This document shows positions 1 to 64,000 of a stretch of DNA of 64,000 nucleotides, piece by piece. Within the stretch, counting starts at the first letter, position 1. The number at the start of each line of letters is the position of its first letter. The position numbers and the translations under genes were made by a program. This DNA is from Branchiostoma floridae (Eukaryota > Chordata > Leptocardii > Amphioxiformes > Branchiostomatidae): contig NC_049997.1 in assembly GCF_000003815.2 (NCBI RefSeq), positions 12,080,459 through 12,144,458 of the forward strand, read 5' to 3'. The notes below the pieces were generated by a model. The model was not told where the DNA came from. It saw only the letters and a list, made by a program, of their open reading frames with translations, and did not search any database.

Positions 1-341
1 CATGACATTACCAGCCGACTTCAAAGCATTCCTCCCCCCACCACCCTCCCCCTCCTAGGCATGCAACACAGCTCTCAACAACTGTTTCTACAACTCTCGG
101 ACCTTCACAACAAAGCACGGCACCCAAACATCTCAATTAAAACGTGAGGTAATGATGTGGAGTTAAACAAGAGGAGCTCCTTGACCCCGCGGAGGTGAGC
201 GGTACTAGACTTTGGCTGGTCTGGTTAACGTTGGAGGCATTTCGCCAGTGGAGACAGGAACCACTTGAGAGTATGAGGCGTGGAAGGCCATGTGTGTCGT
301 TGAATTAATCATCAAACAAGCGCAGATTAAAGTATTGACAC

Positions 342-900
342 GAACTGGGCTTGTACAAGACTACTGTCTGGATGGTCTACAACCGTTTTCATAAACTGTC
401 AGTCCCTGAAGACATAATGACAGAAATGAAATTCTGCAGAAGGAAAATACAGCATAAAACCCCACCAGTCCAAATGGTCTGTACCTTAGAGTATAGACAT
501 GAACTGGGCTTGTACAAGACTACTGTCTGGATGGTCTACAACCGTTTTCATAAACTGTCAGTCCCTGAAGACATAACGCTAGTTTACCTTTATCCGCGGG
601 GTGACCCATATCCGGGATCCGTTGCTTTCAGAAATAGGTATTCAGGGATATCGTGTCGACGGATGAGAGTTAAAAACTACAATATTTTGAACATATTACA
701 ACTTGAAACCACTGTTCGTCCAGTTGATATCCCTTAATACCGTGTTGGTAAACACAACGAATATGGGTTACCCTGTGGATAAAGGTGAACTAGCGTTAAT
801 GGCAGAAATGAAATTCTGCAGAAGGAAAATACAGCATAAAGCTCCACCAGTCAAAATGGTCTGTACCTTAGAGTATAGACATGATGGGCTTGTGACTACT
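342..900. repeat. 159-bp tandem duplication, second unit split by a small transposon
   Basis: A unit beginning gaactgggcttgtac at 342 starts again at 501, a period of 159 bases and nearly identical. The second unit is interrupted after gacata at 574 by a 221-bp element and resumes at about 797 with tggcagaaatgaaattc; a third, diverging unit starts near 885. Short reading frames through this stretch are by-products of the repeat, not genes. Confidence 0.85.
576..796. mobile_element. TA-target MITE, family 1, copy a
   Basis: The element starts ACGCTAGTTTACCTTTATCC and ends with the inverted form GGATAAAGGTGAACTAGCGT, flanked by TA on both sides. The neighbouring repeat unit at about 409-435 shows the uninterrupted target (gacataatgacag), so the TA duplication is visible directly. 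It has no coding capacity. A second copy lies at 41936-42151. The TA target and inverted ends fit a Tc1/mariner-like non-autonomous element. Confidence 0.85.
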
Positions 901-3900
901 GTCAATAATATGAGTACAAGTTGTGTTATACAGCCCACTTGTATTTTTGTATCGCCTAAATATGGGATGGGAACCATACACCAAGAATGGGGAAAAATTC
1001 TAAAAGTACCTAATTTTGAGGTTTCTTGGATGAGTTAAAGGTTAATGACCCCACTACATCTTTGACATTCCGCTAAGTGCACGACATGCTCCGGCGATGT
1101 AATGTACAAATGATGAAGAGGACAAACAAAATTTGCACCGAGCGAGATCAAGGGCTTCCGCTGGAAGTTTGGGGGGCAAACACTGGGCGAACAATGTCAC
1201 AACTATATACTGTGTGTTCGACTCACCAAAGACCTCCGGAATATTCTCGGAAATAAGGAAAACAATGATACATACGGATATATGGAATTGGTATAATAAC
1301 TATCTGTAACTAAGTAAGAGAAATGTGGATGTCATCCACAGGGGTTTTGATAGATGTCAAGCACGAGAGGAGCAATAAACTCTAATCTAAGCTCTATACA
1401 AAGCTGTGCCAATGTTGAAATTTCTTCTGATAAAAATCATAATTAGTTTGGTGTTAAACATGTTTGTTTGTAAGTTGTGTGACATTGACACAGACATTTA
1501 CATGTACTATACAAATGGGAAGTATGACTTGTGCGAATAGCAGGTATGGATGACTGTTAGTCTTCCATTATATACAATTTTATCCTATGTTTTACATCTT
1601 CTCGACAGACTTTCACTGAGGACAGATCTAGAACTTAAAAGAACATTTTACAGTGTGACTCTGTGACTCTGTGACTGTTAGCACTATTCAAAACTGCCAA
1701 CATATATAGTTGGCTTCACGTGATGCAAGGACAACAACACAATCTAGATGTCCTACATTGACACGTCTATCACGTGAAAGATTTGAACACGACAGCTCGC
1801 GTACCGTGTACTGTGACCGCCCTACCCCACATCTCTCTTTGAAGCTGAGTAACAGTCAAACAACTGTATTTGCAGTTGTTTCGCGGGGGCGACATACAGG
1901 TCAGAGGCAACAACTCTCACAGGTTACTGTAAAGGCGACATGAAGTATTTGGTTGTTTGATGCTACACGTAGTCAATGTACTAATGGCTAAGTGTTAATC
2001 ACAGCTATAAGGTTTACGTTCAGTTTTCCATACTATTTTCTGCATGATGCTCAGAGAATAAATAAAAAGTTATCATCAACATGTAATTAATATGCTCCTA
2101 AAATCATTATTGGTCTTACTTTATTACCAACTATGTATAACTGACTAAAATGTTTTAAAACACAGTACTTCCTTCCATCCTAAGACCACACTGACTTATT
2201 TTTCCCAGTTCTTGCACATTTGAAGTATTGATCAACGAAGCAGGAATTCAAGATTTTAACAGAGGGCTGTGTGTGTGTGTGTGTGTGTGTGTGTGGGGGG
2301 GGGTGATGGGAGTAGAAATCCGACTATATCCACTCCCTGAAACTGCACGTGCTTCTAATGTCTAAGCTCTATAACCAAATGTGAATAAGATATACAAAAA
2401 TGAAATAGATAAGATACTTTCTCATCAGACTGTTTTCATTTTGATCTTTCCCTTCATCAATATTTTTTTCCGAAGTTTGAGAACCAAAGAACTGCCCTAG
2501 GTGAGGCCTAATCATCTGCAAAGTTTACTCCACAACTCAAAGGTCAGTTTGAGTTCACGTCTGAAGAATAAGTGTGAATGCCTTTAGTCAACATGCGAAA
2601 CAACTCCGGTATGCTTTGTTCTTATCCACACAGTCTAGACGTTTGCAACCATTACATTATGTAAGATTTCAACATATATTTGACCTATAGAGCATTTATG
2701 CTGAGGACAGCCCTATGGGGCTACAGGTTAAAACAACATACATTTTGTGTGTATAACTATAATAATACAACTTGTAAGAGTCTGACAATGATTTGGTTAT
2801 TGGGAATTACATGACTTGGTTACTGGGACTTAGTTATCGCTACTTGGTCACAGATGTAAAAGTAAAATACAAAATTCCAAAATTGTAAAATTTATTGCTA
2901 TAGTGAGAGCATACATGTAGTTGAGACCTAGTTGTATCCACCTGGCAAAATGAAGCAAGTGCAAATGGCGGAGACTAAAAGCCACGTATATAGGATTTTC
3001 CATATCATGAAATGTGCCAATTTAAAGGAAAAGTAGATAAGAACATAGTTGCTCATCAACCAATCAGAAAGTTAATTGGATTTTACCAATAGGTGCTACA
3101 TGCATGGTTGTCTTTGACCTTGGAGTAAATCTGGTTGCAAACATAGGACCACTCCAAGCAGTTTACACGACTTCCATGAGAAAGCTAGAGCTCTGAGTTT
3201 TGGGCATTGGCCCTGCTCACATACATTGTGCGATCGTCCCTTGAATGCAAACTGAGGACACTCTTGGGATAATCAATGCATTGCTAAATTCAGGTTTCAG
3301 AAAAGGCGTGGCGGTCGGTTCTGTTTCAACTTTTTTTGAAAACTTGATGCCATCAAACGATTGTCCAATGATCTATCACGATGACTGTGACCGTACAATA
3401 AAGGAGCTTAAGACCAGGGTTTCAGGTCCCCTATTTAAGCTTCTTCGACTTTGAAGTAGGTGGGAACTTGAATCAGTGAAAGCTGCCTTGTACCTTCCAA
3501 GGATTACTAGACAAGTACTAAGTCTTATTACAGGACTGGTGTGCTTAGTCTGGAAGTTTCCTGACTAAGCAGAGATAACTAGACCTTTGCCTGACCCGGC
3601 ACGCTAAACCTTGGCTTCGTTAAGGTGACAACACGACGATTTCATCACGAAGCTTTATCCCAGAATGGAAACACGGACAAAACCTCACGCGCTGACCAAC
3701 GTTTGCTCGCCGGATTAAGCACCAATACTGGACCCCATTAATCAGACCGTGTTCTAAGGAGTTTTGTTTGGGTGTATCCTCGATCTAAATTAAACAGTGA
3801 CCAGTACGGACTGACCTGCGCCGTGTTTGCCTCTCGCATACCTACAGACAAAACACCACGAAAAGCACATACCCGCCAAACGACCGAACGTAGACGGAGC

Positions 3901-5820
3901 ATTGTGTAACCTAGCAACTGGGGTGGGCTCTTTTCATCCCTTCAAGACATCGCATTGAGGAAACCCTGTCACTCTCTCATTGTTCTGTACAGTGCAAGGT
4001 GTCGAGCCTTTATTACCTTATATAAACCACTCAATTGTGCACAATCGGATGTAGTAGGGGGAGGGGCGCAACAATCGGTCCCTTTGCAGAGCAAGATAGC
4101 ATTGATACATTGAAACTGTCACGCATGTACACAATACAAGAGAGGGCCCTATGTCTACAGTCTTCAATATACCTGTACTACCAAAGGAATCATCATAATT
4201 AAGCTACTTCCTAAAGTCCTTTCCAATTGGTTTGTCTTACGAATAGATCAGCAGAGACTTTGCAATCCGTTTCATTCACGATAAATGCAATGGTCTAATA
4301 GAAGATGCGCATTCTTCTTGTGCAGAACTAGTGAATGTTGTATTTATTAGTTACTGCTGACTTGCTAGGTGGGTACACCTTTTGGGTGGGTACCCTCTCC
4401 AGTGACGTAGTACAGATTTGCATGTGCGTCAAACTGGGGAGGGGCTTCCACATATAGATTGTTGCACTTACCAATTTAAAACCCAGAGGGGTAACAGGTG
4501 CATTTATAGGCATGTACTTTTCCACAGCAACTTTGTTTCGTATTTGATAATATTTGTGAAAGAAAGCAAAATAGCCTAATGTTGCTATGATTTTGACAAT
4601 CTTGTCCAAATCAAGATTTGTTTCCAACGGAAAGAATCTGAAAAGGGTTATCACAGATTATGCAAGAGTGGAAGGAAAAGCAGTGATGGGGACCAATCAA
4701 ATACTTGCTCAGAGTTGCCATGGTAACAGGGTGTGCCATATAAGGAGATGACAGTTATAAGAACATAGATGAAAGGTCATCAGTCGAAGCTTGTAAAGGT
4801 ATGAATGGACGTCACCATGTTTGGGAAGGTGTCTTTCTTTTTTATTACCCGGAAGCAGGCGTAACTTCACAATGCCCATCCCACTAGAGCTTTGAAGTAT
4901 CAGCTCTAGTCCTCCGATTGGTCAGTGTTGTTACGAATGTACACTTTGTAGGCGTGTGCTGGTCAGAAAGCGTGGTAAGGAGAATCGAAGAATAAATCAC
5001 GGCCAATGAGAGGGTAGGGATGGTTATTGCGAGTTTAGACGGAGCACACACACACGATTACTTATTAAAACATGAACAGTGGATGTTTGAATGGGAGAGG
5101 CTTGCAGAAAAATGCTTTGATCTTGCCGAGTACCAAAGTGCAGTGTTTTCATTTTAGTATAAAACAATCTAACACCACTTTTAAAAACTGAAACATTGAT
5201 GAAAAGTATATCGAGATATCCTTGAATTGTCGGCTTTCTTGTTTTGTGCGAAAGTGTGGCAAAGCAATGGGAAACTTTTAGAAATCCCGAAAGTACTGCA
5301 ATTTGTTAGATACAACAGAATCAAACCAGGGCCCCTGTTCACAAAGAAGATAATCTTTTCCGCCAACATCCTATGTTTTGATTACTTGTTTAGAGTGCAA
5401 ATTTATGACAAGGTTGATTAAAGATGCTAATAGAAGTGATCTGATTGGAGATGGTAAAGTGTTGGGAAGGTCTACAATGGCGGTGTTGACTAAAGACACA
5501 CATGTCTGTGTGTTCAGGCACTAAACAAAGAGTAGGCGAGATACCTGTGGCGCACAGGTGACTGCACTGTATCCAGGCACTTTTTTTATGACATATCTGG
5601 AACAGCTCCCTCTATCAGTAACGATCTGTACTGCAACTAAGATATCTGAACAATATGACCTTTAATTTTTTTACTAAGCATCTCTATATGACCAAATGGA
5701 AGGGGAGAAAATGTGGGGAGATTTTATTATGTAACATATTAAATATAAGCAACATTAGAAGTCTCTTGTACTTTTCTTGGAAAATCAATTTCTTAGTAAC
5801 ACAGTTTAAAGGACACTTAC
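803..5820. other. Non-coding stretch, no supported gene
   Basis: I see no convincing coding exon here. It holds a (GT)n-G(n) microsatellite at 2269-2303 and a promoter-like patch at 4900-5050 with two opposed CCAAT boxes (attgg at 4917-4921, ccaat near 5002). The open frames at 3245-3454 and 4328-4654 lack homology that I recognise and lack paired splice signals. Confidence 0.5.
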
Positions 5821-7330
5821 CTGGGTGATGTCACTGAAGATGGGTTCCTGTAGACTGGTAGACAGCGTGGTAGAACTCTGGGCCCATGCAGTCTTCTCTT
5901 CAAACTTGAACTCTGCTATCAACTGCAGAATAAAAGTGATTTTTGTCAAAGATAAAAAAGAAATTACTGAACATTCAGGTTGACTGTTTGGAACAAACAA
6001 AGCTCTCAAGATGGGAAATATTGTGTGGTCTGAACATCATTTCCAAATCAATATTTTCCAGTCAAAAGCTAAACATTAAATTTCATCATACATTTTTCTG
6101 CCAGTATATAAAGTATCACTGAGCACATCTAGACTTAATTTTCCTTCGCTATATTATAGTATCAATATTACTGGTCCATGTCTTGTCTAATAGTATGATG
6201 CAAAAATGTCATCAAAATATTAGTACAATCTGTACACACATGACATGAGAAGCCCAGATAGTCTCGTTTTCAATGGAAAATATCTCGAAAGGCGAAAAAG
6301 CAAGGTTAGGGCAATCAAGCAATGGGACAGACATCTACACCAATTACCAAATTCCACTGATCCAAGATAAACTGTCCCTCACTCAATTACTCATTCACTC
6401 CAGTTGTCATTTCCTCAAACTGACACCTCTGCCTGGGGTCAGATTTCTTTCAAGTGTCGGGCAAAACAATTGCTGACATACCTGCAGAGCAGGGATGCAG
6501 TCCTGCACCTGCCACACAGACACACCTACACAGCCTTACATGTACATTTTACAACAAGCTGTGATTTTCTTCCTTAGAGTTCAAACTTATGTCGGAAGGC
6601 AGTTACTCAAGCTACTGGATATGATTTTCAAAAAAGACATTTTGGATAACATCCATGATCTTTTGTCAGTGACACTGAAGAGATCTCATTGGAGAGCAGA
6701 TTTTTATATCCTAGCTATGAATTGATAATACACAAAGTGGAGCAAGACAATCTCAGTCAAACTTGTACAAGTGACCACCTTTTAATAAAGACCACCTGTC
6801 CATAGAAACCAGATTTTATTGGTACCCTGAATGGTTTTCTTGGACAGTTTTGAGTATACTAAACAGGTTTTCTAAATGAGCTCTCATAGCAGATTCTGCC
6901 AAAAATGTGGAAAATTCAGACAAACCATTACTGGCTATGTGAGTCTACAGGTGGTTATAGTCTCCAACTATCTTCTCTGACCATAACGTTCCTCAGGAAG
7001 CCTTATTACAATGCACTATTTTCATCACAATTCTATTTTCAAAGACCTCACAAAATCACATGATGAATCATTGCAGATGTTAGAATGTTTCAGCATGAAC
7101 GAGAAAACATTGCACAAGATAAGCCTCTAATACTCCATTGACTTGGTGTCTCCCTGATTCCCTACCACAGATTGGTATGTTAATGTGACAACACCCCTCG
7201 CCTCGGGAGGGGGGCAAACAATTGGTGTCTTGAGGCAAAACACGGACGACAGGTGTTCGCGTGTCTGTCTCACCTTGGCACGCGACTGCACACCAATCAC
7301 TTCAGCCACAAGTATGTAAGAAAACGCCAT
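5821..7330 (-). CDS. Candidate 5' coding exons of an unrecognised gene
   Basis: Three minus-strand segments have good splice borders and are all phase 0. The first is complement(7274..7330): ATG, 19 codons, then AAG|gtgaga. The second is a 27-nt micro-exon, complement(6482..6508), bounded by gtggcag and CAG|gtatgt, encoding VQDCIPALQ. The third is complement(5821..5922), bounded by attctgcag and CAG|gtaagt, encoding 34 residues that begin LIAEFKFEEK. Joined they give 62 residues with no stop, and the gene would continue below 5821, where I could not find the next exon. I do not recognise the product. It could still be a chance run of splice-like sites, but two strong donors and preserved phase argue for real exons. 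Confidence 0.4.
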
Positions 7331-8820
7331 GTCAGGTCACTCAACTTAACCACTAAACATTGCTGTAACAAACTACATGTCTAGAAATCAGGAAAAATTT
7401 ACACTGAAATTAATCACAGATCTTTAGGATGCTATTGTAGATAACATCGGACGGATCATCCAATAGTATCCTTCAGAACAGCTGTCAATCTCCTGCCTAG
7501 CAACCAAGCAAAGGTGTGAGCTAAAAATAGAATGTTGCATTCTCTACTATCAACTGTAATGTGGTTGACTTGTTTCAACTGTGCAGTTATACAGGGTGAA
7601 GTCGGAAGGTTCATTTTTTTTACTTTGATGATTTCGGATATCCTACAACTAAATTTTTCTATTGACAGTTTTTATCATTGCCATCACGTAAGGAATTGCC
7701 TTAAACATGAACTATAATGGTAGAATTGTACTGAACATTCTCAAGGTTGTTTCCTTTAATGTGACATTTTGGGTACTACATACTCTATATATTAGCTTCT
7801 TTTGGCCATGTTCTTAAATAACAAAGTCTGTGGCAATACAGTGTAGTTTTCAAATTTATTTGCTTAAGTTTGCATTAGATTAATAAATGCAAAGTAATTT
7901 TTATGTGATCAAAGTAGAATTTTTATTTCTATTCTTCTGGAAAACAAGCTAAAACAACATTACCTGAGTATGCTTTTTTTCTTGTGCTATCCTGTGTTGA
8001 AATTTAGTTTTACTAGAGACCATTTTAGTGATCATTACGAACCATCCTCTCGATGATACATTGCTCCCCCCATTTTCACATGGGAAAATCATTAAGTCCT
8101 AGTTCAAAAGCCATCCACAAAGGACAGAGTATCATCCTGGGCCAATTAACTTGATAATTCCAAAACTTGGTGGGGTAGAAACCAAAGGATGCTCCTAATT
8201 GTCAAGTAATAGATCGTTAACCCAGCCCTTATTCAACCTTCTTGCCTTAACTTAACATCTTCAATAAACAGTGACTAATTGATCCTATTAACCATGTTAT
8301 GGTCTTGACACTTACGCTCTTTCAACTAGACACTGGGGAATATCAGAACACTTTCTTTTCTTTTTGTTCTAATGATCACTGGACACTTGGTGAGATAGTC
8401 AGAAAGTAATGAGTGGGGTGGTGGGGATAATGAGGAAGGGTGGGATTTCTTAACGAGGCATATCATGTACCGATCCTCATGGGAAAGTGCATTGGCATCC
8501 CCTGGCTTGTAAGTTGTAAGCCTTTAGTAATGGTACATTGATGTATTTCACAGATATTTGCCTTGAAATAATTCATTGAAAAAAGTAATGTACTATCTCC
8601 CATTTTAGAGAAATACTGGAAAAATTCCAATAAAACAAGTTAAATGCCCTTTTCCTTCAGACAATGTCTTGTACGAAAGATTTATTTACAACCGACTTCT
8701 ACTAATTTTGTTCATAAACAAACATCAGATAACAAATATCTTCCTTGGCAAAAGTACAGGTAAACTTTAAGATTCCTGTACAGTCTTTGACAGATGATTC
8801 TGGATTCCCCCAGACAAAAA
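7331..8820. other. AT-rich non-coding stretch
   Basis: No gene is supported. It is AT-rich with short homopolymer runs. If the 5.8-7.3 kb exons are real, its left part would be the 5' flank of that minus-strand gene. Confidence 0.4.
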
Positions 8821-8822
8821 AA

Positions 8823-9300
8823 AAACACTTGCAAGACCACTTCTTTTTTTTCTTCCACCTTCGATGCCTGAATTTCACCAAGGAGCTTTGATTTCACATA
8901 GTAATGAACAGGTAAAAATAACCACCTTTTAGACAGTAGTAAAAAAAAAGAGTTATAGACACCCAATAACACAAAAACAATCGCAAGACTAACTTATTCC
9001 ACCCTCTATGCCCCAAAAAAGCCTGGTGCTTCAGTTTTAGTGTCTTCTGTAATTCCGCTAACTCTTTGAATTTCATATACTAATGAACCGGTAGAAAAAA
9101 AGACCTCTAGACACCCAAAAACACTTGCAAGACCACTTCTTCCACCCCCAACGCCCCCCCCCCAAAAAAAACCCCTGGTGCTTCAGTTTTAGTGTCTTCT
9201 GTAATTCCGCTAACTCTTTGAATAGTGAATCGGTAGAAAAAAAGACCTCTAGACACCCAAAAACACTTGCACAACCACTTCTTCCACTCACTCTATGAGT
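8823..9300. repeat. Tandem array, about 145-bp unit, four units
   Basis: Units containing acttgcaagaccacttctt followed by a C-rich run, cttcagttttagtgtcttct and accggtagaaaaaaagacc begin near 8823, 8973, 9117 and 9260. The units differ mainly in the length of homopolymer runs. The three overlapping minus-strand reading frames here are products of the repeat. Confidence 0.85.
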
Positions 9301-12300
9301 GTTAGAGAACAGGGTGCTTCAGCTGTTCGGGGGCCACACAGAGACTAAACAAGCCCCCGATCTAACCTTGGAGAGATCAGTGGGCTGCCTCGGCACCTCC
9401 ACGCACAAAGACATCAAAGGTGTCTGCTGACATTTGCCCACGTGCCCGGCACGCCCCGAGGCCCGCCCGCGCCCTGAAAGGCTCCGTCATTAGAACGGCA
9501 GGTGATACTTTAGAGACTCATTGGGCTGGAGGAGTATATATCTTCCACACAGTGTGGCCATTGTGAGGGGAGAAAAGGCCATATAACAAAGGACCCCCGT
9601 GAACGCCACGTGCCATGGGGAATATAAGTGTGGTAATTTCCGAGTCTCGGGAAGCCACGCTACGACCTTACGTAGAAGAATGTATGGAAAGATGCCTTTG
9701 CATGGAAAATGGGAGATTCCATCAAATTCTGAAATCACAAGTCTTCGTACAGTACTAGTAATTAAATAACTCTACCTTCAAAAAATGGATCTAAAATTGT
9801 AACCCATATTCAACTTCACTTAAGTCATTATGATAGTACACTTTATATTTAGCCTAAGATATAGTTAGTTCTTCCACAAGGATTGAATAACTGAGACTGG
9901 AAAAAGTACAAAATTCCTTGACTGCTATGGAATTTTTCCTGGACATATGGCACCAAAATTCTTTTATGGTACGGTAGATCATTGGAAATTCATATATTTC
10001 ACTGCTGTCAAATACAAGAAAACTTTTCCTTCCACAACTGTTAAAAAAAACTGTGACAAGCCTGTGAGTGAAGCCAAACAAAAAGTCAATGTGTATCATG
10101 TTTGACACAGCAAGAACCTAAAAACGTTTAAAAAATCGAAAACTTTTACTCTGCAAACCTCGACATCTGACACACACGGTATCCTGCAGTGTCAAAATGT
10201 GGCTGTCAGAAAAGAAGACAAATTGGGCTGCATAAATTTCTTCACATACAAACAACAATTGAAAGAACAAAACTCACATTCTGCTGTCAGCTAACCAGTG
10301 TCTTCTACTGCTGAAACTTCTCTCTCTTCTCTCGTCTTCGAAAAATACTCCTAACTACCTTCTTTACAGTCTCGACCTACCCTAAGCTTCAACACACTGA
10401 AATGCCTGTACAAAAAATGCCCGTAGTGGTCTTTAAAAGACAGGCTAACCCCCATTAGATGACATAATGGTTTTGCCGGCCTATCCCGGGGCCGGGCGTG
10501 CGCTCGTCATTTTCCTTTGTTCCCACAACAGGTGGCCGAACAAAAGATGTTTCCAGATACCTAGGGGGTGGTCATGTTAATCAGGCATTGCTTGTGGCCA
10601 ACAATTACCTGCTGAAATCCAGACCTCCGAACAGATTTGGTAATTTTCCTGTCTTTGCAGACTGGAGCTACGAAACAATGAATAAAAGCAAATTGTACCA
10701 ATTTTGTGGTCGTAAAAATGATGGGCATTCTCTCTTATTGAGAAAGTTTAGCCACAACGTTGATGGATGAAACCTGGTATATATAACAGAATTTCAAATA
10801 ACTTTAGAAGTGATAATTCTCTAGGGAGGATACATAGCTCTACATATATCATAAAGGCCTCATGTGAAAGTATGTCTAACAAAGGAATAAATATTATAAT
10901 GTTATCTTGGAACATGACTTGTGGATAATATACTACATGCACTAAAAGTTTTACCTGAAAAAAAATTGTGATATTTCTTCACAAAATGACAATAAAAACT
11001 TAAATTCTAAGTTTACATGCTCAAAACATCAAAACCAAAATTTAAATCAAAGCCTTTGTCTGCCTGGCTCCTTTGTCTAAGCTGTGATTTTGAGTTCAAA
11101 GTTATTTTGGCACCAAAGTATTTTGCTTGTGTTGACAACATGGAACCAACATAACTGTCATCATTATAAGCCCTATGTTTGTGTGTGCTCTGTGTCTGAA
11201 ATCCTTTCATGTCTCGGTGCTAGATTTATCTACAAAACTGATATGAATCACTTCTTTTTGCATCGGTGACCCTGACATAAATTATCGACCTTGAATTTGC
11301 TGAACAAAAGGCACAAGAACAAATGTCCGTCCATTGTTCAATAATTCTATGCAAAAAGAAACCTGAGAATTCTCATCTGTCAAATGAAATCTGTGAAAAA
11401 TTCATGCACAAAATAGAAGAGGTAAAAACTTGCACAAAACAGGGCTGAATATTATCAAAAGATAAATCTTTTCTAGAAAATATGAAAATCTCTCTATTCC
11501 AAAATATGTAAGATCTTAAAACTCACAAATTGAAAGCCTTAAAATGAAATAAGTATTAAAATCATAAATAAACCTTGAATGTAACAATTAAGTTATTTAG
11601 AGCTTAACATAATAATAAAAGTTTTTTTACAATCATAACCATGATGGAATTTCCACCCCCTTACTTATTATTATTAATGAAATTTTTTTCATTGTACTGT
11701 TCAAGTAATGCAGTCTTTGTGCTACAGTTGGGCTAACCACTCCCCATATGTCGTTATGCAGGAAAATAAATGGAAAGTAGCAGCGGATTGCGCGACAGCT
11801 GCCTTGCCGGCACTCGTGTGTGTAAACATGTGGTTATGGTGCGTACAGCACAGCACAGGTGAGAAAATATTCCAGGTGAGACAATGGGATTAAGGTATCC
11901 ATTCCACCACAAAGCCGGTAATACCTGTTTAACAATGTGCTAATGATCTATATAGAAATGTAAATGTGGACCATATAATCATGATACATTCAAACCTTTC
12001 TATAGTGACCATTCATGTAAGAGTGGATACAGAAGACAGGTGGTCAGTATATAGAAATAATTCTTGAGTCAATGAGAAAAATTATCCACGGGACCATCAA
12101 AAAATGGTTTTAATGGCCAGGTGGCCCTTGTGTAGAGGTGGTCACTTGTATCATCATAAGGACAGTACATGTCTATTACATAACATCACTTATTCTCAAA
12201 CATGCAGAAAGGGCACAGGCTGATGTAAGAAAATGATGGCATATAATTTGGTCTGACAATATAGAAGGATGAAATAAAAGGTGTAAATGTAGAGGAAAAT

Positions 12301-15300
12301 TGTTTGAAACAGTTTTCAACATTTCTTTGTGTACACACCAAAAGGGGAGAAGGCGCCTATATAGGCAAGGTTACAGACATACAAAATCATGGGTGGGCGT
12401 ATTTGTAAGTTCTTTGTCAACAAAAATACAGTAAAACTGCATAATAAATATAATTTTCCAACTAATTTGGTGTTTTGGAATACTGTTTACTAGCTCATGT
12501 TGTCTGGGACATTTAGACATTAAGGTCTTTTCTTTTGTACATTAAAACCCACAATTTAGTCCATGTGGCTATACAATACCTATTCCGTACAATACCTGGA
12601 TTACTCTTTCACCTGGTGAGGTTTTACAGCCTTATACCTGACAAAGGAAGGATTTGGAGTGGTAGAATTTTTGAGGCAATACCTCTGGGAGTAAATAGTG
12701 AAGATTTGTCCCATTGGTATGTCAGCTGCCTATGGAAAATTCCAACAGATGGGAGGATGTGGGTATGTTTGGATGAAAAGAAATTCCTTTACCTGTAAAG
12801 GCTATCAAACTTTGATGTCAGTACTTTGAATGGTCTCTGCCTGTACATAAATCATATGCAATTCAAATCAATAAAGCTAAGAAACTGATAGTAGAAGATT
12901 AATTAGTTTTTGCGTGTGCAGAATTCAGGCAAGAATATAGAAATGACTGAAGGTACAATTATGACTTGTATGAAAGTTTCAATTGCGAAATGACATGATG
13001 GGATACAGGCTATTTAAATACATGTGTATGTATTATAATGTATCACAAAGGACTGTATTGTATGGAGGTGTTGAATGTGGAATTCCAACCCACAAGCCAG
13101 AATGGATTTTAAGAAAAAAGACTGCAGGACATTAAGTTTCCTACAATTATGATTTAAACTACAGATATTCAGTCTAAAGCTATTAAATATGGCTGGAAAT
13201 CATGTTACCAAGATATGACCACAATGTCCATAATGATTTTAGAGTAATTTTTAAACGTATATTAGACATAGCATGCACGTAGCAAGCTAATAAACCGGTG
13301 GGTTTTTACCCTACCAAGTCAAGGAGGTTATCAAGTATTGCAACCATTGTATAGACACAACAATACAAAGAAAAGTCCGTCAACACGGGAGGTACAAAAT
13401 CAAACCATGACATTTAGCTCCTAGTGTTTTCCCAACACGGCACGTGCACGTCTAAGCGCACAGATTGTAACCTGTGTTTGTAGAGATGACATACGTGACA
13501 TTTAAGTTGAACCTATTATGATGTTGACTCAACACGGGCGAAACGTCAGGACGCTCAGGAAACGTAAACAAAGAAAAGACAGATGTCGCATGACATGCAT
13601 ACTTTAGCATATTATCCCACAAAGGAATTTCATGTCAAAACAGACAAATTGAATGTATTAAAAGTTGGGCAGGTGAAGGTGACAAAAACTTGGGGGTGGA
13701 AAAAGAACTTTGATACGAAATCATAAAAAAGCCTGGAAGAAAAAAATAACAGTCGTACAATGTTCCTAATAAGTCTCTACCAGACTGACTACGCTGCCTA
13801 TCATAGGGATATTATAGGGAGAATAATTTGCATTGAGAGTTATGCTACCATAGGAGTCATTCAGCCTAACTCCCCTGGCCAAATTCACAATTTTTTGCCG
13901 AATTCTATAATCCTCGTACCCCTGTTAAAGGGCATGGTGGAGACTACAATGTAGACTTTCCAGGTGGATGGATACAAATTTATTGTGCAATTTTTGCAAG
14001 GGGAAGAGTTGGCTGTCCCTGTTGGGCAGACCGTCGTTTGCAAGAACACCAAACATGTCCAGACAGGAGTTCGTACAGATGTGGCCGCGCTCCGATCATT
14101 GTGCAGCGAAACGTCTGCGAACTCCCGTGGGACTGGACCCAGCTGAATGAACCTTGACCTCCCGTCCCCTTTGTCGTGCGTAAACAATGGGAAACAATGG
14201 GACCTAAGTTGTGTCATCGCGGCGCATTGTCTCGGCATCACGCTCGCCTGCTGTCAGCCACGTGGCTTTGTCCCGCCACCGCGATGACCTCTGCCCTCCG
14301 CATTGTTCCCAGCGACTAATCTCGTGATTAACCCCGACAATAGAACACAGTGGAACCCTGATTGCCGATGGAGTGATTTTGGTCATTTATCACCGTGTAA
14401 GTTGATGCAAAACTTTCTCCCTGTTGTGAAAGTGATTTGAATACAACAAAGGAACAAAGAAAATACACTGATATGTTGGTATGCTGCTTTTTTGAAGGAA
14501 TTTTTTTATGTATTGGAAGGGGGGTACTGGCATTGTACTTTTGGTAAAAACTACAATACCTTTAGTTTTATTATTCCAAAAGGTACAAAAATGTTGGAAT
14601 GCAAACTTGTTAGAACTTGTACTATCTTGTAGAAGTCCATAAAGCTTGAGTTTTTTTCAATGCTACAAAGTTGTACAATAAAAAAAATGTTATGGGACGT
14701 AGAAAAAAAAGAACTTTGCACCTGTATCGAACAGGTGAATTCAATCTGCACAGGTGTAAATTCATTGCATACGATGCAAGGTGTTGGAATATCTGACAAA
14801 ATTTCCACCAAAAGGGACACCTGGTGAAAGTTAGCTGATACATGTACTACTTAAGTGTGAGTTCTAAAGACCATGCGTGCAAAGAAATCCTGAATACTGT
14901 CAACAGTTTTGCTGTAAAGCATTTAAACAATGACTGATAAATATATCAATCAATAAAATTGAGGCATTGACTAAGGATATCATTGAAGAAGTCAGTATAA
15001 AACTTGCATCCTGTTTCTCCAAAAGTATTCTCAATTCCCCTTGCCATATTGCTTCAAAACTTTTCACTATACATTACTAGTAGTTCTCAACACCATCACA
15101 AGCAACACCCCCTAGCATAATTGCTCAGTACTGCAGCCGTGACAAGAAAACAAAGGTGTCACCCTGCGGGACCAGGCTATTGTGTCTGTAAAGCGAGGCC
15201 TTCCCCACCTGCTCTCCGCCCCGTGCACGTGTCTCCACGTTAGATTAACCCCCCTCCCCGCTCTATTGCAGCCGCACATGTTCTCCTGAGGTGTACAATA

Positions 15301-16660
15301 ACACGAAGAGGACAAAGAAACAAAAACATTGGCACGTGGAGCCATCTGCCCATGATATACCGTCTGGAGCCACGTTTCAACACGTTTTTACAGACTGAAA
15401 TTTCTTCAGATTACAATTGCTGAGATTCATGTAAATACAGAATTGTTAGGAAGCAACTTGTGATGTACTACGATATATGTTATCACTTTTGATAATAGTG
15501 ATCTCTATGATATGGTTTTAAGATGTAGCGTTTGATAGTTGCCACACTTTGATGATATCACATAAAAGAACATATACCTAAAATTCCATCACTATTGCTA
15601 CAACTATATTGTGTTATTGAATAGCCATAAAGTTTCTGGTATGTTATGGAATTTTCTTTGCTTTTATTATCATAAATCTTTTCATTTTAGCTCTGGAAAA
15701 AATGTTTTGTAAGTTTGTCTTGAAAATCTCTGCAAAAATTACCCAATTATACCATCAACATGATTTCACCAACATTCTACCACACAACAAAGAAATGGGG
15801 GTAATTACCAACGAGTAGTTATCAAAAGTGCTGCCATAATTTCTGTCAGTGCAGGTATTCATCCACCACCTGTCTATACCCATGGGACATCACATATGAA
15901 CCGTCTGTTCTAGATTTCATCCAAATCGTTTTGTTGGTGTTTTATTTTTACTGTTCCGGGTGCCATGTGCTCGACCATGTGGCGGGATTTAAATCCCCCG
16001 AGAGTTGACACCAGATTGACCTCTGCCCTTCCTTTTGTTCAAGATGGCCGCCCCGGTGCATGGACCACAATGCCTCACTGCAGGACCACAATGCCGATGG
16101 GCGTTTAAAGGGAAGGCAGACACTGGGCCAGCTGTTCCACTACCAAGGGAAAGTTGACGGCCACATGTTCGCTAAATTCCGCTCCTGTGTCGTGTTTTGG
16201 GTCTATTTTGAGACCTTGGCGGAAACAAAGAAAATTTGACAGTATGCTGTAATATACAATGTATGAGGGTTTGCATACAAGCTGTTTTAGAACAGATATT
16301 ATTCAGTGAACAGTTATGAAATATGGTAACAGATGTGTTTGATATACACTTGGACTGAGAAAATAAATGCCTGACTGAAATTTCTTTGTTTGCAGTTGAT
16401 AATTGTTGTGTGTCACAATATTCTGTATTTCACTGACAGTAAGCGTCAAATGTTAGACATTAGCGAGGAGAAAGATCTTTGTTCTTGGCCATCCATACAA
16501 TGTACATTTGCCACCTTTTCAAGATGTCACCCCAAAACCAGAGTTTGGGGCTAGATCCACTCAAATTGGGATGGACTCCTACTGCCTTCGATAAGTGGTG
16601 GGATCTTCAATGTACTGTTCTCCTGAATTACATTGACTGACAGTAAAATCAAGACAGAGG
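9301..16660. other. Non-coding region with isolated GC-rich islands
   Basis: Most of this stretch is AT-rich and featureless, but compact GC/CpG-richer islands interrupt it at about 9300-9480, 10430-10570, 11700-11880, 14020-14360, 15140-15350 and 15950-16150. They hold no believable coding exon. They contain transcription-factor-like words: atcaaagg near 9410, cctttgttccc near 10516, paired aacaatgg at 14183 and 14193, cacgtg words near 15223 and 15333. I read them as candidate cis-regulatory elements. Confidence 0.45.
14183..14310. promoter_or_regulatory. Cluster of SOX-like motifs
   Basis: Two exact AACAATGG words start at 14183 and 14193, ten bases apart, followed by inverted cattgt words at 14225 and 14301, all inside a GC-rich island. 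SOX/SRY HMG proteins bind AACAATGG-type sites. The function is inferred from motif density only. Confidence 0.35.
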
Positions 16661-17010
16661 GACCCCTAATTTAGTAGTTACACATGATACATTATGTCAT
16701 GCAGGTGTGATGTTGCACCTGGCCTTTGTCTTCGAATAAAGGGTAACAAATCATATAGGTAAACATGAGTTTTGCTCTTTTCTTTGGGTGATTAAGGCAG
16801 ATAAAGAAAATAATAATAGACACGGTGTTGTGTTTACATAAAAAGATTTTCATGGAGGGGAAAATGTTTTTATTCACCAATATCATGGGTGTGGTAATGA
16901 TTTTGAATATTAGAATTACTGTGTCTACCAAAAATAGCCCCGTTCTTTAACTTTGGCACAATGTTTTGAAACACTAATGCAGAGGGATTGTATATAAACA
17001 TTTGCATATT

Positions 17011-17104
17011 AGAGAGAGAGAGAGAGAGAGGCAGAGACAGAGATAGACAGAGATAGACAGAGAGAGAGAGAGAGAGCAAAGAAGACACAGAGAGAGAGGG
17101 AGAG
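17011..17104. repeat. (GA)n-rich microsatellite
   Basis: Interrupted runs of agagag with scattered c and t span the interval. The 105-residue minus-strand frame crossing it is a serine/leucine repeat artefact. Confidence 0.95.
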
Positions 17105-17807
17105 TGAAAGCAACAATCGTATATGATTTCACATAACAATTTTCTGTGCCTTTTGTTGCAGCTTTTGTGCAAAGTAACTTTAAGCATTAACTTTGATCTT
17201 AAAAAAGAAAACAGATGACAAGGAACGTATGTGATGTATCAAACAGGACTTCTGACCAATAATACAATACATGTAAGAAGAATTGCAAGGGGGAGATTTT
17301 TAAGCCACTGGCAATGAGTACTTATACCACAATGGTGTGTCAACTTGTGCTCAATTTAGTGCTTACACAAGAATGCCACTTACCATGTTGTGGAGGAACT
17401 GCATCTACCGTCAACTTGTACCAAATCTGAGTGCCAAATCTCAACTTTCATACCCTCTGCAGCGCCACCTAGCTGATGCAGTTGGACCTGCAGTTACAAG
17501 GGTACAGAAAGTTCAGTCACAACTCTTATTTGTGAAGGGGATAGATAGGCTTGAAATAATACTATTCTAGCTCCAGGTCACTCTTCTACCACTTCCCTAA
17601 CAATTGGTCTGACACCGGTTGATAGAGAAACTATGATATCAGATGTCTTTGAAGTCTGATGTGTCACAAATATGTAAGAAGTGCAGTGTGATTAATATAA
17701 TATAAGAGGTGTGCATAAAAAAGTTGTCTGTGACAACATGTGTGACAGAGGTATGGTTTAGAGAAAAGTGATGTGATGAAGTGTTAGCCTCCACCAGGCC
17801 TTATATA

Positions 17808-18426
17808 CAGTAGAAGTCAATTAATTGCACAAGGGATAACCGCACACTTCTGTTAATTGAAGTCGCGTGGCGCAGCGGTGGCATTTGTGCCTCGTGACCG
17901 AGAGGATGCGGGTTCGAATCCGACTGCGTGTCACTGATCTTGTGCCCTTGGGAAAGGCACTTTACACGGCTTTCCTCACTATACTCAGGTGAAAATGAGT
18001 AGCCGGTGCAATGGCCTAGTGGGCATAGAGTGTACGCCTTGCATTTGGAAGGTCGTGAGTTCGATCCCGGCCGAGTCATACCAAAGACTTTAAAAATGGT
18101 ACATGCTGCTTTCTCTGCTTAGCACTCAGCATTCGGGAAAGAGTATGGAAGTTGAACACACACCACTACCAGTAGACTAGCCCCCTGCTGTAGTGATTGC
18201 GTTGTGTGTGGCCCAGGGCTAATGAAACAGAGATGGGCACCGCCCTATGCGCCATCTTGGCGCGGGAAGGGTTTAACTTTTTTTTTAAACTCTGTTAATT
18301 GCCCGGAATCCCCATATCCCAAACCAGTGTGGTCCAGCTGGATAACTTCACATTATCGCACCACCCGGATAATTGCATGATGACATACGCTGGCAAATGG
18401 GGTGTGCGGTTAAACGGCTTCTACTG
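17808..18426. mobile_element. TA-target MITE, family 2, split by a SINE
   Basis: The left end starts after TA at 17806-17807 with CAGTAGAAG and ttaattgcac. The right end finishes near 18426 with ggcttctactg. Removing 17859-18290 and one target duplication leaves about 177 bp, matching the uninterrupted copies at 22475-22648 (174 bp) and 42878-43044 (167 bp). The ends resemble pogo/Tigger-type non-autonomous elements. Confidence 0.8.
17859..18290 (+). mobile_element. Composite tRNA-derived SINE with two pol III heads
   Basis: Unit 1 (about 17859-18004) has an A box tggcgcagcggtgg and a perfect B box gggttcgaatcc, followed by cccttgggaaaggcacttta. Unit 2 (about 18005-18290) starts ggtgcaatggcctagtggg, has a B box gagttcgatcccgg and ends in a T-run. 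The pair is bracketed by one direct repeat, tctgttaatt (17849-17858 and 18291-18300). Unit 2 also exists alone at 49493-49758, so it is an independent SINE family, and unit 1 is a second family or a fused partner. Confidence 0.85.
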
Positions 18427-18429
18427 CAC

Positions 18430-20100
18430 AGGGATCATCATGGTAGAATTCTGAAAAAAACGGGAATAATTTGCCAGTGGAGTCAGACAGCGGGAAGGTT
18501 ACATTGCCCCTCCAGTGCAGCCAGTCAAACCCTATGGCGGCCAAACTCCTCCCGGTGACCCCCCATGCAGACCCTCTAGTGTGTGTGTGTATGTGTGTTT
18601 GTGGTGCCTTGTAAGAGGTGTGGTTTGAGAGTGTTTCTTTCATATTAGACAAGTGTGCATGAAAATTATGGCTTTGAAAAGTGCGTTGAATCAGAAGAGT
18701 ACAATAAGTGCTGTTTATTCTATATAAGGCATATTTTCTGATAGTAAGCTGGCTTCTGACCGCTGTCAAGATCTGACTCAAGACATAACATCAAAACAGA
18801 ATCCCAACAACTATCAGGAAACTGTGCATAGGCTTGCACAGCATCTAGAAATGACCTACTAAAATGACATCCTTCAGTGACCTATGTTGACCGGTTTTGT
18901 TACCTCTAAAAACATAATGAGCATCTTCTATTATTTAACGACCTCCGACATGCAAAGGTGTCATTAAATACAACTCACCTGGTCACTATGGTAACAACTC
19001 CCACTGCATGCTGGGTGATATAATGCGCTAAAACCTGATCGGTCAGACAGCCAATGGAGAACGAAGAATACCTCTCCTCAGCCAATCAGTAGTGAGGAAC
19101 CGGAAAAACTACTGCACAAGTGCCCTCTGACCTGAAAGTGAAAAGTAAAAGTGATCAGCTGACGTAAATAACCCCCTTAACATGCCTGATTAGGCCATCC
19201 TTAAGTTAAAGAAAGGACAAACTGATGATTATCTGTCTTAGAGAAGAACGGACCCTTAAGGCTAATTTTTGTGAGACATTCCAATCCTTGTTGCATCAAC
19301 AAAAGTCCTATTTGTTGAAAACCATTCAGTAACCAGAGGTTCCGACCTTCGATCGATAAATCAACTGGTGCAAGACTGATAGAAATATAGCAACGAGAAA
19401 AATTATAGAATGTTTGATATTTCATCCTTTTATCTGACAAAAGTCTCCCTAAAATCCTTGAAATCCCACTGCAATCCATATAAGCTTGCCAACTTATTGA
19501 AACAACAATGAACCATTGGAACAGCTAAAAGGAAAATGTGATCGTAAATATTTTGACATTGTATGTAACCACTTTTCGAGGCTTGTACAACAATGCAAAA
19601 GTCACACTTAAGGCTTTCGATATTCTAACCATGGACAAGAAGACAAGAATCCCTAATCTGTGTTTGTTGTGCAACTCTTAAGTATTTAGCCTGGGGGTTA
19701 TTCTCACAGGTGGGACCCTCAAGTGAAAGTGGGGATGTGGGTTTGAGACACCACGAATCTTACCAATCAATCATTTGGTGGATTTTTGCTATGTCTTTAC
19801 TGAAATCAAGAGGCGTCTTTGATAATTACACCTTACATACGTGTAGTCTATATTTTGTCTGTGTATAAATGTTCTTTACCATGAACACTTTGTATAGAAC
19901 TGTAAGCGGGCTGGCAAATATATCACATCTGAACATTTAACATAAGCTCAACATTTTGGAATCACAGTAACAAAAAATGAAATACGCTCTATGTAGATTG
20001 CTGATGTCTATGAAGCAGATGTTTATAATGTAACCGCCTACAATAGACTAATAGCAAGCTTTGTCCCACAGACTGGTTGGACAGGGTCCTTGTCCCCTAG
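18430..20100. other. Non-coding stretch upstream of dynein light chain copy 1
   Basis: No exon is supported. A promoter-like patch at 19000-19100 carries two same-strand CCAAT boxes (ccaat at about 19052 and 19082). The reading frames at 18410-18781 and 19201-19479 show no recognisable domain or splice logic. Confidence 0.4.
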
Positions 20101-20120
20101 TGACTTTTTCATATCGGTCG

Positions 20121-20217
20121 GACTGACATATGCAAATGAGGCACAACCAGGCGCGTCAGTCTGTGACAACTGTCATTCTGCGAGTGGAGACTTGACTTTG
20201 TTGGTAGCTGCCTTTAG
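20121..20217 (+). promoter_or_regulatory. Promoter and non-coding exon 1, dynein light chain copy 1
   Basis: An octamer ATGCAAAT (20130-20137) in the context ctgacatatgcaaatgagg lies 87 bases upstream of a strong donor, CCTTTAG|gtgagtg, at 20217. Copies 2 and 3 repeat this block with nearly the same spacing. The octamer is the classic POU/Oct site. I take the donor as the end of an untranslated first exon that splices to 21495. The exact start of transcription is not visible. Confidence 0.6.
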
Positions 20218-20732
20218 GTGAGTGAACTTCTTCTGTTTGTTAACAATACAGTTTATAGCTATATTTTCTGCAAAGCATTTTTTAGTAAATACAAACACAA
20301 CTCTTTTGAGCTCCTGACTACAAGTACAAAAATGTATTGATGGCAAGGATGAATGCATGACCATGATATTAAATTCTGTCAGATGTTTATAACAAATCAC
20401 CTTGTTGTTGTTCAACATTGATTGAAATTCACATGACGCTTTCAACATCCAATGAAGGAGCTAAGCCAAAAGCTGCTTGCAGAGTGACGATTTCGTGGTA
20501 GAGAGGTCACCACGAAAACCACAAACATGAAACCACTGCCAATATTTCAAGATGCGTGTTTATAGCTAAAAAAAACGTGTCATTACGCTCTGTGTTGAGC
20601 TAAAGGCTTACCGGAATGAAGACGTTGTAAATACTAACTAAGGAAATTGTTTTGTAACCTTTCTCGTGACTGAAAAAAATGGTGTCGTCAAACACAGGTT
20701 AAGTGGGGTTGAACACGTACAGCAAAGAATGT

Positions 20733-20790
20733 AAAGGGGCGTGACCCATCTGACATTACATCTGTTTGTGCTACATAGCTAGACATGATG
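20733..20790 (+). promoter_or_regulatory. Conserved intron-1 element, copy 1
   Basis: The block aaaggggcgtgacccatctg recurs as aaaagggggcgtgacccacc in copy 2 (25062) and aaaagggggcgttacccatt in copy 3 (32762), each followed by a related ctacatag-like stretch. It lies in the first intron of all three paralogues, so it is a likely enhancer. The GGGGGCG core suits KLF/Sp factors. Confidence 0.5.
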
Positions 20791-21276
20791 ATAACATGAA
20801 TCCCATATCACGCTGTCTATAACCTGTTTCACTTTCTTCTTTCTTCTTACATCGTACCATCCACAACGCCCCGATTCAAGCCAAACCCCACCATATGCAT
20901 AGTACGGTTTTGCGGTGGCATCCCATTTGATTTACCCCCCCATACTGTTGCCTTTCTAATATTCTTCTGTAACGACAAGCATGTGCAGCAAAACCAAGGC
21001 TCTCTCCAACATCCATTCCTCTGTCCCAAAACAGCATTTTGCTGCAAAAATATTTTCACCATTTTGTCCCCCTTAATAGCAGAAAGAAATCGAAACTTGA
21101 TGACATTTTCGTTAAACCATAATGCCGACAGTGCAAACAAAATGTCTTCAAAATCAAAATGACGCCATTTGAAATCTGCCCCCCAAAATGCATAAAATAG
21201 CATTTCTTACGGTAAAAAAGTTTAAAATTTTGCCCCCTGACCTTACAATCACTTGCCTCTTTGGCACTTGACATGG

Positions 21277-21367
21277 TAGCCTGGGTGCCATCCTACTTCT
21301 ACAGGGGCTCCTTGCACTTGCTGCGAGTGCAAGGAGCCTCAGTGGAAATAGGAAGGCACCCAGGCTA
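21277..21367. repeat. Foldback repeat with about 41-bp arms
   Basis: The sequence tagcctgggtgcc at 21277 is matched by its reverse complement ggcacccaggcta ending at 21367; ggctccttgcac and gtgcaaggagcc flank the short loop. It lies in intron 1 of dynein light chain copy 1, about 130 bases before exon 2. It is probably a degenerate palindromic MITE. Confidence 0.8.
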
Positions 21368-21537
21368 TAGACAATTGGACCTTTGCTCTATGAAACTGAA
21401 AGGACAGAGGAAAACAGAGAGCTGTAGAGAGTCTAATGTCTGCAGCTGCAAAGATCCTCCCTACTAACGCGGGCACCATGGCTTCTCTTTGCAGTCCCCG
21501 GTGTCGACCTCGGCCTGACCGCAATCCTCCAAACAAC

Positions 21538-23040
21538 ATGGCGGCTGTTAAGCAAGCTGTTAAGGATTTGTTCCAATCTGACGACAGGTAAATATCATGG
21601 CTGATCAAGAAACCCCTCCCGTAGAAGCCCCCCCTGCCCCGGCAGAGGACCCTCCTGCGGACCCCCCTGCGGAAGAAAAGCCTGCTGAGGAGAAACCCCC
21701 CGAGAAGAAACCTCCTCCTGCTGACAAGGGGTCGAAGGGTCCTCTAGATTATATAGCAGGCCTGTTTAAGGACGAGTAAGTGGTTTATGATTTTTAGTGC
21801 ACTTGTCACTCTGTGTGGTTGGAGCTGCATTTACCAAAGGTATGTCTTCCAAAAATAATTTCATCAGGTTAGTAGAACATAGGATATTGGAGGATTCTTT
21901 TACACAACCAATAAGATCTCACCTGCTTCTTGTTGAAGAGGTTCATCAGTCACCTGCTATGTTTCGACGACTATCTGACAGCTTCGAGAAACAGCAAGAA
22001 GCAGCACTTCAGTCAGAAGTTCTGAGGAAGATGTCTGATAGGCAACAAAATGTACATTGTCGTAAGATTTAACTGGTTGTAAAAGAAAACACCAATGTCC
22101 TAAAGGTATATTGCCAACTGACTTTGTAGCATGGTACAAGTAGATTATTATACACTAGGATGGTATATGTTGGGCTAGTTGCATGATACTAGAAAGCTGC
22201 CTTCAATGCTTTTATATGTACAGCCGTTTATGTGCATGTGAGTGGATATGTTAAACTTTGTGTCACGTATCAGCTCTTGTTTCTTTTTCTTACAGCGAGG
22301 CAAATGCAGGAGATGTCAAAGTCAACATCAAACAATGTGAGATGCCGGATGACATGAAGGACCATGCCGTCGAGACAGCGAAACCTCTCGTAGCTGTAAG
22401 AATGAAAACTTTTGTGCATACATTTGTTAAGCACTACTTTCCTCTTTCTAATACCCTGGTGTAAAAAAACGGTACAGAAGAAGCCATTTAATTGCACACC
22501 CCATTTGCCAGCATATTTCGTGCAATTATCCAGATGGTGCAACAAAGCGAAGTTGTCCAGCTAGACGGCACCACCAAGGAATTTTGGGATTCTGTGCAAT
22601 TAACAGAAGTGTTAGGTTATCCGTCGTGCAATTAACAGGCTTCTACTGTACCTAATTTTGGTTGGGGAGGTATAAGGCTGAGTGAAACTAGAGGGATATT
22701 GGGCTCCACCTTCCAATACTGTGCCATAGAAGCAGTGAATAACAGGTCACAGCCCCTACAGCCTCAAAAAGGCTATGGGACTGTTTCAAGCACTATGGCA
22801 AATTTTTTCTAACCTTTGAACCATAGCCTAGGTCACTGACCTTGAGTAACTTTTCCAAAACAGGAGAAGAAGCCTCACAAGGACATCGCGTCTGCTCTGA
22901 AGAAAGAGTTTGACTCCAAGTATGAGCCGACGTTCATCTGTATCGTGGGCACGGACTTCGGATCCTCCATCACCCACACCAAGGACTGCTTCATCTACAT
23001 GTACATGAACAAAACTGCCATCATGCTTTTCAAAGTGTAG
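21538..23040 (+). CDS. LC8-type dynein light chain, copy 1, short isoform
   Basis: Coding exons are 21538..21587, 22296..22395 and 22864..23040 (327 nt, 108 residues). Exon 2 of the transcript starts at 21495 after ctctttgcag. The N-terminus MAAVKQAVKDLFQSDD joins in phase 2 to a body with [32 protein letters not shown] and [15 protein letters not shown], which matches the dynein light chain type 1/LC8 fold (about 89 residues in vertebrates). LC8 is a homodimeric hub that binds short linear motifs in dynein intermediate chain and many partners. From recalled family sequence, the usual WH pair before CIVG is FI here, so the pH-sensing His55 is missing, and the C-terminal Ser-Gly is replaced by a single Val. 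Family membership is firm. Specific partners and cell type cannot be read from sequence. Confidence 0.85.
21597..23040 (+). CDS. LC8-type dynein light chain, copy 1, proline-rich long isoform
   Basis: A second ATG lies 9 bases past the first donor, inside what is intron for the short form. Coding exons are 21597..21775, 22296..22395 and 22864..23040 (456 nt, 151 residues). The first 59 residues are Pro/Glu/Ala/Lys-rich and low complexity, ending [15 protein letters not shown] before the same phase-2 junction (GA|gtaagt). The LC8 body is identical to the short form. If the 21587 donor is skipped, the short-form frame ends at TAA 21589-21591, five bases before this ATG, so translation would need reinitiation or a transcript starting downstream. 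The arrangement is conserved in copy 2, which argues strongly that both forms are used. Confidence 0.75.
22475..22648. mobile_element. TA-target MITE, family 2, intact copy
   Basis: TA (22473-22474), then CAGAAGAAGCC and ttaattgcac, ending gtgcaattaacaggcttctactg with TA at 22649-22650. It is 174 bp, non-coding, and sits in the intron between exons 2 and 3 of dynein light chain copy 1. Confidence 0.85.
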
Positions 23041-23770
23041 AGGTCAAAGTACAGAGGTCAAACTAGCTATAGGACCTGTAGATGGTTCCTGACTTCTTAA
23101 GTATATTATGAAGATAAATAATCTACTTTTTTTCTGACTTCTAAAAGAATTTATTCTTCAAAAGGTGCTTACAAATAGTTTTGTAGCTGCTCAGTTGGTT
23201 ACACTTCCATGTTCCGATACCCCTTTATTCTAACCTTAACATAAGGGTGTCGGAATATAGGGATGTCGGAACATAGGAGTGTTGATCAAAGAGGTGTTGG
23301 ACTATAGGGCTGTTGGACCATAGAGCTGTCCTAATAAAGATGAAGAAAGGTGGATCCACGTAATATGAAAAAAAAATAGACCTATGTGTCCAAACCTGAG
23401 TGGCTTTTGAGTCTTGTTTTGAGGGGAGCTACTATGTGATTATCGTAGAAGATGACAAAATTCAACTGCCTTACTCCTGTAACAGTTTTAGAGTGAAAAG
23501 GCCACTTCAGCAGGGTTGAAAGAAATTGCCAGTATCGAAATGTGCCTTATCATTACAATCTACGTGTTCTTTAGAGAGCTTCAGTTAGTACATTCATAGA
23601 GGCATACAATGAACTCTACATTGTGACTACTATGCAATTAACTATCTGGCTAGTATAGTGTCTTGTGGGTTATTACAATGTACTTAATTGTTGAATACCT
23701 ATACGTGTATGCTATTATATGCGGTGCATATTGCGGGGCAATCACTGAATAAACTTTTGGAAGAACACTT
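23041..23770 (+). terminator. 3' UTR and poly(A) signal, copy 1
   Basis: The stop is followed by aggtcaaagtacagaggtca, which is closely repeated after the stop of copy 2. An AATAAA at 23748-23753 is followed by tcttatttctgtag, and the matching stretch in copy 2 also follows an AATAAA (30991). This makes a 3' UTR of about 720 bases likely. Confidence 0.55.
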
Positions 23771-24559
23771 CATTGTCTTATTTCTGTAGCATGTATAATG
23801 CATTTATTTACTAACTGAAGTAACTGTTGTAGAAACATAATGTACAATATAATAATACATGTAGCAGCCTTTTAAGCTTTAGTCTGCTTCCAGTGGTTAT
23901 GAAATCATACAACGTCAAGTAAATTGCCAATCAGCCACATGTGGGAAACATATGACGTTGTCAGCACTCTACTGACTGAGGGAGCTTCAGGCATAATAGC
24001 CTTAGGTGTGAAACCTCTGTAGTCATTATAAAAGAGCATAAGGTACACAAAAAGAAGTAGACTCAGTGGTACAGTGTGCTTTCCTAAAAAAGTGATCCAA
24101 GGCGAAACCTCACTGAACTTACCTTTTTAACTAGGCTCAAGTTAATTAAAGTGTTTTTAAAAAGTGTTCTTAACTGCATAATGCCTTTTATCTTATGGCT
24201 TTGCACAAGAGTTTCAGGTGGGAATTTGAAGTAAAGTGAAGGGTTCAAATAGTCTACGCTAGCTAAGGAATCTTGAAAATCAATAAAAAATCGAAACATA
24301 CGGTCACAATCTTTGGTTTGCATCTTATTTCTTCTTCTTTACTTCATTGCAATCTTGCATTTTTGAGTTCCAATTATTTAAGAGACAAGCACAATTTTTG
24401 GTTGATTTCCCCCAAAACCATAGATTACAAATTGTTTGGTACCAGTACAAGTCTTGTAACTCTAATGCAAAGGAAGCCCTTTTTGGAGCAGATAATCAAT
24501 GAGTATAAAACAGATGCTTTCATAACCAGGTGGTCGTTTTGCAGACTAAGGTGGTCACT

Positions 24560-24699
24560 GTAGTTCGCTTGGGTTGACATATGCAAATTATTCTTTCAAA
24601 TGGGCTGACATATGCAAATGAGGCACAACAAGGGGCTTCAGTTCCTGACCACTGTCATTTTGCAAGCAGAGTCTTCCACTAGCCAGTAGCTGCCTGTAG
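24560..24699 (+). promoter_or_regulatory. Promoter with two octamers and exon 1, copy 2
   Basis: Two ATGCAAAT octamers lie at 24581-24588 and 24612-24619. The downstream one, in a gctgacatatgcaaatgagg context, is 87 bases before the donor CTGTAG|gtgagtg at 24699, exactly as in copy 1. The upstream one is embedded in a 31-base block (24560-24590) that is identical at 32348-32378 in copy 3. The upstream flank (about 24460-24530) also resembles 31970-32030. Confidence 0.6.
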
Positions 24700-25061
24700 G
24701 TGAGTGAATTTCTTCTATTTGTTGACTCCACACAATTTTCTTACAAAACATACTGTGGAGCATATTGTTCAAAACAAAATGATATTTTCCTTTAAGTTAG
24801 TTTGCAATGCTGTCTATTCTTTAAAAAAAGTGCTTACCCTAACTGGTTTAGACAACTGTATAACCATATGTTATTTTAACGGTGGTTTCGTTGCACATTT
24901 ACTAAAATTCACATGATTTAGCATCAAATTGGAAGATATTGCAAATGCAATCAAGGCAATTCAAGAGGAAAAATTTAAGATACTTCTTTCTGAAACCTTT
25001 TTTGTTACCAGAAAACTGGTGCCTTCAAACAGGTTAAACGAGGTTGTATATCCATAGCACA

Positions 25062-25120
25062 AAAAGGGGGCGTGACCCACCTGTAATCAAGCCTGTTCAC
25101 AATAGTTAGTCCTGATAATA
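25062..25120 (+). promoter_or_regulatory. Conserved intron-1 element, copy 2
   Basis: The word aaaagggggcgtgacccacc, preceded by aacaggttaaacgaggttg, matches copy 1 and copy 3 at equivalent intron positions. It lies about 366 bases after the exon-1 donor. Confidence 0.5.
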
Positions 25121-25560
25121 GGAGGAAATCTACTGGTGATCCTATAACACACTCCTTTCTAATGCAACAAAACAATGTTAGAGATTTCGGGAAAAGTCTT
25201 CGAATAGAACTGGTACTTTTCACCACTTGTCTTGTAAGACAACAGAACCATTATCGTCAGCCCAATTAAGTGTAATTAGTCATTCCAAGAAAGCACTCCT
25301 TACGCTACTAACTTAATATAAGAGGTACTGCAAACTTCCAATTGTCTTTGAGATTCCAAACCAATCTACAATTAACATTCAATCACTTTAGGTTAGTACA
25401 GTAGATAAACAAGTGGGTGAGGGAATATGAATGAGTTGCTTATCCTCAGTAAGGGTAGTATTAACAACTGCACTTCTGTATTAACTTTGTGTCATTTATC
25501 ACAGAATCACTACTATTCACCCATGTGCATATAACACCCAACATGTTTCTAATCTTAGTA

Positions 25561-25779
25561 CAATGCTAAACTTTCTTCTAACACAAAGTACACACGGATC
25601 AAATTTTCAACTACCACTGTCGCTCTCTTCAGGATCAATACTGATGACCAATCACTTCTGTCAGAACGTAAACTTGCAAAGCGATTGATCATCAGTATTG
25701 ATCCTGAAGAAGACGACAGTGTCGCTGAAAATTTGATCCATGTGTACTTTTGTGTTGAAAGAAAACTTCCATTGTACTA
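25561..25779. mobile_element. Palindromic MITE, family 3, copy a
   Basis: The outer arms tacaatgctaaactttcttc and gaaagaaaacttccattgta are inverted, and so are the inner arms cacacggatcaaattttc and gaaaatttgatccatgtg, giving a long hairpin. A related copy is at 46962-47125. It is non-coding and lies in intron 1 of dynein light chain copy 2. Confidence 0.8.
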
Positions 25780-25911
25780 TGATTACTATCAACACAGATG
25801 AGCTTCCATGATAATGTTTCCAATCTGTTCATTCCTAATCACCCTACTAACCATGGCCCACTGCTTCTCTTTGTAGTGTCAACCTCGGCCAGACCACAAT
25901 CCTCCAACAAC

Positions 25912-28900
25912 ATGGATGCAATAAAGGAATTTTTACAATCTGACGACAGGTAAATATCATGGCTGATGCAGCGACCCCTGCCCCCCCTGCGGAAGAGAAC
26001 CCCCCTCAGCCTACGACCTGCGAACCCCCTAAGGAGCCCCCTCAGCCTACAACCTGTGAACCCCCTAAACCCCCTCCGGCTGAGAAGGGGTCCAAGGGGC
26101 CACTAGATTATATCGCAGGGCTGTTAAAGGATGATGAAGCGTAAGTAGTTAATGATTGTTGCAGAATTTCTCACTCTGTGTACCTGGAGCTACATAACAG
26201 AAGGTATGTGTCCTGCTAACTAACTTTGTTGCATGATAGATATACCAGTAAGATGAAAACTCTCGTGCAAAAGACAGAGGTAGCATCTGATATGGTTACT
26301 GAAGATAGTTGTCTTCCCATTACTTTATGTATTTGCAAGCATCTACAATCTATATAACAGTATAGCCAGTATATCTATCCTTTAGCTTAACTTTGACTTT
26401 GACTTTATTGACGATGAGACAAGTCATTACAAGGGTCTGCCTAGGCAGCTTTGGGCTGGTAGGGCAGAACCTACAAAAATGCGGACGAACGTACAAAGAA
26501 TTCGTCATAAGAAACACACCAGCTTCGCAGGCATGCGGCACGGCAAAAGTTGGTTAATTACACTGAATGACCTGTCACACCTACAAGAAACCTTAAAGTT
26601 TGTACATAGTCGTCTTGATGCAAGCATTGTTTAAGCACTGTTTAAGCTATCTGGTGAGAATGCCCATACAGAACTTGCTGGCAACAGGTTCTACTCTATG
26701 ATGGTTCTAGCATTGCAACATTTACAATTTACCTAGCCATGTATACGTAGGGCAACTTGTTTTTGGAACATCTTGTTCTGTGTCTTGTCCATGCACATTG
26801 CAAAAAGAAACCAATAAGACAAGAAAAGATAATGTTGTTTAGCTAAACTACAATTTTCAATTATTGGTCAACACTATACATGTAGTTATCTATTCGGAGT
26901 TGAGTAAGGGAGCTTAGAACATCAATGAATTACACAAGGTGCATTCTGCATGTTGTTTTATTCGCTTACTGGGAAGGCCCTGAGAACTGTTTTATTCTGC
27001 AAAAGAGGTAAGTAATGTCAATTGTCTTAAAAGTCAAACAGCTGTCTGCAACAAGTCCACATGTTGAGGTAAGATTACTAAGAATGAATGCTTACTACTA
27101 TAATGTTTTTTAAAGAAAAGCTATGTATGCATGAACAATACCACTTGTCCAAGTAGTAATTACTATTAAATTAGTAAGCTATAATTGCAAAGCGCTATCA
27201 AAACTGGATTTAACCATCATTCACCTGATTGTTGTAAAAAAAACTTACTGGAAACATTTCAATCCCATGTTTCATTATTGACATATCACAAAAACTTAAA
27301 AACATTTTTCATCAACATGCCTGACCTGAACAACATCCCACAACGTCCTACCCTCGCAAGACAGGGAACAACAATGCTAATTCGGATGGAGAGAGAGAGT
27401 GTGCACAAATTTCTGTCATTGTCCAATATCCAGACTGATGTTTGAAAGTGGTTTACTCCAATTTCCATTACGCCCATCAAAGTTGATGAGGTGATCTTAA
27501 AAGTTTTTCTATCAAAACTAAATAATCAACTAGAAAGGCCGACATTTGCTTGAGAGCAAATACAGCATATTTCAGCCATCTCCCTCCTCATGCAACAATA
27601 GACTGTTCCAAAATCACCCATGTGCAAAAATGGAACACTTCTGCTTAAAATGACTTCTAACTACTAATCACACTTATGAGCAAAAATGAATCTTACAAAC
27701 CCCCTTCAAGAATGGACTCTTCTAGTGCACCCCATGTAGAAAGGTAAAATAGACGACTCCAAAAACACTTCCGCTAAGAAATGGAATTTTGAATCATCAG
27801 CCGTCCAAAACCATATTTGAAAAAAAAGCCCTCTGTGCAAGAATCGACTCTTCCTGTCATACCCCTGTGTAAAGTGGAGCGATCCAAAAATACAGCAGCT
27901 AAAATAGGACATTGACATAATCACCAAAGTCCACAAAATGAATTTAAAAAAATACCCCCTTCGTCGAAGAATGGAATCTCCCAGAACACCCTGTTTAAAA
28001 TTGCACAATAGACAAGTCCAGAAATACTCACAGTACATGGCCATTTGTATAATAAGCAACCCAGTCCAAAACTGAATTTTAAAAAAGTCCCCCGTGCATG
28101 AATGGACTCTTCTAGATGACACCAGGCTTGCTGATTGGCTGCCGAATCCTCCTCATGTGCAGTCTTCAGGTGGGGGTCAACTTCCATTCAACAAATGGAA
28201 TTCGGAATCATCACCCATGTCCAAAACTGAATTTTTAAAAAATCCCCCCTATGTGCAAAAATGGACTGTCCCAGTAGTAGTCTTATGTCAAGTGGTTCAG
28301 TGCAAAAAAACTTCCGCTAAAAAAAACATTGGCATTATCACCAAAGTCTAAAAGTAAATTTTAAAAAACACCCCCTGCCCAACAATGGACTCTTCCAGCA
28401 AAATGAGCTCGCTCATTGGCTGGTCATTAATTGGATTTACCTTGTCCCCCCAACCACCTGGATGTCTATGGACTAGGTAGGTAGGTACACTCTAGATAAT
28501 TGGATCTACCTGGCACACCTGTGGCCCTGACACACCAGAATGACCTAGAGGTCGTTGACCTCGGCACTCCAGACCTTACATATCCAAAACTCTCCCACAA
28601 AAACCTCCTTAAGGAGCCATTTTGAAGTGATTTATACCAAATATTATACATGGGTCCTTTGAATAAGTATCTAGGGAACCTCTGTCCCAAATTTCAGGTC
28701 ATTTGGATGTAATACCATGGTACAGGGGGCCAAATTATACAGTGTTGGTCCAAAAGTTGCAATAAAACCTCAATAAAATCATTTAAGGAGCAGATATGAA
28801 AAAAATGAAAAAAACACATTTGGGTATTGGCCCACTCTACCCTTGGGCCAAATTTCAAGTCATTTGGTCCAGGAACGGCGGAGATGAATCGCATTGAAAG

Positions 28901-30197
28901 TTTGACAGGAGAAAGAAAGAAAGAAAGAAACATTACGAATACAATATATTTCACCATACCTATGGTATGGCTGAAATATAAATAACGGCTGGCTAGAGAC
29001 CTGGCCTGGATACAATATTGTTGCTATTTATGACAAGAACCAACACCTGTTTCTTTCTCTGCAGCGAGGACAAAGGAGACGTTAAGATCAACGTCAAACA
29101 GTGTGAGATGCCGGACGACATGAAGGAACACGCCACCAACACAGCAACTCCTCTTGTAAAGGTAAGAAGATATCGTAGTGTACAGTCATATAAATGTTTA
29201 TACCCCTATTTATACATCGCTATGTTCTGACAAGTGACAACACAATGTTCTAAAGCAGGTCCACCTATAGACCTACTAGGACTTTAAATAGTGTAACTGT
29301 ATGTCTGTTATACATTTTATCTGACCTTGAACTCTTCTTCCCTAATGACCTCAATGAAAAGTGGCCTGTGGCCCAATTTGAGCTTCTCATGGACAAACAA
29401 AGCTTCAAACCCTAATCTCAACCCCTGACCAGAACTTAGGGTTGTCCTAGATGTAGACATTCAAAATTGTTTTTTCCATGTACAGTAAACCTGCTCAAGC
29501 GACCACCTCTTCTTAGCGACCACTTTCATTACGACCACTTTTTCTCAGTCCCGAAAATTTTCCTCATTGACGTAAACATTCACAACGACCACCTGGCCAA
29601 CACGACTGCGACCGCCAAAAATTGAGACCAAATCCCTGCCCATAACAACCACGTCATTTTCAAATCTTGAGGTGTCATCGATTTTCAATGATAACTAGCG
29701 CGATTTTGTGCCGAATTCGGCCAGTTTGCGTCAGATTTTGACTACCATTACGATGTTATGTTCAAAATAAAGATGGGGGCGGATGCACGTGTCTGTGCTT
29801 AAACACAACGGAAACCATTTAAACTATGCATCGGGCATGTTGTGAGTCAATACTCTTCTAACCGACCACCTGACCAAATTGACCGCTTTTGACAAGTCCC
29901 CCAGGTAGTTGTATTGGACAGGTTTTACTGTTAGTAGTTAACTTAAAGTTTTAAACATGAGGATGTCTAATTTGTAGCAACCTACCATAGGTCACTGACC
30001 TTGAGTAACTTTCCCAACAGGAGAAGAAGCCTCACAAGGACATCGCGTCTGCTCTGAAGAAAGAGTTTGACTCCAAGTACGAGCCGACATTCATCTGTAT
30101 CGTGGGCACGGACTTCGGATCCTCCATCACCCACACCAAGGACTGCTTCATCTACATGTACCTCAACAAAACCGCCATTATGCTCTTCAAGGTGTAG
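25912..30197 (+). CDS. LC8-type dynein light chain, copy 2, short isoform
   Basis: Coding exons are 25912..25949, 29065..29161 and 30021..30197 (312 nt, 103 residues). The transcript exon starts at 25877 after ctctttgtag. The N-terminus [12 protein letters not shown] joins in phase 2 to [19 protein letters not shown]. The last exon is nearly identical to that of copy 1 over [20 protein letters not shown] and [17 protein letters not shown], ending LFKV. The role is that of the LC8 hub family. Near-identity of the final exon to copy 1 suggests recent duplication or gene conversion, while the N-termini and introns have diverged. The first coding intron is about 3.1 kb and holds a satellite array and other repeats. 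Confidence 0.85.
25959..30197 (+). CDS. LC8-type dynein light chain, copy 2, proline-rich long isoform
   Basis: Coding exons are 25959..26140, 29065..29161 and 30021..30197 (456 nt, 151 residues, the same length as the copy 1 long form). The start lies 9 bases past the short-form donor, and five bases after the TAA (25951-25953) that closes the short frame when that donor is skipped, exactly as in copy 1. The N-terminal exon contains a doubled [11 protein letters not shown] unit and ends [19 protein letters not shown] before a phase-2 donor GC|gtaagt. The proline-rich part has diverged from copy 1, but the [13 protein letters not shown] tail is conserved, so the tail is probably the functional segment and the proline-rich part a spacer or docking region. 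This is inference. Confidence 0.75.
26393..26535 (-). repeat. Non-LTR retrotransposon 3' end fragment (copy a)
   Basis: On the minus strand this reads to cctaggcagacccttgtaat and ends in a repeated aaagtc-type tail. The same sequence occurs in the opposite orientation at 39285-39390. The short simple-repeat tail is typical of 3' ends of CR1/RTE-like elements. Confidence 0.65.
27600..28410. repeat. Tandem satellite, about 128-bp unit, six units
   Basis: The word gaatggactcttc or close variants recur near 27710, 27838, 27966, 28098, 28257 and 28382, each followed by an aaaacttccgctaa-like stretch and then tgaattttaaaaaa and ccccc. The array is in the first coding intron of dynein light chain copy 2. 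The 138-residue minus-strand frame here repeats itself and is an artefact. Confidence 0.85.
28690..28990. repeat. Dispersed repeat fragment with (GAAA)n
   Basis: The stretch aaatttcaagtcatttggtc followed by a gaaa microsatellite (about 28911-28930) and caccatacctatggtatgg looks like a retroelement end or a degraded mobile element. There is no second copy in the window, so the assignment is by appearance only. Confidence 0.4.
29483..29932. mobile_element. Pogo/Tigger-like non-autonomous transposon
   Basis: It begins tacagtaaacctgctcaagc and ends with the inverted ggacaggttttactgtta. The gaccacct and accgaccacctg words near both ends are also inverted-type ends. The interior is CpG-richer than the surroundings and has no frame. 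Shorter relatives with gaccacct ends are seen near 6770-6970, 12000-12150 and 32210-32330. Confidence 0.6.
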
Positions 30198-31020
30198 AGG
30201 TCAAAGTTTAGAGGTCATACCAAGACCTGCAATAAAAGCTTACAATGTCATCTTGTAGCTTAATAAAAGAGGAAAAGAAATAAAAGCGATGTTCTTTCAA
30301 TGACTTTTCATAACGTAATCAGAAGCAAGGAGGTTTTTTTTCTAAATAATCTTTACTTTTAGTTCTGAAAATCATTTTGAATGTCACAGTTTATTTAATC
30401 TCTTAGCAGTTGTGATGAGGTGATCTTCGGTGAAAGTCTGGTAAAAGAATTTCATTCTTACACTTTAAGGTGCTTTTTTCTTCCTAATGCTGCGTTTTGT
30501 AGGTGCTCAGTAAGGTTTTAAAAGGTGAAAAAAGACAGACCTATGCAATTCCCTTTTTTTTCACACTTAGCATTGTCTTTTGCTAATGGATGGTTATGGT
30601 TAAGGTAGTGTCATAGAATTGAAGAAAGTCCAACAACTTAAACCATGCTTTTATGGTACTTCTGCAAAGTAACCTATAACCACCCTCTAGCCAATCATTA
30701 TAGGAAGTGTGACAAAATATGGTGAATGCAATGCTGAAAAGATAGAACATAGCACCAAATTTGTAACTTACGTGAAGTACTTAAACAGCCTTACTACACA
30801 ATCCTGTGAATGTTTTTGTTCTTTAAAAACCAACATAGATACATGTATACACAACAGACGTAACTACAAGCAAGTAATTGGCTAATACAGTATACATTTT
30901 ATTCAAGCACTCGATCTATAACTACACAAGGATACTACAATGTAATATTATTACATGCTATTTGGTGGGTTATTGAAGTGTGATGATTACAATAAACATT
31001 TGAAACATTAAAAACCAGAG
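30198..31020 (+). terminator. 3' UTR and poly(A) signals, copy 2
   Basis: AATAAA occurs at 30262-30267 and again at 30991-30996. The distal site is followed by cttatttctgtgg, similar to the sequence after the copy 1 signal. Two 3' ends may be used. Confidence 0.5.
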
Positions 31021-31398
31021 ACTCCTTAATCTTATTTCTGTGGTATTTCATACATTACAGACATTTCACAAAATTTAACATAATTGTGTAGTGCAATTAC
31101 ATAGCCTTGCTTTCTAGCACATGGGGACTCCACATGTATGGAATAGGTTCAAGCCTTAAATCTGCCAGGGTTGTGGGAAGGAACCAAGACTTGTATACGG
31201 GAATCTGAGCTACATCTATATTATTTATTATTAGGTTATGATAGTATTAGAACCAAAAACATGATTTAATATTTTGGCCAAGTCAACATGAAATCATAAA
31301 ATGTGTCATGTACATCTTCAATCAGCTTCATGTTAAACATATTTTTTATTGCATTGTCAGTGCTTTCTCCAGGTCTGGATTTTTTCTGTCCTCTTATA

Positions 31399-31689
31399 CA
31401 GGGTTGAACAAGTTTTCTAAAATCCACTTGCCCGAACCAATTTTTCACTTGCCCAAAATCCAAATGTCACTGTTACTAGTATATGCATTTTCACTTCCAG
31501 CAATGGAATTCTCTGTAGACAATTGCTTGATGTCATGACTGTAAAAAGTAACAAGTACATCAAAATTGCACTAAAATCAATGGAAAAATCTTACTTGCCC
31601 GATCGGACAAGTGGGGTAGGTCATGCACTTGCCCGAACAGCACTTTCACTTGCCCTGGACAATAGGGCTAGTGGACTTGTTTATCCCTG
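31399..31689. mobile_element. Non-autonomous DNA transposon, 5-bp target duplication, copy a
   Basis: The ends are CAGGGTTGAACAAGT and ACTTGTTTATCCCTG, flanked by ttata (31394-31398 and 31690-31694). It is 291 bp and repeats cacttgccc/cttgcccga words inside. A closely related copy lies at 39728-40053 with a different 5-bp duplication. The 76- and 81-residue frames through it are not genes. Confidence 0.9.
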
Positions 31690-32347
31690 TTATATTAGTT
31701 TGGTCGAGTGTCGAAGTGCATCTTTTGGAAAGTGGCTTCGGGTGGTCCAAGCATGCTCCCCAGTGTAACATTAATTTTTAGAAATTCCAACCCTCGATTC
31801 CACACATTTAAGGGGCAAATTGCTTGATTTCAATCAAATATCCCTGTAGCTGTTTTGGTTGCACTGTTAACCCGCATTCCCAAGGCTCTATGAGACGAAG
31901 ACATTTTGTTCAGTTCTTGAAAAACATGAAGTTTAGAAAATCAAGAGGCTTCAGCACAAATTTTCTAACTCAAATGCAATGTCAGCCCTTTTTTGTAAAG
32001 ATAATCAACGAGTATAAACCAGATGTTTTCATATCTAATGTGTTATACAAAGAGTGACACAAAATATATATGACCCCTATCAAAAGTACATTATACTTGT
32101 TGGACAGGCTCACAGTATGTCTGTGTCACTTCCCCTGACCTCCTGTATGCAGGACTGTAACAGTAAAACCATGCAAGGGACATGAAGAAAATTTCTACAG
32201 CAACAAGAAACAGTTGACCAGTACCCCCAGGATTCTCAATGCTTAGGTCAACGGTGAAAATTATTCTTATGGACCATCAAAAATATGGTCCCAATGACCA
32301 GGTGCATGTGCAGAGGTCATCAGTCAATCAGTGCGTTGATCATGGAT

Positions 32348-32452
32348 GTAGTTCGCTTGGGTTGACATATGCAAATTAACACATCACTACGCCGAGGTTC
32401 CGTCACTTGTGCACTGAGTCTGTTGGATATAGCAGGTAGCTGTCTGTAAAAG
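32348..32452 (+). promoter_or_regulatory. Promoter octamer and exon 1, copy 3
   Basis: The octamer ATGCAAAT is at 32369-32376, 83 bases before the donor GTAAAAG|gtgagtt at 32452. The block tagctgtctgtaaaag matches tagctgcctgtag of copy 2. The exon is non-coding and splices to 33641. Confidence 0.55.
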
Positions 32453-32761
32453 GTGAGTTTTAACCAACAGTTTTTTTCGACACTCGATGTAAACAGTTAT
32501 AAACCTTCTCTACTGACAGGTGAGACTGGTAAAAATAAGAGTTGTGTCAAAATTTAAAGGATGCTGCATGTGTTAAAAGCCAGATCATCTTTTAGATTTT
32601 CAAAATCAGATGCTCAATCACATACTGATCTATAGAGAGATCATATACTGACCTACATAAAGATACGATATTCTTTCATTTACAGTTTTGAGGCCGAAAC
32701 GAAGAAGAGATTTTTGTTTGTAAATGCAGACATGCATAGGGGCACGTACCCTGCCCAGCTG

Positions 32762-32815
32762 AAAAGGGGGCGTTACCCATTGTTTTTATGTCTACATAAC
32801 TGCTAGCAACAATTT
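32762..32815 (+). promoter_or_regulatory. Conserved intron-1 element, copy 3
   Basis: aaaagggggcgttacccatt followed by tctacataactgctagc matches the copy 1 element (gctacatagctagac). It lies 311 bases after the exon-1 donor. Confidence 0.5.
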
Positions 32816-33673
32816 AAAATTGTCTTTGATGAAAATTACCATGTACATACACATGCGGTCTACACCATCACATAAAATAGAATTGACAAATATCAGGTAA
32901 AATTTATTGTGTATATATGGATTGCAAAGTATAATGTCACATTTTTTCAGCTGACCGGGCAATTTTATGCTCACTCAATCATACAAACGATGTCTGTACA
33001 CCTGCAAGGTTCTTTTAGACTACTTAATTTTAAAATCTCAAGTATCGCATAATTTAAGAATTTCCCAGCATTGCTCTAATCTATATCAATTTTAGCTTCC
33101 ATAGTTGTTTGTCCTACAATATGAAAACACTGCACTAAGTCTGGAAATAAGCAAGTAACATTCAAAGCATTGTTACCTTTTTAAAAGTGAAAAATGATTG
33201 TGTTGATATTGTACTGCTAGTATGCACAATGCATTCAACATGTATGGGACAAATTTAAACCTACTAGGGTAACATCAAGCTCAAATAGTGGAGTTTGCAA
33301 AGACTGAAATTGTTGTCAAATGCAAAATCACTGTAAGTTGTGTTTGTGGCAGTAACTAAAATATTACATTCTTTTGACGAAATACAGTTATAATAAACAG
33401 TTTCACACAACAGAGTGTGCTATATATACTTGGGAAGCTTTTAAGATGCATTCTCTTTTTCATAACTTTCATCTACAAAAGTGGCAGAATGTTTCATTTT
33501 GTATTAGCTAGTGAAGCAAGGGGGAATAATTAATAAGCTACGTCAGCCATGTATGATCAACTAAATGCTTCTCTATATCTGGTGTATTTAACTGTAACTA
33601 TTTGACATCCATATTGAAGCTGAGTGTTTTGTCTTTACAGTGTGGACTGTAGACGTACCGTCTTTCCAACAAA

Positions 33674-36600
33674 ATGGGGAAAATCAGTGATTTCTTCTTT
33701 GATTCAGACGACAAGTAAGTGCTTCTTGGATAAATACAGAGAGTACAGAGAGGTCTATGGCAAGAAAAATCACATACAGCACACTGTATATGTTCAGTAT
33801 CACCCAGCCCAACTGTGACACCCGATAGAACACACGTTTCAATGTGAAAAGGCCAGAAGTTACATATGTATGAAAGATGACTCCTTGAGCAAAAACATCG
33901 TAACAACATTAGCATCTAAACTCTTGAGATGGATTCAACCCTTAAACTGCCAAACCCGGATATATCCAGCACACATACACATGTCCTGTGTGCCGCACCT
34001 GGATATATCCGGGATAGCGTATTCCTCCGAAGTAGCAACTTTGCATGGGCGTAGCGCCCGAAACCCGGAAGTTAGGGACTTCGGCCTTGTTCGGGGGTTC
34101 TTTTTGGAGGTCAGCAGCCAACCCTGGCACCGATAGCATTTTATAGTGCTGAAACTCTGGCAGTTTAAGGGTTTAACATCCTCTTCCTATTGAAGTGACC
34201 GCTATCGTTGTGTTGATCATTGGATCAAGTGGAGGCCACCAGTGCAAGCCTTGGTGGACCCTATGGAAGCCCTGTGACATAACTAATATTCATGCACCAT
34301 AGTCATAAGTTAATAAAAGCCCCAATCTTAATAATACCACACTTCTCCCTCCATCACACTGTAGCCGTGGAGTGTCAAACTCAAATTTCACAAACCGTTC
34401 AACAAATTTCACAGACAGAAAACAAGGTAAATTTAGGTAAATTATGTGACTATCTTTACAAACTCTGGACACTAGTTTATAGAAAGAAGTGGATCTTAGA
34501 GGCAAAATTACTCAGATATTATGACTTCTAAATCGCACTCTAATGTGTAACATATTTCAATAATTATTATAAAAATACAGGGGTCACAGATGTCAAATTT
34601 TTGTCACTCATGGATTTTTGTAAAGTTCAAGGCCTTGTTTAAGATAGGGCGTTCCATCCCCCACCTAATATCACCTTAGATGAACCTTCTAGAGCTCCAA
34701 ACTGTTTAACGATACACAAACCTATAAACCCCTCCTGTGCCAGAAGTCAATGATAAAATTCAATGATGTCTATTATGTGGTTCTAATCGACTTTGAAACA
34801 GGACAATTAAAGTTACATAAATCAACTGACATGTTGACCAGACAAGGACAGAAACTTGGCTAAAACCCAAAGTCATTGTTAATCTCCTGCAGATGTTGTA
34901 GCTGCCGAATTTGTCAACGCCTTCAAGTCAAGGCTGGACAGTCACTGGAGGGGGTGGAGTACACGCCTAACCAATGTTCTAGCCTGCCTGAAATTTTTTC
35001 CCATCCCCTGGATTTTGAACAGAAATGCTATCGAGCACTTGAGACTTCCACACAACGATCATGTATAGAGGGGTCCGGGAAAATTTTGAAATCTAAGACC
35101 CTTTGAAACGCTATTTCCTGCATTTTGAGGGGCAAATTCTGCTGGTAGAGTAGACTCAGCTGAGTTTAATGGCATCTGTGCTAAATTTCTGGAGATCTTT
35201 ACAAAATTCATTTGTCAAATATCTTAACATGTCAATCTTTGTCCGTCCCCAGCTGCAAAATTCCATCAAAGGACCCTGCACCTAACCCAACATTAACTCT
35301 CATTGTAGACTCTCTTTACAACTCTGGACACTAGTTTTCAGAAGCGGATCTTATAGGCAAAATTACTGCCTCTTATGTGATGACATTGATATCAGAGATA
35401 TGTATCATATAAGATGATTTGAAAAGCTAAAAACAAGACCTTGCATTCTTTTTTAATTTTTGTCAACAAAATAAGGATGAATAAAAAAAAATGTTTTGAG
35501 CCACTCATTTTGAGTGACCACCAACTGATGGGAAAATGATAAATGCAGCCATCTCTGTTGTCTTGACTAGGAATCTTGTGGTCTATAACTATATTATGTA
35601 TGAGGTGAGGAAAATTGCAATACATGTAGAGACATCATGTTAGACATAACATTTTGCTATGGAGTGGAAAATGGCTGACCCCTCCCCCTTTTGCCCTACA
35701 TTGTCTAAAAATGCCTTGGGTGACCGCAGCATGACAATAACGCGACCAAAGACCAGCCCAGCAGCTTTGGTGAGCATGTTTTAAGGTGGCCGGGGCAGCT
35801 CTAGCTTCTCTCTCAGGAAAATAATGCCGACAGTGCCCGCTCACGAAACCCCTGTGACGCCCCATGGAAAATCCAGTTTCTTCCCATCCCCCATAGAATG
35901 GCCTACCGCTTTATTCAACCCCTTCAAAAGGTAAATGGCATTAAAGTTTCTTCTAGATTTGTTGGCACAACTTAAGACTAACACTACCAATGAATTGATA
36001 ACTCTAACTTACTTTGGGGAGCCCTGAAACAGCACAATATGAACATGAGAATTGATATTAACTTATGCAAGAAATAGTTTAAAATAACTCATTTCTGATC
36101 ATAATTTTGTCAGGTTTTTTATCACACAGTTCTGGAAAAGGCAAAAAATTCCTTACAGTGGACAGATGGCCAACAAGAATATGTTAATTACCCCAATACA
36201 AATTACCTTTTTTTACACATCTTTCACAAATGTCCTCTTCATATCTAACAGCTACTGATGTATGGTTGAACATAGCAAGGAGGAAAAGATATTCTATGAA
36301 AGGAAAAATAGCCAGAAAGACTCATCTTGATTCTTTGCAGCACATAAAGAAACTTAAGGTGATTTGATAAAGCAATGGCCTGGAGGTTGTTTACCTACTA
36401 CCTTGTTGTTGTCTAAAAGAAATATGCAAATATCTCTTAGAATGTGCTTCATTTCCAATGATAAGTCGTTTCTGCTAAGTGCTACTAGAACAAATTTTCA
36501 AGTTTTTGCTCTTTTCCACAGTGTGCGCAATCAGAAGTTTGGCCTCCACTCAAAATGGGTTTAAACCACCCTGTCACCTGTGAAATATCAGGTTAAGTCA

Positions 36601-39600
36601 AGGAAAGGGAATGGGCTGTAAAGAATGTTCTGGACTTAAATGTCAAAACAATTTAACAATGAACAAAAACATAGAAGATTGTCAGAATGTCAGTATAAAA
36701 CCATATTAATGATATACGCCCAACGCCTGAAGACCCAAGGAAGCTCAGCCCTTGGAACAAGGGTTATGTGGAATGCATCAAAATTGAAGTTATTTTCTTT
36801 GTACATCATACGCAACCGAGTTAAAATAATTCAATGCAAAATGTACCAGAAGTTGAGAAAATCTGGCGTCCCAAAACAAAAAATTGTGTAAGAACATCAG
36901 TGCCAACGTCCGGATTCGATATTCAAACTTTTGATGGCAGTGCAATGATTGTCTTAAAGTTTAAAACTTTAAGATTACCCTAAAAATCAATATTTTTTTT
37001 TGCTGCATATCTTATTATTTTAACTGCAGTATGACCCTACATGTACGTCATTGTCTATATAACGTAGAACAAGCTCCAAAGAAAATGCTGACAACAATGT
37101 CTATGTTTCATGCTAATCAATTGAAAAATGATTAAGCCATAACTTTACGTCACAACGTTCTTTTGTCTGCAAAGACTCAAAAGTCACTCTCGATTACTTT
37201 CTCCTTATATCATACTTACTTTGTGATTTCTATCGACAACTCAAAGAGGAAGAAAGAATGATGATAACCACATTGCATGACTGCCTAAATCTTTTATTGA
37301 CATCTAATGTCTGCCATTGTTTATGAGATGCAATGCTCCCTAGTTTCCAAGGGGCAAGCGCAAACATACGACCCTCTGCATTTTGTTGTAAAATTCTCAC
37401 TGGAATTGCTCAACGGGGGACTTGGAGAATGACTGAAAGGAATTATGGTTACGATAACTGGCATTCTCTCAATTCTTCCTGGGGGAATTACATGTACGTT
37501 TCGCCTTGGTAAGTTGACGGTTGATTCTGTAGTTTTTGTGAGGTTAGACTTATGAATTCCTACAGACTAAGATTTCCAATATTCTGTTCCACTTGACAGA
37601 TAGGTCAAAACTGCATGACATGTTTATAATGGCAATGGGAAACAGCATTTTGCTGGGATCCAAGAGTTCAAAATAACAGGAAACAACAATCTTAAGCTTA
37701 GTGAATGGCTCTTGATGATGACTACTTCATCCATAGTAGAATGACACATTTTAAAAAGTCTGATTACCAAATCTTCTACATTACAATGTATATTCAAGGA
37801 CGTCCTTGGTACATCTAATTTTTGTGTGTGGATAGAATTGAAGAAGAGTATCTGGAACCAAGGAGGTTTAAAAAGGACTCCTTGCTGGAACATAAATTCA
37901 GCTTCTATAGCATATCTATTAGCCCTTCATTGAATGAAAAAAATAGGCAAACATTAAGACAGTGTTCATGGGAATTTAATCTAACTTCTGTTCGCAAATC
38001 TCAGTTTAGGAGCCGCCTTCAACAACATAGCAATTTTCTGGCTTTTGTTGTTCAAAAAGCTGTGAAATCTGCATTGTTCGAGACAATGAAGCCTCCAACC
38101 CCAGGCCAATTTTCAACTTATACTAATTGAATAACCATCTGAGGCAGGACTGGTGTTTGTTATTCCTTAAAAATGAAGACACCAACGTCAGTGAACGTAT
38201 CATGATGATTGTGCAATCAGTAGAACAACAAGTACTCGGTTACTCTGTTTGTATATCTTTTTCATATTTATATCTAATTTCTTAGACTGCATCCCTTCTT
38301 GTTTACCAATGTGAAAGTGTGAAACAGTGAAATAATTTTAGCCTGCCCACCCCTGGGGTAAGTGAAAGTGGTACAACCTGTTTTTGAGGTGTCCTTTTAT
38401 TAGGGGTCAGTGCTGTTGTTTAGCATTCAATCAGTCAGGTGTTTTAACATTGGTTAGTATAGGCTGCCAGGCATTTTCAAATATTTTCTTAGATTGCCAA
38501 GGTCATTGTTGTTGGAAATACATATATCAGGAGCCTATTTTTTGTGCAACATTCTGCACAGTCTGAAACATACGCCTAAGAATCATAACTTTTATTTCAA
38601 GCTATCCAGTGATTAACAGTCAGGAGATACACAGGGAAAAATCTATCCTGTTCTCCTGTTGTACAACAAGCTTAAGCCATCATGTTGTTTTGAAGTGGGC
38701 TTTAACTTAGCATGATTTATATGTAAAAGTAAAATGGTAACACTTCCTTTGCAGTCATTTGATACATGTATGTTCAATCGATATTATTTCAAACACAATA
38801 TGTTGGCAGCTATGAATTATGAATGAAACAGGCTTCTGTGTAACCACAATAACATGCGATATGCATATTACATTTATTTTGGACGATGAATTCAATATCT
38901 TCATGACATCTTCTGACACCAGCTAGCACAAGTGCTGCTCTCTATGTAAGAAGTGGCAGTGATTTTGTTTTGATTGATATTGCATAATTTCATCATGTTT
39001 CTAAAACCAGAAGTTAATCAGTGTAGTACTAACAAATTTGCTAATCCTACACTTCACTCAATCACACTCACTCTGTTGAGCTCGCTCAGAATGCTACGAC
39101 TACTCTTCTAAAAGCTTTAGAAAGAAAAGTACATGACTTGTACACTGACCTTCCACCTACTCCGATCTTTTAAGTATGCTTTTGCTATATGGTATAGATC
39201 AATTTCTTCCGTAGTTGCATGACATTTTATAGTTATTGATTATTTTATTGCATTATATTGTATTGTTTCCTGTTATGAATTCCTTGTATGTTCGTCCGCA
39301 TTTTTGTAGGTTCTGCCGCTACCAGCCCAAAGCTGCCTAGGCAGACCCTTGTAATGACTTGTCTCATCGTCAATAAAGTCAAAGTCAAAGAAACCGTATC
39401 AACACTCACTCACCTAAGTTTGTTGTCAGCTGTCCCTTGTCTTGTGAGGGTTAGACGTGCTTTCACTTCAAACCTCAAAGTTTGATGGAAGATCTCCAGC
39501 TACTTCTGTCCTGTGGATGGGATAGTAAAAGGTCTTTTAACACCAACGAAATAATTGTACAAGTTTCTGATTACATTTGAAAACCTTACAATAAGCAATG

Positions 39601-41094
39601 AACAATGAGTATTTGTGCAAAATATACTTCCACATCCGATGTTGAACATCCAATGTTACAGAACTTTTCCCTAATCAAACTCAAGGTTCTTGATTTTTGC
39701 CATCAGGTTATTAAATTTGATTACCTCCAGGGTTGAACAAGTTTTCTACTGTCTTGTCCTATCGGGCAAGCACATAAAAAATGTACTTGCCCGAACCAAT
39801 TTTTCACTTGCCCCAAATTCAAATGTCACTGTTACTTACTAAGTATATGCATTTTCACTTCCAGCAATGGAATTCTCTGTAGACAATTGCTTGATGTCAT
39901 GACTGTAAAAAGTAACAAGTATATCAAAATTGCACTAAAATCAATGGAAAAATCTTACTTGCCCGATCGGACAAGTGGGGTAGGACATGCACTTGCCCGA
40001 ACAGCACTTGCACTTGCCCTGGACAATAGGGCTAGTGGACTTGTTTATCCCTGACCTCTTTGACATTCCAGTTAACACAGCAGGAGGTTCGAAACCTGTC
40101 ACAACTGTAGAAAAAAAGTTATTTTGGGAAGCAAACAATGTATAATCATACAAATGTTAATGATATGTGATGTTCATTGAACAATACTTATTATGGTTTG
40201 ATGTAATTAGGAACTGTACAGTTATCTTAGTGTCATTGGTGTCACAGGATCTTTAAAAGATACATTAGAACATTTTTTCCTTTTGTTTTCCATGTAGTGA
40301 CCCAAAGGATGTGAAGGAGGATGTGAAGCAATGCGAGATGCCAGATGACATGAAACAACATGCCATCGACACAGCAAAACCTCTGGTCGCAGTAAGTAAA
40401 TAAATTCGTCTCAAGAACAATTTACCCACAACTCTTAAATCATCACATCTTAAGTTGTCCTGTTTCAAAGTTTCAGACAACAAGCTTGCATTTTCAAAGA
40501 AAGAAGGGACCAAACCTGTTGTGTCTAAATATAATTGACAGAATACGTCTACTCTTAAAATGTACAGATGAGCATTTCATGGTAAAACTTATCAATGACT
40601 TTCAAACAATAGAATTCAACTGGCAAATTAATGACATTGGGATTTCAAAATTACGATAAAAGTAACAACTTTGGCAAATGCTAACTGGGAAATATTGTTG
40701 GTTCATGTACATTTTGTACATGACTCACTGATACAATGAATATTTAGAGGTCATAGTTCATTAACCTTAAATGACCCATACCATCAGGTAAAGATTTCAC
40801 ACATGTTCATATGAAAATTGAATATTTTTTCTGTTTGAAAAACTATCATGCCAAATTCTCAAATCGAACTTTACCTGTTACCATGGTCCATTGACCTTGA
40901 GTCACCTTTCTTTACAGAAGAAGAAGCCTCACAAGGAGGTCGCCTCGACCTTGAAGAAGGAGTTTGACGAGAAGTACGAGGCGACATGGATCTGTATCGC
41001 TGGTACGGACTACGGTTCGTCCATCACTCACGCCAAGGAGTGCTTCATCTACTTCTACCTGAACAAAACCGCCATCATGCTCTTCAAGGCTTAG
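33674..41094 (+). CDS. LC8-type dynein light chain, copy 3 (short form only)
   Basis: Coding exons are 33674..33714, 40298..40391 and 40918..41094 (312 nt, 103 residues). The transcript exon starts at 33641 after gtctttacag. The N-terminus MGKISDFFFDSDDN runs into [20 protein letters not shown], then KKKPHKEVASTLKKEFDEKY, TWICIAGTDYGSSITH and [16 protein letters not shown]. It keeps the Trp of the canonical TWHCIVG motif but has Ile for His, and an Ala terminus. It is the most diverged of the three copies. No second ATG follows the first donor, so no proline-rich isoform is possible here. The first coding intron is 6.6 kb and carries two small transposons. The function is that of the LC8 hub family; specialisation is unknown. 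Confidence 0.85.
33937..34173. mobile_element. MITE with 16-bp inverted ends
   Basis: Starts aacccttaaactgcca and ends tggcagtttaagggtt. An internal inverted pair, ccggatatatcc and ggatatatccgg, is also present. About 237 bp, in intron 1 of dynein light chain copy 3. Confidence 0.8.
34180..39280. other. Large intron of dynein light chain copy 3, unassigned sequence
   Basis: I see no coding exon on either strand. Frames such as 36640-36891 and 37822-38130 have no recognisable domain or splice borders. The sequence is AT-rich with degraded repeats. Confidence 0.4.
39285..39390 (+). repeat. Non-LTR retrotransposon 3' end fragment (copy b)
   Basis: Reads ttttgtaggttctgccgcta to gtcaataaagtcaaagtcaa, the reverse complement of 26393-26535. 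The (aaagtc)n tail marks the 3' end. Confidence 0.65.
39728..40053. mobile_element. Non-autonomous DNA transposon, 5-bp target duplication, copy b
   Basis: Same family and orientation as 31399-31689 and nearly identical over about 250 bp, with an extra gtcctatcgggcaagc block at the left. The flanking duplication is acctc (39723-39727 and 40054-40058). Confidence 0.9.
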
Positions 41095-41935
41095 AGGTCA
41101 TCCTGGAAGACAGTGCAAGGTCATTCATGCAACTTGACTGATAACACCCCCTTTCCACTACATTCAGCAACCACACTGAGAGCTCTAAGTGTCCACAGAT
41201 TTGACAGATCGCTCAACAAATTTCATGGATAAAAACAAGATACTTTTATGTTTTGTATGTTTTGTTGTCTTTTAAGTTATACTTTTAATGTGCATCTTGC
41301 ATCATATTTGAATTATGAAATCAAGTGCAACACAAATGCTAAATGTAGGTTGCTATAGAATGGTGATTGCAGACTATAGTGGAAAAAAGGGGGCCCCAAA
41401 AACTGTTACAGTAGAAAATCTGATGTGCTGTTTTTTATCTTAGGTCTTTAATGTTAACTGAAGTACCAACACAGAAAGCAGTCTACTGTATTTCCCTACT
41501 CTACTGATACACTACAACTTACCTTGCAATTTGTGACAGTAAAGAAAAATTTTGCATTCTTGTTTATACATAGCCAGACTTACCAGTAACTCTACACCAT
41601 CCCTTGATGAGAATTTCAGATATTCCATTGACTTGTACTTACTAGAAAAACAGTAGTTGCTTGGAGGATCTTTACATACACTATAACCAAGAAAACGGAG
41701 TCTCAGTTTACTTCTGGGTGGCATGTGGCAGGGCTGTTTTATGTTTTGCTACAAAGCAAACACATCTCAAGGAAAAACAATGTACAAGGCATTGATAAAC
41801 AAAGAAGACAAGGAATTTCTGGTGTCAAAAAAATACATGTACGTGCAAGCATTCTTGGGTTCATTCATATCTTGGATGGTCATATCTTTTGATCCTTGTT
41901 TTTTTTTTTCAAATCAGGAAAGAGTTAAGTGAGTA

Positions 41936-42151
41936 ACATTGGTTCACCTTTATCCGAGGGTAACCTATATTCGTTGTTTGTACAAAAAAATGTATTTAGG
42001 GATATAGAGTCGATGGACGATGGTTTTAAATCGGAACATTTTGAAAATATTGCAAATTTGAAACCACTGTCAGCAGACTTAATACTTCTAAATGTGCTGT
42101 TTTTAAAGACAACGGATAAAGGTCACCCCACGGATAAAGGTGAACGAGTGT
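41936..42151. mobile_element. TA-target MITE, family 1, copy b
   Basis: The ends acattggttcacctttatcc and ggataaaggtgaacgagtgt are flanked by TA. It is diverged from the copy at 576-796 but shares gaaaccactgtc and the 40-base ends. It lies in the presumed 3' UTR of dynein light chain copy 3, and the 91-residue frame here is not a gene. Confidence 0.75.
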
Positions 42152-42492
42152 TATATCAGAAGAGAAAGAAACTAAATTTGTGTGGTAATGAAAGTTTAAA
42201 GTGACTTAGCAAGAACTATTCTCTGTGAAAACCATGTAAAAACACAAAGTACCTGGGTACATGTAAAATAAATAATCATTTACCTTCAGAAGACTTGTTT
42301 TCACATCTTCTTATATAACAAAATAACTCATTTGTGCACATAAATGAAAATCAACATTATATATCCTAACAGGGGTCTATACATGTAGCTATCTGAGTGT
42401 GCAAAGCATGAATATGATTAATGTACTAGTCTGTTATCATAACATATTTATTGTGAGTTTTGGTAGATGGTCTGCAGTGAAGGGTGATTATT

Positions 42493-42498
42493 AATAAA
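42493..42498 (+). terminator. Possible poly(A) signal, copy 3
   Basis: AATAAA about 1.4 kb after the copy 3 stop, in a context (gtgattattaataaac) resembling the distal signal of copy 2 (gatgattacaataaac). Only tentative, because a MITE separates it from the stop codon. Confidence 0.35.
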
Positions 42499-42877
42499 CA
42501 ATTGGGCAAACAAATATAGTGATCTTGTTTTTCTTCTATGGTTTTATAATTTTACGGTACATGTAGTTATATATAAGTGGCCTCAATCGGTCAATATTGA
42601 CAATGGTAAAATCCTAATTGACTCAGGAAAAATTCTAATTTTAGAGCAGTGCTGCTTACTTGCTTAAGACGAGTCCTTCTGGTCTCGAGCGATGATAGCA
42701 TTCCATATGTCTCTGTCAGTCATAGCTTGATGTAGGTTGTCATACTGCATATTATGTGTCGAGTAGGGTTTGAAATACCAAATGCATACAATATATTCAA
42801 TTATTTTTGCATTGGCTTATTTAACCATGGAAGGAGACAGGATGTTTTTGCTGTGTATTATGTTTGCATTTGAAATA

Positions 42878-43044
42878 CAGTAGAATCCGCTTAATTGCAC
42901 GGCCTATTTGCCAGTGAATTTCGTGCAATTATCCGGCTGGTGCAATGATGCAAAGTTATCGGTTTGGGATTTGGGGATTCCGTGCAGTTAACAGAAGTGT
43001 GCGTTAATCCGATATGCAATTTAAAAAAAAACTGCCTTCTGCTG
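42878..43044. mobile_element. TA-target MITE, family 2
   Basis: TA, then CAGTAGAATCCGC and ttaattgcac; it ends ctgccttctgctg and TA. 167 bp, same family as 22475-22648 and 17808-18426. Confidence 0.8.
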
Positions 43045-43049
43045 TATTT

Positions 43050-44640
43050 CTCTAGTATTTAAGTAAGGTAGGAATTTGCTGTACTTTCAAATACATATCA
43101 TATGGACAGGTTACTGCAAAAACTCTGAAAATAACACCACTGCAAACATCTCAAGATCTAAAATATGCAAGTAGTTCAAACAGATTACTGGGGCTATGTT
43201 TTATATCTTCTTTGGCTCTTACAACACTACAAATAGGTCCAAACTTGCCTTGGCTACATTGTACTGAGTCATTAGTACTGTAGCAAATTGAATCGCAGGA
43301 ACTAGTCCAGACTAGTCCTCCGCAACAAAATGGGCCAATCGTACTAGTCCAAACCAGTTCAGGTAGGTCCAGACTAGTTCACCACCCGTCGGACCACCAG
43401 AGGTCTGAGGTCTGGAACGGTCTGGACTGGTCCAGAATAATGAGGTGCAGGACTATTTTGGGCCAGCAAAATTTTGCAGAGGAATTACTTAAAGTTGTCT
43501 TTCTTTCAAAGATTGAAATCAATCACATAATGAAACAAATAAGGCTGATTTGATAAAGTTATCACCTTTCTGTTTTAATTTCATCATAAACTTAGTAGTT
43601 CAAAGCTAGCAGAATAACGTTAACTGTTACAGTTTTTATCAATATATTTTTGTTTTCTGTGTATGAATGTAACAATAGAGTAAAGTAATTCTTTCTGTAC
43701 ATTTGGTCTCTGATATTTTCACAAGTTTTGGGCACGATGGTGTAAATACCATTAAGTTTTGAATTCTCAATTATAAAATTCTACAATTTCTATGTAGAAT
43801 TGACATTAGCTTAGCACCTCCAAAGACGAATACTGTCCATTGGCCATAGATCTACAATTCAAGTTTCAACACAAACTTTAACATAATGTACCTATCATAC
43901 AGCCAGAATTGTGAACTGTAAATTTAGTCAAAATTTTGCACTGTATACTCTAGAGGAACACGTTAAACTTAACTATTAGTTACAAGAAAATTGACTCTTT
44001 ATACAACTGCTGACCAGAGAAAGTTCTAAGAGGCACGATCACATACTTTTCCATGTTAGAAAATGTTCGCCTTTACTACCTTACTTTCTATCTAATATCT
44101 AATTTCTTACTTTTACTGTCAGTTTAACTGAATTCACTGAATCAGATGTGCAATGAAATGTACAATCATGATGTGATGTTAACAACTGTTCGCACATGGA
44201 CCAATCAGAAGGATTACCTGAAACATCAGGCATGCTGATTGGCTGATTGGCCTGGCCAATCAAATGAAAGCTATGTGTTACACATTGACTTTCAACATTT
44301 TTTGTTATAGGAATATTTAGTTCTTCTCATTTTCATAGCTATAGGCTTTCAATTTAGTCAGCTATTCCAAAAAAAATTAAAACTTTTTGCCAAAATATAA
44401 CTTCACTGAAAAGCACATGGAATAACATTGTATTGCACAAACAATATCTTGCAAATAAATCTCCCTTTTTCAAAATTGCACTGCATTGCCAGATTTAATG
44501 GTATCAATATCAAGCTCCATTTTGGGGGAAATGTTATACAAATGTAGATACTAAACTGCCCACGAAAAAATTGCACTGGCCTGCCAGAAACTGTATCATG
44601 CTCCGAGAATCAGTAGCGAGAATCATATCCAGCCATTCTA
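43050..44640. other. Non-coding stretch between convergent genes
   Basis: No coding exon is seen. A run of ggtccagactagtcc-like words occupies 43300-43440, and a cluster of four CCAAT boxes lies at 44200-44261. Confidence 0.45.
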
Positions 44641-44853
44641 ACCCTGATGATGGCGTCTGACCGACATCGAAACGTTGGAAGTAAGTACTCTATGGTTGTG
44701 TCCAAAGAACCTTACTATATCAATAATTGCCAACCTGATAGTTATTTACGGGTGTATCACGCTCCATTTGGGAGAAAATGTTCATAGTTTGCTAAACTGC
44801 CCGCAAAGCAAAAATGACGACATAGAAATGAAAACTTTACACTTATTATCTAG

Positions 44854-47800
44854 CTACACCTTGATTTCCAAATGTTGGTGTTGTCTTATCTCTTCCATAA
44901 TTTCTTCCTCTTTGGGTTCAGTGAGACCACTTCTAAACAAGTGGTGCACCGACTCTACCCTGACTTCTGTAAACGATAACGTACGACTGCGCCCTTCGTC
45001 TTCCGGTTCTTCCTTAATGGCATTCGACTTGTCCCATTTGGTGATGAAGTTCTCAAGAACGAGAGCGATGAAGCAGTTCACGTAGACCACCACGGAGACG
45101 AGCCACCACACGATGAAGAAAAGCTGTGCCCAGCCCGTGCTTAACGCATCCTTGTACGCGAACAGAAACACCATCCAGTTATTGACAACCATCACGTCCC
45201 ACAACACGACTAACGCTGAGGCAAAATCGTTAAAGTTGTTGGCCCAATAGTTCAACTGCTGGTAGCTCCCGCACGTGAGATTCGGGGTGCGGAAGGTCTC
45301 GTAGTCTGTCACACCGCTGAATATCTCGATCCCGAGGATCGCGAAGATGTAGTAGATCACGACGAGGATTCCCGCGAAGGCGCGCATGTTCTTGATGAGG
45401 TCGAGCAGCGTGCTCAGCACGAGGGACATGGTTTTGAAGAGCGAGATAACGCGTAGGAGACGGAACATGATGAGGATGTTGGTGATGCGGATGAGGTCCC
45501 ACAGTTCGATCACGGTCTCCACTTTGTCCTTTCGGTCAAGTTCAGAGAAAGGAGACCCGTACTCTACCAGCGTCATAATCTCCACTATCACGAGACCGAA
45601 GGTCACCAACGCATCAAAGATGTATGTTTTCCTGAATTGTGGTGAAAGTTATCTATTAGGACACTATGTTTTTAATTCAAATTTTTAAAAACCATGTAAT
45701 AACTTATGACAGTAAACTAGGGCATGCAGTTTCCAAAAGGCAAATTCTGCCCCTACTTGTGACCTTGAAAACTTACAACAGCTTCAAGAGCTGCTAGTAG
45801 AAAACCAAAATCTTCACACACCTGTTAAAGCAAAGTTCAAACAGCACTAGTACACCAGCGCCCCCTACCTGATCCTGTAGTACCTCCAGCCCAGCAGGAC
45901 AAACTTGAGGCACTGTTCCACCAGGTAGTACACCACAAAGACAAAGTTCAGGAGTTCCAGGTCTGAGTTGGTCGCATTCAGCTGGATTTGGGTGAAGTTA
46001 AGAAGAGGAAATGACGTCATATCACCAAAATTCCTTGTGACATACAACATAAAATACGATACTGACATCAGTTCCACTAGGAATGATGTATACATACCGT
46101 AAGACTTACAAATACAATAGAAATTTTTTTTTTTCAATATCACTTTTTATTCTTTGCTGATGGTAAATAAGACCAGTGTAACTGAATGGACCAGTTGTTC
46201 TAAAGAAGGCTAAAGACACAGCAAAATCTTTGGAAACTGGAAAACTGCAGTATAAGAATTCAGATCTTGTCAAGATGTATGAACCTAACTGGTGTAAAAT
46301 TGCCTTTCAGATGGTTAGCGTTCAACAGTTTTAATGATCAGCTTGTTTCACCAAATAAAACTGATAGGACAGAGAAAAGTTTAGGATTGGAAAATGGTTT
46401 TATAACATTAATTTCATACACCTAAGTTCTGTAGAAAAATTCATATTCCTAATGCAACTAGACAAACCATCGAACATAAAACATATCTGCTCTTTTATCT
46501 CCACTATAACAGAGAAGCGAGAAGTTGAATTTATCCAGCAATAGTCTCATTTTGTATCTGTGAACTGTATCTTTTCAACATGTCTTGTTGTGACCTGTAC
46601 TTAGCCCAGGGTGGCAAAAATGTGCAATAAAGTTCTTCAATCTAATTCTTCAATTAATGCCAGGATTCCTCACTGACCTGATCATACTCTATGGTGAGCA
46701 GGATAGAGACTGTGAGGATGTTGGACAGGGCAACCACACAACACAAGTACTCAAAGTACCGGTGTGCAATCATCTTCTGTAGAAACTGTAGCCAGGAGTG
46801 TCTGCAAAACAGATCTAGTCTTTAAACATAACAGTCTAAGAAGATATGCCATTTTCACTTACATGTAAACAATACACTTGTAAGAACATTTTCCATCTAA
46901 TTAATCTACAGCAATTATCATTTGAAGCTCATCTGTGTTTGTAGTCGCCATCTCTAGTACAATCATTATGCTAAACTTTCTTCCAACACAATAAAGGGAT
47001 ACACGGATCAAATTTTCAATGCCCAGTCAACCACTGTCGCCTTCTTTAGGATCAATGGCGACAGTGGCCGTTGAAATTTGATCCGTGTAGGCCTTTGTGT
47101 TGGAAAAAAATTAAGCATTGTAGTAATTTGTACTACAATCTACAGCAATATCTATCTTTAATATGAATCATACAGTAGTGTGTATATGATACTTCGTGAA
47201 TGTCTGTCTACCATACCTGAATGCTGGTAGAGGCGGCCTGTGATGAACCTCGTAGTCTAAGTCTAACAGATCAAAAACCGCCTGGAACTGTGCCGCGTTG
47301 TACGTCCCGAACATGTCCCTCCCCAACTTGTCCGTGATCCTCCGTTCTGCGCCCTTCGGCAGGGAGACCTTCTCGATCACGTGGTAGATCGTGCTGACGC
47401 GTACGCTGTCGTTGTCGGAGTTCGTGCTGAGCTCCTTGTTCTGCTGACTCAGCACCTCAAAGGCAGTACGTACCGCGACCCTCCTACGGAAGAAACTGCC
47501 CTGCAGCGAAGACTGGAGGTAGCCACGGAACTGGTTATAGATGACAGCTGTCATCATGTTGAAGAGGAGGTACAAGCCAATCGCAAGGAAAAGGATAAAG
47601 TAGACGGCGTACAGACGGTTGTGAGAGTACGCCGTCATCGTGACGTCCGGGTTGTTTGCCGTGGTCAGGAGGACGAGTAGCGTGATGAAAGCGTTCCACA
47701 GCGAATGGAAGTTCGGGTCGCTGATGCCAGTTGTAGCTCTGTCTACTGGTACCCATGTGCTGTTTTTACCAGGGCCAGTTGAACCCACAGGTTCCGAGAA

Positions 47801-49941
47801 CAACAACATCCCGACAATTGTAAAGAAGTACACATGGAGAAACTGTAGCACCAGCACTGCGAAAATCTCTGGTAGGGTCCGCTTTATGCAGTTTACAGTC
47901 TTTTTCATCAAAGAGGAATTCTGTAGGAGGAAGAAAGGACGTAGAAAGCGCCGAATACGCAAGACCGGACGATAACGCAGCGTTCCGGGGACTTGTACGA
48001 CACACAGGACGCCAAGTGTCACCATCCAATCCAGAAGCGACACGATGAGGATTAGAACATACGCGATCAACCACGGACTTTTGAGAAACTTCTCCTTTCC
48101 AACTAAGTAGGTTTTGACTACAAAATCAGCGAGGAAGATGAGAAGACAGACCAGTTCTATCGACTCCGTAACGCCGCACGGGGGCTCCCATTGGCTGGTT
48201 TGATTCGTCCCGTTTCTGTCCCTGAAGAGCATCTGCGTGTCGGAGGTGTAAGAGAGAGACGATGGGCGCTCGAAGAACGCGAGAATGAGCAGGACGGATA
48301 TGGCTGCGTACATGCCCCACTGGACCCAGTTGGAGTAGTACAGGCGGTACAGGCGTAATGACCACGGGTCCACGCGATGGTGGATGGAACGGTACTGGAA
48401 AGGAGACAATACATTCTTATGATATTCTCAAATGATTCCAAATGAATAAAAAACTTTGCTTTGACACAAGATGAAATCAAGAATATACACATTCTTGACA
48501 TGAGAAAGAGGTAATTGTACATGTATGATTGTACATTTTACAAAAGTACTTTTACAGTTGTTGAATAAAGAAACTAGCCATAGCATCTTTAAATTTTCTA
48601 CATTTTAGAAGGACCAACTACCAATTGTAACATTGTCAACAACAATCATAGTGATATGCTGCTTTTACCAGAAAGTATGTTCTCTGTCCCTATTATGAAA
48701 TCAATTTTTGTCCTGTTACATAGGAAGTCTGACTTACATGAATGGCATCTTCCACAAAGACAACAGCCTGCAACAGGATGTCTTCATCTGAAATAAGACA
48801 AAGAGGAGTCAAGTATGCATATAGGGAAAGCCATGTTACAAATGTCCGGATTAGAGCTGTGTACCTAAACAAATTTTAGGTACAGGTACAGGTACACAAG
48901 TTTAGGTACAGGTCCGGACTTGAACCTGTACCTGAACTACTTGTTCAAGTAAAAGTCGATCTTCAATAAGGATAGAAGCATGTTTGAACCAATAAAAACG
49001 TGTTTGTTATGGTAGACACATGATGCAACAAAAATTTGACCCTTACAAAATTGTTGTTTTTCCCTCACTGGGGCTCAGAGACTGCCATGGTAATTTCACA
49101 GTAATTTTATCTGTCAAAGTGGCCACCCTCTGACCTGTTATCCTGTCTGGCTTAATTGCACTAATTAGATACAGGTCCAGTATGGTACACCAGTGTTCCG
49201 GTATTTTGTACCTGTACCTAATTGACTGTACCGGTACTGTACCTGTACCTAATTGACTGTACCGGTTCTGTATCGGCACACTGTACTGGTACACAGCCCT
49301 AGTCCGGATCCCTTAAGCTCTAGAGGACCAGTCAGTTCCAGGAGGTCTGCAAGGAGCATGATTCATCCATTATCAGGACATTTCGACTCCTAGATGTTTT
49401 ACTCTCACCTGCACAATCGGTTGAGACTTAAGATTTTTACAAATCATTGTTTGTAGCTAAATTTTGTTGGGATATTGTTTGGGTTAGTATTAAAAAAAAG
49501 TTAAGCCCTTCCCGTGCCTGATGGCACATAGGGTGGCGCCCATCTCTGTTTCCTTAGCCCTGGGCCACACAACGCAATCACTACAGCAGGGGGCTAGTCC
49601 ACTGGTAGTGGTGTGTGTTCAACTTTCATACTCTTTCCCGAATGTTGAGTGCTAAGCAGAGAAAGCAGCATGTACCATTTTTATAGTCTTTGGTATGACT
49701 CGGCCGGGGATCGAACTCACAACCTCACGAACACTCTACCCACTAGGCCATTGCACCATTGGGTTAGTATTAGGGATGTCATTTGTATGCACTAGTACAG
49801 GTCTTCTTTTGTAACAATATCAGTCAGAAAAACTCTATAAATAGTATAATAGTCAATAGATATTAGTCCTGACACGTCAATTATAGCATCTAAAACAACA
49901 TACTTCTGACATGCATTTGAACAAGCAGCCTGTGTCGTACC

Positions 49942-49994
<53 letters not shown>

Positions 49995-50143
49995 ATAAGA
50001 CCACACAAAGGAAAAGAACATGCATGCCATGGTGGTTAAGAAAGTAACTACAAACCTTGCACGGACCCAGTTTGGGCAAACTGATCGGAGCCTACAGTTT
50101 CCAAGTCTCGCTCAAACATTGAGTCAATGTACCTCCTTTGCAT
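44854..50143 (-). CDS. TPCN2: Two-pore calcium/cation channel 2
   Basis: Exons, all complement: 50056..50091 (or 50056..50143 if the local ATG is used), 48738..48787, 47217..48394, 46678..46801, 45869..45981 and 44854..45631, with the stop at 44856-44854. Every junction has GT-AG borders and matching phase. The product is an endolysosomal channel gated by PI(3,5)P2 and NAADP that releases Na+/Ca2+. Seen in order: LLQAVVFVEDAIHYRSIHHR, a hallmark TPC2 start; domain I with PPCGVTES and RRFLRPFFLLQNSSLMKK; filter I LLTTANNPDV; S6 QFRGYL; then domain II with FRLLRVISL and filter II MVVNNW. Length is 776 residues from the local ATG, or about 794 with the upstream exon, against 752 in human. Dense match to recalled human TPC2 separates it from TPC1 and TPC3. 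Two coding exons of 1178 and 778 nt are unusually long. Confidence 0.92.
46575..46665 (+). repeat. CR1-like retrotransposon 3' end
   Basis: The stretch ggtggcaaaaatgtgcaata followed by aagttcttcaatctaattcttcaat has the look of a CR1/L2-type 3' terminus with short terminal repeats. It lies in a TPCN2 intron, antisense to the gene. Confidence 0.5.
46962..47125. mobile_element. Palindromic MITE, family 3, copy b
   Basis: tacacggatcaaattttcaa and ttgaaatttgatccgtgta are inverted arms around cgacagtgg words. The outer arms are gctaaactttcttccaacac and its near complement. It lies in the TPCN2 intron between 46801 and 47217. Confidence 0.8.
48852..49301. mobile_element. hAT-type non-autonomous element rich in ggtaca words
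   Basis: The ends tagagctgtgtacc and ggtacacagcccta are inverted and flanked by a perfect 8-bp duplication, gtccggat (48844-48851 and 49302-49309), the hallmark of hAT transposition. The subterminal parts are built of aggtac/gtacct repeats, plausible transposase-binding arrays. 450 bp, in the TPCN2 intron between 48787 and 50056. Confidence 0.88.
49493..49758 (-). mobile_element. tRNA-derived SINE, single unit
   Basis: Minus orientation: the head starts tggtgcaatggcctagtggg, then a B box gagttcgatcccc and ggccgagtcataccaaag. It ends in a T-run on its own strand and is flanked by the 14-bp duplication ttgggttagtatta (49479-49492 and 49759-49772). Same family as unit 2 of the composite at 18005-18290. 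Confidence 0.9.
49945..49988. repeat. (TA)n microsatellite
   Basis: Twenty-two uninterrupted TA dinucleotides followed by catgta. Confidence 0.97.
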
Positions 50144-50947
50144 GCTAGTGAAAATTCATGCACAGACCTCAGCTCGAAATTCTAAAACTAACGATCTTGG
50201 TTGAAGTTGCGTAGTAAGCAGTTCATGAACTTATTGATTCGAAGTCAAGAGTTGCTGAGTAGAAACTGAAATTCTTAAACAAAAACAGTTTAAGATTCAA
50301 ATAGTCTAATGTCAGCTGTTCAGTTCAAACCTTTCCATACTAAGTTACCTTGTGGCCACTACAGACATGTTTTACAGTTAAGTCAACAGCAAGAAAATGG
50401 TTAAGAGCTAAAGAGAGGGTGTAATTTTAAAGTGCTGACGTGACCACCCTACAACACTGCAGTAGTGACGTTATGTGTACTTTGTAGTCTGGGTGTTTGT
50501 AACTGATTGAACCATAGTTAAATATTAACCCTAGAAGTGTCAGGCAAATTTGCATGTGTATCAGAAGCAACCAAGAGAATGTATTAGAAAGGATAATCTA
50601 ATCAGCACTGATATTTCTTTTGTTTAACAGCTAATTTCATTAAAGTATTTTCTTAATCATTTTTAAGGTGCTAAGATCAGTGTGCTAGAGCACTGAGTTA
50701 CTCAATGACCAAACAATTCAAACAAGACAATCAGAAATACTAGTAGTTGACATAGAGAATGTAGAACAAATGCTCTTTTAACTAGGTATAATTTACTTTC
50801 CCTAACTCAAGTACTTAGCACTTATATATAATTAGCTTTACTTTAACTTTTACTTTACTTAACTCAAACCTGCCCAAGAAGACCACTCAGGGAAGTGTAT
50901 AGATTCTGGTCTACATGGACAGGTGGTCACTAAAGAAGGGATTCTAA

Positions 50948-51306
50948 ATCAGGGCTCGAAATACTTTTTTCTGCTACTGCACTGGTGAAGGTAACATGAA
51001 AATTACCTGCACCAGACAATTTACTGCACCATATGGGTTAAGGAAGTATGGATCGTACTAAAATTGTTCAGGAACCATTGCTATTTTTTCTTTTATAGTA
51101 CAATGTATTATACTTTATTGGTGGTAGCAGCCAATGCAGCTAAGAACATTATCCACATGCACGTACATCATTTATGTATAAAACCCAGTATATGGACCAG
51201 TGAAGGTTAGGTGCAGGTTATAGGTGCAGATAGACACCAGATATACCTGCACAGAACCAATTTTACCTGCACTAACCTGCATATGCAAGTGGTATTTCAA
51301 GCCCTG
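50948..51306. mobile_element. Possible hAT-like MITE
   Basis: The ends cagggctcgaaatac and gtatttcaagccctg (read from the right) are inverted, and the interior is rich in acctgca words. I could not see a clean target duplication, so the boundaries are less certain than for 48852-49301. Confidence 0.6.
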
Positions 51307-51719
51307 TGAATGTTTGTGTGGATTGGAAAAAATTTAAAAAATAGCTAAATAAGGGACCGCCAAAAAGTGGTACCAATAGCCAGGGGGGGAACGGGTTTTC
51401 TGCGCGTTAAAAATCTGCGCGCGCGTTAAAAATCTGCGCGTTAAAAAATTAAGTTGTGCATTGAGAAATTCTTATGCAGAAAAATGTGACCCCATTATAT
51501 GACTTTACATCTGTTACCTGAATTTTTGGTTTGAAAAGCCCCTAATTTTTAGGTCCCTTGGGAATAGGCTAATTTGCATATCCAGAACATTTCAAAATCA
51601 CTTGAATTAGACACAAATACATGGAAAAATTACTAGTGTGAGGCTTTATATCATAAGATATAACTGCTTGAGGCTTCTTTCCATTCTACAAGCTTCATTT
51701 GCGGCATTTAACGCCCCGT

Positions 51720-51819
51720 NNNNNNNNNNNNNNNNNNNNNNNNNNNNNNNNNNNNNNNNNNNNNNNNNNNNNNNNNNNNNNNNNNNNNNNNNNNNNNNNN
51801 NNNNNNNNNNNNNNNNNNN
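51720..51819. other. Assembly gap, 100 N
   Basis: Exactly 100 N, the usual placeholder for a gap of unknown length. It lies within the inferred first intron of TPCN2. Confidence 0.99.
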
Positions 51820-53450
51820 GACTCAGTATGGAACACATCCATCCAGATACAGAAATTAGCTTGTGCATAGCAGTCATGTACAAAACTTTATCAGCTGTAG
51901 TAAGCCTGGATACCATTCACTATGGCTAATGCGAGCTCATTCTTTTTGCTTGCTTGAACAGAAATAAGCCAGGGGCAACAGTGGAGGCTTGTACCTAGGC
52001 TATGCTACAGTGATGTTTCACTGAATTTCACTGAATATCAAAACTGACCAAATGCAAGCTCAGAGAATGGCACACATTGGGTTACTAGGGTAGTCTTCTG
52101 AAAATTACATTAAATTTTGGTACACAGAAATACACACCCTACAGTGGCTTACATGTAACTACATATAGATGGAAATGTAAAAGACTACTACTACAAAGAA
52201 GACTGTAACATGTATGGTTCTGGTGTTGTCAGTTTATTGTTCTGAATGTGTAAAGTAAATGTTAAATATCATTGGTCAAAATTGTCCGTATGGAATCTTT
52301 CGTATGTGTCTTTTGGGCTGCAAAGTCTATACACTATTTTTAACCAAATATACAAATGTAAATAGATGTTTCAAGAAGCAAGCATGGGGATTAGGAAAGA
52401 ATAATATGTTATTGTGTTTTGAAAATTGATACTAGCACAACTCTTTGAAGCCCACTAGTACTGCTTCATCCAACACTTCTAGTTTGGCATTAACTTTGAT
52501 ATGAATTTTTTTTTTTTTCAGATTGTAGGCATAGTAGTTGCAACTGGCAACAACAGAACTAGAAGTCATGTTTTCCTACAACTTCCTAAATCGAATGCAC
52601 TTGAGAAGTCACAAAAATATTTCTGTCAAAAACACTTATGTTGCATATTCCGTCAAAAAGAATTTGTTGCATAATTCCTGTCATTTTTCTGTAATCCACT
52701 TTTTCTACATGTAATTCACAAGCTTGGCTATACTTTCCAAGATAGGTTAACTACCAAACATGAATCACGTTATAGGGCATTAATGCTGTAACTTAGACCA
52801 CAGCAAGTTAATTTTATGGATGACATCCTCTGCAGAGTGCAAAAATAATGAAGTAGCACAAAAAAACAAGAAGGATAAAAAAAGCAAGTTGGCTAGATTT
52901 TTTGAATAGACACCATAGACGTCGTAACAAGATTTGAAATGACAAAACATGGCATCACAACTAACAACGCACTCATTCCTGTATTCAAGAAGTGAACTAA
53001 AAGCGATACTATTGTAGTATACTGGTATCACTTTGCCAAGTGACAACTACATTCATGCTTTCCATGTTGGTGGCACTCTTACAACTATCCAACAAGTTTC
53101 ACTTCTGTAACTATAGTCATGGCTACCTCCCTAGTGTCACTTCTACAAGTATAAGTTATTAGGCAACAACACGTTTGTCCATTTTGGTCTATTTGACCAT
53201 CCCCGAAGAGGAAAAAAAATCTTTTTTTTTTTTTTTCTGAAATCAGGCGAAAATTAATGAGCGCGCTGATGTCATCCACAAAATTTACTTTCCGTGGCCT
53301 TAGAGCATAATTTAGAATATCACACTGATAAATCGAAGAAGATAACACTGAAACTGACAAAGGCAAATGAAAAAAGTTTTGCATGTCCTGCTGTTCACCC
53401 CTTGAAAAAAGTGCACAACTGGTTTTGCATGTGCACATGAGAGTAGTGGG
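51820..53450. other. Non-coding stretch after the gap
   Basis: AT-rich, with poly-T runs at about 52507 and 53223. No exon or structured repeat is supported. Confidence 0.4.
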
Positions 53451-53459
53451 CGGAGCCAT

Positions 53460-53637
53460 GTAGGGACCTTCAACATGATACGGTTGACCTTTGACCTGTC
53501 ATGGATACGCAGTGACACGACCGCGCGGTCACTTCTCGATTTGGACATTACGTTCTGTTTGTCAGAGCGGGTTCGGCTCGGTATCAGGCACAGTTTTCCA
53601 GAGGTCTACTGATTCTCTACTGCATCTTATCACCAGG
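53460..53637 (+). promoter_or_regulatory. Possible plus-strand promoter and first exon
   Basis: A CpG-richer patch contains a perfect DR1 nuclear-receptor site, TGACCTTTGACCT (53485-53497), and ends in a good donor, TTATCACCAG|gtaatg, at 53637-53638. This would be an untranslated first exon of a plus-strand transcript inside or antisense to TPCN2. No downstream exon could be linked with confidence. The 157-residue frame at 53640-54113 begins at the donor and shows no domain. Confidence 0.3.
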
Positions 53638-54413
53638 TAATGTTACGTTTTGCTATATTCAGTCACACTCGTTATAGAAGAATGGTCAACGACAGATTGA
53701 CAAACGCATGTGAGGTGTGGAACAGATATATACCGAACGCATTCAGGAGGTCCCTCATAACGCAAGGGCCGGTTGTAGTTCTAGATGTGTTGCCGATATA
53801 CCAAGGAGGTCCTAGTCAACTTTGGTATATACGTAGCTTAAAGCATGAGAATATGATGTCTACAAAGTACACGAGCTTTTTCTGGAACACGGTCGCGTGG
53901 TACAGGATTGAATTTCCCATATTATTACACAGCTACTGTTCTGAGGGTGCGATTATCGTATTAGTTACGGTGCTATGGACACAATCCTTGTTTGTGTTCA
54001 TTCCCGTAGATTTCCTGTATTCATCTCACGTCACCCAGCCTATCAACGATGTTATGCATGCAACAGTCATGTGGAACATTCTGTCGATCAGTGTATCCTC
54101 GGTGACAGCCTGAACATTGGTCCGCTCGGGTGGACTTTGAATTTTTGCTGGTGCGTAGCACCACCTCTGAGACGGGAGAAGCGGGTCTTTCAATGGATCA
54201 AGCCCTTCCTGTCTTATCCTTTACTGCCGCAAGCCTTTTAAACCTACCTTCATGGCATGAGCAGTTGTGGCCATCGTAGTAGTTAAAATCTAGCTATATC
54301 AAACTCAAATATACTTATATGGTCATATTTATCGGAGTAGAGCAGTACATAATCAAGCTTATCAAGTTAAAATTTTGTGTCAGCTTTTCACAAACTATAG
54401 TACAAATTGATTT

Positions 54414-57400
54414 CTTGTTGTAGTAGTAGTTGTTGTCCTCGTTTAACGTCTATTATTTCGCTAGACGTGGCCTCTTGGTGCTGAGTAACACATGGTTTGC
54501 ATTTGAGTCAATAGTCTCTCTTGGTATTTAACTCTTGGTTCCTTGTGCTTGAGAGTTGCTGGAGGAGTTTCTAGGAGAGTACGTCGAAACGGTGTGTACT
54601 CTCAATGTACTGGGAGAAGGCCATGTACATCTGTTTGTTGATTCCTTCTGAGAGGTCTTCTCTCATTCCAGCAAGCGTAGTGATGTCCGTGTCTCTGCTG
54701 TCCTCTGCTGTGTTGTATGTCTCATATATATTCTCCACTTCTAGCAGCATGTGTTGTCTTTCCTTTTCGTAGCGAGGGCAGTGGTACAGGAAGTGGTTGG
54801 TGGTCTCCACAGCGCCGCAGTTTGTGCAGCTAGGTGAGATTTCAGGGTTCATCCAGTTTTGATAGGAGTTGAGTCTGGTATGGCCGCTCACTAGCTGGTT
54901 GATGATGACTTGTGTGCTTCTTCTTCCAAGTGTTTGTCCTTTCTTCTTCATGTTGGTGGCAATTTTCTGCATGTGTTGGCTTCTTGTGTTCAGCTTGGTC
55001 CTTCTGTTCCATCTCTCGTGTGCTTGTGACTCAATGTGTTTCATGGCTTGCTGTTTTGTCCAGGATGTGTAGTTCTGGCAGTTCCTTGCTTCCTCTGCTG
55101 CTAGCTTAGCTTCCTTGTCAGCAATTTCATTTCCAGGAATACCCATGTGTCCTGGGCACCAGGTGATCTGTATGGTGTGGCCTTTAGATTTAAGTGTGCT
55201 GAGTTTGCTTCTGAGTGTGTTTATCAGGCTGTTGTAGGCTTCCACTTGTTGCACCCCTGTGACGGTTTCAATCGCTGCCTTGCAGTCGCAGAGGAGGAGT
55301 ATCTTGTTTGATGTGGTCGGTCTTCTGGTGATGGTGTCTATGGCTAGGTGTAGTCCCTCGAGTTCCCCTTCGTAGTTATTTGATTTGCTGGCTACCGGTT
55401 TGCGTACAGCGAAAGGCTCCGTGGTTCCCCACTTTTCGTACACTACTGCAGCACAACCGGTGGGCCCAGGGTTCCCAAGGGCCGAGCCGTCAGTGAAGAT
55501 GACTGTGGTGGGTACATTGTCGTCTGTGATGTCTTGTAGTATGGTCAGGATTTCTTCTCGTGCCTTGTCTTTACCCCCTGTGGTGATGGTTGTAGCTGTA
55601 AAGGACCCAGTGATGCTGCCCATGGTGAACGGAGGAAGTCTTGAGTCGTAGTATGGCTCTTTGTCCACCATGCTTTCTTCCATCTCGCCCTTCATTTCGT
55701 TGAGTCTGGTCTGTAGCAGATGAAGCGGAGTTCCGATGTGGATGTCTGTCTTGTGTGAGTTCATGTTTGTGATGGCGTCGAAGATGGGATTTCCCGTGTG
55801 TTTGGACTTCATTCTTAGGTAGCTTTGTGCCTGTCTGCAAGTGAGATGGATGTCAATAGGTGGGATGCCGGCTAACGATTCCAGGGCCTCAGTGCTTGTT
55901 CTCTCGAGACATCCAGTAGCAGTGAGTAGTGCCTGTCTCTGTATAGGAGAGTAAGCCTTCTCCAGTCTGTCTTTGGCAGCGATGGTGCATTCAGTAGCAT
56001 AGTCTAGGATGGGTCTGACCAGAGTTGTGTACAGCAGGATGTGGGCTTGTTGAGAGGGATTCTTCTTAGCTTGTGTGACCTTGCTTACAGCTTTCAGGGC
56101 TCTGAAAGCCTTCGCCTTTGTCGTCGTGATGTGTTTGTCGTAGGAGAGTTGTTGGTCTAGTGTGACTCCTACAAGCTTGAAGTTGTCAACCACTTCAATG
56201 CTCTTGTTGTCAACTGTCAAGTCCTCTATCTCTATGTTATCTGCTTGTGGAGGGGGAAATATCATGGCTTTAGTTTTGCTCTGTTGGATCTTCATGTTCC
56301 AGAGTGGGCACCAGCTAAGGATGACTTTGGAGATGCCAGCCTCTACCTCTTCCTTTACTGATTGGATATCTTCCCCAGACGACCAGCCTGCTCCGTCATC
56401 TGCGTACTGGAAGTTATCAAGGTTGGTGTCTGTGTATGCGTCAGCTGTGTATAGGTTGCAGAGTGTTGTAGATAGTACCGCCCCTTGGGGGATGCCGACT
56501 TTACTCTGTTGTGGAGGTGTTGTTATTGAGTTGATCCTGTAGCTGGCTTCTCTGTCTTTGAGGAAGGAGCTTAGATAACACAGCATCCTTCCTTTGATGC
56601 CTCTGGTGATGAGCTTGTACAGCAGGCCCTCCTGCCAGACCCGATCGAAGCAGGCTTCGTAGTCTGCGAAGACTGCTATTGTTGTTTTGTTTTGCCTCCA
56701 GCCTTCTGTGATATCTTGAGTGAGTCTGAGTACACCATGTGAAGCAGTCCTGTGTCTTCTATAGGCTTCTTGGGTGTGGGAGAAGTGGTTGTTGACTTCA
56801 GCCCACCATGTCAGTCGGTTGTTGATCACTCTTTCCATGATTTTTCCTATTACACTGGATAGGGTGATGGGACGGTAGGATTTGATCAGGTTGTAGTTGT
56901 CTTTGCCGGGCTTGCGTATAAGGACTTTGGTGTCTTGCTTCATTTGTGTAGGTAGTTCGCCATGCCTCCATATGGATTGTATCAAGAAATGTAGTGCTTC
57001 TGTGAGTGCCTTTCCTCCTTTCTTAATCATGACGGGGAGGATGCCTTCGATGGGGCTAGGAGCTGAGTTACAATTCATCTTCCCAATTGCTGCTTCTACT
57101 TCTTCCAGTTCTAGGTCATAGTTCAGGGGGTCTTCCTGATCGTCATCTTCTTTGACTGCTTCTGTCTGGTGTTTGATGGATGTTTCCACTGCGTGTGAGA
57201 CGTTGTGTTTCCAGTGTGAGAGATCTGTATTCATTTCAACTTCAGATGGGGCGAAGGTGTCAGTAGCAACCTGTGCGATCTCTTGGTCAGATGTGGCAAT
57301 ATCTCCATTGGCTAGATTCAATGGCTGTACGACAGATTTTGCGTTATTGTTCAGGTGGGTTTTGATGGTTTTCCAGAAAGATTGAGGTTTTTTGGGGTCC

Positions 57401-57600
57401 ATGCTCTTTAGTTGTGCCTCCCAGTGTTTGCTTTGTGCGTCTTCATCCATCTGTGCAAGGGTTTCTTTTTCCTTCAGGTACTTGTTGAGGTTGTGCGTAT
57501 CTCGTCTTCTGCGGAATTTTCTCAATGCAGTTTTTGTGACCTTCATTTGTTCCTCAAGTGCAGGTGTCCAATGTCCTTTACTGTGTGTGGTTATGGTCAA
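54414..57600 (-). mobile_element. Non-LTR retrotransposon, RT and RNase H, 5'-truncated
   Basis: Minus-oriented element with an intact frame of about 1,000 codons, a short 3' UTR, and a simple-repeat 3' end (acaactactactacaacaag). No AP-endonuclease domain precedes the RT, so the 5' end is missing. RT plus RNase H plus a C-terminal CCHC-like knuckle suggests the I/Ingi-type group of LINEs. The exact clade needs a tree. Confidence 0.88.
54571..57583 (-). CDS. Reverse transcriptase-RNase H polyprotein, 5' part missing
   Basis: The frame is open from 57732 to the stop at 54571. Numbering from 57732, retroelement sequence starts near residue 50. A basic linker with KGHWTPALEEQM and RKFRRRRD is typical of the region after the endonuclease. 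The RT spans about 270-520 with KSYRPITLSS, FADYEACFD, GIPQGAVLS and the catalytic YADD at 443-446. RNase H spans about 740-880 with TDGSALGNPGP, GELEGLHLA, CDCKAA and GNEIADKEA. C969-x2-C972-x7-H980-x4-C985 is a zinc knuckle. No stop or frameshift in 3 kb means a young insertion. The first part of the open frame (57627-57732) belongs, I think, to the host TPCN2 exon, not to the element. Its role is target-primed reverse transcription, but without endonuclease it is unlikely to be autonomous. Confidence 0.88.
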
Positions 57601-57626
57601 AAATAAACATGATTTGCCATACTTAC

Positions 57627-57732
57627 CATCTTCTTCGGGATACAGCTCTTGCGCCGCTGCGGTTTTGGCGTGAGAATTACCCTGAATACAGCTCGAGGAA
57701 GCCGTCAATGGTTCAGTTTCAGATCCCTCCAT
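57627..57732 (-). CDS. TPCN2: Candidate first coding exon of TPCN2
   Basis: ATG at 57732 in a good context (gacATGG) opens 35 codons beginning MEGSETEPLTASSS and ends at a strong donor, GATG|gtaagtat, in phase 1. The downstream segment at 50091 starts in the complementary phase (acceptor ctgtag, then GC TCC GAT), giving an unbroken join into the TPC2 body. The EPL pattern recalls the acidic EPLL start of mammalian TPC2, which carries the lysosomal dileucine signal; here the second Leu is Thr. The acceptor at 50092 has a poor pyrimidine tract, so the alternative, a start at 50143, stays open. The exon could also belong to another minus-strand transcript. Confidence 0.5.
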
Positions 57733-57840
57733 GTCTTCTAATTCTAATAACTAAAATACACCGGTTACTGTTCCATTAGATGCGCCAAAAACAAGTTTAA
57801 ACTGTGTAAAAACGTGAGACAACTTTAAAAAACGTCAAAT

Positions 57841-57863
57841 TTCCGCCATGTTGGATCACGTGG
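57841..57863 (-). promoter_or_regulatory. YY1-like and E-box promoter elements
   Basis: On the minus strand, ccacgtga (57863-57856) is followed by caacatggcggaa (57853-57841), a YY1-type AANATGGCGG site, about 110 bases before the candidate TPCN2 ATG. YY1 sites of this form mark TATA-less starts. CACGTG words of the CLEAR type are bound by TFEB/MITF in lysosomal genes of vertebrates. The use here is inferred. Confidence 0.45.
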
Positions 57864-57864
57864 T

Positions 57865-60265
57865 AGACAGATGACTGGACTATACCATTGAAGATTTGGG
57901 TGTTCATTTGGTCTCTTTTGTTTTTCATTCCGTGGTTCTAAGTGTTTTGACCAAAACAAATTCACTGCTTACGAAAAAATTCATATTGCATTAAAGAGTT
58001 TTCTGTTTTGATTTCTTTTTTTAAATTGCAGGGAATCTTTATTTTTGCCACCCTAAATGGTGCCATTTGGATTATTCCAAACCGAGAGGGAGAGAGTTTG
58101 AAGTTTGAGTTTATGTAGATCCACAATTACAAATAATACATTATAGTTACCCTTCCTGTCCTACCTATTAACATACATAAGTGGACAAAAGCAATGATTT
58201 CATTTACATGACACACAAATACTGAAAAAGAGAGAGAAACACACGGAAAATGGGCTTTTAAAGCTTTAACAGAATTTTGGTTGTTTCCGACGTAAAATAC
58301 TGTCGACGTCATCCATCGATACCATCACTTTGACCTCTCATAGCTGTAAAAAGAAAGAAAAAACAACAACTCCGAAGTAGAAAGCTTCTCTAATGCTGGA
58401 AACTACTTGACATAGTAACTTCAAGAAACAGTCTACAAAAGTAAAGTATATAGTATGTATACTGTAAATCAAGTTCTGTGTCAGAATATCCCATTTTCCT
58501 GCACTGGTAACTTTTCCAATAATTAAATCCTATTACCCTACGACTGTTCCGAGAGTAATTATTCAAAAGCTTAGACTTGAATTGAGTTTAAATACAATTT
58601 AGAAGAAATGACAGCAATATATGTGGGCCGTGAGGTCTTGTGTTTATTGTCAAACTTAGTGTCAGTAAGAAGCGAGTCTGAGAAGGGAGAGAACTTAAAC
58701 AAACCACAATCCAGTTTAGATCCCAACGAAATTCGAATCCACCGCCTTGTAGAGATGGTGCTCCGCCTATAGTAAACTCTAAAGCTTCGAGGCAAAACTT
58801 GATAAGGAAAGAGTAAAAGAACACCACTCCGTCTGCAGATAATTGGACAGTCCACACAAACCCAACAGTTGACAGTCTGTTGAGCGAAGATCAACGAAGA
58901 GTACTATGATGAAGAGTTCAAGAGGAGCGAAGTGACACTCCTACCTAACCGAAGAACTCTACTCTAGTCTTTTAGAAATGTTAATGAGATCCTACAATGA
59001 CACCATGTGACTGGTTAGGCTCTGGGGAACGGCGGACTCATGGAAGAAATTGTCTTGTCGGAGAAGAGAGAGAAACTTGATGGCATAGAGGCTTTTCAAT
59101 GAAAGAAGAACGGCAGAGACTTCTGAATAAGAAAAGCACGAATTAAATCTACGTTTCTCAAGACCGAGCGAAGAAAGGAGGGAGAGGAGAAAGGACATGG
59201 TCTTCCTAAGCTCAGAGCTTTTCTGGATCGGTACTCATGGATTACTTCGCGATCAGGATGTACTCAGAACCTTGTACTTCATACTACAAATCGGACTAAC
59301 TTCAAGGACTCAGGTCAGGTGCAAGAGGGTTTTTTGTTGCAACGTTTAACATACAAGAACTGTACCATCTTTTCGGGACGTATGTTTAGTTGACTCAGGC
59401 GTTCTGTAGAAGTGCTAGCATTCTCAATTGAACCATGAGAAAAGCAATTCTGCCGATTCAGATCATTTGGAACGAGTATGCCCAGTTAGATCCACTCTCC
59501 TAGTTCGGAAAGCTGAGCAGTGCCAGGTACTCTCCAAGCAGAGGTAGATATGGTAGTAGTCAGGAGCGCGCCGGTAAATTTCCCGACTACTACTACTAAG
59601 AGGACCCTCGTGTCAAGGACACCTCTGTCACATGACACCCAAGCCTCTTTGTTTGTCCTTTTACGGGTAGGGCCAATTTCAAAGGCTTGGAGAGTTACCT
59701 ACATTGTATCTGTACTGCAGGGCTCTTGAAATCAGGTACATCAGTGTTTTTTTCTTGAGTTAAGGTTTGTTAACTCGGTACATGATGTATAACTTTCTGT
59801 TCTACAGCGACATGGCTGTTCCTCTGGCTACATATAGAGCATGGTTTATAGAGACTCGGTGCTATACTTTCACAATCGTGAGCACAGTACTAGCAAGGAC
59901 GTCCTTGGTAATTCGTGAACTCAGTCAACCGTTACGTTAACGGGTGTTATGTCAGTAAGCTTTAAAACTAAAACGATGTTGTTCAACCCTAGGCTGTTTG
60001 AGCTACTTTCAGATAAATGCTCAATAGTAAAAGAATTGAACCTAAATCAAGCAGTGTACTAGTCTGTGGTTTTGACGAACGACGTTGACAAAGTACAGTC
60101 AAAATAGGCTATAAAATGTGCTCTAGTTTGTTTATATGGCGCTCAAGGACACAAGTCTTATTACGTGTCCCTCATTGTAGGCGCACCGCCATGTTTTAGG
60201 CACAGGCAAACATGCAGTTTTTTCAACTCGTCGATGGTGTCCACATATATATCATAGGCAGATTG
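57865..60265. other. Non-coding stretch, no supported gene
   Basis: Frames at 58571-58894 and 59520-59729 lack domains or splice borders. A small dyad gtagtagtcaggag/cccgactactactac is visible near 59552-59596. Nothing else is recognised. Confidence 0.4.
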
Positions 60266-60267
60266 AT

Positions 60268-60706
60268 TCCTTATAACCCTGTCACATTTGGCGAAAATCG
60301 ATCGGACGACGATTCTGCGGCAATCGCCCGAGCCTCGCTAAAGCCCCCTTTACAAATCAAGAATTTAGCTCGGCCGAGTTGTCAGCGAGCTCTAAATTAC
60401 TAGGAGGTATGACACTGATGCCGTCGAAGAAACTCTGTCATTTGTTCGTAGGCATCAGGGTCATGCCCCCTCGTAATTTAGAGCTCGCTGACAACTCGGC
60501 CGAGCTAAATTCTTGATTTGTAAAGGGGGCTTTATAGTAATAACTTTATTGCACAACAATTGTACAAGGTACAGAGTATGGCTTATATGTGACAGGGACG
60601 GTTTTCAGGTGAAAAATACGCGCAACCCTCTGTCGATCTTAAATATGGCCGATCTTCCATCGATACGCCCGAAGATCGTGGATAATGTGACAGGGGTATA
60701 AGCCAT
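60268..60706. mobile_element. Nested foldback element with 62-bp perfect inner arms
   Basis: The outer inverted ends are ttataaccctgtcacatt and aatgtgacaggggtataa. Inside, 60339-60400 and 60473-60534 are perfect reverse complements (from taaagccccctttac), and the pairing continues imperfectly towards a short loop near 60430-60445. The two frames here are artefacts of the palindrome. Confidence 0.88.
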
Positions 60707-61429
60707 GTGTTCTTACGAGTGTTCCTTTTTCTTTCAACTCAAAATGTCCGGCCGGACACAGCAAAAAAAAAAAAGACAAAATAGAAAGCCCGATAAAAAC
60801 GACTAAAAAACATTAAAAAAACAGCCGGAGCCTAACCTCTGCTTGGAGAGTAGGCTTTAATGGGCAGACAAGATATAACAAAGAACTAGATAACATGATC
60901 GAAGGATTTGGTTTGGTTTTGTTTGGTTAGGATTTGTTTTCATGCATCGTTTTCATGCACACAATAAGAATAATATACAGTACCGGTTCGCGTTGTTTCT
61001 ACATGAATGGAAGGCCTTTGACCCTCTTGTTATTCATAATTCATGTTTTTGCTGTGAAATTTTTGTATAGTTAGTATTATCCACGTGCACCCTTCGTGTT
61101 GAATTTTCTCCAACAGAGGTTCAAAAACAAAGATGCTATGAGGTATTTCGAGGCTCTAAGTGTAACAAACCAAGTACAACATTGTCCTATCAAATGGGAT
61201 GTAAAGCGATATTCTAGTGTTTCAAGAGAGCCACACCTTATCTATAGATACGGACAGGGGTTATTGTGATTGGATCAAACATGATAAGTTTGGAGATTTC
61301 TTTATTTGTTGATGAAAGCTCCTTGGTCTTACAGTTACACAGCATGCATTTACAGTACAATCCTGGGTACCATCCTGGAAGTAGTTCGGTCCTATGTTCG
61401 CTTCTGCTACCATAATCTGAATAGCAGAT

Positions 61430-61625
61430 AAGCGACTGTGTATAATAGAAGTGGTCGCTAGAAGCGACTGTATATAGTGTATAATAGAAGTGGTCGCTAG
61501 AAGCAACTGTATATAGTGTATAATAAACGTCGGAGGGAGAAGCGACTGTATATAGTGTATAATAGAAGTCGGAGCGAGAAGCGACTGCATATACTAGTAG
61601 TGTATAATAAACGTCGGAGCGGACT
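61430..61625. repeat. Minisatellite, about 45-50-bp unit
   Basis: About four units of gcgactgtatatagtgtata followed by atagaagtggtcgctagaa or the variant ataaacgtcggagcgagaa. The two variants alternate. The 161-residue minus-strand frame is a translation of the array. Confidence 0.9.
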
Positions 61626-61809
61626 ACTATCCGGATGGTACCCAGACTAGTGTGTGACCGCTTATGTGATGCATATAAATCTTCTTTTTTTTTCAGGAGA
61701 ATGATGTCATGGCCTCTTATCAACGTGACCTTTTAGTTCTAGCGTGCACAAGCCGTGCCACCTGAGGGACATGGAGATATAATAAATCTTTTATTATGCG
61801 AAAAGACAT

Positions 61810-62742
61810 ATGGTCACGACAGTGACAAGCAACGGACAATCGTTGACACCCCATAATACTGTACTAACTGATTCGGACAAGCATCAAGCTTTACAGAGCA
61901 ACACTGGTAATAAGTCTCCTGAAAGTATGGCGCTGGTGGCAAGGTTAACTTCGCGATTGAGCGCTAGATTGCTAGGTTTCCTAGTTTCGCTACTGTTTCT
62001 TGTGCTGATCAACTATGCACACTTCGGAGTCCTGCTTCGCTACTTCTGGCCAGAGAAACCTCCCGTTAACAGAGAGAGTTGCACCTGCCAATGCTGGGAC
62101 ACCATCTTCAAAGGCACGTACGAGACGGGCATGGGGCACTACAAACACCTGTACTTCAACGTCACGTCGCAGACTCTGAAGATATGGACGGTAACGGTCG
62201 CCGCTGTCATGCTGACGTACGAATGCGTCACTTACGTCGTGCACGTCGCGCTGACGAGCAAGATCAGAGCGTCGATGTTCGTCCTCCTTCTGGCAGTCGT
62301 TCACTCCCACTACTACTCGTGGTGGGTTTTCCTCGGGTATTACAACGACGATTTCTACTCGCAGTGGTGGCATCAGCTGGTCTTCACGTGTACAGAGATG
62401 ATGTCTACGGTCCTCGTGCTGAAGCAACTAGACCAAGCTGTGCCTCTGTCCCCTCGACTGCTCCTGGGTACCGCTGGTATCGCCGCGTTTCACGTTCTTG
62501 CAGCGGGGAAAGACCAGTTCATCCATAACGTCCTGTTGAGGCAGGGGGAGTTCCACCAGGTGTACAGGGACAGTGCGTTAATGGTGTCGGATGTGGTGTA
62601 CCTGGTCGTGACGTCAGCAGAACTAGTGCGGCTGTGGTGCTGTGGGGAGTGCTCCAGGGATGACGTCAGGATGCTGAGGCGTGACGTCATGTTCTGCGCT
62701 GTCGTCATTTTTGGACTCCTCGCGATGTTGTCTTTCCTTTGA
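61810..62742 (+). CDS. Multi-pass membrane protein, family not recognised
   Basis: An intronless frame of 310 residues with coding-like CpG-rich composition from about 61920 onward. Hydrophobic segments lie at about 55-78, 124-148, 154-178, 188-205, 217-233, 256-275 and 292-310, so six or seven membrane spans. A loop after the first span carries a cysteine trio (CTCQCWD, 91-97) and a glycosylation site NVT at 117. A striking aromatic/histidine stretch HSHYYSWW, then NDDFYSQWWHQ, spans 165-189. I do not recognise the family. The 61927 ATG (Met40, agtATGG) has a better start context than 61810 and would drop a polar low-complexity head. There are no matching splice sites inside, so it may be single-exon or a retrocopy. 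Confidence 0.75.
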   Translation: MVTTVTSNGQSLTPHNTVLTDSDKHQALQSNTGNKSPESMALVARLTSRLSARLLGFLVSLLFLVLINYAHFGVLLRYFWPEKPPVNRESCTCQCWDTIFKGTYETGMGHYKHLYFNVTSQTLKIWTVTVAAVMLTYECVTYVVHVALTSKIRASMFVLLLAVVHSHYYSWWVFLGYYNDDFYSQWWHQLVFTCTEMMSTVLVLKQLDQAVPLSPRLLLGTAGIAAFHVLAAGKDQFIHNVLLRQGEFHQVYRDSALMVSDVVYLVVTSAELVRLWCCGECSRDDVRMLRRDVMFCAVVIFGLLAMLSFL

Positions 62743-62759
62743 TCTATAAATCACGCTAG

Positions 62760-64000
62760 CTTGTAAGGCTGTGAGGACTTGCTTCTCAAATACAGGCTAT
62801 CAGAATCTGTTCAAAAGATCAGTTAAAAACAGCTATAATCATCTCGAATACAACAGTATGAGACGGTGGGCGCCATAGACTTCCCGCAACGTATGATCCA
62901 CCGCTTACTGAGTCACGTGTTCTATCTGCATAACGTGACGTCACGACAGCAGTGGATTGTTCATTGCTTGACAAAGACTGGTGCTGTTCAGTTGAAAATT
63001 TGGGTGAGTCCAATTTTTGCGTTGGATATTACAGTTCAACTAGTCCAATAATGACTTCTACCAACACAGGTGAACTTTCAAGTTAAGACATACATATGGT
63101 TTGTGTTACGCGGCTACCATTGACAAGATTCCTGTGTACTACTTTCGTTGACCATGTGCACCAGCTTGCTGTGTTTATAATGTCTTTATACACCTTGAGG
63201 TTGTTGATTATCTAGTCATTGTTCTCAGTTCCCTGATATTTTGCCGTTATAGTTTTAAAGGTGTATCAAACAAGTGACAAACTATCCGAAGGTTTACCGT
63301 TAGAAATAGTTGGGGGACTCTTTGTATAGAATTAGTGATCACACCAACAAATTGAAGTTTAAGATACAACCGGACTCCTCCAAGCGACATACTTTGTACA
63401 CTTTGAAACTTCAACCGTATAGAAAATATTCATGTTGTATTAGAGTATTCACTATACAGTAATATACGCAATTCTTTTATCAGTGCTCTGAAACACGATC
63501 AAAATACGAATTATTTTTTCATATAATGCCATCCTCAGACAACATTGTACAATCAAACGTTTTGAATTCATTCACTTGCTAAAATAAGATACATGTAAAC
63601 GATAGATTGAGTAGTAGCATAGCCTTATATGTTTAACGGCTTGGTAAACGATGGATAGTAGCATGGCTTTAGGTGTTTTGTTCCTCCAAATATTCACTGA
63701 CAACACAACGAGTAATTATTACATTGTACCTTTAGTATTTCATGTAATGATTTAACTACTGCATTCAGCCCATGTGGGCAAGAACAGGCAATAAACATCA
63801 TTGTCTCTGTCAGCAGGGCTAGCCCTTTGTAATAGCCATAGGCGAGTTGGGCAGCCCTGGCTGTGCGTGCTGAACAGCCAAACCAATAAATAGATTAAGA
63901 AATGTATGTTTGTTTCTTTAATACCATTTACACTACAATTTCAAGTCTTGATATCTTAAGAGTCTTTGGTGTATTTACATATTTGCACACTGTTAACATT
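62760..64000. other. 3' flank and non-coding end of window
   Basis: No exon is supported. At 63768-63895 a patch beginning cccatgtgggcaagaacagg and ending gccaaaccaataaatagatt looks like a retroelement 3' end, in part by similarity of style to 46575-46665. The AATAAA words at 63791 and 63885 belong to it. Confidence 0.4.

Follow-up and report, generated by a model that had tools for sequence, protein, structure and literature searches.

Introduction

LC8 is a small hub protein that is nearly invariant, and the His of its TWHC motif and its C-terminal SG are residues with known roles. The genes described here lie on the + strand of the window, a stretch of 64,000 nucleotides of Branchiostoma floridae DNA, and are referred to as genes 1, 2 and 3. 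They resemble canonical LC8/DYNLL in that the LC8 domain covers positions 1-85 of the 86 positions of the Pfam model (PF01221), with scores of 102.3 and 103.9 bits for the two forms of gene 1, against a cut-off of 29.1, 101.6 bits for the B form of gene 2 and 101.5 bits for the A form of gene 3, and in that their best matches among solved structures are dynein light chains (E 6.3e-23). They differ from it by a cap or an arm before the core, by an Ile in place of the His of TWHC and by the missing C-terminal SG. Canonical LC8 frames occur elsewhere in the assembly, on contig C11 (L013:1492-1782) and on the small contig C175 (L014:1387-1770); unlike the window genes, these are unsplit and carry no proline-rich arm. 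The frame on C175 may represent either another locus or a haplotype that was left unmerged.

Extra residues before the core are also found in LC8-family axonemal chains, although these are weaker matches to the window genes, with E values from 4e-7 to 9e-4; we take the matched proteins to be the Chlamydomonas 11 kDa chain and LC10 and Tetrahymena LC8_2b. The arrangement of one core with two N-termini, one of them armed, is that of the myosin essential light chains A1 and A2, where the arm is described, in a passage of PMC10777021, as about 40 residues long and rich in Pro, Ala and Lys. That family is unrelated, and for the LC8 pair a single upstream start with adjacent donors looks likelier. 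A further comparison is with dual-specific splice sites, such as that of UBC: the AGGT core of such sites is present at the boundary between the two LC8 start exons, but the acceptor signals there are weak. Among the papers listed by a literature search that mainly covered work outside subscription, none dealt with LC8 N-terminal isoforms in amphioxus.

Two start exons on one LC8 gene

The initial annotation had placed two overlapping start regions on one LC8 gene, with exons A and B spliced from neighboring donors to a joint acceptor at 22296. On rechecking, the coordinates of both exons, their phase 2 and the acceptor proved exact to the base (Table 1), whereas the description of the two as overlapping does not hold, as the coding stretches are separate and lie nine bases apart. 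Both junctions, 21587-22296 and 21775-22296, are in phase 2, so that two plausible donors are compatible with one acceptor. One LC8 gene with two possible N-termini, giving predicted proteins of 108 and 151 residues, is the part of the earlier claim that is supported, and the layout is retained in a tandem duplicate with protein-level constraint on exon B.

Table 1. Features of the three LC8 genes in the window (a slash marks the splice junction)
Feature	Gene	Position	Strand	Remarks
Upstream element GACATATGCAAAT	1	20125..20137	+	putative promoter element; common to genes 1-3
Putative noncoding exon 0	1	20138..20217	+	donor TAG/GTGAGT after 20217; start 20138 nominal
Exon 1, 5'UTR part	1	21495..21537	+	acceptor 21494/21495; 32/35 aligned positions identical to gene 2
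Exon A	1	21538..21587	+	coding, 50 nt, phase 2, donor CAG/GTAAAT
Nine-base spacer GTAAATATC	1	21588..21596	+	holds donor A and frame-A TAA; same in gene 2
Exon B	1	21597..21775	+	proline-rich arm, 179 nt, phase 2, donor CGA/GTAAGT
Exon 2	1	22296..22395	+	
Exon 3	1	22864..23040	+	end of LC8 domain
Exon A	2	25912..25949	+	phase 2, donor CAG/GTAAAT (25949/25950)
Exon B	2	25959..26140	+	phase 2, donor 26140/26141
Exon 2	2	29065..29161	+	phase-2 acceptor before 29065
Exon 3	2	30021..30197	+	
A-type exon	3	33674..33714	+	MGKISDFFFDSDD; phase 2, acceptor 33640/33641, donor CAA/GTAAGT
Candidate second first-coding exon	3	35824..35930	+	phase 2, own acceptor 35816/35817
Exon 2	3	40298..40391	+	
Exon 3	3	40918..41094	+	

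If donor A is skipped, frame A reads AGG TAA, with the TAA at 21589-21591, and the ATG of B follows after five bases in a different frame, exactly as had been reported. Because AGG TAA results whenever a phase-2 exon with a terminal AG meets a GTAA donor, the stop is no extra feature; the notable point is that a second start in good context, with a long open frame, lies immediately behind it. The four donors of exons A and B in genes 1 and 2 rank in the best 1.6 to 3.9% of the 3,965 GTs on the + strand for pairing with the 5' end of U1, the scoring of splice sites being based on generally known site frequencies and the U1 5' end.

The same layout in a tandem copy

Further LC8 exons in the window were located by tblastn with both forms of gene 1. 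The order of features in gene 2 matches that in gene 1: an acceptor, 5'UTR, ATG A, donor A, TAA, ATATC and ATG B, then another phase-2 donor and, ahead of exon 2, a phase-2 acceptor. The pyrimidine tract and AG at the exon 1 acceptor of gene 1, CCTACTAAC, are retained in gene 2, and a 32-base stretch across the A/B junction is identical in the two genes. Between the two, exon A differs in length by 12 nt and donor B is displaced 6 nt downstream in gene 2, with the phase intact in both cases. A 25-base junction probe, searched against the 513-Mb assembly with up to three mismatches, was found in two places, genes 1 and 2, while the reversed control was found in none. When the assembly was searched at the protein level with E values of 1 or below, 15 candidates were scored and 10 matches obtained; eight of them correspond to exons of genes 1 to 3, the other two are the unsplit canonical frames mentioned above, and no third B arm was found among them. 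Judged from the sequence, then, the two-N-terminus layout on this divergent LC8 gene pair is real and is duplicated.

Several other features were observed around the two copies. The arm of gene 2 contains an in-frame 36-base tandem duplication (25996-26067, 89% identical). Long inverted repeats lie in the putative first introns at 21277-21367 in gene 1 and 25615-25721 in gene 2; they are 87 and 88% complementary, respectively, and their sequences differ between the genes. In the intron after exon B, homology between the genes stops at 21845, where a repeat begins (about 21835-22107) that explains nearly all of at least 65 genome matches, 40 of 1,087 candidates having been scored. In the wider window, known structured RNAs and tRNAs were searched for and none was found. 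Fragments of an ion channel gene, with PF00520 matched in two frames and presumably encoding a two-pore channel, lie on the - strand at 44854-48409, and a 1,053-codon open frame on the same strand at 54571-57732 looks to us like the reverse transcriptase, with RNase H, of a non-LTR retrotransposon.

Constraint on the first coding exons

The evidence for constraint comes from one duplication in a single species, by comparison of genes 1 and 2. Across the 55 codons compared in exon B, 47 base changes have produced 18 amino-acid differences, whereas 28.5 would be expected under neutrality, and none of 20,000 simulations gave so few differences without introducing a stop. In these simulations the same number of substitutions was applied starting from gene 1, and indels were ignored. 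The last 22 codons of exon B show 2 differences against 7.2 expected (P 0.00035). Exon A, on the other hand, shows 5 differences against a neutral mean of 5.4 (P 0.40), a comparison of 12 codons that has little power. The dN/dS ratio between the genes is 0.50 for exon A (12 codons), 0.38 for exon B (55), 0.20 for exon 2 (32) and 0.05 for exon 3 (58). We therefore regard exon B with good confidence as a translated exon, whereas the case for exon A rests on the retained start, frame, phase and donor together with the A-type exon of gene 3.

Exon 3 is identical between genes 1 and 2 at 169 of 177 bases, with dS of 0.22, compared with 1.11 for exon 2; the last exon of these genes has likely undergone gene conversion. 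The introns beside exon B are still alike at 53 of 69 positions, which indicates that the duplication is not ancient.

A common upstream element and a third gene

Exact copies of GACATATGCAAAT are found at 20125 in front of gene 1, at 24576 and 24607 in front of gene 2 and at 32364 in front of gene 3, and every exact copy stands upstream of one of the three genes. At one mismatch, for which 0.17 sites would be expected in the search, a fifth site lies at 36419, within the long intron of gene 3. Between genes 1 and 2 the likeness extends over an ungapped block with 80 of 110 positions identical, which ends at the donor TAG/GTGAGT after 20217 and 24699, respectively. When searched against the assembly at E of 0.001 or below, this block matched at genes 1 and 2 only. 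Gene 3 has a similar arrangement, GTAGCTG..TGTA..AG/GTGAGT, behind its copy of the element, with a putative exon 0 that ends at 32452, and its likeness to the block gave scores of 28 and 35, whereas the highest scores among 20 shuffles were 23 and 24. We infer that the block represents a common promoter and a noncoding exon 0 for genes 1 to 3.

The A-type exon of gene 3 is supported by the junction motif GACGACARGTAART, by the alignment of exon 1 and by the putative exon 0. Within the window the motif occurs solely at the three A exons, even when one mismatch is allowed, compared with 0.08 occurrences expected, a figure that flatters the result because the pattern was derived from those three sites. 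The peptide encoded by the exon was also considered as proof and was rejected: with a score of 22 it ranked first among the 34 candidates in 30200-40298, but the best scores elsewhere in the window were 23 (in sets of 62 and 58 candidates) and, on the minus strand, 25 (171 candidates), and the peptide alone is therefore no evidence. No B exon adjoins the A exon of gene 3. A proline-containing frame in the long intron of this gene, at 35824-35930, second-best among the candidates, is possibly an alternative first coding exon, with an acceptor in the top 0.6% of AGs and a donor at 3.35% of GTs. In comparisons of this frame with the two B arms, the observed local score was matched by 1,898 and 2,705 of 5,000 shuffles and the global score by 575 and 599, and its likeness to them is not significant. 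If it were a true exon, the ancestral layout would have had A and B as separate exons, and a reading in which one splice site serves as both donor and acceptor would be strengthened. The idea that exon B arose by duplication of exon A was likewise rejected; the caps are alike (IxxLF..DD), yet shuffles lend this no support, the observed score for six A-B pairs having been attained by 126 to 1,629 of 2,000 shuffles.

How two proteins might be made

As all three genes carry the element and a putative exon 0, the simplest model is that of a single promoter combined with alternative donors. Transcription would begin near GACATATGCAAAT, and the noncoding exon 0 would be spliced to the acceptor that precedes ATG A by 43 bases in gene 1 and by 35 in gene 2. 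Use of donor A would give the short cap and a protein of 108 (gene 1) or 103 (gene 2) residues. Use of donor B, which lies 188 (gene 1) or 191 (gene 2) bases beyond donor A, would turn A into an upstream open reading frame (uORF) of 17 codons in gene 1 or 13 codons in gene 2, and the main frame of such a transcript would encode 151 residues, including an arm some 47 residues long in which Pro, Glu, Ala and Lys are abundant. B would probably be reached by leaky scanning past ATG A, and hence at low output. Taken as a whole, with tandem genes, two proteins from each by way of donors A and B, B made by leaky scanning and a function for the arm, we give this model about an even chance.

The step that sits least easily is the translation of B. 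ATG A has an A at -3 and a G at +4, and in a shared transcript it would be the first AUG after the ATGs that lie within the element itself; in gene 2 a further ATG follows four bases after it. In gene 1, 184 nt separate the end of the uORF stop from the B exon junction, and a stop that far upstream of a junction is expected to expose the transcript to nonsense-mediated decay (NMD); poor translation would be expected as well. A strong first AUG and NMD exposure of B transcripts fit poorly with B as a constrained exon. Termination and reinitiation, which the initial annotation had offered as a possible route to B, is unsupported, because the stop follows automatically from the phase and the donor and because the gap to ATG B is five bases. 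Passages in two reports are relevant here, one stating that reinitiation after short uORFs requires a minimum distance, a requirement that DENR-MCT-1 might remove (PMC5972666), and the other that distance is predictive of DENR-dependent reinitiation (PMC6547434). Five bases is very short in both genes and is not a permissive distance. Leaky scanning at low output is our first choice for the making of B.

Alternative explanations

The mismatch between a constrained exon B and a poor transcript to carry it keeps alive two explanations that would alter the 5' end of the RNA. A separate start site, located downstream of ATG A and inside exon A or immediately ahead of it, would make the choice one of promoter and would remove both the uORF and the NMD problem. 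The near identity of the exon 1 5'UTR between the copies (32 of 35 positions) could reflect promoter function, and the title of a 1984 reference listed in PMC10777021 speaks of two promoters in myosin light chains. However, no copy of GACATATGCAAAT is present near exon A, even with one mismatch, and a conserved element and putative exon 0 lie upstream of the starts in all three genes; as these precede both starts, choice by splicing is favored, and we consider a separate promoter unlikely. A little less probable is that the AG/GT at 21587/21588 is dual-specific, acting as the donor of A and the acceptor of B, which would make the two abutting and mutually exclusive first coding exons and give B a clean 5'UTR. 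The acceptor score of the site on a simple scale is a moderate 2.78 in both genes, equal to that of the exon 3 acceptor of gene 2; of the nine other acceptors, two score lower (gene 1 exon 3, -0.6, and a gene 3 acceptor, 1.72), and the identical 32-base stretch spans this very junction, while gene 3, which has no B beside A, has CAA/GT there and thus lacks the AG. A precedent for dual-specific sites is described in part of PMC10809524, where they make up 1.26% of annotated human donors, a low base rate that counts against this reading. So do the pyrimidine content, 5 of 10 at positions -5 to -14 compared with 7 to 10 in the nine others, the strict branch motif, which lies 6 nt from the AG in gene 1 and 14 nt from it in gene 2, and the better acceptor with CTAAC that lies 93 bases (gene 1) and 73 bases (gene 2) upstream; two of the nine other acceptors likewise have no strict branch motif at a usable distance. 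If true, however, there would be no intron between the exons, one site would decide between the short cap and the proline-rich arm, and the switch would have been retained through gene duplication.

The remaining explanations deny that one or other exon has a coding role. Exon A in genes 1 and 2 could be a relic of an ancestral first exon, with B as the sole protein and A as a uORF that holds B low. This would agree with the 12-nt length difference in A and with the amino-acid comparison, in which no constraint was shown for A, whereas B is constrained; yet the two copies agree exactly in donor A, its phase and the junction, and the motif is common to gene 3, none of which a relic would need, and we find this explanation more doubtful than either of the former. 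Finally, one or both exons might be unused and the layout merely inherited through a fairly recent duplication, as the remaining similarity of the introns beside B would allow. Changes in exon B are strongly biased toward keeping the protein, and the B frame has outlasted a different mix of indels, which makes this last explanation very improbable.

The proline-rich arm

Counted as far as KGSKG, the arm has 48 residues, 15 of them prolines, in gene 1 and 47 residues, 16 of them prolines, in gene 2. The two arms have diverged, yet one stretch of 13 residues is identical. The arm is expected to be flexible and would probably form a second binding surface on the LC8 dimer, as the A1 arm does for myosin. 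The Pro/Ala/Lys-rich arm of myosin A1 binds actin, according to a passage in PMC10777021, and we suggest A1 as the nearest functional parallel, in the sense of a likeness of design and not of kinship.

How a constrained B protein arises although A holds the first AUG is the question raised by this layout. The 5' structure predicted for the RNA differs between the three routes, namely leaky scanning, transcription from a separate start site and dual use of one splice site. If the arm is added by splice choice, the LC8 hub would gain a second binding surface in some cells.
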